Shown piece by piece: positions 1-54,066 of a stretch of 54,066 bases of DNA. Under the pieces are notes generated by a model. It worked only from the letters and a program-made list of their open reading frames with translations, searched no databases and had not been told where the DNA came from. The position numbers and the translations under genes were made by a program. This DNA is from a virus, in the IMG/VR virus record IMGVR_UViG_3300042519_001321, positions 1-54,066 of that record; one strand, 5' to 3'. The stretch's first letter is position 1. Every line of letters starts with the position of its first letter.

Positions 1-599
1 TCGCCCCATCCGCAACTATAAATACCCTTTTCTTTTAAGTTGTTATCATCGAGAATCTTTTTTGTAAAATAAATTCGTTCTTTTCTAGCTAGTCTGCCTA
101 AACTTAAATAATAATATGATCTATTTTTAGAGGTAGTATTATGTTCTGTAGGATACCCAGCAGTATGATTATTATTTAATATTTGAAAAAACATGTTTCC
201 GGTCTTATGAAATATTTCAATATCGTCAACATGAGCATAAATGAACCCTGCGGTTAAACCACCATCAACCCATATAATTTTTTTGTAGCCATAGTTTTTA
301 ATAATGTCAAAAACAACATTCCAATAAACAGAATTAAGTGCTTCACTTAGATAACCAACCATAATGTAATCTTTTTTAGGCAGTTTCTCTAACGCAGCCC
401 GAGTGTATGCAGGCATGCTAAATTCTGTCATGCATTGATAATCTATAATATTAAAAGTCTCTGTATTATCTAATAAATTATATAATTCATTGTAACCTTG
501 ATCACAATAAATGATATCGATACCTTGGCGAGTGACGCCTTTAGTTAACCGGAACGGATCAGGTAGTACTCCTGTTACATTATTAGTCTCAGTATTCAT
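1..599 (-). CDS. Possible glycosyltransferase-like protein, C-terminus cut by window edge
   Basis: An open frame starts at an ATG at 599 and runs to the left edge without a stop, giving about 199 residues of N-terminal sequence. A GGA seven bases before the ATG could serve as ribosome binding site. The ATG overlaps the last 11 bases of the upstream radical SAM gene, so translation is probably coupled. I see no catalytic motif. The last visible stretch, around residues 155-199 (the segment LSLGRLARKERIYF followed by GIYSCGWG), resembles the middle of the protein at 3160-4317 (FVGRPNFQKNIIVKWY), so both may belong to one unannotated phage family that looks like GT-B glycosyltransferases. That relationship is judged by eye. 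The gene is the last visible member of the enzyme cassette. Confidence 0.75.
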   Translation of the reverse strand, partial: MNTETNNVTGVLPDPFRLTKGVTRQGIDIIYCDQGYNELYNLLDNTETFNIIDYQCMTEFSMPAYTRAALEKLPKKDYIMVGYLSEALNSVYWNVVFDIIKNYGYKKIIWVDGGLTAGFIYAHVDDIEIFHKTGNMFFQILNNNHTAGYPTEHNTTSKNRSYYYLSLGRLARKERIYFTKKILDDNNLKEKGIYSCGWG

Positions 600-1833
600 G
601 TTTAAATCCGTATTTCTCTACCATTTCTATTAGTTCAGGAAAAACAGTTCGCCAAGTTAAATTAGCAGGATGCTCACGTTGCTTATCGAGTTGATCATTA
701 TACTTGCAGAATTGCTCCCACTTAGTCTCATCCCAACTGTCATTTTCAAATAACCCTGTTATATTTGAAAAATGCACACCGTTACCATATTTTCCGTTTC
801 TATATTTTGTAATAATTTCTTTTCTTACTTCAGGTGGTAGTACAGCCGGACTTAAAAAGTCTGGATCATAAACAAAGTTCATGTCAACAGGTACTTGTGC
901 CCAATCTAAAAATTCTTCTAGATAAGCAAAATTGTATGCACTAACAGTTTGCGTGATTCGCACAGTTAACTCAGTCTGCATTAACGTATTTAAATTGTTT
1001 CTAACGTCAGCCCAATATGTAGGATAACGTATATAATGATTGCGAATATTTAAATCGTCGATACTAGGACATACACGAGTTTCTTTAAATTCACTCCACA
1101 GTGGAATAGCTTGCTCTGGTAAGTTAGTCATATTGATGTTGTACCACAGTGTGATATTCTTACTGCGACCGCTTTCTACTAGCTTGCGTAAGTATTTCCA
1201 GTGAGCTTTAATCAGTGTAGGCTCACCGCCGTTAATGTATAGTACTTCCATGTTAGGCGCACAGTTATACAAGTCTTCATAGAACGCATCATCTTCAGGC
1301 CACCTGAAGTCATTCTTGTGATCTAACCAACTATAGCCGTCATTTACGAAATCAAGCGTTTCAACCAATTCTTTATAGTCACGGCGCCATTGACTACTAC
1401 TTGCTGGATTGCAAGTGCGACACCGAACATTGCAAACATTGCCAAGCCTAAGCTCAACAAAACGCAAATCAAGAGGAATGCCCCCGTTAGCGTCAGTACT
1501 GCTAGCAGCCCAAGAAAGGCTTCTGTGAGGGTACTGTTCGATTTCATGTACACGTTTGCTGCGTATTCCCTTATCTTCTTCATCATAACACCTCGTACAC
1601 GCAGCAGGTTTTTCATCATTTAACATCTGCTGCCTAATTTCTTTGAAATAATCACTGTTCATGTGAGTATCGATATTGTGATCATTTAAGTTAAAAAACT
1701 CATCACGATCGTTTCCGTAGTTTCTAGCGCGGTTCTTTCCGGCGGTGTGGTCGCTAATACAACATGGTGTGACTCCCCCGTGAGGGTGAGTGCCTAAATG
1801 TATCCATGGTAGAGGACAGTAGGTTTTACTCAT
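589..1833 (-). CDS. Radical SAM protein with N-terminal SPASM/twitch-like cysteines (paralogue 1)
   Basis: This 414-residue protein has the radical SAM signature CxxxCxxC at Cys134, Cys138 and Cys141, which binds the catalytic [4Fe-4S] cluster, followed by a GGEPT motif near residue 202 that normally contacts SAM. Before the core are four further conserved cysteine positions: Cys6 in CPLPW, the Cys24-Cys25 pair, and Cys79 and Cys82 in CTRCYDEE. They resemble half of a SPASM/twitch auxiliary cluster domain, which in most families lies after the core. The C-terminus carries WRTVFPEL (about 394-401), shared with other paralogues here. The ATG overlaps the stop of the preceding radical SAM gene by four bases (ATGA). 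The substrate is unknown; the family performs radical chemistry on peptides, sugars and other molecules. Confidence 0.92.
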   Translation of the reverse strand: MSKTYCPLPWIHLGTHPHGGVTPCCISDHTAGKNRARNYGNDRDEFFNLNDHNIDTHMNSDYFKEIRQQMLNDEKPAACTRCYDEEDKGIRSKRVHEIEQYPHRSLSWAASSTDANGGIPLDLRFVELRLGNVCNVRCRTCNPASSSQWRRDYKELVETLDFVNDGYSWLDHKNDFRWPEDDAFYEDLYNCAPNMEVLYINGGEPTLIKAHWKYLRKLVESGRSKNITLWYNINMTNLPEQAIPLWSEFKETRVCPSIDDLNIRNHYIRYPTYWADVRNNLNTLMQTELTVRITQTVSAYNFAYLEEFLDWAQVPVDMNFVYDPDFLSPAVLPPEVRKEIITKYRNGKYGNGVHFSNITGLFENDSWDETKWEQFCKYNDQLDKQREHPANLTWRTVFPELIEMVEKYGFKHEY

Positions 1834-3167
1834 ATAAATGAACCTTTAGCTACAGCGCCGTATTTAGGATCAGCTAATGCTTTAGCATAATGAAAATCGT
1901 AATCAAAATAAGGTTTGATTATTTCGTATAGCTCGGGGAATGTTGTTCTAAAGTCCTCTCCCCTATATAGATCACCAGCAACTATTTGTTGCATAAACAT
2001 TCTACGGCGGACTGCCATCTCGGTTTCTACTGTAATATTTGGATCGGGTACATCACTCCAGTCGCGCATTGGTATAACAACTTCTTCTAACGGTGTCAGC
2101 ACATGATTAATAATACCTTTAATCTGCCCTTCAATTGATGGATTAGGAAAAGTTATATTTTGTAACGGCGCAACAATACGTGATTTTACGAATTCTTCAA
2201 ACACATTACTGTTGTACCAGCTAGGGAAATGAACCATGTTAAAGAAAATTTCAAAGTTAGGCCAGCGAGTTGAGAATACATCAATATATTCTTTAAGGTA
2301 CATAACATTCATTGCAGACACAGTACATGTGATGCTTACGTAAATTTCTTTGTTTGTGTGTAATGTATGGAAGTGATCTAAATTAGCACTAACAATATCC
2401 CAATCTGCTCCGTGACGGAGATATTCGAAACGTTCTTTTGATGCTGCATCAATACTAACACCAAATCCTACATCTTTGAAGTTTGCAATCAATTTACCTA
2501 CTAGATCTGTATGCAGTTGTGTACCGTTTGTACTAAAGTTTAGAGCAATATCTTTAGAAATTCCGCGGTCAATAAGTTTTTCTGCAAAGGCTTTAAACTC
2601 TTTCATGTACAGAGGTTCGCCGCCCATAATTTCTAGATACTTAATATCCTTAATCCAGTCGTCCATCTCAGTCCAAAACTTTGCATTTTCCATGTCGTCC
2701 ATAGGAATTTGCACCGTTTCTTTTAAATATGGTAAGCCGCGATCTTCTGATTCTTTGACCCACTTACTGCTGTAGTTAGGATTGCAGGTTCTGCATTTGA
2801 TATTACATGTTGTTCCTAAGATGAGCTGAAAATCCTGTGGCATTTCTGGTTCAACAGAATAATCAATTTCTTCATAGCGCCATTTAGCATAGCCATTATA
2901 CATTTCACGCTTAGACTGTTTACCATTTGCTTCATCTTGCCAACAGTGTTTACAATTTGTAGGTAATTTTCCTTCGCGAATTTCTTGGCGAATGTTTTTA
3001 TAGTAGTCGCTGTGGAAAATATCCCTTACGCTAGTACTGCCCAAAGTAAACGGATCACCGTTTGTGTCGTAGACCCGCTCTTGTGCGATGCAGCAAGTCC
3101 TTACAAAACCGCCAGGTTCGTTGCTCATGTGCTTCCAGAGCAAGCTACAATATCTAGGTTCAGACAT
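1830..3167 (-). CDS. Radical SAM protein with N-terminal SPASM/twitch-like cysteines (paralogue 2)
   Basis: The protein has 445 residues. The radical SAM CxxxCxxC is at Cys121, Cys125 and Cys128 (CNIKCRTCNP) and the SAM-contacting GGEPL is near residue 182. The N-terminal auxiliary cysteines are Cys7, the pair Cys25-Cys26, and Cys72 with Cys75 (CKHCWQDE). The C-terminal part contains FRTTFPELYEII, matching the FPE motif of the neighbouring paralogue. The start ATG overlaps the end of the glycosyltransferase-like gene by eight bases and the stop overlaps the next radical SAM gene by four, so the genes are tightly coupled. Group membership by layout is closest to the gene at 589-1833. Substrate unknown. 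Confidence 0.92.
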   Translation of the reverse strand: MSEPRYCSLLWKHMSNEPGGFVRTCCIAQERVYDTNGDPFTLGSTSVRDIFHSDYYKNIRQEIREGKLPTNCKHCWQDEANGKQSKREMYNGYAKWRYEEIDYSVEPEMPQDFQLILGTTCNIKCRTCNPNYSSKWVKESEDRGLPYLKETVQIPMDDMENAKFWTEMDDWIKDIKYLEIMGGEPLYMKEFKAFAEKLIDRGISKDIALNFSTNGTQLHTDLVGKLIANFKDVGFGVSIDAASKERFEYLRHGADWDIVSANLDHFHTLHTNKEIYVSITCTVSAMNVMYLKEYIDVFSTRWPNFEIFFNMVHFPSWYNSNVFEEFVKSRIVAPLQNITFPNPSIEGQIKGIINHVLTPLEEVVIPMRDWSDVPDPNITVETEMAVRRRMFMQQIVAGDLYRGEDFRTTFPELYEIIKPYFDYDFHYAKALADPKYGAVAKGSFI

Positions 3168-4317
3168 CTACTAATTCCTCTTTTTCATTATAAATCTTGT
3201 AAGCTAGGTTATAATTATAATCTAAAATTTCTTGTACTTGTGGTGATTGAATTCTTTCCTGCAATTCACTAAAAGACATAGACAGTGTTGATTCAACTTG
3301 ATCAAGTATAGCAGTTAGCCTGTCATAAAAATTTTCTATACTATCATAACTTTCATCAAACAAAATTCCATCAAATGTTTTAAATCCCCAAGATTTAAAT
3401 TGTTTTAGTGAATGAGGCATACCAAGTCGAATAAATGGAACTTTTAATAATACACATTTAAACGTTTTTTCTGATATCATATCTTCCTTCCACCATTTAT
3501 TGGCTTGTTTAAACCTCAAGTAGTCATCGTAATTATTAAAGTCTTCGTTTTCTAAATAGTCAACAGTAAAATTAAATAATCCTTTAGAAAAATACGAACT
3601 AAATTTAGTTGAGTCGCCACCCCAAGGTAATGTTAGATCGGGATGTTCTTGTTTTCCTGTTTCAACAGAACCAGGTAGTTCTTTAAGTTTTTCAACATTA
3701 ATATTTAAACTACTAGGTGGTGTATAGTTATCATATAAAAATGTTGAAACAATATCATGTTCTAATAAAGAATCCTTAATAGTATCTAAATACCATTTTA
3801 CGATGATATTTTTTTGAAAATTAGGTCTCCCAACAAACATCGACATTTTTTTATCTGCAATAGTAGATGACTTAGTGTACCCGCGGTCTATAAGTTTTGC
3901 TAACCAGAATCTTTTACTTTGACTTTTAACTGTCATTCTGTTAGTAATAGAATTTTTGTCGCACCAATTATTATAAGTTTCTCTGCCATATACATTAGAT
4001 GTTAATAGTATTATATTTGTAATATTAAACTTTAGTTTTGCAGATAAATTATGTAAAAATTCAAACCACGATAGTTCTTTTTTTAAATGAATATGATCAG
4101 TATTTAAAAATGTTATAGGTTCATGGATATAGTCTAGTATTATATTTTTGTTAGGAAATTTTATACTTACTTCTTCGAGTAGTTTTTTTAATTTAAATTC
4201 AATATTGCCCTTACAATTAAAAAGAAACCCACCATGCAAATTAACATAATAAGAAGTTAGGGGAGAGTGAACTCCCCTAACTCTCATGTTTTTTGTTATT
4301 GCTTTTTGCAATAACAT
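3160..4317 (-). CDS. Possible GT-B-like glycosyltransferase of an unannotated phage family
   Basis: The 385-residue protein has no motif that proves its function. Its middle (about residues 160-190, MFVGRPNFQKN) and C-terminal third (SEKTFKCVLLKVPF, then GFKTFDGILFDESYD) follow a pattern I associate with unannotated proteins in glycan clusters of large phages, whose layout recalls the donor-binding half of GT-B glycosyltransferases. It sits between the nucleotide-sugar dehydrogenase, with which it shares a TAATG stop/start, and a radical SAM gene, which it overlaps by eight bases. That context supports a role in glycan assembly. The assignment is an inference. The partial gene at the left edge may be a paralogue. 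Confidence 0.8.
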   Translation of the reverse strand: MLLQKAITKNMRVRGVHSPLTSYYVNLHGGFLFNCKGNIEFKLKKLLEEVSIKFPNKNIILDYIHEPITFLNTDHIHLKKELSWFEFLHNLSAKLKFNITNIILLTSNVYGRETYNNWCDKNSITNRMTVKSQSKRFWLAKLIDRGYTKSSTIADKKMSMFVGRPNFQKNIIVKWYLDTIKDSLLEHDIVSTFLYDNYTPPSSLNINVEKLKELPGSVETGKQEHPDLTLPWGGDSTKFSSYFSKGLFNFTVDYLENEDFNNYDDYLRFKQANKWWKEDMISEKTFKCVLLKVPFIRLGMPHSLKQFKSWGFKTFDGILFDESYDSIENFYDRLTAILDQVESTLSMSFSELQERIQSPQVQEILDYNYNLAYKIYNEKEELVDV

Positions 4318-5600
4318 TATCTAGTATTGCCATAATGAACAACAGTTACACCCTCTAAGTGCGGTGTCTTACGCCATGGATCAACCACAACACTGCTAGC
4401 AGCAAAGTTAAGAGCTGTGCCATTAGCTGTTGCTACCGTGAGTGCTTCATCAGCACCGGTAACTCGATGATCAGCATACCAACCTTTTACAAAGTCTAGC
4501 TGTTCACCGTAAGTGATCTGCGGATTGTGTGCTAGTAAATAAACTGCCGGGCTAGATAGAACGTCAGCCGGAGGTACTTCTCCCATTACTTCATCTAAAT
4601 AATAAAGTTTAGCACCTAGCTGTTCTACATAATGTCCAACTAACATACTACTACTACCGGCATCATACGGTACTAAAGGCTTGTATGCTTTACCTACAAT
4701 AATAACAGGCTTGCCGTCAGCAAGTTCAACTAACTTTTTAGCCATGTTTTCTGCTTGTACTTCACGTGAGCGCATCACAGCGTCAAATAAGTCGTAGCCT
4801 AAGTCTAGCCTTTCAGCTAGATGACGTAGTGCAATATTATCGCGAGGATGACATGCACCACCATCGCCCATACCAGGCTTCATGTAACCAGGTCCCATAA
4901 TGCGTCTGTCGCTTGATGCTAGTGCATCGCAAACTACTTCGGCATTAACATGACCTAGCTTCTCTGCTACGTCTTGAATCATATTTACTAGACTTACTTT
5001 AGCACTAATAAATGTATTATAGAACACTTTAATACACTCGGTTTCCTCCCACGTGCCAATGATATAACGTGGTTCGTTCTGCATAATAGTCTTGTAGAAG
5101 TCTACAAGTTCCTTTGCATCACCTGTTTCACTGCCATCTTCTGTGCCGATCATAACCATTTCTGGGTTAACCATGTCCCACTTAACAGTACCCATAGCAA
5201 TTAAGTACGGGTTATAAATGAAACGTGCATTAGTTATTAATGGTTGCAATTGACTGCGAACTGTACCTGGTAGCACAGTCGAAATAAGAACAATTAACTG
5301 AGAGGGGGTTGCAACAGCATTTACCTGACGTAGTACATCTTTAACTACACTGTAGTCAAAGTCTTTGTTGGGTAAATGGCTGGTAGGTGCTTTGCCATCA
5401 TATTGTGGGTCATGCGGCGTTTCCACTGCAATGAATACAATATCTTGCCCTTGCACCGCCTGCTCTAAGTTGGGGACCATCTTAAAGTTTTCTGGGGTGC
5501 GGGCAGAGATATCGTACCCTACAACATCATGTACCTCGGCAACCATCTCGGCGCAGGCTTGTCCTAACTTGCCTACTCCAATAAATCCGATTGAGGCCAT
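4317..5600 (-). CDS. UDP-glucose/GDP-mannose dehydrogenase family protein
   Basis: The family oxidises the C6 hydroxyl of a nucleotide sugar to a uronic acid in two NAD-dependent steps. The 427-residue protein opens with a Rossmann GxGxxG (GVGKLG, residues 8-13). The middle has IKVFYNTF around Lys191-Asn195, matching the conserved Lys/Asn segment of UDP-glucose dehydrogenases, and the catalytic cysteine is Cys250 in GGACHPRD, corresponding to the usual GGSCFPKD. The C-terminal third is the UDP-binding domain, with LVGKAYKPLVPYD-like features. An AGGAG lies just before the ATG. A late-promoter-like box at 5644-5651 precedes it, so it probably heads the last transcript of the cassette. UDP-glucose is the most likely substrate but GDP-mannose or UDP-HexNAc cannot be excluded. 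Confidence 0.9.
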   Translation of the reverse strand: MASIGFIGVGKLGQACAEMVAEVHDVVGYDISARTPENFKMVPNLEQAVQGQDIVFIAVETPHDPQYDGKAPTSHLPNKDFDYSVVKDVLRQVNAVATPSQLIVLISTVLPGTVRSQLQPLITNARFIYNPYLIAMGTVKWDMVNPEMVMIGTEDGSETGDAKELVDFYKTIMQNEPRYIIGTWEETECIKVFYNTFISAKVSLVNMIQDVAEKLGHVNAEVVCDALASSDRRIMGPGYMKPGMGDGGACHPRDNIALRHLAERLDLGYDLFDAVMRSREVQAENMAKKLVELADGKPVIIVGKAYKPLVPYDAGSSSMLVGHYVEQLGAKLYYLDEVMGEVPPADVLSSPAVYLLAHNPQITYGEQLDFVKGWYADHRVTGADEALTVATANGTALNFAASSVVVDPWRKTPHLEGVTVVHYGNTR

Positions 5601-5622
5601 TTGTATCTCCTAATTTTTTAAA

Positions 5623-5638
5623 TACAGTTTTAACTGTA
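5623..5638. repeat. Short inverted repeat in the dehydrogenase leader
   Basis: TACAGTT and AACTGTA form a perfect seven-base inverted repeat separated by two bases. It lies between the late-promoter box at 5644-5651 and the start codon at 5600. It could be a protein binding site or a weak RNA hairpin; two bases are too few for a tight RNA loop without opening the top pair. Confidence 0.45.
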
Positions 5639-5643
5639 CGCAA

Positions 5644-5651
5644 TATTTATC
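5644..5651 (-). promoter_or_regulatory. T4-like late promoter box (GATAAATA)
   Basis: The minus strand reads GATAAATA, which fits the NATAAATA late-promoter pattern of T4-like cyanophages. It lies in the 69-base gap between the radical SAM gene ending at 5670 and the dehydrogenase starting at 5600, and leaves a leader of roughly 38 bases containing an AGGAG ribosome binding site. The position in one of the few intergenic gaps of the cassette supports function. Confidence 0.65.
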
Positions 5652-5669
5652 AGGAGATTTTTATATTGT

Positions 5670-7064
5670 TTAATGTTTTGGTTCACGCATCCACCAATCA
5701 TACAACTCTGGATCAGCAGCATATATGTTTTCGATACGTAGGGGCTGATCAGGACGGATATCAGCAATCTTATCCTGCCAGTTACGTCCTTTAAAAAATG
5801 ATTCTTCTGCCTGATCGGGCCACTGTTCTTGGAACGTAGGTGTTACTAGCATATTCTCTAATTCACGTATTAGAGTCTGTTGCTTGTGTGTAGCTCTAGG
5901 CACAATGTAATCTAAATTATCTTTGATAATACGATCTAAAATGTGCCGCGGTAATGCCATAGGACTGAATACGATATCAGGGTGGAACGCAAACATACGT
6001 TTAGTTTCAATCTTAACATCTAGTTCCAGTGCATAGTTAAAGAAGGTTTTAAGGTCAAACAGGCCTGGACCTGTTAGTGTAAGATCCATAAGCATACGAT
6101 CTTTGCCACCGGGTAATGCCACACCTTCTCGGAAGTTCTGGTCCCATTCTTTCCATTTAAGTCCAGTACGAACAAATTCACCGATAGACCCAGTGCCATC
6201 AATACTAGCACACATAGTCCAATCTTTAGCTTTAGGTAGCCAATCGTACAAATAATGATTATTAAATCTAATTCTGCTTAAGTTACTATTATAGCGCAAA
6301 TGTACTTTCTTTAAATTATCATCTTGTGCAAGTCGATCCATAGCACGCCAATGTATGTCGTACATTAATGGCTCTCCGCCAACCCAATAAATTTCTTCTA
6401 CAACTCCACTGCAAATAGCAGCCCAAAATTCTTCCTCAACTACTTCTTTTTGGAATCGGTTAATGATTGTCTTATTCTCCGGGACCATAAAGGGCTGATT
6501 GGTTGAGTTCCATAATCCGTGCTTTCGTTTCTCTGCTTCCCAGCTCGACGAAAGAGGCTCACCACACGTACGACACTTAAAATTGCATAAATTACTGACC
6601 CTATAGTCAAAGCTAATAGGAACCATATTAGTACGTCCATCATCATCTGTCTCCTCAAATGCTTGTTCTATTTTATCTTTAAATAGAAATCCTGTAAACC
6701 ATTGGCGATATGTGCTTTGACTTAGAATACTGTCGTTGCACACTGCACACTGGGGGATTGTTTCACCAGCCATTAGCTTCTTGCGAATATCCATCATATA
6801 GGGACTATTCCAGTGCTCGTCTAGGCTAATGGGTTTGTAATCATCGATAGTACCCACATCCTTGTACTTACCAGTGCTTTTATCATTGCTAGCGTCAATG
6901 TATTGACGCTGCATCATGTGTTCTTCCCGACTAGCACAACACATTCTACGCTCGCTCTGCGGACTAATATATGTATGTGTCCATGGTGCCATGCAGAATG
7001 TTCTGTTAGGTGACTCAGGGCTCATTTGCCCGTGTTCCCAAATTGGTTTAATTTTGTTTGTCAT
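5670..7064 (-). CDS. Radical SAM protein with N-terminal SPASM/twitch-like cysteines (paralogue 3)
   Basis: The protein has 464 residues. The radical SAM motif is Cys160, Cys164 and Cys167 (CNFKCRTCGEP), and GGEPL follows in YWVGGEPLMYD. The N-terminal module is Cys24 in CMAPW, the pair Cys42-Cys43, and Cys106 with Cys109 in CAVC. It resembles paralogues 1 and 2 but has a longer N-terminal extension, an insert before the core, and a diverged C-terminal end in which the FPE motif has become ADPELYDWW. The ATG overlaps the Smr-like gene by four bases (ATGA). It is probably the last gene of the transcript beginning near 14153. Confidence 0.92.
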   Translation of the reverse strand: MTNKIKPIWEHGQMSPESPNRTFCMAPWTHTYISPQSERRMCCASREEHMMQRQYIDASNDKSTGKYKDVGTIDDYKPISLDEHWNSPYMMDIRKKLMAGETIPQCAVCNDSILSQSTYRQWFTGFLFKDKIEQAFEETDDDGRTNMVPISFDYRVSNLCNFKCRTCGEPLSSSWEAEKRKHGLWNSTNQPFMVPENKTIINRFQKEVVEEEFWAAICSGVVEEIYWVGGEPLMYDIHWRAMDRLAQDDNLKKVHLRYNSNLSRIRFNNHYLYDWLPKAKDWTMCASIDGTGSIGEFVRTGLKWKEWDQNFREGVALPGGKDRMLMDLTLTGPGLFDLKTFFNYALELDVKIETKRMFAFHPDIVFSPMALPRHILDRIIKDNLDYIVPRATHKQQTLIRELENMLVTPTFQEQWPDQAEESFFKGRNWQDKIADIRPDQPLRIENIYAADPELYDWWMREPKH

Positions 7065-7282
7065 ATCTTATATATATCTATTATACCGTATTGAACCATA
7101 GTAGTTGTTGCTATGTTATGTTTCTTAACTACATCGAGTACTAAGTCAATCATTTTTTGACTGTTGCCGCAGATAATTTTTAGTGGTAATATATCTTGAT
7201 TCATAAAAATGAAATTCTCTACAAGTCGATCTACTTCATGGTGCCGTATTCCGTGTAAATCAAGTATATTGTTGTTATCCAT
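7061..7282 (-). CDS. Small Smr-domain-like protein
   Basis: The 73-residue protein consists almost only of a segment resembling an Smr (small MutS-related) domain: LDLHGIRHHEVDRLVENFI matches the conserved LDLHG helix, and IICGNSQKM stands where the family has a HGxG loop. That loop is altered, so nuclease activity is doubtful. Smr domains nick DNA or cut RNA in other proteins. The gene overlaps the NeuB-like gene upstream by eight bases and the radical SAM gene downstream by four, so it is embedded in the cassette; its role there is unknown. Confidence 0.7.
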   Translation of the reverse strand: MDNNNILDLHGIRHHEVDRLVENFIFMNQDILPLKIICGNSQKMIDLVLDVVKKHNIATTTMVQYGIIDIYKI

Positions 7283-8012
7283 TAGCTGCTGCCAATATTT
7301 CTAAGTTTTTAAAAAAGTCATAAAACTGCTGTGGAGTAAGAATACTAGTGTTATCGCTATCTTCGTCACCTAAATACTTTTCAATATAGTCTACGTTCTT
7401 ATACGCAACTGCTACACTAGGAAACACACCCTGATCTTTACTTTCGTAACCCACTATATATGTCTTCTTTAGCAGTTGATCTATATTATGTAGTTTCAAA
7501 TCTTCTAATTTAGGAGGAAAATCATCTGTTGTGTAATACACTGTTACTTTATGTTTGTGCGGAAATAAAACATTAGCATCTTCTAAGTGCTTATAATTAA
7601 AAATAATTTTACTAAAATTATCTTTACAAAAACGACTAAGCTCATAAATGTTTATTGCACTGTGATGTAATTTTATAGTTGTAGCATTGCAGTATTCTTT
7701 AACAAACTCTGCTGCTGCACTATCAGTTACGCTCCATATTACTGGGATACCAATTTGATCTGCAAGTTTAGCAACACGTGAAGCAGTCTCCTTATCGAGC
7801 TCACTTCTTTTAGCTACTTCTATATAAGGCAAATGCCCCCAGCGACTGGGTATCGAAACATATTTTTTATTCTCGTCTATAAGCAATGTAGGAGTACTTT
7901 TAGTAATAACAACAGCATCAGCATTACACTGTGCTGCTGCTATTAGCCGCGTTTCTAGCACATTGATATCATTTTCGTGCCCTACTCCTATATTTGCGTA
8001 TAGCTTAACCAT
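7275..8012 (-). CDS. NeuB-like (sialic-acid-synthase family) protein, truncated
   Basis: The 245-residue protein has the layout of the N-terminal TIM barrel of N-acetylneuraminate synthase and relatives, which condense phosphoenolpyruvate with an amino sugar. The start ANIGVGHENDINVLETRL, then AAAQCNADAVVITKS, parallels the family's IGxNHxGD and GADAVKFQ segments; SIPSRWG followed by RSEL and a later strand IPVIWSVTD also fit. It lacks the C-terminal SAF/antifreeze-like domain and about 100 residues of the usual length, and the metal and substrate residues are not all visible. It may be an active minimal form, a binding protein or a decayed enzyme. It overlaps both neighbours by eight bases. 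Confidence 0.65.
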   Translation of the reverse strand: MVKLYANIGVGHENDINVLETRLIAAAQCNADAVVITKSTPTLLIDENKKYVSIPSRWGHLPYIEVAKRSELDKETASRVAKLADQIGIPVIWSVTDSAAAEFVKEYCNATTIKLHHSAINIYELSRFCKDNFSKIIFNYKHLEDANVLFPHKHKVTVYYTTDDFPPKLEDLKLHNIDQLLKKTYIVGYESKDQGVFPSVAVAYKNVDYIEKYLGDEDSDNTSILTPQQFYDFFKNLEILAAANG

Positions 8013-9663
8013 CGCCCTCTACACCGCCTAAACCATCTGAGTCCGTATCCCATCCAATACTGCTGCCGCCGATTTTTTTAAGTACTTCGGCACGGGCCTC
8101 AGGATCTAACGGACTGTCGTACCAGTCAACGCTTTCTCCTGTTTTACGTTGGCGGATCCCTTGGACAACTACTTCACCATCTTCACTTACGGTACGATGT
8201 GCATAGATACTAGAGTCTTTAGGCTGTTGAATATCCTTTTCAGGTTTGTCAAGAGGAATTACGTTAATACCGTCATAGAACTCAACAAAGTCTGGGAAAG
8301 TTTCTCGGAAGTTTTTACTACGACGGGCATCATACTGTTCGTAGAATACTTTAAAGTCGTGTTCAAGTAATGCACGATCCGCAGTGTTGCGGTGTGGAGT
8401 CTTAACAACGTCTAAATATTCAATTAGACGACTAACTTGATCCTGTTCCCAAGGTTGAACTAACTGCAAACCATTTGCATCACGCTCATCTTTTTCGCGT
8501 ACATCGTTAAGCCAATCAAAAATTTCATCGTGATATTTTTTACGTAACTCATCTGGTAGCGTTAGAGGACTTTGGAAGCTGGGGAAGCGTAGAATATTAC
8601 AGGTAAATCCAGGACGATTGTGTCCGTACTTACGTTTCATTTCTAGCATCCAGTTAAAGAAATCTACAATGCTATGCAAACACAATGAATTAATTGTCAT
8701 CATCATATGCAAGCCTTCGATACGTGCTTCGCTGCAAATACGCTCAAAGTTATGCTTCCATTCTTCCCAGTTTAGACCATCACGAATATACTCAGCTTGC
8801 GGGCCAACAGACTCACAGCTAGTGTACAAGTGAAAACGTGGAATATGCTGTGTACCATCAATTAACTTGTCAATAAGTTCTTTCTTAGAACCTAAGTTAC
8901 TGTTAATAGCAAGACGCATCTTTTGCGCTTGCGGTGTGTCAGCATTTTCTCTGAACCAATCAAACAACTTGTAGATGTCAGGAGTCATTGTAGGTTCGCC
9001 GCCAGTGACACGAATTTCTTCTAGCTCCTTGGACAGCTCCGGCCACCAGCGCCAGAACGCATCCACATATGGATTAAATTCTTCTCTAGTAAATGGCTCT
9101 GCATACGGCGCATCGTCAATAAAGTGACCTCTAGCATCACTACGAATATTTTGATAGCCGCCGTTGTTACGAATGTCTTTGACCCATGTACTAGAGAAAG
9201 CAGGGTTGCAGTACGAACAAGCAAACTGGCACGTACGGTTAAATGCAATCTCAAGTGTCTTTAAGTTGACATCTTCATTAGGATTTAACTTAGCAATCTT
9301 CTTAAGGTCTTCGTCGTCATAGATAACAGTCTTATAGGTGCGGTCACTAACAGGCTCGTTGCCGTCGGCATCCTTGCCCATATCCTCAATCTTCCAGCAG
9401 TATTCACATTCCTTAGGACGCTTGCCCTCCTGCATCATTTCACGCATTTTCTTTTTGTGCTTAGTGTTATGAATTGCGCTAGGATTGTCCTTAAGTTCAG
9501 CAATATCAATGTTATGTGCAGGCGGGTGATGACAGCTAGTGGTGCCGCCATGGCCTAGCCAAATAGTAGCATTGTACCACTTAGCAGCACAGAAAGATTC
9601 ACTCACAGAGTCAATCATTCTCTTTTTAAATTCTCTGTGGCTTTCGCCCTGCTTACGTCCCAT
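8005..9663 (-). CDS. Radical SAM protein, CxHPP subgroup (paralogue 4)
   Basis: At 552 residues this is the longest radical SAM protein here. The core motif is Cys145, Cys149 and Cys152 (CQFACSYCNP), with VTGGEPTMT after it. The N-terminal auxiliary module is Cys25, Cys44 in CHHPP, and Cys86 with Cys89 (CEYCWKIED). It is clearly sister to the gene at 10382-11923: both share AKW, a CxHPP segment, a NPSA(I/L)HNT segment, EGKRP and the CxYCWxIED block. Near the end is NFRETFPDFVEFY, then about 80 additional acidic and glycine-rich residues not found in the others. The start is shared with the SGNH gene stop (TAATG). Confidence 0.92.
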   Translation of the reverse strand: MGRKQGESHREFKKRMIDSVSESFCAAKWYNATIWLGHGGTTSCHHPPAHNIDIAELKDNPSAIHNTKHKKKMREMMQEGKRPKECEYCWKIEDMGKDADGNEPVSDRTYKTVIYDDEDLKKIAKLNPNEDVNLKTLEIAFNRTCQFACSYCNPAFSSTWVKDIRNNGGYQNIRSDARGHFIDDAPYAEPFTREEFNPYVDAFWRWWPELSKELEEIRVTGGEPTMTPDIYKLFDWFRENADTPQAQKMRLAINSNLGSKKELIDKLIDGTQHIPRFHLYTSCESVGPQAEYIRDGLNWEEWKHNFERICSEARIEGLHMMMTINSLCLHSIVDFFNWMLEMKRKYGHNRPGFTCNILRFPSFQSPLTLPDELRKKYHDEIFDWLNDVREKDERDANGLQLVQPWEQDQVSRLIEYLDVVKTPHRNTADRALLEHDFKVFYEQYDARRSKNFRETFPDFVEFYDGINVIPLDKPEKDIQQPKDSSIYAHRTVSEDGEVVVQGIRQRKTGESVDWYDSPLDPEARAEVLKKIGGSSIGWDTDSDGLGGVEGDG

Positions 9664-10385
9664 TATGTGTCCTCTTCAATAATATTTCTTAACCGTGGCA
9701 TTAAATGTACGCGAGCCCAAACGGGCGTCGCTGACATTTGATCAGGGTGCATATCGTCTGCCAGTGGCAGATTTTGTTTTACACACCAATCTAGCATTTC
9801 ATCCTCAATAAACTGCACCTTATCTTTATTTAACAAGTGTCGTAGCATTGGCTTATCTTTCTCCGCTACCGCCAACTCCCATCCCAATGTGCATAGTACA
9901 TTATGGCCGGCTGCTGCTAGCAATACAATATGTGCTACTGTTTCTTGTAGCACTACTTCTGCTATACTCTGTAACCCGTAAGGGTCAACAATTTCACGCT
10001 CAAACGCATTTGCGTCCTGACATAACATAACCGAAAGTTTTTCTTTGTCAAAGACATTTGGTAATTGTCTTTGATATTGATATAATGGATCTGTGGATTT
10101 GTCCTTAAGGTTTTGTATCATGTTTATAGGACCAATCTGTATTTCGGGTGTTAACACTGTGTTGAATCTCGATACAGCATTAATTTCCCAAAAGAAAATG
10201 TCATCGCTGCCATATTCGTCTGACAACAAATAGTGTTGGAGTAGCAGTACCTGTGTACGATTGTTACCAGCACCGACTGCAAGATTGTGATATCCCAAAT
10301 TTAACTCTTGGCAAATTTGCCTAGCCCACGAAAACTTGAGATTATCAGCAGTAAGACTATCGCCTAGAAAAACAATCTTTCTCAT
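9663..10385 (-). CDS. SGNH/GDSL-type hydrolase-like protein
   Basis: The 240-residue protein starts with FLGDSLT, the block I of GDSL/SGNH esterases with nucleophile Ser10. The block II glycine and block III asparagine fit VGAGNN near residue 37-42, and the catalytic Asp-His pair fits DDMH at Asp210 and His213. Such enzymes remove or transfer acyl groups on carbohydrates and lipids. No signal peptide is visible, so it should act in the cytoplasm. It lies between the two sister radical SAM genes and is coupled to both (TAATG and ATGA), which suggests the three act on one product. Confidence 0.8.
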   Translation of the reverse strand: MRKIVFLGDSLTADNLKFSWARQICQELNLGYHNLAVGAGNNRTQVLLLQHYLLSDEYGSDDIFFWEINAVSRFNTVLTPEIQIGPINMIQNLKDKSTDPLYQYQRQLPNVFDKEKLSVMLCQDANAFEREIVDPYGLQSIAEVVLQETVAHIVLLAAAGHNVLCTLGWELAVAEKDKPMLRHLLNKDKVQFIEDEMLDWCVKQNLPLADDMHPDQMSATPVWARVHLMPRLRNIIEEDT

Positions 10386-11923
10386 CGTTCCACCAATGCT
10401 TCAGCTTCTTGGCAAATTTGCCACCAGTCTTCCATTTCTGGGAACACTGATAAAAAGTCTGTGTCTCTACGCTGATCATGTTGAGTAAAGAACTTGTAAA
10501 AATTGGCTCGCGCCTTTAGTACTTCTTCTTCACTTAACTTACTGCCCGCTTTCATCCATTCTAGGTTACGGCGTGCTTTATCAATTTCAAAGTCCTTAAA
10601 ACCTCTATAGTCAATGTACTGCTCGTTGGCAGCATTAAGTTCCATAAAAGCAATAGCTTCTTCTAAATAGTCCTGGTACCATTCTGGCATTACTTGTATG
10701 CACTGCCAGTGTGGTGCTCGCAGTAACGGAATATCAAACCAAATACGTTGCTTAGGACGTATCTCGTAATCTGGGTGCTTGTGCCCACCATTATCCGGTA
10801 CTGGTATATATTTAATGCCTTGGCGATCTTTTGCAAACTCTTCGCGGAGCTCTAGTATAAACTGTAGCCATTCACGGAAGCTGGTTAAGCTAAGTGCATT
10901 GAATGTATTAATAAATGTGATAGTAGTGTTGTCTGTTTCGCGTAATACACGCAACACATTTTTCTTTAGCACTTCAAAGTCCATGCCGTTACGCATATAC
11001 TCTGCTTGCTTACCATAACCATCACAGCTAACAAACACAGCAAAGTTCTTACAAGCCGGTGCTACATACCAGTTGTTTCCACTGTTCGGATTAAACTTCT
11101 GTGGATCTTCCCAAATTTGAATCTGTTCTAAACGCTGTAGCGATTCAATAAACTTATCCATTAGCTGTGGCTTTGGCGGAACCATGTTTGATGTTACACT
11201 CATCTCTAACCATGCGTTAGGATTAGCATACACATAGTCCAGTACCTTAAATGTGTTTACGTCCATTAGTGGCTCACCACCGGTCATACGAAACACTTCT
11301 AGATTCTTATACAGTTCAGGCCACCACTTCCAAAACGCTTCTACATATGGATTCTCATCCTGTGCTACACGCAATGGCATTAGTCCTGCACGAGCTAAAC
11401 TTTCTGTGTTGTTATGCTCGCCACCCACAATTTGATACGGTCCGTGGTCTTTGACTTCTTGATGCCAGCTAGTGCTAAGATGTGGGCTGCAATAGCTACA
11501 CTTAAAATTACAGGCTTGATTAAAGTTAACTTCCACATAGCGAGGATTGATATTACCCTCCCAACCAGCAGCCTTAATATCTTCTTTGGCGTTTTGTGCC
11601 CAATATTCACCACTGCGATAAATGCGATCACTGCGGCCACCTACATCTTCAATGCGCCAGCAATAGCTGCACCCAGCTGGACGTTTTCCTTCCAGCATAT
11701 CCTTACGCTGTTCTTTTTTCTCAGAAGTATTGTGCAGTGCGCTAGGATTAACAGCTAGTTCTTCTAAGTCAATTTTATGAGTAGGTGGGTGATAGCAACT
11801 GTGCGTCATGCCATTAGTAAGATGCATAGATACCTGCGCCCACTTTGCATAACACATAGTGGGACTAATTGCATCTAATTCTTTTTGAGCGGCATCAGCC
11901 GCTGTTTCATAATGACTGCTCAT
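10382..11923 (-). CDS. Radical SAM protein, CxHPP subgroup (paralogue 5)
   Basis: The 513-residue protein has CxxxCxxC at Cys138, Cys142 and Cys145 (CNFKCSYCSP) and MTGGEPLMD for SAM binding. The N-terminal module is Cys24, Cys43 in CYHPP, and Cys85 with Cys88 (CSYCWRIED). It closely parallels paralogue 4 across the N-terminal 160 residues, indicating a duplication, but carries an insert around residues 225-260 containing an IWEDPQKFNPNSG segment and a different C-terminal region before the shared end motif DFLSVFPEMEDWW. The ATG overlaps the SDR stop by four bases. Substrate unknown. Confidence 0.92.
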   Translation of the reverse strand: MSSHYETAADAAQKELDAISPTMCYAKWAQVSMHLTNGMTHSCYHPPTHKIDLEELAVNPSALHNTSEKKEQRKDMLEGKRPAGCSYCWRIEDVGGRSDRIYRSGEYWAQNAKEDIKAAGWEGNINPRYVEVNFNQACNFKCSYCSPHLSTSWHQEVKDHGPYQIVGGEHNNTESLARAGLMPLRVAQDENPYVEAFWKWWPELYKNLEVFRMTGGEPLMDVNTFKVLDYVYANPNAWLEMSVTSNMVPPKPQLMDKFIESLQRLEQIQIWEDPQKFNPNSGNNWYVAPACKNFAVFVSCDGYGKQAEYMRNGMDFEVLKKNVLRVLRETDNTTITFINTFNALSLTSFREWLQFILELREEFAKDRQGIKYIPVPDNGGHKHPDYEIRPKQRIWFDIPLLRAPHWQCIQVMPEWYQDYLEEAIAFMELNAANEQYIDYRGFKDFEIDKARRNLEWMKAGSKLSEEEVLKARANFYKFFTQHDQRRDTDFLSVFPEMEDWWQICQEAEALVER

Positions 11924-12576
11924 AACTTATCGTAATACCAACCGTTATCCATAAATTCAATGTGCTGCTGCCAGTCCATAACTACTTTATGCATGTATTC
12001 GCCCTTAACAACTGACCAAATTTGGTTGTCGTCGAAACCATCTTTTAAAAGATGGCTAGCAACAAGTTTAGCATATTTTTTCTTTGTTGTCAAGCTCATA
12101 TCACTTACACAACAACCAGCAACTGTTAATCCTTTATCTTTACCACCTATTGTAAAAATCAACTGTTGTTCTGAACCTCGTAATAATCTATATAAAATAG
12201 TATCAGGAAAAGTAGATTTATCATACGCTATACTACTGGTAGAAAACACAAATGTCCCGTTCATTTTATCTTCTAGGTATTTTAACAGTAATAGTTTAAA
12301 CCAAAATCCGACCTTCCAAGTATGCATGAACGTATTATATGTTTCTTTTTGCTCTGCTAAAGGCTTAGTATAATCAAAGTCTGAACTCTGAATATTTGCA
12401 TTAAAGAAAACTCGATCAGGTAATTCGTTAGTGTTAATAGAATTAATAAATTCCTCGGGTTTGCTATAATCTACATTGTGCCGCCCAAACTTAATTACCT
12501 CATGACCTGCTGATTCCAAATCTTCTATAATGTATGATGCATATTCAGACGATGCTCCAAAGAACCAATATTTCAT
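11920..12576 (-). CDS. Short-chain dehydrogenase/reductase-like protein, degenerate
   Basis: The protein has 218 residues from the ATG at 12576; the frame also allows a TTG seven codons upstream, but that lies inside the preceding gene. The N-terminus YWFFGASSEYAS matches the nucleotide-binding turn of SDR enzymes, VFFNANIQ takes the place of the NNAG motif and FSTSSIAYDK that of the catalytic serine strand. The expected YxxxK is not clear (LYRLLRGSEQQ), so redox activity is uncertain. SDR proteins of this extended kind often modify nucleotide sugars. The stop of the oxygenase-like gene is one base upstream of the ATG, and the end overlaps the radical SAM gene. Confidence 0.7.
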   Translation of the reverse strand: MKYWFFGASSEYASYIIEDLESAGHEVIKFGRHNVDYSKPEEFINSINTNELPDRVFFNANIQSSDFDYTKPLAEQKETYNTFMHTWKVGFWFKLLLLKYLEDKMNGTFVFSTSSIAYDKSTFPDTILYRLLRGSEQQLIFTIGGKDKGLTVAGCCVSDMSLTTKKKYAKLVASHLLKDGFDDNQIWSVVKGEYMHKVVMDWQQHIEFMDNGWYYDKL

Positions 12577-12577
12577 A

Positions 12578-13129
12578 TCAACTTTTAATCCTATCAAACA
12601 TCATTGAAATAGAAAATCTATCCTTTTTCTCTTTTTTGTTTAATCCTACGCTGTGAAAACTGTTGTTCGAAACTTTAAATAGTAAAAGTTGATTAGCTTT
12701 TCCGCCTACTTCAATTGGGTTGCTGCCGGTTATGTCTGAATGAAATGTTGTACCGCAAATATCATCTAAGTACAACACACCTCTTATAGGCACTGTTTCC
12801 CAGTGAGTATCGATGTGTATCGGAAATATATTATCAGCTGGCAGTATAGAAGCACTACATTTATTTTCTAAACACGCTTCATTCCATATAGTATTGATGG
12901 CTGTTAATATTAGTTTTTCATTATCTCTAAGTATGCCCATTAATGGATGATAGGAAAGTGAGAAATGATGCTCTAACGAATTATCAGTAATTGTGTAGTT
13001 TGATAAAAACATTTCATTATGTGATTTATCAAACAATACAGGATCAAAAAAGTCGTCGATCAAAATGTATTCTACATCATGACATAGCTTAACATTTTCT
13101 CGACAAATTTGACCAATTTTTGATAGCAT
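12578..13129 (-). CDS. 2-oxoglutarate/Fe(II)-dependent oxygenase-like protein
   Basis: The 183-residue protein shows the double-stranded beta-helix layout of 2OG-Fe(II) oxygenases. The iron ligands fit His105 and Asp107 in IHID and His159 in NNSFHSVG, and Arg171 in KKDRFSISMMF sits where the 2-oxoglutarate carboxylate is bound. GVLYLDD between them is a typical core strand. Such enzymes hydroxylate side chains, sugars or nucleobases. It is coupled to the glycosyltransferase-like gene upstream by TAATG and followed one base later by the SDR gene. Prolyl-4-hydroxylase-like proteins are common in T4-like marine phages; this one is shorter and more divergent. Confidence 0.78.
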   Translation of the reverse strand: MLSKIGQICRENVKLCHDVEYILIDDFFDPVLFDKSHNEMFLSNYTITDNSLEHHFSLSYHPLMGILRDNEKLILTAINTIWNEACLENKCSASILPADNIFPIHIDTHWETVPIRGVLYLDDICGTTFHSDITGSNPIEVGGKANQLLLFKVSNNSFHSVGLNKKEKKDRFSISMMFDRIKS

Positions 13130-14124
13130 TAAAGCAGCCCCTTTTCTAACAATTCTTGAATCTGCTGTTCACGAATCATTACGCCCCAACGACGCGGATT
13201 CACATACGTCTTTTTAAAGAACTTGCACATCTGTGGGTCTGGATTAAACAGCATCATTTCGTTAATGCTTTCGTTAAGTTCGTTGCCTAGCTTACAAATT
13301 TCTTCGTATAGTGCTTCTTTGCTCCATGCAAGTTTAGTATAACGACACACAATCGGTCCTGCAAACTGCGGTGCTACTTCTTTGTTGAAATAATCTTTGA
13401 ACCACTCGTAATCGGATATTAAATTTGTGTCCCAATCTGTTAGTACACTTAGCTTACAACCTAAACGTGCGCCGTAAATAGCCCATAGACCGTTTTCCAC
13501 ATCACTGCCAATGTTGCACCATGTCTGTAGTCTGTTATAGTTGCCCCACCAGATCTTGGTCTTGAATTCGTCGGCGCGAACACGTTTGCCCTGATCAAGG
13601 CTCATCTTTACGCCTTCTCTAAAGCCTGCGCGGAATGCCTGAAATGGACTTGCTGTTTGATGTACTTCGCTGAATGTATCGTTAAGCTGAATATAGTTTA
13701 ACTTCCAACAGAACTCCATGCCTTCGCCATCGCCTGCTGCTTCATGTGTTTGCATCTGTAGTGCATACTCTTTAGGCCAGCACTTTAGTCCGCCATTGCC
13801 ATACACTAACCCATTAAGTAAGTTTTTAGCGTTCCAGCTAAAGATGCTTTCGCTAATATTATTGCCGTCATGATCGGTATCAGGTACATCGAGTACTTGC
13901 TCAAAGAAGTCATCCATAACGATGTTGTCACCGTCTACAGTAATAAAACGTTCAGTTTCACTTTGGCGGGCGCACTCTTTATGGGCAGCGTCAAATCCTT
14001 TGACGCCGTGTACCCGCTTTGCCCATGGTACTTTGTTTAATAGATCTGCCCAGTTTTCTTCAGCATTGGGCTCATCGTAGGAGATATAGAAGATGTCTAA
14101 TTCGGTAACATCAATTTTTGCCAT
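13129..14124 (-). CDS. Glycosyltransferase-like protein (GT-A type)
   Basis: The 331-residue protein begins with a strand IFYISYDEPN and a ITVDGDN motif (Asp64-Asn67) that fits the metal-binding DxD of GT-A glycosyltransferases. Conserved-looking blocks follow: WPKEYALQM, SPFQAFRAGFREGVKMS and a late VNPRRWG. It resembles an unnamed family of phage and bacterial proteins that look like GT2 or GT25 relatives; I cannot name a sugar. A late-promoter box lies 29 bases upstream of the ATG, with AGGA as ribosome binding site, so this gene probably heads the transcript running to the radical SAM gene at 5670. Confidence 0.78.
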   Translation of the reverse strand: MAKIDVTELDIFYISYDEPNAEENWADLLNKVPWAKRVHGVKGFDAAHKECARQSETERFITVDGDNIVMDDFFEQVLDVPDTDHDGNNISESIFSWNAKNLLNGLVYGNGGLKCWPKEYALQMQTHEAAGDGEGMEFCWKLNYIQLNDTFSEVHQTASPFQAFRAGFREGVKMSLDQGKRVRADEFKTKIWWGNYNRLQTWCNIGSDVENGLWAIYGARLGCKLSVLTDWDTNLISDYEWFKDYFNKEVAPQFAGPIVCRYTKLAWSKEALYEEICKLGNELNESINEMMLFNPDPQMCKFFKKTYVNPRRWGVMIREQQIQELLEKGLL

Positions 14125-14139
14125 ATGTATGTCCTGTAA

Positions 14140-14784
14140 TTAAGTACGTACATATTTATCAAAGGCTTTTACGGTGTATATACTAGTTTGAGTTAGATCT
14201 GTTGCGGTGCTAATAGTAACAGTGTTTTCCAGTAATCGTTTTAAAGAAATATATTCACTGTGTATCATTATATGCGGGTTATTTGGTGCAGTAAAGTAGA
14301 ATTTGAGTACCTTTTGTCCGTTAACTGTAGCTGATATTGGGTCAATACTAGAATACTTTTCTATCGTATTTTTAGATAATGTTACCGTAAACACTGTCTT
14401 AGTTAAGTTGCACATACATTCATAGTCTGATGAATTAGTATCTATTAGAAGTAAAGAATTGTTTTCAGTTGATACTACTGCACTTTCTAATGGGCGTGAT
14501 TCTATACTATAAAGATTATCTACAAGCGGATCAATTTTAACATAAAACAAATTCCAATTGTTATTTTCTAAAATTTCTACCTGCTCATTACTAAATTCTT
14601 TGACCTGCCATCCTTCTTTAAGCGGCATATCCTCTTTGCTTATTGAAACTATTGTGCCGTCAGATAAAAAATACACCTTTGGTTGTTTAGCCAATTCCTG
14701 TCTAATAAGTCCAGCAAGGCCGCCTGCTGCGTCTTTAGCTGCTTGAAATCTTAAACGTCGCTCTTCTGCTTCTTTAGATACCAT
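14140..14784 (-). CDS. Unrecognised phage protein
   Basis: I do not recognise this 214-residue protein. Residues 1-40 are charged and alanine-rich (helical, EAEERRLRFQAAKDAAGG), then SDGTIVSISKEDMPLKEGW begins a beta-rich region. There is no signal peptide, membrane segment or catalytic motif. Its start overlaps the end of the GT8-like gene by 11 bases. Its last bases overlap a late-promoter box (14153-14160) used by the next gene, so it is the last gene of the upstream transcript. Confidence 0.75.
   Translation of the reverse strand: MVSKEAEERRLRFQAAKDAAGGLAGLIRQELAKQPKVYFLSDGTIVSISKEDMPLKEGWQVKEFSNEQVEILENNNWNLFYVKIDPLVDNLYSIESRPLESAVVSTENNSLLLIDTNSSDYECMCNLTKTVFTVTLSKNTIEKYSSIDPISATVNGQKVLKFYFTAPNNPHIMIHSEYISLKRLLENTVTISTATDLTQTSIYTVKAFDKYVRT
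14153..14160 (-). promoter_or_regulatory. T4-like late promoter box (GATAAATA)
   Basis: GATAAATA on the minus strand, overlapping the 3' end of the gene at 14140-14784 and 29 bases upstream of the ATG at 14124. The leader has an AGGA ribosome binding site. It is identical to the box at 5644-5651 and has a similar arrangement. Confidence 0.65.
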
Positions 14785-15649
14785 AGTCTTGTTCCATCTG
14801 TTTAATCATTTTAGCTGTGAGCCAGTTTTTTTCTACATAGTGAAATGGCAATAATTGTTGAAAGTTTCCTATTTTAAAGTCTTTGTAATTATTATAGTAA
14901 GTAGGTATAGTTTCAGACCAATTATGGCTTATTAATGATGTAGGCACGTTTTGTACATGGCTTTTCATATGTACAAAAGTCGGCACTGCATCAATATTTT
15001 CTCGAGTACACTCATGTTCGATACCTAGCAGTTGCATGGCTAGTGCAAACGCAACATCACCGCTGAGCCAATCTGGCTTGCCTTCAGGCATGTACTTGTA
15101 AAAGAAACGCTGCCAGTGTTGAAATATGATTTCTGTCATAGCAAACAATTCACTAGCTAATTCACTTTTCTTAAAATAAAAGAAAGCTGTGTACACATTA
15201 GGCAAGTTATTCTTTACAAAGTATTCGCGATAGTAATTACTACTAACAGTTTCTCCGCGAAATGTCCGCACTTTAGTAGTAGCCCATACATCACGTTGAC
15301 TTAATGTATCCCACCAGTGACTCACATCTGTAGGAAATAACATATCTGTGTCTAATATGACGGTTTCTTCATACGGAGACATATACAAATATTTCCACTT
15401 GTTATTGATTTTCCATTGTGAGTCTGCTGCGTCATCTTGCCAAGGAATGTCAACTATATAATCAAATACTTGCTTATGTTTGCTGGTAATTAGTTTCTTA
15501 GTTTCTGCATCCACACATACAGTTAGGTTATTAACTGTACTTTGAGTAAGCTTTAAGTTAAGTGCAAGAGCATAAGCCTGTTGAAGATAATCAACAGTCC
15601 CAGTGTTTTGTGCTATAACTATATAACCTTTACTTGTTGTCATATACAT
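14774..15649 (-). CDS. GT8-like glycosyltransferase (copy 1)
   Basis: The 291-residue protein has a GT-A fold pattern. SPYEETVILDTDML places the DxD metal-binding motif at Asp100-Asp102, preceded by an N-terminal strand YIVIAQNTGTVDYLQQA that resembles the nucleotide-binding start of family 8 enzymes. A second acidic-aromatic block, PDWLSGDVAFALAMQ, fits the acceptor side. It is a paralogue of the protein at 17228-18166: both share SPYEET followed by a D-x-D. The frame offers two ATGs, at 15649 and 15643; both lie inside the end of the SGNH gene, so coupling is likely. Donor sugar unknown. Confidence 0.82.
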   Translation of the reverse strand: MYMTTSKGYIVIAQNTGTVDYLQQAYALALNLKLTQSTVNNLTVCVDAETKKLITSKHKQVFDYIVDIPWQDDAADSQWKINNKWKYLYMSPYEETVILDTDMLFPTDVSHWWDTLSQRDVWATTKVRTFRGETVSSNYYREYFVKNNLPNVYTAFFYFKKSELASELFAMTEIIFQHWQRFFYKYMPEGKPDWLSGDVAFALAMQLLGIEHECTRENIDAVPTFVHMKSHVQNVPTSLISHNWSETIPTYYNNYKDFKIGNFQQLLPFHYVEKNWLTAKMIKQMEQDYGI

Positions 15650-16436
15650 ATTCTATAAATTCAGGACAATGATAATCCGCAAACTGTGTTTTAATAAATG
15701 GTAAAACAATTTCTTTTACAAATTGTGTATGCATATATGATTGAGGATGAAAATCTCTGACTTGTATTTGTTGGCCATCAACTAAGGTTATGTCAAGTAG
15801 AGGAAAGTGGTCGTCTGTCCAGTGCTTGTAACACCAAGTATGCATACTTTCTATAGGTAACCATCTTGTTTTATCTACTAGATTATTTAACCAAGTGATA
15901 TTTGGGTTATTTTTCTGATGCAATGAAATACTGTCTGTCATAAAGTCTGTCATAAAATATTTAATGCCTAGATTGTCAAGATAATTTTGAACCCATAAAA
16001 TTTTTTCTAAGGTTAGTATTCGTTGATTCACATGGTCGTGCAGATGGGTGTAATAAATTTTATTCGTTTTTTCAGTCCAGTGACTGTTCATAATTAACCA
16101 TCCGCCCGGATCGTTTTTTACAACATGTGTTGGATTATAGCGCCAGTTATCATTATTTTCTAGCTGATGGGACAACTTTTCAAAGTATATATCGTGTCTG
16201 TCAGGACCGCTCCACATAATACCAACTAAAATTTCTTCTGGTTTATAGCCTTGCTGTAGTGCTTGCTGAACAGCATATACAGCCTTCCTTGCAATAAGGC
16301 CATTTCCTTGACTGCCCAACCCTACGTGATTGCACTCAATGTTGTACGATGCAGTTAAATGACACGGCCACGAGTACTGATTAGCCACATCAGAAAAACT
16401 ACAACCAGAAGTAATTATATGTTTAAACTGTGCCAT
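15630..16436 (-). CDS. SGNH-hydrolase-like protein
   Basis: The 268-residue protein shows blocks of SGNH hydrolases: TSGCSFSD near residue 10 with Ser13 as likely nucleophile, GLGSQGNG for the oxyanion glycine and asparagine, and RDFHPQS with Asp228 and His230 as the catalytic pair. The GCSFS type is common in glycan loci of bacteria and phages. No signal peptide is present. It differs strongly from the GDSL protein at 9663-10385, so the cassette has two independent acyl-handling enzymes. It lies eight bases after the aldolase gene and overlaps the GT8-like gene by 20 bases. Confidence 0.78.
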   Translation of the reverse strand: MAQFKHIITSGCSFSDVANQYSWPCHLTASYNIECNHVGLGSQGNGLIARKAVYAVQQALQQGYKPEEILVGIMWSGPDRHDIYFEKLSHQLENNDNWRYNPTHVVKNDPGGWLIMNSHWTEKTNKIYYTHLHDHVNQRILTLEKILWVQNYLDNLGIKYFMTDFMTDSISLHQKNNPNITWLNNLVDKTRWLPIESMHTWCYKHWTDDHFPLLDITLVDGQQIQVRDFHPQSYMHTQFVKEIVLPFIKTQFADYHCPEFIEYVYDNK

Positions 16437-16444
16437 TTCTTCTC

Positions 16445-17077
16445 TTAATAATTCCCTGACGCTAACACGATTTTACAAATATGTTCTAGGCGCTCAATAT
16501 GTTCATATGCTCGCCAAGGTGTAGTATCAATTGCGACTACTCCGTGACCTTTAATGCCCACAATGTCATAAGCGATGTTGCCTTCATTGTCAAGCTCTAA
16601 GTTATTATGACACTGTGTCGCAAGTTCTTCACTAATGGGAGGCACATCTCCTACATTAGGAGCCACTCTAGTATATCTACCCAGTTCAGGGAAGTGTGTT
16701 ACTAGTTCATTCAAGTTAATACCGGCGTGCATTGCAGCAACACAGTATGTAGGATGCACATGAACTACTACACGAATGTCATTACTATGCTGACCTAATT
16801 CTTTCAGTAAACCAAAGTGCAATGGTAGTTCACCGCTTGGTTGTAGCTCGCTGGAGATAGCAGTATAGGGTAGAATCTTGCAGATTGTTTCAGTACCGGT
16901 ATTTACTAGTCCAATCTTTTTAAATTGATCGGGCTGTAGTGTTTGCTTTCTTACCCCACTAGGTGTAATGTAGAAGTGGTCACGGTCATGATGACGAATA
17001 CTGATATTGCCATCACGACTAGTAATCCAGTTACGGGCGTAGGCGTCTTTTAGGATATCACAAATTGTTTCTAACAT
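16445..17077 (-). CDS. Class II aldolase/adducin family protein
   Basis: The 210-residue protein carries the family's zinc and catalytic residues: GNIS at 23-26, PSGELPLH with catalytic Glu83, HVHP with His106 and His108, and KGHGVVA with His178. The family includes fuculose-phosphate and rhamnulose-phosphate aldolases, ribulose-5-phosphate 4-epimerase and methylthioribulose-phosphate dehydratase. The length is normal and all key residues are present, so activity is likely, on a phosphorylated sugar. The exact substrate cannot be read from the sequence. It follows the small gene at 17080 after two bases. Confidence 0.88.
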   Translation of the reverse strand: MLETICDILKDAYARNWITSRDGNISIRHHDRDHFYITPSGVRKQTLQPDQFKKIGLVNTGTETICKILPYTAISSELQPSGELPLHFGLLKELGQHSNDIRVVVHVHPTYCVAAMHAGINLNELVTHFPELGRYTRVAPNVGDVPPISEELATQCHNNLELDNEGNIAYDIVGIKGHGVVAIDTTPWRAYEHIERLEHICKIVLASGNY

Positions 17078-17079
17078 AA

Positions 17080-17277
17080 TTATCTTTTGCCTCTAAGTAA
17101 TCTCATTATTCTTTCTTCTTCAAGCTCAGTCCACACAAACCGGCCGCCGTGTATAGGGGGTTTACCAGTGCTAGGATCATAATCAATTAAATGTTCATAA
17201 TAGTGCCGTAACCATACTTGTTCACCACTAGTGACCCGTGTCGGTAACCATGCAAACTTTCTGTGTTCTATCGACAT
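17080..17277 (-). CDS. Small unrecognised protein
   Basis: A 65-residue, basic protein rich in Trp, Arg and His (HRKFAWLPTRV, GEQVWLRHYYEHL). It has no known domain that I can see. The gene overlaps the end of the GT8-like gene by 50 bases in another frame and stops two bases before the aldolase ATG. The close packing supports a real gene, but the function is open. Confidence 0.6.
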   Translation of the reverse strand: MSIEHRKFAWLPTRVTSGEQVWLRHYYEHLIDYDPSTGKPPIHGGRFVWTELEEERIMRLLRGKR

Positions 17278-18166
17278 GATCTAACATTTCCTCACTTATT
17301 CGATTGATTGCCCATTTATTCATAACATGTAAATCTACACTGCTCCACTTAGTTAGCATAAAGTCGCCCGGACTACGTGGCTTTTCTAAATACATGATTA
17401 GCGTACTATCATCAACTGCACTGTGTATGTCGTCGGTGTCAAATGTCTTGTATAGTGTAGTAGGAAGTTGTGGTATTCCTCTATCTTTGAATCCGCTCAT
17501 CATATGCGCTGCTATGCTAAAGCTGTAATCATTTCTATACAAATGGCCTTTCCACTTGTACATATCTTGATAGTACTGACGATTATTTTTTACATGTTTT
17601 ACACAATTAAAGAAACTTTCGGCGTAAGGAGTTTTACGAAAGTATACTACTGTGGCCCAATACATTGTAATACCAAAATCATTTAGTCGATTTAGTGTAG
17701 AATCCTTGCGCTCATACATAATATCCTGATACCGCCAATTCATCATCAGTTCTTCGTTGTGCCCCCAACATTGATTTAGAGTGTCACTTAATATCAAATA
17801 GTCCACATCTAACAAAATAGTTTCTTCGTATGGACTTAAATCATAAGCATCGCAACGATTAACATTATAAAATGATAATGTCTTTGCATTATGACTAGTA
17901 TCTTTAAATGTTCTAATATTTTGTTCTTTAAATTTTTTGTCTTTCTCAACAACAATAATATTATTAATGGCTTTTTTGATTGTTGCTTTACCTAAACTTT
18001 TTTCTGCATAGTCAAGGCTAGCTGGATCGGTTACGACCGTAATATTTTTAATACCTAAGTGACGCTGAATTAGAAAACTATTAACTACAGCTAATCTAAA
18101 ATAATCTATCTCTGCGTTGTTGTGGGCAAACATAATGATGCCGCGATCATTATTTGCCTTCTTCAT
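17228..18166 (-). CDS. GT8-like glycosyltransferase (copy 2)
   Basis: The 312-residue protein is related to the one at 14774-15649. SPYEETILLDVDYL gives a D-x-D at Asp120-Asp122, and the N-terminal IMFAHNNAEIDYFRLA is a comparable nucleotide-binding start. GHLYRNDYSFSIAAHMM fits the second conserved block. The start overlaps the gene upstream by 17 bases and the end overlaps the small gene at 17080 by 50 bases, the largest overlap in the cassette. The last 25 residues are therefore read in two frames. Confidence 0.82.
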   Translation of the reverse strand: MKKANNDRGIIMFAHNNAEIDYFRLAVVNSFLIQRHLGIKNITVVTDPASLDYAEKSLGKATIKKAINNIIVVEKDKKFKEQNIRTFKDTSHNAKTLSFYNVNRCDAYDLSPYEETILLDVDYLILSDTLNQCWGHNEELMMNWRYQDIMYERKDSTLNRLNDFGITMYWATVVYFRKTPYAESFFNCVKHVKNNRQYYQDMYKWKGHLYRNDYSFSIAAHMMSGFKDRGIPQLPTTLYKTFDTDDIHSAVDDSTLIMYLEKPRSPGDFMLTKWSSVDLHVMNKWAINRISEEMLDHVDRTQKVCMVTDTGH

Positions 18167-18509
18167 TGAGATCTAAAACCTTGTGTACTTTGCGTGATTT
18201 GCGTAGCTTTTCGTATTCTGCATAGTAGTCGTTGGTTACTTCGAAATAACGACTAAGTATTTCACTATAAAAACTTTTTATATCAATTTTAATTGGGTTA
18301 TTATAGATGTCTAGCAGGACTGCATCCGTTTGCTGTTCGTCTAGTAATAACTTACAGAAATTAAGCAGCGTCCGATCAATAGTAAATGTGCCACCGTTAA
18401 TACTGTAGCTAAGAAGACTCTGGGTTTTAGCTCGCAATGCTGCTTGCTGATTATTAAGTGTTACTCGATAATTCGCAAATTCTAGTGCTTGTGTTAGACG
18501 TGTGCTCAT
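18150..18509 (-). CDS. Unrecognised phage protein
   Basis: This 119-residue protein is unassigned. It looks mostly helical, with STRLTQALEFANYRVTLNNQ at the start and a charged C-terminal tail. It resembles small conserved proteins found next to tail fibre genes in T4-like marine phages, but I cannot name a function. It is the first gene after the terminator at 18527-18560, so it needs its own promoter or readthrough; a weak box lies immediately upstream. It overlaps the following GT8-like gene by 17 bases. Confidence 0.72.
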   Translation of the reverse strand: MSTRLTQALEFANYRVTLNNQQAALRAKTQSLLSYSINGGTFTIDRTLLNFCKLLLDEQQTDAVLLDIYNNPIKIDIKSFYSEILSRYFEVTNDYYAEYEKLRKSRKVHKVLDLNEEGK

Positions 18510-18514
18510 AGCTA

Positions 18515-18522
18515 TATTTAAG
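18515..18522 (-). promoter_or_regulatory. Weak late-promoter-like box (CTTAAATA)
   Basis: The minus strand reads CTTAAATA, one mismatch from NATAAATA, ending five bases before the ATG at 18509. The same five-base spacing is seen for the boxes at 22251 and 48299. It lies between a terminator and the first gene of the enzyme cassette, where a promoter is expected. The mismatch makes it uncertain. Confidence 0.35.
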
Positions 18523-18526
18523 TCAA

Positions 18527-18560
18527 AAAAAAGCCAGTAAGCTAACTTACTGGCTTTTTT
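18527..18560 (-). terminator. Rho-independent terminator, works in both directions
   Basis: A perfect hairpin: A-run plus GCCAGTAAG, a four-base loop (CTAA), then CTTACTGGC plus a T-run. The stem including A/T flanks is 15 pairs. On the minus strand it ends the lipoprotein transcript 48 bases after its stop codon. The A- and T-runs on both sides allow either direction. Confidence 0.9.
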
Positions 18561-18608
18561 AATTCTACTCTTTTAGTGAAATTACTTGGGTATAACCCGT
18601 GTAATTAA

Positions 18609-18788
18609 TTACTTAGGCTGTTCAGCGTCGCCTTCAGCAGTAACTTCAGCTGGTGCTGCTTCGTCAGCTGGTGCTGCTTCTTCTGTAGTTACTGCTGCGT
18701 TCTCAGCTTCAGTGGTTGCGTTGTCAGCTGAACAAGCTGCTAAACCAAGTAGTGCAGTTGCAACTGCGATTGTTGTGATCTTTTTCAT
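18609..18788 (-). CDS. Small lipoprotein (phage moron-like)
   Basis: A 59-residue protein. It begins MKKITTIAVATALLGLAAC, a classic lipoprotein signal peptide with lipobox LAAC, so Cys19 would be lipidated and the mature 41-residue chain exported. The mature part is very acidic and built of Ala, Glu, Thr and Pro (EEAAPADEAAPAEV), probably unstructured. An AGGAG lies upstream of the ATG. The gene has its own perfect late-promoter box and terminators on both sides. Ser at +2 after the Cys predicts outer-membrane sorting by the usual +2 rule. Possible roles are superinfection exclusion, outer spanin or an envelope modifier; none is shown. Confidence 0.88.
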   Translation of the reverse strand: MKKITTIAVATALLGLAACSADNATTEAENAAVTTEEAAPADEAAPAEVTAEGDAEQPK

Positions 18789-18822
18789 AGCGTTATTTCT
18801 CCTTAAGTGCTTTCGCTTGAAT

Positions 18823-18830
18823 TATTTATA
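18823..18830 (-). promoter_or_regulatory. Perfect T4-type late promoter box (TATAAATA)
   Basis: The minus strand reads TATAAATA, the T4 late consensus recognised by gp55-type sigma factors. It begins a few bases after the terminator at 18835-18866 and leaves a 34-base interval with AGGAG before the lipoprotein ATG at 18788. Position and exact match make it the most convincing late promoter in the window. Confidence 0.85.
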
Positions 18831-18834
18831 TAAT

Positions 18835-18866
18835 AAAAAGCCAGCATATTTAAATACTGGCTTTTT
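18835..18866 (-). terminator. Rho-independent terminator upstream of the lipoprotein gene
   Basis: AAAAAGCCAG pairs with CTGGCTTTTT around an AT-rich centre that adds further imperfect pairs. It lies 77 bases after the stop of the structural gene at 18944 and ends that transcript just before the lipoprotein promoter. Its outer stem repeats that of the terminator at 18527-18560. Confidence 0.8.
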
Positions 18867-18940
18867 AGTGTAGTTTATTCTACTCTCGAGTGACCCGCAT
18901 AGTGTGCATTGTTAAGAGGCAGTTTGGGTTCTATTAACTA

Positions 18941-18948
18941 TATTTATG
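18941..18948 (-). promoter_or_regulatory. Possible late promoter box (CATAAATA)
   Basis: CATAAATA on the minus strand overlaps the stop codon of the structural gene at 18944. No start codon with a useful frame lies between it and the terminator at 18835-18866, so if used it would make a transcript of about 100 bases without a protein. It may also be chance. Confidence 0.35.
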
Positions 18949-19984
18949 AACCGCTGATAGCTGCCATGCTAATTGTTGGTGCAGTAATAGTAATGCTCGA
19001 ACCGTTTGCATTTGGCTGTCTACGACGTCCGTTTAGTGTAAGTGTACCGTCAATGCTGTCAGTGTATCCACTTGTTTCATCGCCCGAACTTGGCACACCG
19101 TCGGGACCAATAGCACCGTCTGCGGCAGCAGCCGCCGCTGCTGTATATGGGTCAAACCAAGTTGCTCTTAATACAATAACCTGTGGATCGGTGATGCTGT
19201 TGACTCTTCCTTCTAATCTAAAATAGTTTGAAGCGTATGCCCCTGAACCATACTTAATGAATAGTTGCTGAAAGGTAGTTGTTAACTCGTAAAAGCCTAA
19301 ACCTGCGCTTGTGCCTGAGCTACCAGTAGTGTCATTATAGTTCATTAGGACGTCGCCCATTGAGCTTAGTAAGTTAGTCCAGTCAGTGTTTTGCGTACTT
19401 GCACTACCACCTGCACGGGATGAACTTACACCTAGTGCGCCGCCTGCATTAAAAAATGCACGAGCTGCACCCTCACTTGCAAAAGACCAAGTTGTGTCTT
19501 CAGTTAGTGTACTATTCCAAGCTGTTGTTCGTGTAACGTTGCTATCACTAGACATTGTTGTTGATGCTGGGGCAAATCTATTGTCCCAGCAATCTTTGAT
19601 GTTTAACATCAAATTGTTCCAAGTTGTTGCTGCAATCGAAGTAGCTGTAGTTACGTCAGTGCCTACGCCTGTACGTACTGTTTGACCCAAGAATGCACAT
19701 AGAGATTGCACATCGTCCTGTAGACGTTTAAAGCCGCCTGTTGCATTATCTGCATAAATTAACCCGCCGGTACTAGCAGCACTTACACCTGCACCGCCCT
19801 GAGTATAACCGTAGGTATTAGCTGCGGTATATGTACCTAATGTAACATCTGCCGCTGTACCAAGTAGCAAGTTAACGTTTGTTCTTGCGTTGTTAAAGTC
19901 GGCAGGAACAACAGTATCAGTTCCTGCGACAACTTGGGTCATTGTTGTCATTCCTGACGAAGTAATTGTTGCACCTGATGGCAT
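18944..19984 (-). CDS. Virion structural protein, possibly fibre-like
   Basis: The 346-residue protein is rich in Ala, Thr, Ser and Gly and has the low-complexity character of phage fibres. The middle (DVQSLCAFLGQTV, TWNNLMLNIKDCWDNRF) looks helical and the C-terminal part (residues 240-346) beta-rich, with an alanine run (AAAAAAAADG) and a closing SSITITAPTISMA. The start has AGGAG ten bases upstream. It follows the fibre-like gene at 20009. No adhesin or chaperone motif is visible, so the name rests on composition and location. Confidence 0.7.
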   Translation of the reverse strand: MPSGATITSSGMTTMTQVVAGTDTVVPADFNNARTNVNLLLGTAADVTLGTYTAANTYGYTQGGAGVSAASTGGLIYADNATGGFKRLQDDVQSLCAFLGQTVRTGVGTDVTTATSIAATTWNNLMLNIKDCWDNRFAPASTTMSSDSNVTRTTAWNSTLTEDTTWSFASEGAARAFFNAGGALGVSSSRAGGSASTQNTDWTNLLSSMGDVLMNYNDTTGSSGTSAGLGFYELTTTFQQLFIKYGSGAYASNYFRLEGRVNSITDPQVIVLRATWFDPYTAAAAAAADGAIGPDGVPSSGDETSGYTDSIDGTLTLNGRRRQPNANGSSITITAPTISMAAISGS

Positions 19985-20008
19985 AATATCTCCTAATTTG
20001 TTATAGTT

Positions 20009-21574
20009 TTATTTTACGCCGATAACGGCTTCGACAACGCCTAAGTCATCTGTTGTTTTTTGCTCTAGGCTTCTACCAATAACTTTTCTTGGATCGTATT
20101 CCTTAAAACCTAGGGCCATTGCTACACCGGGTAAATGACTACTAATTAATCTTTCACCCTTAAGTACTGTACCTATAACTTTAACTGGAACGCGACCTGT
20201 TAGTGCTACAGGTAGTCCATCAGCTTCGCTGTTCATTAAGTAAGCAGGATTAGTTGAAATTACACCAAATACATTTAAATCTTCGATGCTGGTTGTTTGA
20301 GTAATTTCAGCACTGCCACCCAATTTAATTACTGTGCCTGGTTCATAAGCTTCATCGCTGGAATAAATTTCTGCCAAGTCAGCATAACGAGCTGATGTTG
20401 AAATAGCTGATACAACGTTTGCAGCAAAACTACCTGCACTGTCTCGTAATACTAATGTATTGGGTGTTGCAGTAGTTACTGCGTCTGTGGCAGTACCTGT
20501 TGCAAAAGTTACGTTACCGCTTACACTAAATTGAGTAGTATGGATTGTGCTAATTCTCGAACTGCTGTTACCGATTGCTACATTACCAGCAGTAAAAATA
20601 GCGCCAGTTGTACCGTTACCTAAGTATAGTGCCCCAGTAAATGTATCTGCAAATCTATAGCTTGCACTACCAATGTTGTAAGTGTTAGTAGCATCAGGTG
20701 TATAACTTCTACCAGTATGAATTACTTCAGTAGCACTAATATTAGCACCGTCACTGCCCACACTACCTAAGTTTAGTCTATATGCTGCATCGGCACGATA
20801 AGCACGTTGACTTAATGCTAGTGATGTAGTATCGTATTCTGTACGTAAGTTTAAGCCAGGACGAATAATTGAACCAATGCCGCCGGTGCCTACTAATTCG
20901 GCGTACCAGTTGCGATCTTCACCTTCAGTGTTGCTGTTAGAGTTAGCTGCTGTAAATTGTGCGTGATCGCTGAAAATAGCCATAATAGTTTCAGCGCCAG
21001 AGCTTGTAACAGTACTGCCAACATTAACCGAAGGACTTGATGAGTCGTTTGCATACATTAATGCTAGAACTGCGCGGTCTACGCCTGTGCTGTCTTTTAA
21101 GAAAATATTACGTAGTTTTGTACCATAGTTAGAGGGACTGCCTATGTTAGTTGTAGCTTGATATGCATTTGAAATTTCTCCTGCATAACCTGCAAATTTA
21201 AAACTGCTACCATCATATATACGTAACTTATCGTCAGTGGTGTCAAACCATGCTGTGCCTGCTGCTAAGTTAGTTGTTGGCTGTGTGGTTCCTACAACAA
21301 TACCAGTTGATCTTTTCCATCGTGTTCCATCGTATACACGTAGTAAGTTCTCTGTTTTGTCGTACCATACTTGACCAGTAAGTGTTGTACTTGCGCTAGG
21401 TGCAGTTGCACTAGCAAAGTTCTCTAACTGGCGTACAGCATTTTGTGCAAAGTATAAACCGTAGTTAGATACATTACGACCAACCAATGCTAACGCATAG
21501 CTGCTGGTATCTATCGTACTGTCAGCAACTGTTGTTGAAACACTCCCGTCACTGTTATTAAATGTATATGGCAT
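20009..21574 (-). CDS. Tail-fibre-like protein
   Basis: The 521-residue protein has short repeated beta units near the N-terminus (QVWYDKTENLLRVYDGTRWK, then TAWFDTTDDKLRIYDGSSFK), a motif found in many phage fibre and neck proteins. The C-terminal 130 residues, from ARYADLAEIYSSDEAYEPG through GVISTNPAYLMNS to VIGRSLE, match a domain I know from the ends of T4-like marine phage fibres. I infer a trimeric fibre or tip that contacts the host. A GAGG precedes the ATG and the gene starts 20 bases after the previous stop. Confidence 0.8.
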   Translation of the reverse strand: MPYTFNNSDGSVSTTVADSTIDTSSYALALVGRNVSNYGLYFAQNAVRQLENFASATAPSASTTLTGQVWYDKTENLLRVYDGTRWKRSTGIVVGTTQPTTNLAAGTAWFDTTDDKLRIYDGSSFKFAGYAGEISNAYQATTNIGSPSNYGTKLRNIFLKDSTGVDRAVLALMYANDSSSPSVNVGSTVTSSGAETIMAIFSDHAQFTAANSNSNTEGEDRNWYAELVGTGGIGSIIRPGLNLRTEYDTTSLALSQRAYRADAAYRLNLGSVGSDGANISATEVIHTGRSYTPDATNTYNIGSASYRFADTFTGALYLGNGTTGAIFTAGNVAIGNSSSRISTIHTTQFSVSGNVTFATGTATDAVTTATPNTLVLRDSAGSFAANVVSAISTSARYADLAEIYSSDEAYEPGTVIKLGGSAEITQTTSIEDLNVFGVISTNPAYLMNSEADGLPVALTGRVPVKVIGTVLKGERLISSHLPGVAMALGFKEYDPRKVIGRSLEQKTTDDLGVVEAVIGVK

Positions 21575-21594
21575 TCTTATTCCCTCAAATAATG

Positions 21595-22245
21595 TTAGCT
21601 CAACTGTACTCTGACAGTGTAGATTATCTCAATAATTCTGTTTTGTGACTTTTGTACAGGATGAAAAACAACATGTGTTAACATAGTACTTGTGTTAATG
21701 GGCGTGTCGTCTGTTGGATCGCTGGGATAACTAAACAGCGCCAGCTCATCAAAAATATAGTCGCCTTCGTTTGTTGTACTGCTGTCAAATAAGTCTTGGT
21801 CACTGGGTTCAGCATATCCTAGTGTGCAGGTTACTTTGATATCAGTGTAACTTGGCCCGGGGATAATTTGAATCTTGTCTGTATCAGTATCAGCCGAGAT
21901 AATCTTATAATAAGTTCTACTGTACAGATTAGCGCCAGTTTCGTATGCCTCACTCACACGTGGTGATTTGTAAATAACTCTGCCTGCTGTATCTACGCTG
22001 GTAGCGCCATTTCCAAATGCCATATAATGAACGTAAGCACCTTGTGCATTGTTCAACGCATTAGCAATTAAGTTAGCCATATTTCCGTAATGGATAGCAT
22101 TACGCTTGTTGATGAGTTCTTCGCCTGTTTCTTTGTCGCGAATTAGGATATGCCCACTTAGGCTAATACCCGCAACATCATCTGGCTTATTCTTTTGAGT
22201 ATTTTGCTCTTGCATATTCTCTTTGCCTTCGTCTTTGTCTAACAT
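21595..22245 (-). CDS. Virion structural protein (T4-like marine phage type)
   Basis: From the ATG at 22245 the protein has 216 residues. A GTG at 22260 is in frame, but a late-promoter box overlaps those bases, so translation from there is unlikely; an ATG at 22215 is another possibility. The segment SGHILIRDKETGEELINKRNAIHYGNM (in parts: SGHILIRDKETGE, NKRNAIHYGNM) is typical of a small structural protein of marine T4-like phages encoded near baseplate and fibre genes. The rest is beta-rich, with YYKIISAD and a final IIEIIYTVRVQLS strand. The exact place in the virion is unknown. Confidence 0.72.
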   Translation of the reverse strand: MLDKDEGKENMQEQNTQKNKPDDVAGISLSGHILIRDKETGEELINKRNAIHYGNMANLIANALNNAQGAYVHYMAFGNGATSVDTAGRVIYKSPRVSEAYETGANLYSRTYYKIISADTDTDKIQIIPGPSYTDIKVTCTLGYAEPSDQDLFDSSTTNEGDYIFDELALFSYPSDPTDDTPINTSTMLTHVVFHPVQKSQNRIIEIIYTVRVQLS

Positions 22246-22250
22246 ACGTT

Positions 22251-22258
22251 TATTTATC
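22251..22258 (-). promoter_or_regulatory. T4-like late promoter box (GATAAATA)
   Basis: GATAAATA on the minus strand, followed by exactly five bases and the ATG at 22245. It lies in the short gap after the giant gene. By T4 geometry the transcript would begin at or next to the A of that ATG. Confidence 0.65.
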
Positions 22259-22284
22259 ACTTTTTTTAAAGTAGTACATAATTT

Positions 22285-25200
22285 TTAAATTCCGTGTATG
22301 AATTTCATCAAACTTTCTGTATTAGCATAGTCTGCGTTAGCAACGTCTGCCAAGCTGAGTGCAGTGTTTGCGCCTACATTAAGTGTAGGAATTTCTAACG
22401 TTACTATTACGTTACCGGTTAGGACTGGCGCAATACTTTCATCAAGCGGATCAATATCAAATGCATGATAATCCCACATACCATCCTGCATAAAGAGGTC
22501 ATCTTCTACAGTAATTGTGTTGTTGGCACCGTCAATATCCTTGATGTAGAAGAATGTAACATTACTTGCATACGATACTGTATAGCTTGTACCTTCTGCT
22601 GTTAGTAAGTTACCATTAGCAGTAATAGCTACTGTCTCGCCCTGATTTAGTAACGCAATAGCATTTGCAGTTGTTGTTAGTGTTAACTGATTTGCACCTA
22701 CAGTAGCATTAGCTGAAGAAACTGCCATGTTTGCTCTTGCAAACGAATTTGCATTTCCGGTTTCTGCATATGCAACATTAGCATAAGCTACAGTAGAAAC
22801 ATTGTATGTTTCATATGTGTAGAATTCTGATCCAACTTCTAGCCATACAGCACGATTTGTATCTAGTCGATTAAAGGTTTCTTCTTCGGAACCTTCTACT
22901 ACAGTGATTACTACATCGTTGTTGTAAATGTCTTTGATTAAGTGATCCTGCACACTAGTACCTGCGCTACCTCTGGTTAGCTGACTAAATGTGTTTCCAT
23001 CTTTACGCTCATATAGTACACGCTCAGTGCCTATCCAAATTACACCAGGATCGCCTGGACGTGGTGTTTGGAATACGCTTGCATCGTCAACTGTAATTTC
23101 GGTTGAGTATGTGTAGACGTTTGATGTTACTGTTGCAGTTTTATTAGATGAAATTCTAATAAACTCAGTATCACCAAATAAGTTCTGGTGCATACGGTAT
23201 TGTACTGCAACTGCACTTGGTGTTACAGGAGTTGTGCTAGTGTTGCCGCTAGCATACGGACTGGTATAGACATCAATGATCAAACTTTCTAGCGGATCAA
23301 GCATTACCATTTCTTCAGGACGCTCTTCACCGTACAGGACCTTCTTAAATGTTGCGCCGTCGAAACCTTCGTAGGTTTCATTATTACGTCTTAGTGTAAT
23401 ATTGCCCTGTGTTAGTTCACTAAAGATACCTTCGTAGTTAGTTACTTCAACATTTCTATCAAACCCGTACACATCCCATGCATCAGTATCCCATCCAAAG
23501 TTAGTTAAGAATGTGGTTGTTGGATCTAGGCCGTACACTACTTTGCTAAACACATTAGCATCAATAGTTTCGCCTCTCCAGCCGCCGCCAACTTTTTCTT
23601 TTACAAGATTTAATGTAACAGCCAAGTTACCTGAATTGATAATGTCGTACAACACTGTAGCATTAGTTGTAATGCTGGTGTTAGAGCCAGCTGTAATATC
23701 ATTATAATGTGTACTAACTTCAGCAGCAAATGCAAATCTAACTTCTGAGTCAAACTTAAATATTTTGTCAATTGCTCTCATTTGAACATTAGCAGTAATC
23801 TGTGCTTCTGTCATTTGGTTCAAGTTAGCAATGTTTCTAGCAATACTTAAATTAATTGGTGTTGTGCTTGCATTATGGCCAAATTGTGTCAGCTGATAGT
23901 TTGTTCGATCAAATACTAGTGTAGTATTATTATGTCTAAATACACTATCACCCTTGTTTGTAATGCTAAAGTAATTACTATAAGCATTGTCAACGAACAT
24001 GATGTTAGCATCATTTTGACTAAAGTCATCTAGTACACGTACAACGCCTAGCTCACGATCGATATATGGTGGTTTATCAAAGTCGCTAACCATTGTTGCA
24101 CCAATAGTTTCAATTGGTGGTCGTTTGCCGTCTCTGTATTCGCGAATCTTAGCACTGAATGGCTTAACTTCATTCATATATTCAATGATACGAGCAAAAT
24201 TATCTGGTCTAAATCCAACTGTAGGAATTAAGTCTTCTTCATCTTTCTCAATATATAGATAAGAAGTTTTGAATGCCCAACTTAATTGAGGTTGTTCAGC
24301 GTATGCGTATTTTAACATTTCAAAAAACACTTTATTCCATAGTCCAATGTCGTTAAAGATTGGACTTCTTAGAATGTTTAAAAGCGTTCTTAATTCAAAT
24401 ACAAGTGTCGCGTCTGTTAGTGCTGTCTCTACATTTGATTTCACTTGTAATGTTTCTCGTTTGATAGAAATTAATTTGAAATCTTTTGTAGGAGCAGTGT
24501 ACATCCAAAGTTGTGGTCTGTCTGATGTAGCGGATTTAACTTGAATTACTGAACCGTCGGGTAGATTTTTAAGAGTGTTCAACTCTCCTACACTACCTAC
24601 ATTAAAAATTGGTTTATAACTATTGTTATATCGAATTTTAGTATTGTCGCGATTGTTTACTCTTTCGACTTCATACCAATTTACTCGTTCCAAGTAAGTC
24701 AACGAACTTGGTAAAGTTGCATCCCACGAAGAATATTGTGTTTCAAGTTTTAAGTCAATTAGTAAATTATTAACAATAGTACGCAGTGCTCTGCGAGCTG
24801 CTGTTATATCTCTAAATAATGTTTGACGAGGACGGAAACCAATACCATAACGTTCTACTTCACTTAGAGTAAAATCAGGCACTTGCTGGCCTATAGCATT
24901 TTCACCGCATAAACTGTCAATAAGTTTTTCGCTAATATGATCAGGTATAATACTGTTATTGTCATTTTCACGAACAAGCTTCCATGCAGTATGTTTAATT
25001 CCATCACTGGTAGTATTTCTACTTACGTTAATTTGAATTACATTCTCTTCTTTCATGTGTTGAGAAACGTTATGCAATACAAAGCTTTCATTGCTGATAA
25101 AGCTAGCCATAGATAACCCATACCCAACTGGGTTAGCAATATAACGTGCAATAGTTTCAGTATCAAATTCGCGGCCCAAGCTACGTTTAATTCTACTATC

Positions 25201-28200
25201 AACTATAGTTCTGTTTTGTACCCAGTAATAGTAGTAAGTTACATACTTGCCTGTTTCAGGATCAATACGTCTTTCAGCAATATACTTGTCCGGATATCTC
25301 GGTGTTCCGTTACCGTTCCAGTTCTGCGGAAGTGATCTACTTTCGACCCACTCACAAATAGTAACTGCACTACCTGGGAATGTGCGCCCCCAATTAACCC
25401 AACGCTCGCGGTTTGAACCCTGCTCATACCACATGTACTTGATAGTACTAGTGTCCCACCAAACTTTACCTACATTGTTTAAGCCAAAGTTAGTGCGAGC
25501 ATTGTTATAGTTCACTGGATCGCTTTCAGCAATATAATGAATTTCATTTTGAATGAATCCGGGTAGTACACCTTTAAACGGATCCCATAAATCAAACTGT
25601 ACAGTCTTGTTTCCAGTATCTGGATCATACATTAGTGCGTTCTTAACATAGTTGGTATCGACCATAGGTGTCTGCCAACGCTGTGGTGTGCCGTTTTCTA
25701 AATATGCCCAACCACCTGGTATAAAATCAGGCATTGAGATATTAGCCGGATCTAAGTTAATGTATTGGTCGATCCAGACATTAGCTAATTCATCTCCGTC
25801 TTGTTCTAGATCTGATAGATAAATTTTATTGTTATTATAGTCAAGTACATTGTTATAGCGTTGACTTTCGAACACAAACACATTTACATTTTGTGAGTTT
25901 TGTCCCTGTAATGTTACGGTATCACCAAAAATATTTCTAATGTCGTACTTATAGTACTCTCGTACATATGTTATGCCGCCATCTGCCCCAAAGCCTGTAT
26001 TCTGTAGGTCGGGATTAAATCTCTCTGGATCAGGAATGATCGGACCGTCAGTTTTGATTGAATCAACACAAAGCAATGATAGTATTGTTGGCGGGGCGGC
26101 TTGAGCAGTAAGAGCTTCCGTAGTAGTGTATTTGGCAATGTCTTCTTGCGACAGCAGACCGAATGGACCTGATTCGTATAGATTTTCGTATTCCTTCGCC
26201 AGCTGGCTATCGGATAAGTTTGGCTCTACAAATTCTGCCTCGATACACAACATCCCAACATTGTAGTCACCGATCTCGATTCCTAATTTTTCTGGGAATC
26301 CAGGTGTGTTTGTGTCAATATTAACACTAGGATAGCCTGTTACTAGATTTAATTTACTAACGCCCGGGCCTGTAGGAATAGGTCTGAATGTGATGTCTTC
26401 TGGTAGGTAGCCGGCGCCTGTGAGTGCGTTGTTCAATGCATCAGCAAGTGTTTCAGGCACATTAATATCAGCTATCTGATCAGGTAATCCGAGATCTTCT
26501 TTGGCCCGGCCCTTTTCTGAGCAATCCGGAACTTCGTCTGCGGTTAAGAATACGCGAGCACCAGTACCGCCTGCAACACGTAATGGTGTTGCATAATTTC
26601 CAAATTCAGGATCTAACGGATCAATTACTATAGCATATTGTTTAGCTAGACGTTGACCGCCAATATCGACAGAAGTTTGCGGATCGTATGCGCCAGGCGA
26701 ACCAGTATATGGTGCCCATGTCTTTAACATCGCATCGTATTTAAATTCTGGATATTGTATAGATTGTCTAGTTCCGTCGGATTTTTTAATAATATTAGGA
26801 TGCTTACCGTTTATGAATGGTGGTACTGAATTATTTCCAGTACCACCATACTCAGGATGGTTTTGACCATATGGAGTATTATTTGAGTCCGAAGGATCTG
26901 CTATGCCTAGATTATTACTGTTAGCAAAGGCTGGTAGACCTAACAAGTCATAGTCATATTCTAGTGGAATACCTTGTGTTAAATCTGCTGGGAATACCTT
27001 ATACAAGCCTCTGTCAATAACACGTAGACTCGTAATAGCACCGTTGTCGTCAACGCCAGTTACAATAAATTTAGCAACACGCAGTGGTCCTGCTAGTGAC
27101 TTGTATCCTTTGATAAATGCATAAGAGTCACCAGGATTGCTGTCTGTTGTATCTGCAATATCACTGTTTCTGTCAACAACACCGACTCTAGCACTTAATT
27201 CTGCTGGTACAAGTGGCATACGTTGATCTGCGATTTTCCTCAATGCTCCAGTTGCAACAGCACTTTCAATAGGTTCTCTTAAGCTAAATTCTAATACACT
27301 GATGTTTGACACAACGTTAGCAGTAAAGTACGAGTCTTTAATTGTAATTGTTGTACCGCTAACACTATCAACAGTAAATGCTACATTGTTTAAATAACTC
27401 TGTACAGTATTACCAGCTGCGGTTCCGTCACCTGTTACCAGTAGAGTGATTACACCACCTTCAACGATCTTACCGCTGATTAGTGACGCATTAGCAACGT
27501 TGATAGTTAACGCATCAGTATCATTTATTAAATTAGTGAATGTGTAATTGCTAACGTTAGCTGCACTAATTGTTGTAACTGCGCCTAGTACAATGCTATT
27601 AGCTACTACACGATAGAATGTTGAGCCTGATGCAATTATGCTATTATCAATAACTGAATGATTTTGAACTTCTATGATATTATTATAGTAGTAGGTTAAG
27701 CCCTGCAAGTCAGCTGCGTCAACAGTGAGATATGCACCTGGACCGCGGGGGCTTATGTCAGTAACGGTAACTGATGGAGGATTTTTTACATCGTAGCCGA
27801 TACCGTAGTTAAGCATTCTAACACCAGTGATCGAACCGTTGGTTTCATCAATACTTGTTACTTCTGCTGCTGCACCAGTGCCCGGGCTGTTGTCGCCACC
27901 AAAACTAATTCTTAGGTTGGCTGGGTTGTTGTAGCCGGCGCCAGCTACGTTTACACAGATACTGCCAATTGGGCCTCTGGTATTGTTAGTAGGAGTACCA
28001 CCAATTAAGCGTAGTCTGTCACCGATTTGATAACCACTACCACCGTTTTGATAGGTTGAACTTCTTGTAGTAGTTGTAGTCGTACTTGGTAGAACAGCTC
28101 CGTTCGCAATACCTATTTCATCGTCTGGAACAAATATTGTAGAATTACCGGAACAATCATATAAAGTATATGATGCTGTCGGTGTTTGTATGGAGTTAGC

Positions 28201-31200
28201 ATCACCACCAAATCCAGTTGTTGGCGCCAACACTGTTGCATTTGAACTACAACTTTCAGTGTTAGTAGTGGTTGTTGTTTGTTCAAAACCGCGAACAACG
28301 TGGAAGTCGCCTACACGCTTTAGTGTTCCGCCGCCGCAGCCGTTTTTAATTGCAATTGCGGTATCGCTACATGATCTAATTTTTAGACTTTCTATGCCAT
28401 CTGGATTTTTCTGTACTTGTGCGTCGACACCTGATTGATTACACTTGATTTGAGTAGCAATGTCTCGTGGTGTTGTTCCAGCAACAAATAGCACTCGTGC
28501 ATCATTAAAAAATAACTCTGTTCCTGCGGGTACTGTGGCAAGATCTCTCGAATCAATTAAGACTTCCGGAGTTGGTCTGTAAATGTTTGTTACTGCTGTT
28601 GGGCCTGCCGGGACAAGTTCACCGTTTGGTCCGTAGGTTAACGGAGTAATATTAATAGTAGGCACTCTTGTATATGTGATATTGTCAGTGTCTAACAAGC
28701 CATCTTCAACAGGTACCATAGCAGTAGTACCCAAATCTACTACAGCTTCATTAGTATTAGTTGCAAATGTAGCTGGGATTTCATTAAGCGTTGTAATTGT
28801 TACACCGTTGTTGGCGTCTACTGTGTCGGCACCAGTAGTAATGTTATTTACAGGAACACCATTTAGTGTTACAGATGTACCAACTCGCTTAGGTGCATAG
28901 TTAATATTACGTAGTGTTTGATTTAAATTACCTAGTGTTTTAGTGTTTGGTCTGTACCATGGCTGATCAACTATCTCATAGCTTCTAAGAGGTGTAGAAG
29001 TTCTAGAAACTACAGTTAGTTTTTTAGCTAGAGGAATAGTGAATCCGCCAGTTACACGTTGACTTGTTGCATTAACATATCTGCCGCTGTCTAATGACTC
29101 TGAGTAGCCATATTTTTGTGGATCAACAACTTGCTTTCTGATAGGAGTCTTAAAGCTAGCTGGCATAAAGTTATAACCAGTTAGGCCCTGTTGACTGTAG
29201 CCTGAGAAGTTTGCGCGATAGTTATTCCATCCGGCGTAATCGCGGCCGCTGCCAGTGTATAGTTCACTGTTAACGTTGATATCACCGTAGCCAGCAACGC
29301 TGCCGCCGCCGGGTGCAACACCAGCTGGTGTAGATGAAGGATTAAATGTTGCTGTATCTGGGCAGAGGCGTTGCATAACGGCTCTCATCACAGGATCTAA
29401 GTTTGTTAACTCTCCTGCACGGAACTTACCACAATCGTCTTCGGGACAACTGCGGCTTGCAAATTGTAATACACCACTGTAATCTGGGCCTTTGATGCTA
29501 ACACTAAAGTTACCGTCTTTTTCACCGTTACCATAAATGCCGCGGACGAAATACAACCCGCCGCCCTTTAAGTAAATGCTGCCGGTGGCTTTTCTGTTTG
29601 CGTGGAGACCGCCGTTTTTAACTATAGCATTTTGCCATGTGTAATTTTTATTGCCAAGCTCAGGGTGGTTGCCGTCTGACTTGTAATATTCATCACCAGA
29701 CAAATCATCTTTTGGAGATACCCAAAGCCATGAGCCGTCATCTGACTCCATTTCAAAGTTATAAGTACCCGATTTAGGTGCAAGGAAATAACCTTTAAAT
29801 TCAGTTGTAGAGTATTCAGTAACCGTACCACCCTGTAGCGCACCCAGTCTAACTTGTTGAACTTGTTTGGCGCCGCCGCCTACATAAGCTTGTCCGTCGA
29901 CACCGGCGCTGATCATGCTCTGTGTTGGGCGGCTATATGGGAAGTAAATGTTATCTTCGTTTGCGCCAAATGTACTGGTTTTCTTTTTCCATGAACCAAA
30001 GTAGCCTGCGCCGGCGGGTTTCTTCTTTTTACCAAAGAGAGCGCCAAGTAAACCGCCAATTACGGCACCTACCGCAATAACAACGCCAACTGGCGCAAAC
30101 AACACACCTGCTGACACTGCAAATCCTAAGCCAAAACCTGTGCCTGCAACTGCTAGCGCCGCCGCGCCGCCAAGTAATATAGTAGCACCAGCAGCAGCAC
30201 CAGCTAAGGAAGCAAATATTGAAGTACTCCTACTACTAGTATAAGTGTAACCAGTTATGATACCGCCTTCTTTGTATGCTCTAGAAGGTGATTCCATGCA
30301 GTTGTCGACGTTGATCTCATTTAATGCGACGTCAACTTCGTTAGGTGCATCAGCAAAGTATCTAACGAACAGTGCATATTTGCCTGTTTTATTAGCACTA
30401 CCCTTAGATACAGTGATTCGTACATATTGTCCTTGTGTACAATCTATTGTTCTGTTTAGGAAACCAAAACCACTAACACCTAAAACTTTTTTAGTTGTGG
30501 CGTTAGTTGCTCTTGCAGCAATAGCTCTATCGCTAGCGAACTTGTTCAACGGATTTTCTATCACTCGCTGAGTCAATACACCTAACGCATTTTCAGCTGG
30601 CTTGTAAATAATAGTGTTCAATCCTGGAATAGTATCAAACCCGTAGCGACCGATCTGACTGCCGTTAGTTTCAGCTAAAGTCGAAGGATCTGTTTGCGTA
30701 TCAATAATATAACGTTTTACCTCTTTAAAATCAGGTGTGTCTGACTGCTCAATTGTAATACCATTAACAGATTTAGTACCTGCGCCGTCGTCGTATGAGA
30801 AGTCAAAGATTAATAAGAAAGGATGCTTACCTTGAATATTAATAACATGTGTTTCATCGACCCCGACCGCATCTGTTTTTTCAGTTAGGAGACTTGTTTT
30901 AGGAACAGTTGGTCTTACAGTACATGCACCCATTATTTCGTTACGAGGTGGTACTGGATTCGGTGCACGGGCATCACACGCACTTGGAAGGTCTGATAAT
31001 ACACCACCTGTTAACACAGGAGCCGGAGGTGTTAAATTACGCTCATCAACTAGAGTGACTGCGCTGTAAGGAGTAGGTGTGCCTCTTCCGAACCCTGCGC
31101 CCAATCCTATCTGGCCTATACGTTGCGTAGCAGCACGAGGTGATACTCCTGTACGTACTTCATCATATCTAGGTCGTTCATCATCATCACCGGTTGATCC

Positions 31201-34200
31201 GCCACCTAAAGTTGGTTCTGGAGCAAATGCACCGTAACCTTCTGGTCCCGCATAACCTTCTGGTACAGTTTCACCAGGCAGCAACACACTGTCTGATATA
31301 ACATTCCGCCATCTTTCTCCGCCCCAGCCAGTGTCAGCAATTGGTCGTCTTAGCATTGCGTCAGCTGGAATTTCAGTTAAACGAATATATTTTACTCGAG
31401 CAATAGTGCCGTTGTAATCTTTGTATACAGGTGTTGGGTTCCCGTCATTATCAGGATTGTTGTAATCAAAACCAATCATCTGATTTACATAAGTATGCGG
31501 CTCGGTCCAGAAGCAAGCAACAAATATTTCGTCTGGACGAAGATTTGTTAAAGTTGTATCTGTTGGGTCGTGTATTGCATCTGCAAAAAGATCATATCCT
31601 GAATCAGGCGATTGTATTGGGTACACACTAAATTCTTTACCGTATTTAAATCGTGCTTGTCGAGTGCTCCATCCTTTTCCACTAGATCCTGGATACGGAT
31701 TTGTATCTTCTATAGAATTGAAGGTTGCGCCATCTCCAAATACCAGAGAGTCAGGCACATGATTATCGTTTTCGGAATAATACCCTCTGCCGAAACCCCA
31801 TGCAACATCTGCGCCGCCTGACCCTGGTAGCAAGCCCGGGCCTTCTGCGGCCGGTTCCCATTTACCTGGTGTTATACCTGGTTGCCACATGAAGAATGAA
31901 TTATGTCCAACTGTAAGAATAGCAATGATTGTTTCTGTGTCGGAAGTGGCACTTCCAACAACTGCACCTTCGGGCATAAACCTAAAGTTAGCGTACTTGT
32001 CAGTGCCGTTTCCACCTTTAACCGCAAATGGTTCAGGAATGATTTGCTTTCCTACATAAAATGCAGGCTCAACTGGAGGTATTTCGATGTACTTGAAGTT
32101 CTTAGCTCGGTCATTTCTAGTTGCAGCCCATTTAATACCAGCTGGAGCAGATGAATCAGTGCCGCCAATTGTGTAATACACAGTTTCAGTAAGTAAACCG
32201 TTAAAGCCGTTGTATGCACTTACAGTAGCAAAATAATCGTATGCAAAAGGTAAATCAGCTGGCACAACATCTACAAGTATATAATACACAGTACCTGCAT
32301 TGTTTTGTACAGCTTCATAAACTTCGAATTGCCATACTTCACTAGTTTTTAGTCTCCAACGCGAGTATGTAACTGAGCTGTAAACCACAGTTTCATCCAT
32401 ATTGTATTGAGACCATTTAACTGCTTTAGTAGCAGGATCAATCGGATTAGATTCTGCGGTTCCAGGAATAATTTTTAGTACATTCGCACCATCTGTATGA
32501 CCTCGAGGCAATGCTGGCTTGCTAACTGCATTTTCGATAGTTCTGTTACCCTCATCAGTAACATTATTTCTAGAATCCTCTGAGCCGTCGCTTATGCTCG
32601 AATTAGTAGAGAGTTCAAACTCTAGTCCTGATGCTGATGATCCGCTGATTGTTTCGTAATTCGGAATGTACTTACGTAAGGTTATGTCCCAATAATACAT
32701 AACACCGTTTGAATCAGTGTATCGCATACCTTTGAGCGGGCCTACATATACCGGGCCTGTGTCAAAATTAGGATCGCGACGGTATTCTACTGCATCTGAA
32801 ATTTTCATTTCGCCTGCAACTTTTGTAGAACCCGAATTACCCACTAAATCAATTAAAGATTGTTCATCTCTTACGTATGGACCGTAATTGTGAATCTCGC
32901 TAGCCGTAGTTTTAATATCAGTATCTGGAATGCGAACCGGAGTCTTAAAGTCATTTAGCATATTAAATGATACATTAAGCTTTCCGCTTCTATCTTGTGT
33001 AACAGCAGATCTTCTTAGCCTAATTGCACGATTAATACTCTCAATCATGCCCTCCGGATTGTTGTAGCTACCGATATTGATAACAGAATTGTTTAAAGTT
33101 ACCTTAGTGTGGTCAACTGTGGTAAGAACTGGATATCTAAAATCTGTTGAGATTGGTTCTCTGATAATTACAAAACCAGTAGAAATATTAGCATCTTCAC
33201 TAAGAATAGTATTCTTAAAGGTAATTGTTGTATTTGACAAGTTTTCGTTGATATAATAATCACCCGCCATAACAGGTTGAGTATTTGATGCATACAGTAC
33301 CGTAGTTGCAGCAAGTATTGGACGTCTTGCAATTGTAAATGTGTTCGCACTAATATTTGCAAAGCCACTAGCAACATCAAAATATACACTTGTTGTATCG
33401 TTAACAGCAAAGTCATCTAATACGTTGATGGTATCGCTGCCTACAGAAGTAATTCTGTAAACTTTGTTGTAAATTTTTGGTGTTGCAAAGTGTACAGCAA
33501 CACGTTTGTTTAGATCCACAGAACTCTTTGTGATACCATGTGGGTCAGTAGTTTTAATCTGCATACCTCTTCTAACAATAGTACCAGTTATTTTGTCATC
33601 AGTGGTATACGGAGACGAAATAATAACAGTGTTTGCTTCAGGTGCAGAAACAATTGAATATGCTCCAGTCCATGCATTAGCATAAACCTTAACAACATCT
33701 CCAGGATTTAAGTTATGCGCTGAACTTGTTACTAATTTAGTTAAGTTCATATGTCGGACATCAATAACGTTTGGTCTAGTAGCAGTAATAGTAACATTAC
33801 CAACCGTTTGACTGTTAGAAACAAGCCATGATAAGTTACTACCAGAAGTAATAACCGTATCTGCGGCTATTCCTGCACCGCTTAGACGCATTCCTCTTTC
33901 AATAATCCCACCTGTTACAGCATTAACTGTTAGAACAGTACCAGTAATAGAACCGTTAAATGTAGCAGTTTTTTCAATTACTCCAGGTAGTTCAATAGTA
34001 AACGCATTAGTAGTAGCATTTGATGCTACATAGTGATTTGATATATTACCATAACTAACAAAAGTCGATGTAATGTAGCGCACATTACCCAACCCAGATA
34101 CTACATTTGCATCTTCAAAATAATCACTTTCAATTACAAAGGTATTTGCACTAACATTCTTACTCTTTACATAGTAAATGTTGCCATTGGCAGTGCTGTC

Positions 34201-37200
34201 ACCATCACATAGTAATGTTACAAAACTAGGAGCTGTTACGAATGTAATGTTAGCACTGCTAACAGTAACATTGCCTACGCTATTAAAAGTCACATTAGCG
34301 TTAAAGGTGTAATCAGTTGATTCACCTGCTACTAGCTGCACAGCATCACCGTTACGAATATCAGAGTTAGTAATACCCGAAATTGTAACAACATTGCTTG
34401 GGCTCGAAGCACTTGCTGTTGCTCCTCTGTACACTTTTGAAGATACAGGTAGAATATTTTGAATGGTGATTAAGCTTTCTGGGTGTGGTCCGATGCTCTT
34501 GATTCTAGCCTCAATCATCTTAGGTGGTTGAGGATCCTTAATTAACGCTTTCTTCTGTTGTACAATTGTTTCGTTGGTCCAGATAACCACGCTATCGCTG
34601 ACATTAGCGTTCTTTAGTGTTAAGTAATAATCCATGTACTTAGATGTATTGTCGTTACCAATTAAGTTAGTATCTAAGTAAGCAAATAAACTTCTATCTG
34701 TGTATAAAACTGCTTCGTTACTGCCGGGTTTATTTTCTACAAAAGATGTTCTAGAACCAATAGACTGTAGTCTATATACATTCCAATTTTTAGACTCATC
34801 TTCGGCCATATGAATCAAGCTACCGCCTGCAGGTTTGATTATGATATTAGTATCAAACAAGTCAGGTAAGCTAGCAATATCATATGCCATAAAGTTAACG
34901 TTTGCAGGGTTTACGTAACCTGCATTTGGAATTGTAGGATATTTTTCTGTGGTCAACCCGTAAGAATCAACATTTGTTAATGTTGGCCATAGATTGTTCT
35001 CTCTGCTTCCAGTAGGTTTTCTTAAGAAACGTGACGAATCGTCGATGTCAATTAAAATAATATCATCATCAGTTGCATCAGGTGTGATTTCGTAATTACG
35101 TCTTGTGCCTAGTTTGATTGCGATATGATCGTGTGTTTCAACTTTAATGTTTAACGTACTTCCAGTAATATCGCCCTTGTATGCATTTGTAAAGTCAATT
35201 GTGCCTTTTTCTACTACAAAAACGTTTGACTGACTTGCTAGTACAAAACGAGACGTCTTTGTAGCTGGATTAGGCAGCGATGTTAACACCGAAGTTGGTA
35301 GTAATGAGATATTAGCAAATTCAACTGTTGAAGCAGTAAGGGTATATACTATTTCTTCTGGGCTGTTTTGGATTAAAACACCGTTAACATAAACATCCAC
35401 GAACGGATAGTTATTGTTACTAATAGTGGTATAATTTTCATTAGCAATAGTTGTATTGCCGTTAACTAACCCAGTGTTTAGAAGTACAGTTAGTGGATTG
35501 TTCTGATCGGCAACTGCTGCGGTAGTAATTTGCCATCTATCACCGGCATCATAGTCCCAAGATGCGGCGCCTAGTACCGAATTATTAACACTAACAGTAA
35601 CATCTGCCTTCACTGTGTTATTTGCTACTTCAAAGCCATAGCGTTGGCGAGGCTCGTAGCGGTAGCCGCTACCTACTGTGTTAGTATAGTTAACACCGTT
35701 TTGATAAACATTAACTGCGGAATTTAAGTGTAGATTAGCAGAAGCACTGTTAATAGTAAAACCGTTACCTCTTAGTTCTAGTGTATATTTGTCAACCGTA
35801 GCATTGCCGCCGTCAAGTACATCACTTCTAATAGCAATAGCAGTAACGCCTGCGTTTGCACTGTTAATAGCGTTAACTAGACTGTTGATGTTTGAAATTC
35901 CAGTTGATAAATTAACAGTAGTTGTTACGTTACTTGATCCTGAAAAATCAGTAATTGTTAAATTACCTGTTAGGCTTGCACTAGATGTACTAACGTATTC
36001 TGTGCTGTACGCACGGACTGTTTCAAATGCTGTTTCTTCTAAATCAACAACTATTTCACCTGCAATAACTGTTACACCTACAATTTCACCATAGCCCGAA
36101 CCCGGATTTGTCACCGTTATCGCGCCAAGCTCTCCTGCACTATTAAGTGTAGCAGCGGCAGTGGCTCTTACACCATTACTTTGTACTGGGGCAGAAATAA
36201 TAATTTGTGGAACATTAAAGTATTTGTGCTTGCGTTCCAATACTTCAATCTTTTCTACAATATTAGTTGTGTCTTCCGGGAAAGCAAGAGTAAACAATTG
36301 TGGATCTTGCACTTGATCAATTTTATCAAATTTTAGTTCAATTGCTTGATCCTGATTTGTATCACCAAAATCAGCTACACGTAATGCCCATTCATCGTAA
36401 ACATTAATCTCACTTGCTGGCGAGCGTGAAAGTGCAGGAACAATAGTACCTATGCGCTCTAAGCTAGTAGTTGTTCCTTTGCTTTGTAGCATACCTGTAT
36501 AAAAATCATATTGCTGATCATCGATGATATCTAGTTCAGTCAGATATTGCTTTTGTTCGAAACCAAATACTGCGCGGCTTGCTTCATACAGTTGTTTTTC
36601 TACAGGAATGAATCCTAATTCATGATAGCGGCCTAAGCTTTCAGCCATGTTGTCTAAGTTAGGCTTTAAGCTATCACCTTCAATAACAAAGCCCTGACTT
36701 AGGAATCTACCATCCCAGCCTGCTGTTCTAGTTGCTTTAATCTTTAGTCTAGTATGGCCCTGATTTATAACAGGGTTAAAAATAACATCGTTGAACTGAG
36801 TAACATTATCTATAACAAATGCGTGCTCAATTTCTTTGGTAAAGAGTACCACACCATAAATTTGCTCACCTTCTGGCGGTACAATTTCGATAGTGTTATC
36901 TTGGCGAACAATCTCACAGTCTGTAGGATTAATTGCAACACCGTTTTGGTTTACAATATTGAACTGTGAACGGTCTGTTCTATTGATTTTTGCAATGAAA
37001 CCTCGTGGTGCAACAAATGTGACTTTGTTAGCCATTGGACTAAGTTCCAATGTATTGCCGATTTCCCAAACACCTGTGGTCCAGAACAATAACTGTTTTG
37101 CAGCATAAGCCCAATCGCGTACTTCACCGATAGTCTCGTCAAAGTTACCAAATGTGTAACCCTGTGATTCATGATATCTGCCTAGGCTAATTAAAAAGTC

Positions 37201-40200
37201 AAATAAGTCTTCTGTATTATCGTATACAGTTTCATAATCAACTTTAATAATAGTGCCTGTTGTCTGCTGATATAGTGTACCGGTAGCAGCACCAATTTGT
37301 GGTAGTGCGCCTAGTCTTCTCCACTTAGCAGCATCAAAAGTAGTACCAGTCTTAAATGTTTCTCTTGCAGAATAGTATGCACCTTTATAGCGTATAATTG
37401 TGCCGTCTTTGTAGGTAGTATTCTGTGAATAATCTACAAACTGAGCTGGCGAGCCGCCGACACTAATACGTTCTCTGCCTTTATTCTTATCACTTTGTAA
37501 TGTATTAAAGTAACCTAGGTTTTTATCGTAACCTCTTACTTTATAACCTTCAGATGTCTTTTCAATTATGACGCCACTGTAGAAGTTTCTTGACTTGTAT
37601 GGTGAACCATGGATGTTCACTGTAATATTTTCATGCGGGATGATTAAGCTAGTAGCACTACCTTCATTGCTGTACTGGTCGGTACGTAAAGTCATAGTGT
37701 CTTTGTCAATAAAGCCACTCATTCTATGACCAAGTTTAGTATTTAGGCTGCGTACCTTGGTGATGAAGTCGCTCTCTGGTGACAGCCCCTGGAATCGTAA
37801 CCATGAGTTAATAAATTGGGTATATCCGATGTTGGTAATGAAATTACCGTTAACGTCTTTGTCGCCATGAATCTCAAAATCTGTAGCAGATGTAAAGATC
37901 CAGGGATAATTTGTGTTAACTGACAATTTGTATTTTTTGTTTGCTGCTGGTCTGTAAAGTTTTGTAGGATCAGCAAATTCTGTGGCAAACTTACCAGGTC
38001 TTGCTAGTAATAGTGCTTCAGTTACAGCAAACGGATATACTTCTGAATATTTCCAAGCATTTTCAGCAGGTGCGCCATCGCCAAACTTCCAGCTATCATT
38101 TCTTGCATCTGTTGTACCAAACGTAATCTGCAATGTGCTGGTTAGTGCAGGAGTAGCAGCTACTACACTGCCGCTGCTTAATGTATTATTGCTTAGGTCT
38201 TGTGCTGCTGCGTAGTACTGACCGGCCCATGTTTTAGTTGATGAACTGTGAGTAGCATAGCCGCCGCCAATTGCATATGGGAACATTGGCTTACCAGTAT
38301 TATCTACAGTTACAACATAGTATCGAATTTTAGTAGTTGGACTATCTGGGGTGAACCCGTAGCGTAAGTTGAACTGATTTGTATAGCCCGGTTGGCCTGA
38401 TTTTGTTGCATCAATTTCGTAGTCCTCAACGAACATACCAGTATATGCGCCTCCAGGTGCAACTGATCGCGTACCTTGGCGTAATGCCCAAGGACTTTTA
38501 ATGTTAACAATGTCACTAGTAATATCTTCAGGGTTAGTATAACCATATGGGCCGTAAATTGGGAGGCCGTCAAATGCCCAGCCAACTATAGGACTATGTG
38601 TTGTGCTGTCCCACTTTAGTGCGCCGTCTTCTTCAACAACACCTGCTGTTAGCCCAACTACATCAGGGGTAATAGCGTGATAATGGAATAACCCGCCTAC
38701 AGTACTATGACTGAATGTAGCAAGTTCGTTATAATCATCAATAGTGCCGTTGTTATAGTGCCAAACACCTCGATCATCCCAACTTTTAATTGATTTAGGC
38801 GTGTATAACGAAACCCCGTTAACTAGAACAGCTACAGCATAGTTAGGCATAGCTGTTGGTGAACTAGATACTAGATTTAGGTTAACGTTTGGAATGTTGT
38901 AGGACACATCCTGTTCTTGAATAGGTCCGAAGCCTACTGCATTTGTTTCAACATCAACATTATGGTTAGTAATGTTACGTCCAGCAATATAGATATTGCT
39001 GTTGCTATAAGTTACATTTAAACCATTTACGGTTAATAAAGTATTTGATTTTAGACTAGAAGAAGTATGAAAATTACCTACTGTTACATTTGCTCTGCTG
39101 TTTGACCAAATCGATGTCTTAGTAGTTGTACCAGTGGTGATAATATCTTTAGGAGTTATTAGTTCGCCATTTGCATCTACCGGTAGTACACGATGTAGTC
39201 CTTCTCTGCGATAAGGATTGTTAATTAAATATGCATCAGCAGTTAGATTCTCTCTAGTACCACTACGGATGATGCCTTCTTCTAAGTCATCCCACATAGC
39301 AGTGTTAGCACTGCTGTAATCTGTACCGTACTGATTATCCCACCATAGTGGCTTTTCAAAGAATGCAAGCATTTCCCATGGATGGGTATGCGGTCTTACC
39401 GTATCATAATAATGTTCGTACCATCCTCTCCAGTGACCTGGGAGATTAGTGTTACCGCGATAGTTCCAAGTCCATTCGTTGCTGTCGCTGTAGAATTCGT
39501 TAGTTACAAAGTCAATCTTTTGTGTCAAGGCCCAATTTGAGAAATAGTATCTCATTAGACTAGACCATTCTGTAGTATCGTAACCTGTTTCTCTAAATGC
39601 GCCGGGCTTTAGTGTATAGATGTTTAATTCTGGTAATGCGTTAGCTTCACGGAATTCAGCCTTAGCACTGTTGAACACTCGCTTTTCAAATTCAAGTAAA
39701 ATGTCATCACGGCGGTCGCCGGACAATGTAGTCTTGCTACCATCATGTCCTACTAGTACCCGAATTGGTGTTTGGAAACTGTTATCAATTTCGATGCGTG
39801 GTTCAGATAGAGGATACATACCTAGCATACTAGGCGTTGGCGGACACTGTGCGCTGTCGCGTTCGTCGTTATAAAGTTTAAGTACGATTTCGTCATCTAA
39901 ATCAACACTAACCGAACTTGTTAACACAACAGTGATAGGATTGAAACTAGTAATTGTATAATCTTTGTCAACATTTAACAGTGTTGTTTCAAATGTATCA
40001 GCATTAACGTGATATACTAATAAGCTGTTTTCAATCTTGTTTAGATCAGTAAAATTAGCCGATACAAATTCAGTAGTGTTAACATCGTTAATTTCAAAAC
40101 GTTCCTCGAGATAATTATCACCATAAGGAATTACATATGTTCTGTTGAACACTTCTCTGCCAACGTTGAAAGAGGTAATATTTTGTAGTACTTTTTCTAA

Positions 40201-43200
40201 AATAAATTCGTTTGAAAGACCGTTAGTGTCGAATAATGTGTAATATGCACTGATTTCTTTCTTTAATCGTGCTTTATATTTCATGTATTCTTCAGCATTA
40301 AATCTAATAGCATCTACTAGATTATGTGGTTGATCGTCTAACAGCAATGCACCCAAAATTACGTCTTGATCGGTAACAACAATATCTGTAGCGTATGCTA
40401 CATCTTTGGGTGTACTTGAGAAATTATTAACTTGTAGCGCATCGCCTTCAAAACCTACTTGATGCTCCATGTAGTTTTTAAAGTGTTGTGTAAACTCAGG
40501 CGATGATGTAGCTGTTATTTCTTCGTTAGTAACATTGGTTTTCCAACTTAAAGGTAGTTCAAATTTACTAATAGCTTTGTCACTTACTATCAATTGACCT
40601 GCGTTAGAAAACGCACTGATTTCAATAAAATCACCGTTTGCAAAGTCGAATCTATCGAATACTACATAACCGTCGTTGAATACTCCGTACTGCCAATCGG
40701 TTCGTTTAATACCATTTACATATACATCGACATCGTAACTGTTATCTGACTTTAGATCTGGCACGCATCCAATCCAAAATTCTCTACGAGCATTATCAAT
40801 ATCAAATCGGTCAATAGTATAAGTTGATACTAATCGCTGACGTGCAGGGCGATCTGACGGTACCATCATTGACAGTAATTCATGCTCACCATTGAGCTCT
40901 AACTTATAGAATTTATATCCTTCTGTGCTTATTTGATTTCCACCAAATGGTTGATATGTATGTGAATATTTTGCTTGTGACATATCGACAGTAAATTCGA
41001 TCTCACTGCTTGCTTTAAATCCAATCCACGAAAGCGGGAATCCTAACACATTATCATCGGCACCGGTACCTAATGTGTATGAGAAGATTTTATTGCCTTC
41101 AAAATTATTATTAGGATACTTGCCGTTGTCACCTAAGTAGTCGCCTGCTGTATCATATAAGTTAAACAGCGGTGCTTGATTGGTACTTACTTTTCTTTGG
41201 CATAGTTCTAAACCGGTAGGCGTAAATCTATATTCTGTACCAATATTTTCAGCACCAGAACGAACTAAGATTACATCATCGACGCTTAATTCCCAAGGCA
41301 CAAAGTTAAAATCACCATCTACTGCACCGATCGGATTTAATTCTGGGTGCGGTGCTCTAACAACAGCAATTGTTTCTGAGTCTAAATCTGTAAACGCAAC
41401 ATAAACATATTTTGCGACATCTGATTGCTCATTTGGGAAAATAATACTTTGACGTTCGATCGGTGTGCTGTCAATCAACAATCCTGTTGGTTTCCCGCGA
41501 ACTTCATCAATAGTATATTGCGTACATGCAACTATTACACTGCCAGCACCACGCTTACCGTGATTATATAGTTCTAGGCTGCGATCGAATTCGATGATTG
41601 GTCGTTCTGCACGGAAACGTCTATTTGGCAACTGCATACCAGCATCTTTGAAGTTATCTCGGTGATACCAAAAGTTGATTGTGCTCCAAATATTTTTGTT
41701 TTCAGCCCCACGCTGTATTGTTAGATATTCTGGTGGGCTCGCATTTAATCCTGCGTCCCATAGTGAGTCGCCATCAAATTCGTCGTCGTCTAAATCATTT
41801 CTATCGTATGACCATCGGCCGCCCATTAAGTAGTATTCACCGTTAGCAGGATTAATACCTAAACGTGATCCTGCAGGATAACCTGTAAACTGTGTAGTGG
41901 TTGCAAGTGTTTGCGCTTTGTTAACCGTCCATGTGCTGCCTGATCCTGATACAATAATAGTATGCGGCAATATGCCCGATGCTGAAAGAACCATTCCTAC
42001 TTTAACTGTTCCGCCGCCATCTAAGTCAACTACAGATAGTGTAGTGCCAGAAATAGTTAAGTTTCCTATTACAGGAGTTCCTTCCCATTCGTAGTTTACT
42101 TCTGCAATGAAATCTCTGCCAGCAAAAGTTAGTGCCGGATCTGCTGTTACAACATCACGTTCCAACTCAACTGCATTTGAAAGTACTACTGTTGGCTTAA
42201 CCGTAAATGTTTCAGGGAATGTGTGCGGGGTGTTGTTTGCAACATCAACCCTATAAGTTCCTGTACTACCAGCTGAACCAGTAAGTTGTGAAACGATCTT
42301 AGTTTTGTAAACAATATCGTCATGATGTAACATCATACCTGCTGCTAATGAACCATCATTTACTGCTGTCACAGTAAATGTGGTCGATTTCTTAATAAAG
42401 CCTTGACTATTATTTCCAGTGTCACCTGGAGATGAAGTTACAACATTACCAAGTTCTTTTAGTTGGAATCTGTTAGAGTCAACAACTAATACTTGATATC
42501 TTCCGCCGATAAGAATGTTACTAATAGGTGTGCTGCCACCGGCGTCATAAACAACTTCGTCATCGGTAGTTAGTCCGTGATTTGGATATGTAAATGTTCC
42601 TGTTGTGGGGTTTACATTTGCGGTAGGAACTGTTAAGTATGTACCAAAATAACCTTCTACTTCTGCACCGTTAAATTTTGCAGATACTATGCCGCTGGCA
42701 ACGCCATTAACGCTTTGACTAACTCTAACATTAGCAGGATCAGTTGTTAAGAAAATATCTGCTGTAACAACTACATTACTACTACTAGTAAAAGTGTTTG
42801 CAGTGTCAATATCATATGCAATATTAATATCTGTTAGTTCAACTCCTACAAAACCGGTGTATCCCTGACCTGGGTCACTGACTGGGATGCTTGTGATCGC
42901 ACCGTTTGCAGCAACGTTCGCTGTTGCTACTGCAACATTGACGTTAGAACCTGTTATGCTAACTGTTGGATTTACATACCCAATGCCCTGACTTACAACT
43001 GTGACGCTAGAAACATTACCAGCTTGGTGTGCAATATCTGGATGATTAAGAGGGAAGTATGATCCGTCGTACGGTGCATCTACAGGTGTAGAAAACACAG
43101 TTTGGAATTGGTTACGTCTCGGAACAAAATAAATGCCTTGGCCTACACCTTGTACAATATAGTCAATCTCTAATTCGCTACTAGGAATTACATACTGACC

Positions 43201-43740
43201 TGTAAAACGAATAACCATGCCACTTCTAAATGGCTTACCACCAACAGGTGTATAATATTTTTTGCCTACTATATCACGATCAATATCAATCGGATTTTCT
43301 AGCGTCCCTGCAACAGGAATAACTGTCGGGCCATCTGGAAACCAGTAATATTCCTGATAGTTAACAAACTTATCAATCTCAATAGGTGGTACAAAGCTGT
43401 TAAAGTTTGCACCAAAAATTTTGTTTTGGTTGGAAGTATCAACACCATATGTAGATAAAATATCAATTAACTCGTCAAAGAAAATAAAGTCTTCGCTTTC
43501 TTTGGTTGTGTAATTAATAGTGTTTACCACCGGAGATAATGCATAACGTGCTTTATCATTATTGGGCTCTGCTATGTACCCAGCGATGCCCACATCTGCG
43601 CTCGATTTAGAACCTATATATCCCGATACTACTTCTACGTTTGCTTTACTAAACAGTTGCTCTACAGTGCTTTCAAAAAAGTTTTTGATTGCTGTAGTTT
43701 GTAGTACTACCGGAAGTTTTTTATAGATTTTATTGCTCAT
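22285..43740 (-). CDS. Giant multidomain baseplate/tail protein (7151 residues) with YHYH and PA14-like domains
   Basis: One uninterrupted frame of 21.5 kb encodes about 0.8 MDa of protein. It lies where T4 has gene 7, next to gp25 and gp6, so it is probably a baseplate wedge or tail-tip protein. Visible parts: an N-terminal start SNKIYKKLPVVLQTTAIKNF; beta-rich repeats; a YHYH domain near residues 1634-1735 with GLFHYHAI at about 1684; a hydrophobic glycine-rich segment at about 4504-4577 ending in GALFGKKKK; a PA14-like domain at about 4636-4760 (SGTYNFEMESDDGSWLW); and a C-terminal third with WNYRG- and YYYYWVQN-like tyrosine/tryptophan-rich blocks. Recurrent units with GxGY occur at several sites. 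T4 gp7 has 1032 residues, so this is about seven times longer. The function as an adhesin is an inference. Confidence 0.9.
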   Translation of the reverse strand: MSNKIYKKLPVVLQTTAIKNFFESTVEQLFSKANVEVVSGYIGSKSSADVGIAGYIAEPNNDKARYALSPVVNTINYTTKESEDFIFFDELIDILSTYGVDTSNQNKIFGANFNSFVPPIEIDKFVNYQEYYWFPDGPTVIPVAGTLENPIDIDRDIVGKKYYTPVGGKPFRSGMVIRFTGQYVIPSSELEIDYIVQGVGQGIYFVPRRNQFQTVFSTPVDAPYDGSYFPLNHPDIAHQAGNVSSVTVVSQGIGYVNPTVSITGSNVNVAVATANVAANGAITSIPVSDPGQGYTGFVGVELTDINIAYDIDTANTFTSSSNVVVTADIFLTTDPANVRVSQSVNGVASGIVSAKFNGAEVEGYFGTYLTVPTANVNPTTGTFTYPNHGLTTDDEVVYDAGGSTPISNILIGGRYQVLVVDSNRFQLKELGNVVTSSPGDTGNNSQGFIKKSTTFTVTAVNDGSLAAGMMLHHDDIVYKTKIVSQLTGSAGSTGTYRVDVANNTPHTFPETFTVKPTVVLSNAVELERDVVTADPALTFAGRDFIAEVNYEWEGTPVIGNLTISGTTLSVVDLDGGGTVKVGMVLSASGILPHTIIVSGSGSTWTVNKAQTLATTTQFTGYPAGSRLGINPANGEYYLMGGRWSYDRNDLDDDEFDGDSLWDAGLNASPPEYLTIQRGAENKNIWSTINFWYHRDNFKDAGMQLPNRRFRAERPIIEFDRSLELYNHGKRGAGSVIVACTQYTIDEVRGKPTGLLIDSTPIERQSIIFPNEQSDVAKYVYVAFTDLDSETIAVVRAPHPELNPIGAVDGDFNFVPWELSVDDVILVRSGAENIGTEYRFTPTGLELCQRKVSTNQAPLFNLYDTAGDYLGDNGKYPNNNFEGNKIFSYTLGTGADDNVLGFPLSWIGFKASSEIEFTVDMSQAKYSHTYQPFGGNQISTEGYKFYKLELNGEHELLSMMVPSDRPARQRLVSTYTIDRFDIDNARREFWIGCVPDLKSDNSYDVDVYVNGIKRTDWQYGVFNDGYVVFDRFDFANGDFIEISAFSNAGQLIVSDKAISKFELPLSWKTNVTNEEITATSSPEFTQHFKNYMEHQVGFEGDALQVNNFSSTPKDVAYATDIVVTDQDVILGALLLDDQPHNLVDAIRFNAEEYMKYKARLKKEISAYYTLFDTNGLSNEFILEKVLQNITSFNVGREVFNRTYVIPYGDNYLEERFEINDVNTTEFVSANFTDLNKIENSLLVYHVNADTFETTLLNVDKDYTITSFNPITVVLTSSVSVDLDDEIVLKLYNDERDSAQCPPTPSMLGMYPLSEPRIEIDNSFQTPIRVLVGHDGSKTTLSGDRRDDILLEFEKRVFNSAKAEFREANALPELNIYTLKPGAFRETGYDTTEWSSLMRYYFSNWALTQKIDFVTNEFYSDSNEWTWNYRGNTNLPGHWRGWYEHYYDTVRPHTHPWEMLAFFEKPLWWDNQYGTDYSSANTAMWDDLEEGIIRSGTRENLTADAYLINNPYRREGLHRVLPVDANGELITPKDIITTGTTTKTSIWSNSRANVTVGNFHTSSSLKSNTLLTVNGLNVTYSNSNIYIAGRNITNHNVDVETNAVGFGPIQEQDVSYNIPNVNLNLVSSSPTAMPNYAVAVLVNGVSLYTPKSIKSWDDRGVWHYNNGTIDDYNELATFSHSTVGGLFHYHAITPDVVGLTAGVVEEDGALKWDSTTHSPIVGWAFDGLPIYGPYGYTNPEDITSDIVNIKSPWALRQGTRSVAPGGAYTGMFVEDYEIDATKSGQPGYTNQFNLRYGFTPDSPTTKIRYYVVTVDNTGKPMFPYAIGGGYATHSSSTKTWAGQYYAAAQDLSNNTLSSGSVVAATPALTSTLQITFGTTDARNDSWKFGDGAPAENAWKYSEVYPFAVTEALLLARPGKFATEFADPTKLYRPAANKKYKLSVNTNYPWIFTSATDFEIHGDKDVNGNFITNIGYTQFINSWLRFQGLSPESDFITKVRSLNTKLGHRMSGFIDKDTMTLRTDQYSNEGSATSLIIPHENITVNIHGSPYKSRNFYSGVIIEKTSEGYKVRGYDKNLGYFNTLQSDKNKGRERISVGGSPAQFVDYSQNTTYKDGTIIRYKGAYYSARETFKTGTTFDAAKWRRLGALPQIGAATGTLYQQTTGTIIKVDYETVYDNTEDLFDFLISLGRYHESQGYTFGNFDETIGEVRDWAYAAKQLLFWTTGVWEIGNTLELSPMANKVTFVAPRGFIAKINRTDRSQFNIVNQNGVAINPTDCEIVRQDNTIEIVPPEGEQIYGVVLFTKEIEHAFVIDNVTQFNDVIFNPVINQGHTRLKIKATRTAGWDGRFLSQGFVIEGDSLKPNLDNMAESLGRYHELGFIPVEKQLYEASRAVFGFEQKQYLTELDIIDDQQYDFYTGMLQSKGTTTSLERIGTIVPALSRSPASEINVYDEWALRVADFGDTNQDQAIELKFDKIDQVQDPQLFTLAFPEDTTNIVEKIEVLERKHKYFNVPQIIISAPVQSNGVRATAAATLNSAGELGAITVTNPGSGYGEIVGVTVIAGEIVVDLEETAFETVRAYSTEYVSTSSASLTGNLTITDFSGSSNVTTTVNLSTGISNINSLVNAINSANAGVTAIAIRSDVLDGGNATVDKYTLELRGNGFTINSASANLHLNSAVNVYQNGVNYTNTVGSGYRYEPRQRYGFEVANNTVKADVTVSVNNSVLGAASWDYDAGDRWQITTAAVADQNNPLTVLLNTGLVNGNTTIANENYTTISNNNYPFVDVYVNGVLIQNSPEEIVYTLTASTVEFANISLLPTSVLTSLPNPATKTSRFVLASQSNVFVVEKGTIDFTNAYKGDITGSTLNIKVETHDHIAIKLGTRRNYEITPDATDDDIILIDIDDSSRFLRKPTGSRENNLWPTLTNVDSYGLTTEKYPTIPNAGYVNPANVNFMAYDIASLPDLFDTNIIIKPAGGSLIHMAEDESKNWNVYRLQSIGSRTSFVENKPGSNEAVLYTDRSLFAYLDTNLIGNDNTSKYMDYYLTLKNANVSDSVVIWTNETIVQQKKALIKDPQPPKMIEARIKSIGPHPESLITIQNILPVSSKVYRGATASASSPSNVVTISGITNSDIRNGDAVQLVAGESTDYTFNANVTFNSVGNVTVSSANITFVTAPSFVTLLCDGDSTANGNIYYVKSKNVSANTFVIESDYFEDANVVSGLGNVRYITSTFVSYGNISNHYVASNATTNAFTIELPGVIEKTATFNGSITGTVLTVNAVTGGIIERGMRLSGAGIAADTVITSGSNLSWLVSNSQTVGNVTITATRPNVIDVRHMNLTKLVTSSAHNLNPGDVVKVYANAWTGAYSIVSAPEANTVIISSPYTTDDKITGTIVRRGMQIKTTDPHGITKSSVDLNKRVAVHFATPKIYNKVYRITSVGSDTINVLDDFAVNDTTSVYFDVASGFANISANTFTIARRPILAATTVLYASNTQPVMAGDYYINENLSNTTITFKNTILSEDANISTGFVIIREPISTDFRYPVLTTVDHTKVTLNNSVINIGSYNNPEGMIESINRAIRLRRSAVTQDRSGKLNVSFNMLNDFKTPVRIPDTDIKTTASEIHNYGPYVRDEQSLIDLVGNSGSTKVAGEMKISDAVEYRRDPNFDTGPVYVGPLKGMRYTDSNGVMYYWDITLRKYIPNYETISGSSASGLEFELSTNSSISDGSEDSRNNVTDEGNRTIENAVSKPALPRGHTDGANVLKIIPGTAESNPIDPATKAVKWSQYNMDETVVYSSVTYSRWRLKTSEVWQFEVYEAVQNNAGTVYYILVDVVPADLPFAYDYFATVSAYNGFNGLLTETVYYTIGGTDSSAPAGIKWAATRNDRAKNFKYIEIPPVEPAFYVGKQIIPEPFAVKGGNGTDKYANFRFMPEGAVVGSATSDTETIIAILTVGHNSFFMWQPGITPGKWEPAAEGPGLLPGSGGADVAWGFGRGYYSENDNHVPDSLVFGDGATFNSIEDTNPYPGSSGKGWSTRQARFKYGKEFSVYPIQSPDSGYDLFADAIHDPTDTTLTNLRPDEIFVACFWTEPHTYVNQMIGFDYNNPDNDGNPTPVYKDYNGTIARVKYIRLTEIPADAMLRRPIADTGWGGERWRNVISDSVLLPGETVPEGYAGPEGYGAFAPEPTLGGGSTGDDDERPRYDEVRTGVSPRAATQRIGQIGLGAGFGRGTPTPYSAVTLVDERNLTPPAPVLTGGVLSDLPSACDARAPNPVPPRNEIMGACTVRPTVPKTSLLTEKTDAVGVDETHVINIQGKHPFLLIFDFSYDDGAGTKSVNGITIEQSDTPDFKEVKRYIIDTQTDPSTLAETNGSQIGRYGFDTIPGLNTIIYKPAENALGVLTQRVIENPLNKFASDRAIAARATNATTKKVLGVSGFGFLNRTIDCTQGQYVRITVSKGSANKTGKYALFVRYFADAPNEVDVALNEINVDNCMESPSRAYKEGGIITGYTYTSSRSTSIFASLAGAAAGATILLGGAAALAVAGTGFGLGFAVSAGVLFAPVGVVIAVGAVIGGLLGALFGKKKKPAGAGYFGSWKKKTSTFGANEDNIYFPYSRPTQSMISAGVDGQAYVGGGAKQVQQVRLGALQGGTVTEYSTTEFKGYFLAPKSGTYNFEMESDDGSWLWVSPKDDLSGDEYYKSDGNHPELGNKNYTWQNAIVKNGGLHANRKATGSIYLKGGGLYFVRGIYGNGEKDGNFSVSIKGPDYSGVLQFASRSCPEDDCGKFRAGELTNLDPVMRAVMQRLCPDTATFNPSSTPAGVAPGGGSVAGYGDINVNSELYTGSGRDYAGWNNYRANFSGYSQQGLTGYNFMPASFKTPIRKQVVDPQKYGYSESLDSGRYVNATSQRVTGGFTIPLAKKLTVVSRTSTPLRSYEIVDQPWYRPNTKTLGNLNQTLRNINYAPKRVGTSVTLNGVPVNNITTGADTVDANNGVTITTLNEIPATFATNTNEAVVDLGTTAMVPVEDGLLDTDNITYTRVPTINITPLTYGPNGELVPAGPTAVTNIYRPTPEVLIDSRDLATVPAGTELFFNDARVLFVAGTTPRDIATQIKCNQSGVDAQVQKNPDGIESLKIRSCSDTAIAIKNGCGGGTLKRVGDFHVVRGFEQTTTTTNTESCSSNATVLAPTTGFGGDANSIQTPTASYTLYDCSGNSTIFVPDDEIGIANGAVLPSTTTTTTRSSTYQNGGSGYQIGDRLRLIGGTPTNNTRGPIGSICVNVAGAGYNNPANLRISFGGDNSPGTGAAAEVTSIDETNGSITGVRMLNYGIGYDVKNPPSVTVTDISPRGPGAYLTVDAADLQGLTYYYNNIIEVQNHSVIDNSIIASGSTFYRVVANSIVLGAVTTISAANVSNYTFTNLINDTDALTINVANASLISGKIVEGGVITLLVTGDGTAAGNTVQSYLNNVAFTVDSVSGTTITIKDSYFTANVVSNISVLEFSLREPIESAVATGALRKIADQRMPLVPAELSARVGVVDRNSDIADTTDSNPGDSYAFIKGYKSLAGPLRVAKFIVTGVDDNGAITSLRVIDRGLYKVFPADLTQGIPLEYDYDLLGLPAFANSNNLGIADPSDSNNTPYGQNHPEYGGTGNNSVPPFINGKHPNIIKKSDGTRQSIQYPEFKYDAMLKTWAPYTGSPGAYDPQTSVDIGGQRLAKQYAIVIDPLDPEFGNYATPLRVAGGTGARVFLTADEVPDCSEKGRAKEDLGLPDQIADINVPETLADALNNALTGAGYLPEDITFRPIPTGPGVSKLNLVTGYPSVNIDTNTPGFPEKLGIEIGDYNVGMLCIEAEFVEPNLSDSQLAKEYENLYESGPFGLLSQEDIAKYTTTEALTAQAAPPTILSLLCVDSIKTDGPIIPDPERFNPDLQNTGFGADGGITYVREYYKYDIRNIFGDTVTLQGQNSQNVNVFVFESQRYNNVLDYNNNKIYLSDLEQDGDELANVWIDQYINLDPANISMPDFIPGGWAYLENGTPQRWQTPMVDTNYVKNALMYDPDTGNKTVQFDLWDPFKGVLPGFIQNEIHYIAESDPVNYNNARTNFGLNNVGKVWWDTSTIKYMWYEQGSNRERWVNWGRTFPGSAVTICEWVESRSLPQNWNGNGTPRYPDKYIAERRIDPETGKYVTYYYYWVQNRTIVDSRIKRSLGREFDTETIARYIANPVGYGLSMASFISNESFVLHNVSQHMKEENVIQINVSRNTTSDGIKHTAWKLVRENDNNSIIPDHISEKLIDSLCGENAIGQQVPDFTLSEVERYGIGFRPRQTLFRDITAARRALRTIVNNLLIDLKLETQYSSWDATLPSSLTYLERVNWYEVERVNNRDNTKIRYNNSYKPIFNVGSVGELNTLKNLPDGSVIQVKSATSDRPQLWMYTAPTKDFKLISIKRETLQVKSNVETALTDATLVFELRTLLNILRSPIFNDIGLWNKVFFEMLKYAYAEQPQLSWAFKTSYLYIEKDEEDLIPTVGFRPDNFARIIEYMNEVKPFSAKIREYRDGKRPPIETIGATMVSDFDKPPYIDRELGVVRVLDDFSQNDANIMFVDNAYSNYFSITNKGDSVFRHNNTTLVFDRTNYQLTQFGHNASTTPINLSIARNIANLNQMTEAQITANVQMRAIDKIFKFDSEVRFAFAAEVSTHYNDITAGSNTSITTNATVLYDIINSGNLAVTLNLVKEKVGGGWRGETIDANVFSKVVYGLDPTTTFLTNFGWDTDAWDVYGFDRNVEVTNYEGIFSELTQGNITLRRNNETYEGFDGATFKKVLYGEERPEEMVMLDPLESLIIDVYTSPYASGNTSTTPVTPSAVAVQYRMHQNLFGDTEFIRISSNKTATVTSNVYTYSTEITVDDASVFQTPRPGDPGVIWIGTERVLYERKDGNTFSQLTRGSAGTSVQDHLIKDIYNNDVVITVVEGSEEETFNRLDTNRAVWLEVGSEFYTYETYNVSTVAYANVAYAETGNANSFARANMAVSSANATVGANQLTLTTTANAIALLNQGETVAITANGNLLTAEGTSYTVSYASNVTFFYIKDIDGANNTITVEDDLFMQDGMWDYHAFDIDPLDESIAPVLTGNVIVTLEIPTLNVGANTALSLADVANADYANTESLMKFIHGI

Positions 43741-43755
43741 CTAAATATACACCTT

Positions 43756-46700
43756 TTAACGATCAGCTCTTAATGTTTGTGAACTTATTTTTTCTACTAT
43801 TTCAATGTCTGCTACTGTAGCTGTGCTTGCAAATAACTCGTTTGGCTCTGCTCTTACTGAGAACATATCACCAAATGCGCCCGAAGTGTTTTTAGGAAGA
43901 ATAACAATACTTCCGATTGCACTGCCTAAACGCTGATGGATATATGAGCTTAATTCAGTAAAGTAAAACGTTTCCCCGAACTCCCAATTCTCTGCTTCGA
44001 AGTAGTTATTTATCGCTGTAATTATCTGGGATTTTAATTCGTTATCGCTGATATTATTGCTTAGTTTAACAACTCTAAATTTGGCTTGATATGCCTGTTC
44101 AGCATACGGTCCAAACAATAATTTAAATTTTGCACTGCGATAGACAATGGTATCGCTTGCACTCTTATATTCATTTAGCCCTTCAAATTCGATTGCTAGC
44201 TCAGAGCTCATAGGCTCGAGCGGGAAGTTAGTAACTCCTGGCTGTCTTAAATATGTTTTAACTTGATTATAATAAGAAGTAGTCAACACAATCATCTCAA
44301 CTACGTTACTAATACTCGGATCGATACGCACATCTTTAGGTGCAACATGCTGCCAGCGGATAACTGAATCTTGCTGCAAAGGTTGTGAGGTATCTTGAGT
44401 TGGGCCGCGGCCAACTTTTACAAAGAAGTCGCTGGTTTCAACTAATCTTACACGAGTAATGTTTGTGCTGTCAGGTGTATTTAAATACACTTTATTTTCT
44501 GCCTCAGCATAAACTTTCAATCCTGCTGCTTTACCTTCATCGTTTTCGACTACTGATGCTGTTGCAAAATCTTTTGCAAATAACCAGTTCAATACATCTA
44601 ACGAATAGCCCTTAGCATAACTCTCACTGATTATAGCATTAGCTGAAATGTCAAACCTAATAGTATTTTCTTTTCTAAAATCTGCAATTACACCTTGTGT
44701 AGGTCTATCGTATATATAACCATCAAAATCAGTATAATATTCAAATATCTGAATATTGTTGTCGTATACATATTCTTTAAACTGTAGCGGGCGATCTGGG
44801 ACCATATCACCGTCACTGTCAACAGGGGCAACAATTACTTTCCGAGGGTCAACATAACCATCGTTGTACTTGTATACATCAGATATTTCCCATTCAATTT
44901 CTCTGTCTAGTCTTTCTTTATTTTGTACATAGTCAACAAGGATTTTGTCGCTGCTCACAGCACTGGTTCTATCAGTTGAGTAATGGTACCTGTTTAATTG
45001 TAGATCACTATATATTAAGTTACCAGTCTGTGCAGTTACATTGGCGTTAGCTAAAAACAATCTGCCTGTTACACTAGTATCAACGCTAGACAAGCCAGTT
45101 GTGCCATAGCTATAACAGTTAGCATTGCCGCTGAATACAATCAACGATGTTCCATCATTGGACGGCAACCTATATGTAATATTACCTGTAGCAGGGTCGA
45201 TGATGTTACCACCAAATGTTGTGCTGTTAAAAGGGATAGTAATACGGCTTGGGATTTTATTAATTTGACCTGAGTTGTTTGCAATAGTAACAAATAATGT
45301 TTGTGATTCTAGCTCACCTGTGTCAAACAATGTTGCTAACAACACAGTTGCTTCACTAACATATTGATTACCGGTTGCAGTATCCACTGTATTAGATACA
45401 CTGCCTCTTGGTCGCATTAGACCAAAATTACTTTTCCAGTACACGTTTACATCAAACCATTTTGTATCTCGGGTCTTAAGCACGATCCCAGGATCATACG
45501 TTCTCGGTATGTATGTTGCACCAGTTGAAGTATTTCTCCAACGAAAATCATTTGCGCCTACTTTGTGCCACTCAAACGTGTCATTGTTAAACGGTTTAGC
45601 ATTAATAGTAGTAAATGTAATTTTGTCCTTAGAACTCTTGTTGTTATTGTCAAGCACCTTAACATTTTTAATGTTATAAAACTTAAGATCGTTTTTACTT
45701 TGAACAACATAGTCTTGACCGCGTGAGGTCAAGTTATATCTATAGCTAACTGTGTTAACAGGAAAATATTCCATTAGCAGTAGCCAACTAGAGTCTAGTC
45801 CTTGCCCAGTTGTGTCTTTTTCGTAAGCAACATTAAATGAACCAGTCTTATCTAAATCTTTGTTTGCAATAATATACCACAAGTCTGCATATAGATCGTA
45901 GCCTAAACCAAATGTTCTTCGATTGTTGATTTCGGCTTGAATAGCGTCTGCTTCACTAACCGTAAATAATTTTCTCAACGACACAATAACTTCTGTTGCT
46001 AGCCAGCCGCGGGGAACAGTATCACTTAATGTCCATGGGCCAACACTAGTAACTAGGCCGCTGGCTAGGGCGCCGTTGTTTTCAATGTTAATAATTCTTA
46101 CCCACTTGTAGTCTGACAAGTCGTTTGAGTTAACAAACTTAACCAAGCAGTTTTCTTTAAACATTCTTGTTCGATCATTAATATTCAGCATCACTACCTG
46201 TGTACCCGAACTAAATGTTTCCGTCATATAACCTGTGTCGCCTTGAGCGTCAGCAGGTAATGGTTCCCAACGTATGTTTAAGTTGCTTACAGTAAACTTG
46301 TTTTCCTGGAAGGCGGTCCAATTATTTCTGAGACCATAATAAACAAAATTGTTTATGCGTTGTTTTTTAAGAACTTCCGGTAAAATGCCAACAACCACTT
46401 CGCGCGATGTTGTGTTATCATTAATAACAATAGATTCACTGTCGCTACTATCTTCAACAAATAATATTGCATCCTTAGCAAACGTATCAAGACTTTGATA
46501 CGTACCAGTTGGGTCGTTGATATCTATATAGCGACTATGGCCTGCATGAGTCTTATTGATTGCCTTAAGCTTTAAAATGTTGTTGCTCTGGCTTAATGGA
46601 AACACATTATAGTCTTGAGCAGATACCATTCGGTTCTGTGTATAATAAACTTGTGGTGCTCTACGCTTAATAGCATTTAAACTTTCAGCAGGCAAGCTGT

Positions 46701-47919
46701 TGTTAACACGATATTCGAGCTTAAATGTAAGTGTTAACGCTTGATTTTTATTTTGTTTATCAACATACGGGACCACAATAGAAACGTTTCTTACGTTTTC
46801 AGGTTGTAGAACATAGCGAGTTGGATCGCTGGTTCGATACCATAATCTATACACGCCATACGGACTATTACCAAAGTTGCCATCGCTAAACTTTAGTTTA
46901 ATTCCACCATTATCAACGTTTTCAACTGCGTATAAATTCTTAGTGCCTTTTGAAACACTATTATAGTTTAATGTTTGACCAACAGTGTTTGGTACTTTTT
47001 CCCACTTGCTTAATGGGAGACCGGCGGTGTTGATTTCCTGCAAGTATACATCAGTTTCATTGATATTTAAATCACTGATGGTTTCTTCTCTGTTTTGTAA
47101 AGACAGGGTGTAATCAAAATCTTTAAATTGTAATGTTCCTTGCTTAAACATTACAAAAAACCCTGTATTTTTGCTAGAAAGGCCTAGGCCATCATTTCTG
47201 TAAATAATGTTAAACAAATTAGTAGGATCAGGGTGTCTTTCGAAAAAATACCCGTTATCAATAAAATCAGGATTTATTACGTTAAACGGTCGGGTAACTC
47301 CATCGGCTGCAACACTGAAGTTGTAGGTAATGGGGGCTGTTATCGAAGTGTTTAATTGATATAAGTCTGTGGGAATATTACCTAACACACCTGATTTTAC
47401 TGGTGCAGTAAATCGGTTTGCGCTGCTCATTGCAGCATTTAGTACTGTAATAAACTGCTCATAGCTTAAAGGATTGTTTGCATCATCCCAGAAGACATTA
47501 ACATTATTTAGATTATTACCTTGACTGTCTGTGAGCGATTCTGTTGTTTTAACACCAGTAAGCTTCATTAGGCCGCTTGCTGGAATATTACGTTTCGGGT
47601 TATAGCCAAGCATACGTGCAAGCTTGAATACGCTGTCGCGACGTTCAGCAGTTTCTAAGAAATTCTCTCTGCTGTTTAAATCCATACGGAATGCTAATGA
47701 CTGCGAAAGGTATGCTAGCATTTCGATGATAGCAATGAACTCACTGCTTTCGATATAGTCATTGAAATTTTCTGGATAATTAGTTCTTACATATTCGACC
47801 AGTGCAGTTCTAATGCTGTCAAAATCGTATGCCTGAAAGTTTACTTGACTATACGCTTTATATGCCACTGTCCAATCTTCGGCAGCAAACAAATTATTTT
47901 GTCTATTAACTATTGCCAT
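43756..47919 (-). CDS. 6: Baseplate wedge protein gp6-like
   Basis: The 1387-residue protein begins with a segment typical of T4 gp6: NFQAYDFDSIRTALVEYVR, YPENFNDYIESSEFIAIIEM, then AYLSQSLAFRMDLNSRENFL and LARMLGYNPKR. In T4, gp6 forms the dimeric ring that joins the wedges. Near the C-terminus are IITAINNYFEAENWEFGE and YFTELSSYIHQRLGSAIGS, which match the conserved end of the family. It is about twice the T4 length (660 residues), the extra being beta-rich sequence in the middle. The start is coupled to gp25 by TAATG. Confidence 0.9.
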   Translation of the reverse strand: MAIVNRQNNLFAAEDWTVAYKAYSQVNFQAYDFDSIRTALVEYVRTNYPENFNDYIESSEFIAIIEMLAYLSQSLAFRMDLNSRENFLETAERRDSVFKLARMLGYNPKRNIPASGLMKLTGVKTTESLTDSQGNNLNNVNVFWDDANNPLSYEQFITVLNAAMSSANRFTAPVKSGVLGNIPTDLYQLNTSITAPITYNFSVAADGVTRPFNVINPDFIDNGYFFERHPDPTNLFNIIYRNDGLGLSSKNTGFFVMFKQGTLQFKDFDYTLSLQNREETISDLNINETDVYLQEINTAGLPLSKWEKVPNTVGQTLNYNSVSKGTKNLYAVENVDNGGIKLKFSDGNFGNSPYGVYRLWYRTSDPTRYVLQPENVRNVSIVVPYVDKQNKNQALTLTFKLEYRVNNSLPAESLNAIKRRAPQVYYTQNRMVSAQDYNVFPLSQSNNILKLKAINKTHAGHSRYIDINDPTGTYQSLDTFAKDAILFVEDSSDSESIVINDNTTSREVVVGILPEVLKKQRINNFVYYGLRNNWTAFQENKFTVSNLNIRWEPLPADAQGDTGYMTETFSSGTQVVMLNINDRTRMFKENCLVKFVNSNDLSDYKWVRIINIENNGALASGLVTSVGPWTLSDTVPRGWLATEVIVSLRKLFTVSEADAIQAEINNRRTFGLGYDLYADLWYIIANKDLDKTGSFNVAYEKDTTGQGLDSSWLLLMEYFPVNTVSYRYNLTSRGQDYVVQSKNDLKFYNIKNVKVLDNNNKSSKDKITFTTINAKPFNNDTFEWHKVGANDFRWRNTSTGATYIPRTYDPGIVLKTRDTKWFDVNVYWKSNFGLMRPRGSVSNTVDTATGNQYVSEATVLLATLFDTGELESQTLFVTIANNSGQINKIPSRITIPFNSTTFGGNIIDPATGNITYRLPSNDGTSLIVFSGNANCYSYGTTGLSSVDTSVTGRLFLANANVTAQTGNLIYSDLQLNRYHYSTDRTSAVSSDKILVDYVQNKERLDREIEWEISDVYKYNDGYVDPRKVIVAPVDSDGDMVPDRPLQFKEYVYDNNIQIFEYYTDFDGYIYDRPTQGVIADFRKENTIRFDISANAIISESYAKGYSLDVLNWLFAKDFATASVVENDEGKAAGLKVYAEAENKVYLNTPDSTNITRVRLVETSDFFVKVGRGPTQDTSQPLQQDSVIRWQHVAPKDVRIDPSISNVVEMIVLTTSYYNQVKTYLRQPGVTNFPLEPMSSELAIEFEGLNEYKSASDTIVYRSAKFKLLFGPYAEQAYQAKFRVVKLSNNISDNELKSQIITAINNYFEAENWEFGETFYFTELSSYIHQRLGSAIGSIVILPKNTSGAFGDMFSVRAEPNELFASTATVADIEIVEKISSQTLRADR

Positions 47920-48293
47920 TATTCGATACCTTCATTGATTTGTTTTTCAAAAAGCAAGTATAAACTTTCAGCGTTATTAAATGGTAAGTACTTTAATACT
48001 AACTCAGCTGAAATAGCATGATCAGCTACATAAATTATGAGATCTAGTAACTCTACTCTTGTTTCTTTTGCAACGATTCGTCTTATGTCTTCCTTTATAC
48101 GCGATACTAAAGTCTCGTCATTTGGGTCCATAAGAATGTCCCAAATAATACTACCAAAATTAGGCCGCATCACTCGCTCGCCTTTTTTAGTGTAGAATTC
48201 GTTGAGCAGATCTCGTTTGATGAGCTCTTGATCCGTTACAGTAAACGGAGCTTTTACCCGATCTAAAGTAGTGAATCCTTTGAATATTGCCAT
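47919..48293 (-). CDS. 25: Baseplate wedge protein gp25-like
   Basis: The 124-residue protein starts at the ATG at 48293 (MAIFKGFTTLD); an upstream TTG in the same frame falls inside a promoter box and is rejected. RDLLNEFYTKKGERVMRPNFGS and IIWDILMDPNDET match the gp25/lysozyme-like wedge family, which nucleates sheath polymerisation at the baseplate. Length is normal (T4 gp25 has 132 residues). It heads the operon gp25-gp6-giant protein. No ribosome binding site precedes the ATG. Confidence 0.9.
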   Translation of the reverse strand: MAIFKGFTTLDRVKAPFTVTDQELIKRDLLNEFYTKKGERVMRPNFGSIIWDILMDPNDETLVSRIKEDIRRIVAKETRVELLDLIIYVADHAISAELVLKYLPFNNAESLYLLFEKQINEGIE

Positions 48294-48298
48294 AACAA

Positions 48299-48306
48299 TA
48301 TTTATC
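48299..48306 (-). promoter_or_regulatory. T4-like late promoter box (GATAAATA) for the baseplate operon
   Basis: GATAAATA on the minus strand ends five bases before the gp25 ATG. The divergent plus-strand gene upstream means the operon must start here. By T4 geometry the transcript would be leaderless. Confidence 0.7.
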
Positions 48307-48348
48307 AAAAAAATTAAATACTGTTTTAATTACCGCTCAAAATAGGTC

Positions 48349-48377
48349 TTGACAAATTTCGAAAAGGTTGTTATAGT
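48349..48377 (+). promoter_or_regulatory. Sigma70 promoter TTGACA-17-TATAGT
   Basis: A consensus -35 box (48349-48354) and TATAGT -10 box (48372-48377) separated by 17 bases. The gene starts at 48409 with AGGA at 48397. This is a host-type, presumably early, promoter within a late gene region. Confidence 0.85.
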
Positions 48378-48408
48378 TACATTAGTGTTTAACATCAGGA
48401 CATAGCAT

Positions 48409-48882
48409 ATGTTTGTAAAGATTCCCGAAAATGGTTACTGGTTCAAAAAGGACAGTATTCGCAAGATTGAAGAAAAGTATGGCGCTAGGTACATGGGTTA
48501 TTGGGCTACCAAGAACAGTCGCGGTGGTTGGAATGACAGCCCTGTAGATGTGTTCTATCAACCTAATCCAGATACCAGTAAAGGCCATACCCATTACTTT
48601 GGTATGTTTATTAAAACAGATCCGTATAGCGGTGAAGGCTCTGGCAGTGTTTATATCACAGAAGCTAGTAGTGCTTTCAGTGACCCAATTGCAGGTATGC
48701 CCACCAACGACGGTGAGGTTATTGTAAGTCGTTATAGGCATGATTATGTTGAAAAAGACGGACGCATGATTGATGGTGGACGCGATTATACTCGTAGTAG
48801 TGTGCATCCAACTGTAATTGTTACAGTAGATGGCGACGAGTTTGTTGTATCAGAAAGGGAAGACATTGAAGAAGGTATCTAA
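48409..48882 (+). CDS. Unrecognised small phage protein
   Basis: This 157-residue soluble protein has no domain I recognise. It is rich in aromatic and charged residues (NGYWFKKDSIRKIEEKYG, YMGYWATKNSRGGW) and has a mid-protein KGHTHYFGMFIKTD that looks like a beta hairpin. No signal peptide or membrane segment. It is the first gene of the plus-strand island, with a strong sigma70 promoter and an AGGA eight bases before the ATG, so I expect expression early in infection. Its role is open. Confidence 0.82.
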   Translation: MFVKIPENGYWFKKDSIRKIEEKYGARYMGYWATKNSRGGWNDSPVDVFYQPNPDTSKGHTHYFGMFIKTDPYSGEGSGSVYITEASSAFSDPIAGMPTNDGEVIVSRYRHDYVEKDGRMIDGGRDYTRSSVHPTVIVTVDGDEFVVSEREDIEEGI

Positions 48883-49051
48883 AGAACAAGCACTAAAGAC
48901 AGCGGCGTTTGTTGCTGTGTTTGGTATCACTGGAATTGTTGCATATGCTGCAACTCGTGCCTATAAGTCAATTATGGACATTGGTGATTTTGACGGTGAC
49001 TTAAGTAACGACTCAGGACTATCTCAAATGATGGGTGAGCGTGACGAATAA
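48866..49051 (+). CDS. Small single-pass membrane protein
   Basis: The protein has one hydrophobic segment (TAAFVAVFGITGIVAYAATRAY) after a lysine-rich start and an acidic C-terminal tail. I favour a TTG start at 48866, preceded by AAAGGGAAG, giving 61 residues and a 17-base overlap with the previous gene. An ATG at 48830 in the same frame would overlap it by 53 bases. Lysine before and acid after the segment suggest the tail lies in the periplasm. Function unknown; small membrane proteins of this kind occur as phage early genes that act on the host envelope. Confidence 0.65.
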   Translation: MKKVSKEQALKTAAFVAVFGITGIVAYAATRAYKSIMDIGDFDGDLSNDSGLSQMMGERDE

Positions 49052-49077
49052 AGTATTTGTCGTCGATAAAGTTTCGG

Positions 49078-49106
49078 TTGACATTTTAAGCGTAGAATAG
49101 TATAGT
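49078..49106 (+). promoter_or_regulatory. Sigma70 promoter TTGACA-17-TATAGT (second copy)
   Basis: TTGACA (49078-49083) and TATAGT (49101-49106) with a 17-base spacer, the same boxes and spacing as the promoter at 48349. The expected start site falls near 49112-49114, inside the inverted repeat at 49111-49130. Confidence 0.82.
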
Positions 49107-49110
49107 AAGG

Positions 49111-49130
49111 TGTAGTTAGTAATAACTACA
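49111..49130 (+). promoter_or_regulatory. Inverted repeat at the transcription start: operator or 5'-end hairpin
   Basis: TGTAGTTA and TAACTACA form a perfect eight-base inverted repeat with loop GTAA. It covers the expected +1 of the promoter at 49078 and ends two bases before an ATG at 49133. It could bind a repressor, or form a hairpin at the mRNA 5' end. Confidence 0.55.
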
Positions 49131-49132
49131 TT

Positions 49133-49420
49133 ATGTTCAACTTAACAAAAAGAGTGATCTCAACAATGAGAAAAATTGCACAGAAGTTTGATGAAATTTG
49201 TGCCAAGGCAGAAGCGTATAATAAGGAAAATAAGACCGATCGCTTCTACAAGATGTATGAACAGCGCAAGCGGTTTATTACAATGGGTCTGTATGATAGC
49301 GTAACAAAGAAGTACGCAATATTTGATACCATTAATCTTACCGGTAACTTCCGATACGACAATCATACTGTCCCGCAAGAGCTGTATGATATGGAGCGGC
49401 TAGTTAAGTCAGCTAAGTAA
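49133..49420 (+). CDS. Small basic unrecognised protein
   Basis: The frame from the ATG at 49133 gives 95 residues. Because that ATG abuts the hairpin and lacks a ribosome binding site, the ATG at 49166 (84 residues, MRKIAQKFDEIC, AAAGAG upstream at a long spacing) may be the true start. The protein is basic and helical (EAYNKENKTDRFYKMYEQRKR) with no known domain. Its own sigma70 promoter and the terminator at 49441 make it a one-gene unit, probably early. Confidence 0.75.
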   Translation: MFNLTKRVISTMRKIAQKFDEICAKAEAYNKENKTDRFYKMYEQRKRFITMGLYDSVTKKYAIFDTINLTGNFRYDNHTVPQELYDMERLVKSAK

Positions 49421-49440
49421 GTTCAACGGTTTGAACTAAA

Positions 49441-49469
49441 ATGGCAGCAGCAATGCTGCCATTTTTTTT
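49441..49469 (+). terminator. Rho-independent terminator between convergent genes
   Basis: ATGGCAGCA and TGCTGCCAT form a nine-pair stem with loop GCAA, followed by a run of eight T. An A-run on the other side could serve the minus-strand spike gene, whose stop codon is at 49468-49470 and overlaps the hairpin's T-run. A weaker inverted repeat, GTTCAA-CGGT-TTGAAC, lies just upstream at 49421-49436. Confidence 0.9.
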
Positions 49470-52242
49470 ATCTGCGTGGGCCTGCAAAGTATTCAGTTGG
49501 TCCTACATAATTAGCAGCGTTAAATTCTTCACGTCTCGATTTAATAAGGTCACCCATCTGTCTAGGCGACAACTCGCCGTCAGCAGTTCCATTTGGTGGT
49601 GCAATATTTAAATTATCTGGACTTTGGAATACTTGGCCCTGGAAGTATCGTTTATCATTAAAATCCTGACGGTAGACGAGCTGGTTAGTAGGAGTAGGAA
49701 CGTTACTACCAATAGTAGGTCCGAGACTCCATTGGGCCATTAGTCTAGGCACTTCGTTGTATTTGCCTTCGTTAAGTGCTCGTAGTACGTTACTGTTTCT
49801 AAAATTTTCTTCGCCGATGTCTTTAGCAAAAGCTGATAATGCTTGAGCTTGATTATTATTAAGTGGTACACTAATAGAATTTTTAATGTTGTTGTATGTT
49901 CTTGCCATTTCACTTTGAATGGCGAGTGAACTAGCCACTGGGCCGACGCCATTTCTAAAATCTACTAGTGTGTTACCCAGCGAATCTCGATAAATTAAAC
50001 TACCTGCATCGTTTACAACTTCAATACCCAATTCTTTTAACCTATTAACAGCGTCTAACCCGTCTCTGGCTTGTGCCATAACACCATTAATTTGATTTTG
50101 CATATCTCGAATAGCAGGAATGTTTAAATCGATCGGAAGACCAAATCTGTCTAAACTAAATTGTCTCAATTGTGCTTCTAGTTCTTTTAACTGTTTCATC
50201 GATGCTAGTACTTGTTGCTGTAACGCATTAATGGTAGGAAATCTAACAAGTGGTAGTTGTGCTCTAATAGCCGCAGCAAATGCGCTTTGGTTCATCACTT
50301 CATCTATCTTTTTTTCTAATGCGCTACTAAAATCATTAACAGCATTTCGAACATCTGCATATGTCGGAATAGAATTTTGCAAATTTGCAAGTTCTGCACT
50401 AGCTCTTGAAGCAGCGTCATTTAGTACCCTACTAGCAGACCCTGTTGCGCCCTGTGCTCTAGTTGTTGCGGATTCCACCCCGGCCCTTGCTCTTGCCGAA
50501 GGTGAGTCAGATGATTGTGATACTGGGTTTCCGTTGGCGTCATTATATCCGACGCCTGCATATGAGGCGCCCGGAGTTTGTGCGTCACTTGGTAAACCAG
50601 TTGCATCGGCCGAGGCAGGTGGGAAGTCTGCTGTGACAGATTCGTCTGCACCCTGTGCAGTAGGATCTTCTTTTAGAATAACAGCACCCTGATAGTGCCC
50701 GGAGTATGGTTCAGCAGTAACTAGGCATGTTACGATACTTTTGATAGTATCAGCTTTACCTGAACGATTACCATTATTTTTAATAGCATTTTCACCTCTT
50801 AAGGCAGCATCCATATCAAATTCTGGTGCCGCGGCTGGCTGGTCTTTATGTTCATTTAATCCAATTGGGCCCGGGCCAATTGCTGGCCACGCAACAGATG
50901 TAAATCCAGGACCACTATTTAACTTAACTGCTGATGTACCAACTATACCAACCTCCCCCGGAGAAGTTAACCCTATGCCAGCAGAACCAAATACAGATAT
51001 ACCAGATGCTTTAGCTTCCATCGCAATCGGACCGATTTCTGCGCCTAGACTTATACCCCAAAATCCGCTAGACTGAAACGCCATATCGCCGCCTGCGTTT
51101 ACGTTAACATCGCCACCAGCAGCAGTAACACCATAGTTAAGAGCAGCAAATTGTTGAATATCAGCAGCAGCATCTAATCTAATGGCGCCGCCAGTACCTT
51201 TAGGAGGACCTCCTTTAATATTTGCAGGATTAGTACCCAAGTATTCCTCACCAACGTTGTCGCCCGCTGCTTTAATGTTTACATCATTACCTGCTTCGAT
51301 GTTAATATTCTTATCTGCACGTAGATTTAGATTCCCTTTGCTGCGGATGTTCATCGAACCTTGTCCGTAAAAATTTATATTCCCCAATCGGTCCATCTCA
51401 AACCAGGCTGTGCCTGATTTATTAATCATGTAAATTGAACCGGTGGTATCGTCTAGCATTAACTGTGTGCCACCACCGGTGCGTAAACGAATCATACTAC
51501 TACCAGGATTGTCATCCATAATAAATTGATGGCCGCCCATTCGGTGTGCATTAAGTGGCGTAGTTGTAGAACTACTTCCAGGTTTTAGCGGCCCAGGTGT
51601 TAGTATACCAAATACTTGACTAGGGCTTTCACGTCTCGCACCTGCACTACCTGCGCCACGTAACGGGTCGTTAATCAAACCTTGTGTTACGATACCTTCA
51701 GCAAGATATGGTGCAATCGGACGGCGAACTTCATTACTGTTATGATCTATTCGTGCTTCTTTTTTATTTTTTTCAGCAACCGGGACCTGTAGTTTGCCTT
51801 CACCGTAGGTAAGTGCGCCGGGCATGCCTGGAACCATGTGATTAAATCTATCAGGAAAAACACACCCTATGATATAAGGATGTTTCTTTTTGCCATCGCC
51901 AAATGCCACTAAAACTATATTACCAACATCTGGGGGTACCATCCACATGCCATAACTTTTCTGTGTTTGTTCGTAGCGTTCTACATCAGGATTTACTGGA
52001 ATCGCTGCTACTGGTGTAGAACCTGCAAACGGACTAACCCATGTACATTCCCTATAACCATGTGGATCAGTTTTGTCCTTAGCTAACGCTGGAATAAAAA
52101 CTTGTATTGTGCCGGTACGGCTAGTATCATCCGTCCTAGTAACTTCGCCTTGATATATACCGTAAAGAGGGTTAGTCTCTAGCTGTTCTGCTAGCTGGTC
52201 ATTCTTTTTTGTAGCGATAATTGGATTTGATCTAGTTGACAT
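49468..52242 (-). CDS. 5: Baseplate central spike gp5-like protein (OB fold and beta-helix, no lysozyme)
   Basis: The 924-residue protein has an N-terminal OB-fold (about residues 25-125: YGIYQGEVTRTDDTSRTG, then YGMWMVPPDVGNIVLVAFGDG and HPYIIGCVFP), the gp5/VgrG baseplate-V pattern. From about residue 250 to 460 run strands such as GSIYMINKSGTAWFEMD, GSMNIRSKGNLNLRADKNIN and DVNIKAAGD, a gp5-like triple-stranded beta-helix. The last 340 residues form Ala/Gln-rich coiled-coil sequence (about 590-770) and a globular end. T4 gp5 carries a lysozyme between OB fold and helix; here it is absent and the upstream gene supplies a hydrolase. The start is three bases from that gene's stop. Confidence 0.88.
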   Translation of the reverse strand: MSTRSNPIIATKKNDQLAEQLETNPLYGIYQGEVTRTDDTSRTGTIQVFIPALAKDKTDPHGYRECTWVSPFAGSTPVAAIPVNPDVERYEQTQKSYGMWMVPPDVGNIVLVAFGDGKKKHPYIIGCVFPDRFNHMVPGMPGALTYGEGKLQVPVAEKNKKEARIDHNSNEVRRPIAPYLAEGIVTQGLINDPLRGAGSAGARRESPSQVFGILTPGPLKPGSSSTTTPLNAHRMGGHQFIMDDNPGSSMIRLRTGGGTQLMLDDTTGSIYMINKSGTAWFEMDRLGNINFYGQGSMNIRSKGNLNLRADKNINIEAGNDVNIKAAGDNVGEEYLGTNPANIKGGPPKGTGGAIRLDAAADIQQFAALNYGVTAAGGDVNVNAGGDMAFQSSGFWGISLGAEIGPIAMEAKASGISVFGSAGIGLTSPGEVGIVGTSAVKLNSGPGFTSVAWPAIGPGPIGLNEHKDQPAAAPEFDMDAALRGENAIKNNGNRSGKADTIKSIVTCLVTAEPYSGHYQGAVILKEDPTAQGADESVTADFPPASADATGLPSDAQTPGASYAGVGYNDANGNPVSQSSDSPSARARAGVESATTRAQGATGSASRVLNDAASRASAELANLQNSIPTYADVRNAVNDFSSALEKKIDEVMNQSAFAAAIRAQLPLVRFPTINALQQQVLASMKQLKELEAQLRQFSLDRFGLPIDLNIPAIRDMQNQINGVMAQARDGLDAVNRLKELGIEVVNDAGSLIYRDSLGNTLVDFRNGVGPVASSLAIQSEMARTYNNIKNSISVPLNNNQAQALSAFAKDIGEENFRNSNVLRALNEGKYNEVPRLMAQWSLGPTIGSNVPTPTNQLVYRQDFNDKRYFQGQVFQSPDNLNIAPPNGTADGELSPRQMGDLIKSRREEFNAANYVGPTEYFAGPRR

Positions 52243-52245
52243 TTA

Positions 52246-54066
52246 TTAACCGCCTGTATCTGTAAAAAATATTGTTCCGCCGCGCTCGCCGCGGTTCCCT
52301 ACTACTCGATGCCCCGGAGTTCGTAGGGCTCTGTTTCTAAACTCGATATTTGTTCCCGGGCCATATGCACGAACATCATATGCTGTAAAGTTTAACCATG
52401 TGTTATTTGCACCAGACAACTGTGATAAGATATTGTTTGTTACCCTGGCTATCTGTTGCTGACTTGGATTTGTAAAACCTTCACTTGGTTGACGCCCGTT
52501 TGCGCTTGTTCCAGTTACAGCTTGGAATGCATTTCTTGCATATAGTTGGTCTTCGATACCAGTGCCGCGGCCGCCAGAGTTAAGTCTTGCTCTGTTTAAT
52601 ATAACTGCTGCGATATTTGCGTCTTCGGCGCCTCCGCCTCCGCCGCCACTTTCGCCAACTGTTGCCCTAACTAATAATTCCCACTCTCTAGGTGTTATGG
52701 ATCTACCTAAGAATGCTTCAGCTTGAGCCTTAGCTTGTTGACTCTTTTCTCCGCCTAACTGAAGTGCAGGTAAATCTTCAAGTGGTATAGGTCCTGTTGT
52801 AGGATCATTTGTGCCGTCGCCACTAGCAGTTTCGCGAGCCGATGCCGCTTGGTTAAGAAAGTCATTTTCTTCTTCGGCAGTGAAATAATCGTCCCATGCA
52901 GGAGGTGTCGTGCCCGGTGGAACTCGTTTAATCCATTGCAGTGGAACACTATGTTCTTTTACTGCCTGAATTTCAGTTGTATATACCCCGTTGCTGAATT
53001 TATTTTTCCACTTAAGTGGCATATATAGCCCACTAAAATATCCGCTGGTTCTACCATCGCTCCAATATCCTGAGTTTTCATCTTCATCACTTATATTGTA
53101 ATCGTATTGAGTTGGTGTGCCGATAGTTAATAAAAAATAATAGGTTGTCTTATTAGGGTATACTGTTTTATCAGGACTACTTTTACCATATTCAAATTTT
53201 CCATCAGCCAACGAAGTTAACCAGTAAGGATCACCTCGAAGACTTAAATCTATGTTAAGTAAAAAATGGTCGCCTTCAGATCTCGTTCTATAAACATAAC
53301 CCATTAACACACTGGACGGACCAGTACTAGTCATCCCGCTGAGCGGACTGTTAACACTTCTGGTTTGTGGCGTTGCGCCGCCTGCTCCTGTGGGGACATT
53401 TGTGTCTAATACATTTAGCCCAGCGGCTTCGATTTCTTCTGTAGTAAATCTACCTGGCTGTACAATATCCTCGGAGTACAAAAACCCACTTACTTCAGGT
53501 GCATAGCTGCCCGAATTAGTAACATTTACTAGCGGTGCTGTTGTCGGAGTAGCAGCAGGATCACCTCCCTCACTAGTTTCTAGTGCTCTTACTAATCGCT
53601 GAGCTTCTGTTGCTGCTAACGAATCTACTAAAGTTCTCACCGATGTTCCGGTTGCATCATTTAAAATGCCTGCAATTTCGGCTGGGGATCTGTCAATGGT
53701 TCGCGCAATGCCGTCAACTCTATCTCCAATTTCTGAACCAAGTCCTCTTATCTTGTTGAAAATATCTACTAATGATTTTTTATTTCGTGCAGTTTGTGCC
53801 GCCTGTAGTTCTGGAATCAATGATAAATCTCTATTTCGGGCTTCACTGTTGGATCTTGCAGGCGCTGATGTTACCGAAAACTCACCAGCTGTGCCACCGC
53901 TAGGTGGTAGTAATATAGTTACTGCATTATCAAGTGAGATATCTAAATTAATAATTTGATCGTTGAGTCCAGTAAAAATATAAAAATATGATTTATGCAG
54001 CGCACCTGCATTATATAAATCTTGCAACCTCTTAGTAGCAATAGCAGTGATCGGTCGTTCTTTACC
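52246..54066 (-). CDS. Virion protein with C-terminal SleB-like cell wall hydrolase, N-terminus cut by window edge
   Basis: The frame stays open from 54066, so the TTG at 54027 is probably internal and the N-terminus is outside the window. Visible are about 606 residues. The first 60 (KRLQDLYNAGALHKSYFYIF) and a middle beta-rich region (about 52950-53330) look like baseplate or tail-tip sequence. The last 160 residues match cell wall hydrolase family 2 (SleB-like): TVGESGGG with the likely catalytic Glu encoded near 52651, then AAVILNRARLN and LYARNAFQAVTG. Such domains cleave the glycan strand of peptidoglycan. With the spike gene next to it, the tail probably carries this enzyme to open the wall during injection. 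Confidence 0.85.
   Translation of the reverse strand, partial: GKERPITAIATKRLQDLYNAGALHKSYFYIFTGLNDQIINLDISLDNAVTILLPPSGGTAGEFSVTSAPARSNSEARNRDLSLIPELQAAQTARNKKSLVDIFNKIRGLGSEIGDRVDGIARTIDRSPAEIAGILNDATGTSVRTLVDSLAATEAQRLVRALETSEGGDPAATPTTAPLVNVTNSGSYAPEVSGFLYSEDIVQPGRFTTEEIEAAGLNVLDTNVPTGAGGATPQTRSVNSPLSGMTSTGPSSVLMGYVYRTRSEGDHFLLNIDLSLRGDPYWLTSLADGKFEYGKSSPDKTVYPNKTTYYFLLTIGTPTQYDYNISDEDENSGYWSDGRTSGYFSGLYMPLKWKNKFSNGVYTTEIQAVKEHSVPLQWIKRVPPGTTPPAWDDYFTAEEENDFLNQAASARETASGDGTNDPTTGPIPLEDLPALQLGGEKSQQAKAQAEAFLGRSITPREWELLVRATVGESGGGGGGAEDANIAAVILNRARLNSGGRGTGIEDQLYARNAFQAVTGTSANGRQPSEGFTNPSQQQIARVTNNILSQLSGANNTWLNFTAYDVRAYGPGTNIEFRNRALRTPGHRVVGNRGERGGTIFFTDTGG

Follow-up and report, generated by a model that had tools for sequence, protein, structure and literature searches.

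What would a phage do with five different radical SAM enzymes encoded side by side? The question is raised by a 54-kb IMG/VR virus record, probably a fragment, whose whole stretch of 54,066 nt is called the window below. The initial annotation, made from the letters only, had read these five genes as a multi-step modification system acting on an unknown substrate. Here, the family of the proteins, their relatives in phages and bacteria, their neighbours and their putative control signals are considered in turn.

Gene content of the cassette

The five radical SAM ORFs, rS1 to rS5, are complete and co-directional on the minus strand of the window. They overlap neighbouring ORFs by a few bases or abut them, an arrangement that looks, in the sequence, as in a translationally coupled operon. 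The cassette and the adjoining fibre-like gene comprise the following features.

589-1833, minus: rS1, N-terminal-twitch radical SAM protein, CC type (NF033640 364.5 bits; structure model pLDDT 93.2)
1830-3167, minus: rS2, N-terminal-twitch radical SAM protein, CC type (NF033640 296 bits)
3160-4317, minus: recurring protein with homologues in related cassettes; no family match among NCBIfam, Pfam and PHROG profiles
4317-5600, minus: UDP-sugar dehydrogenase-like protein, phrog_9148 (PHROG E 1e-97; Pfam UDPG_MGDP_dh)
5670-7064, minus: rS3, N-terminal-twitch radical SAM protein, CC type (NF033640 295.8 bits)
7061-7282, minus: 73-aa Smr-like fragment (weak Pfam Smr, below cut-off)
7275-8012, minus: NeuB-like protein (Pfam NeuB 44.6 bits, cut-off 22.1)
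8005-9663, minus: rS4, N-terminal-twitch radical SAM protein, CxHPP type (NF033640 318.3 bits)
9663-10385, minus: GDSL/SGNH-like protein (weak Pfam Lipase_GDSL_2, below cut-off)
10382-11923, minus: rS5, N-terminal-twitch radical SAM protein, CxHPP type (NF033640 321 bits)
11920-12597, minus: epimerase/SDR-like protein, optional in relatives (weak Pfam Epimerase, below cut-off)
12578-13129, minus: 2OG-Fe(II) oxygenase-like protein, optional in relatives (weak Pfam, below cut-off; HxD in the sequence)
13129-14124, minus: GT-A-like putative glycosyltransferase (model pLDDT 88.7; weak glycosyltransferase folds; linkage)
14140-14784, minus: 214-aa protein between transferases, recurring in relatives
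14774-15649, minus: GT8-like glycosyltransferase (family profile against glycogenin, E 2e-5)
15630-16436, minus: SGNH-like protein (DUF6071), optional in relatives (Pfam 31.7 bits, cut-off 27)
16445-17077, minus: class II aldolase-like protein, optional in relatives (Pfam Aldolase_II E 8.7e-29)
17228-18166, minus: GT8-like glycosyltransferase, homologue of 14774-15649 (hhalign E 2e-27 to that family)
18150-18509, minus: conserved 119-aa protein at the head of the transferase unit (alignment; gene order)
18944-19984, minus: fibre-like Ser/Thr/Gly-rich protein, candidate acceptor (alignment; always adjoins the cassette)

The cassette is preceded by ORFs of fibre-like and giant baseplate type, and rS1 lies next to the contig end; neither VrlC nor gp14, between which the pelagimyophage-type host recognition cluster lies, was recognised. 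In the structural region, positions 22285-43740 form a single open frame of 7151 aa, probably a giant baseplate or tail protein. Amid the minus-strand structural genes, a 157-aa ORF on the plus strand (48409-48882) has a gene-like composition.

A twitch module ahead of the radical SAM core

NCBIfam NF033640 (N_Twi_rSAM, "twitch domain-containing radical SAM protein") matches each of the five proteins from end to end, with 296-365 bits for a curated cut-off of 170 bits and E-values from 7e-109 to 5e-88. These E-values, together with the conservation of the cysteines, indicate that the five matches are not due to chance. We know of no function assigned to the family. The radical SAM motif CxxxCxxC is found in each of the five, and Pfam PF04055 scores two of them above its cut-off and three below. 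The cysteine pattern described in the initial annotation is present, with spacing verified by script: C6-x17-C24 (followed by C25), C79xxC82 and C134xxxC138xxC141 in rS1; C7, C25, C72, C75 and C121 in rS2; C24, C42, C106, C109 and C160 in rS3; C25-x18-C44, C86, C89 and C145 in rS4; C24-x18-C43, C85, C88 and C138 in rS5. Its division into CC (rS1-rS3) and CxHPP (rS4 and rS5) subgroups is real, rS4 and rS5 forming a superclade with an SH-aLRT support of 100. The C-terminal FxxxFPE motif, which three or four of the proteins were said to share, is strict in two only, rS2 (FRTTFPE) and rS5 (FLSVFPE); rS1 carries WRTVFPE, rS4 FRETFPD, and rS3 is devoid of the motif. Prokaryotic viperin (NF038283), an antiviral family, was considered as an identity for rS1-rS5 and rejected, with scores of 16-30 bits for a cut-off of 180.

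In 18 diverse homologues, C6, C24, C25, C79, C82, C134, C138 and C141 of rS1 are invariant, and in a 95-row alignment the twitch and core cysteines are mostly invariant or at least 90% conserved. Neither alignment contains a conserved C-terminal cysteine. The canonical seven-cysteine SPASM motif was not found after the core of rS1-rS5, which have just four or five N-terminal cysteines; Pfam SPASM matches the N-terminus of three of the five. When a profile of the CC-type N-terminus alone is compared with 177,635 distinct PDB sequences, the best match is BtrN (E 3e-4), with C6, C24, C79 and C82 of rS1 aligned on C169, C187, C232 and C235. The matched region is the C-terminal twitch of BtrN, behind its core. 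Despite the modest E-value, this match is convincing because of the cysteine register and of the curated family. The CxHPP-type N-terminus has no direct PDB match; hhalign shows its homology with the CC type (E 2e-12). According to these alignments, the N-terminal cysteines of rS1-rS5 are assigned to a twitch module whose order with respect to the core is permuted. The auxiliary module that had been placed ahead of the core is thus borne out by NF033640, Pfam SPASM and the cysteine-on-cysteine alignment with BtrN, the profile search against SPASM and twitch families having put all five proteins, at full length, above the NF033640 cut-off.

The structure model of rS1 is confident. Its Foldseek alignments with SkfB, anSME, viperin, BlsE and MoaA have low TM-scores and are for the most part confined to the core. 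Such alignments would be expected for a permuted protein and are not proof of permutation. Since the best matches include the peptide modifiers SkfB, anSME and SuiB, and since the fibre-like gene is a constant neighbour, it may be envisaged that amino-acid residues of the fibre protein are the target of the radical SAM enzymes, in a RiPP-like maturation, the transferases glycosylating the same protein independently or afterwards. However, the Foldseek matches of rS1 are core-only, the secondary structure of its model includes no separate peptide-binding domain of the RRE type, the twitch of the rS proteins is of the four-cysteine BtrN kind, and the fibre-like gene is absent from 191 of 192 bacterial genomes. 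Modification of fibre residues is, in our opinion, rather improbable.

Old paralogues in a conserved order

In the tree, the five proteins of the window stand at five separate places. The rS3, rS1 and rS4 clades are supported (100, 98 and 99, respectively, as SH-aLRT values from a quick tree search) and each has Bdellovibrionota members. In this phylogeny rS1-rS5 appear as old, distinct paralogues belonging to separate deep clades, and a recent copy-number expansion is rejected. The initial annotation had likewise preferred successive enzymatic steps to duplication.

The order of the genes was followed in 77 viral loci anchored on rS4. The backbone runs from fibre-like genes through a small protein of the 18150 type, GT8-like, GT8-like, GT-A-like, rS5 and rS4 to rS3; then come either rS2 and rS1 or two other N_Twi lineages. 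Sets of N_Twi genes in a fixed order occur in dozens of viral contigs, with a maximum of eight genes in one locus of about 21 kb. The search for the same set in other phages, which had been suggested at the outset, thus returned linked and ordered sets, and in most relatives the genes are not unlinked singletons. A fibre-like gene of the 18944 type is always next to the cassette in viral loci.

The 2OG, SGNH, aldolase and SDR genes are present or absent among close relatives, as may be expected in a hypervariable island, and one might see the radical SAM genes too as unrelated auxiliary genes that have accumulated there with no common pathway. This is very improbable in view of the GT8-GT8-GT-A-rS5-rS4-rS3 order, kept over a large divergence, and of the GT-A/radical SAM pairing, which recurs in bacterial chromosomes.

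Variant cassettes also occur (L115, L118-L121, L125, L134 and L136), in which the GT-A-like gene is followed by the dehydrogenase gene, sometimes by a NeuB-like gene, and then by three to six N_Twi genes, none of them closely orthologous to rS1-rS5. Among isolate phages, a tblastn search with rS4 gave no match, and rS2 found distant KVP40-type Vibrio phages only; the rS2-anchored scan yielded two loci only. Vibrio phage K566 (OZ196521.1; L084, 8890-15626) has a cluster of four N_Twi-like genes, of which two exceed the NF033640 cut-off and two fall short of it.

Glycosyltransferase-like partners in phages and bacteria

The 14774 family is related by profile to glycogenin (GT8), and the 17228 family is its homologue. 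For the protein encoded at 13129, a profile comparison with PDB sequences gave no match; the best folds for its model are glycosyltransferases or related nucleotidyltransferases, weakly matched (TM 0.23-0.47). It is likely, from this model, to be a GT-A-like glycosyltransferase. Because the first viral scan was anchored on rS4, a second one, anchored on the GT-A-like gene, served as an independent check. It gave 80 viral loci, 53 of which extend at least 7 kb downstream: radical SAM genes follow in all 53, at least three of them in 47, these counts being descriptive because many loci of the two scans lie on the same contigs or are close relatives. None of the 80 loci has a radical SAM gene upstream of the GT-A-like gene. 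The GT-A-like protein is a constant partner of radical SAM genes in phages. Three viral loci (L048, L052 and L063) carry N_Twi genes without the transferases.

The bacterial sample comprised 192 genomes of one phylum, the Bdellovibrionota. NF033640 matches above cut-off are found in 54 of them, many genomes having several, clustered. One chromosome (G006, L216) brings together rS3-like, rS1-like, two rS4-like and rS5-like genes. A scan with five close rS1 rows gave one bacterial locus. The GT-A-like family occurs in 11 genomes, each of them one of the 54 N_Twi-bearing genomes (hypergeometric P 4e-7, with relatedness disregarded), and in eight of the 11 the gene lies within 4 kb of an N_Twi gene. 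Some bacterial clusters contain genes for a DegT aminotransferase, a dTDP-sugar isomerase, an epimerase, a GT2, a nucleotidyltransferase or a GDSL protein; others have housekeeping genes only, with no sugar genes nearby.

One bacterial contig (L226, G162:C21:122001-139884) displays the phage order at 9388-16378, namely fibre-like, small protein, GT8, GT8, GT-A and radical SAM, beside pheS/pheT-like genes and near the contig end. Fibre-like or 17228-type genes occur in this genome only (1/192). Phage transfer or mis-assembly is possible, and the locus is not used as proof because of its position at a contig end and its single occurrence. Next to N_Twi genes in the Bdellovibrionota clusters L209, L210, L214, L218, L220 and L226 there is another type of radical SAM-like protein, which has CNYKCSYCWPYARSD or a close variant of it as its motif.

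Late-promoter-like motifs

The core of the T4 late promoter is ATAAATA. Three motifs of this kind are found in the cassette.

5644-5650, minus: ATAAATA late-promoter-like motif, upstream of the dehydrogenase gene
14153-14159, minus: ATAAATA late-promoter-like motif, upstream of the GT-A-like gene
18823-18830, minus: TATAAATA late-promoter-like motif, in the gap before the transferase unit

In the viral loci, the cassette strand has ATAAATA 4.5 times as often as the opposite strand. The motif is found 90 bp or less ahead of the start, in most cases 25-50 bp, in 44% of the 18944 family, 40% of the dehydrogenase genes, 39% of the 18150 family, 31% of the 13129 family and 20% of the 20009 family, for about 1% expected by chance. 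As in T4-type late units, a TATAAATA-like motif is thus found just upstream of the unit heads in 20-44% of relatives. No ATAAATA was found within 90 bp upstream of rS5, rS1 or either GT8 gene in the viral loci. In the whole window, TATAAATA is rarer than chance (two copies, seven expected). ATAAATA is also depleted there, with eight copies found for about 24 expected, seven of the eight on the cassette strand and several just before genes. On sequence evidence only, the motif pattern suggests that the cassette would be in the same late class as the fibre genes.

Since cassette and fibre genes have this pattern in common, a role on the virion is favoured over an early role in the host. The alternative would be that the same enzymes modify a surface glycan of the host, such as the LPS O-chain, leading to exclusion of competing phages or to changed adsorption. 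For pelagimyophages, such a role has been proposed for the GT8 glycosyltransferases that this island encodes (PMC7029224), and O-chain synthesis typically involves GT8 and UGD-like genes. However, late-promoter-like motifs common with fibre genes are ill-suited to early exclusion, and the scanned cassette genes include none recognised as an export, flippase or polymerase gene. Modification of a host glycan is considered somewhat unlikely.

A possible decoration pathway

Glycosyltransferase-like and sugar-nucleotide enzymes, preceded by late-promoter-like motifs, constantly accompany the radical SAM genes. The substrate class, left unknown in the initial annotation, need therefore not remain entirely so, and we infer that the substrate is a sugar. 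A multi-step modification system remains the best reading. We favour, at somewhat less than an even chance, a late-expressed, multi-step surface decoration that a T4-like myophage would encode in its tail-fibre (host-recognition) island, the product being likeliest on the virion.

In such a pathway, the UGD-like, NeuB-like and aldolase proteins, as enzymes of sugar-nucleotide type, would supply or modify building blocks, and the two GT8-like and the GT-A-like transferases would attach them. The N-terminal-twitch enzymes would then act as a relay, performing successive radical steps on the sugars placed by the transferases. A BtrN-like two-electron oxidation, a dehydration or an epimerisation are candidate chemistries, and the twitch cluster may be the electron acceptor, as proposed for BtrN (PMC9012708). 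The product would most probably be carried by the virion, the fibre-like protein 18944-19984 being the candidate acceptor. The fuller proposal, that the relay makes a radical-modified tail-fibre glycan late in infection with a transferase and radical SAM module common to Bdellovibrionota, is a possibility against which the balance of probability still tilts. The decoration reading is weakened by the bacterial clusters without sugar genes and the few viral loci without transferases, by the ability of twitch enzymes to act on peptides (SkfB), and by the weak fold matches on which the GT-A assignment of 13129 rests.

N_Twi enzymes occur widely, in the sampled Bdellovibrionota and in many aquatic phage contigs. 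Through its fixed transferase partner, the fixed order of its old paralogues and its late-promoter-like control, this orphan family becomes a pathway that can be tested, and Vibrio phage K566 offers a culturable isolate with a four-gene N_Twi cluster. If the product is on the virion, phages would use radical chemistry for self-decoration. To our knowledge, radical SAM chemistry would then be seen for the first time in virion maturation, and N_Twi proteins would gain their first function.

Comparison with known systems

The permuted arrangement, first taken as new, is already that of the curated family NCBIfam NF033640, which has the same architecture as rS1-rS5 and an N-terminal twitch in its very name. 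Radical SAM cassettes in this phage region are not new either. Together with GT8 genes, they have been published for the tail-fibre island of T4-like marine phages (PMC7029224); that work, on the host recognition cluster of pelagimyophages, refers to the radical SAM genes simply as cassettes and proposes modification of the host O-chain for the transferases. The consulted part of PMC5332604 reports 12 radical SAM genes in the marine T4-like genome TARA_ERS488813_N000010, without giving the type and order of the enzymes; the window resembles this genome in its many genes of the kind. Unlike in the decoration reading made here, they are interpreted in that part as Fe-S cluster metabolism; a reading of rS1-rS5 as plain auxiliary genes of Fe-S metabolism was rejected. 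The present analysis adds the old paralogues in their fixed order, a transferase partner that is found in phages as well as in bacteria, the distribution of late-promoter-like motifs and the four-gene cluster of K566.

Among characterized enzymes, SkfB, a twitch RiPP maturase (PDB 6EFN), is the best Foldseek match and has a core and one twitch cluster, as predicted for rS1; it differs from rS1-rS5 by its C-terminal twitch, its N-terminal RRE and its peptide substrate. BtrN, the 2-deoxy-scyllo-inosamine dehydrogenase (PDB 4M7S/4M7T), resembles rS1 in associating a radical SAM core with a four-cysteine twitch. Its twitch ligates the cluster with four cysteines (PMC6231123), its substrate is an aminocyclitol, which resembles a sugar, and the role proposed for its cluster is that of electron acceptor (PMC9012708). 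However, the twitch of BtrN is behind the core, whereas that of rS1-rS5 is ahead of it.
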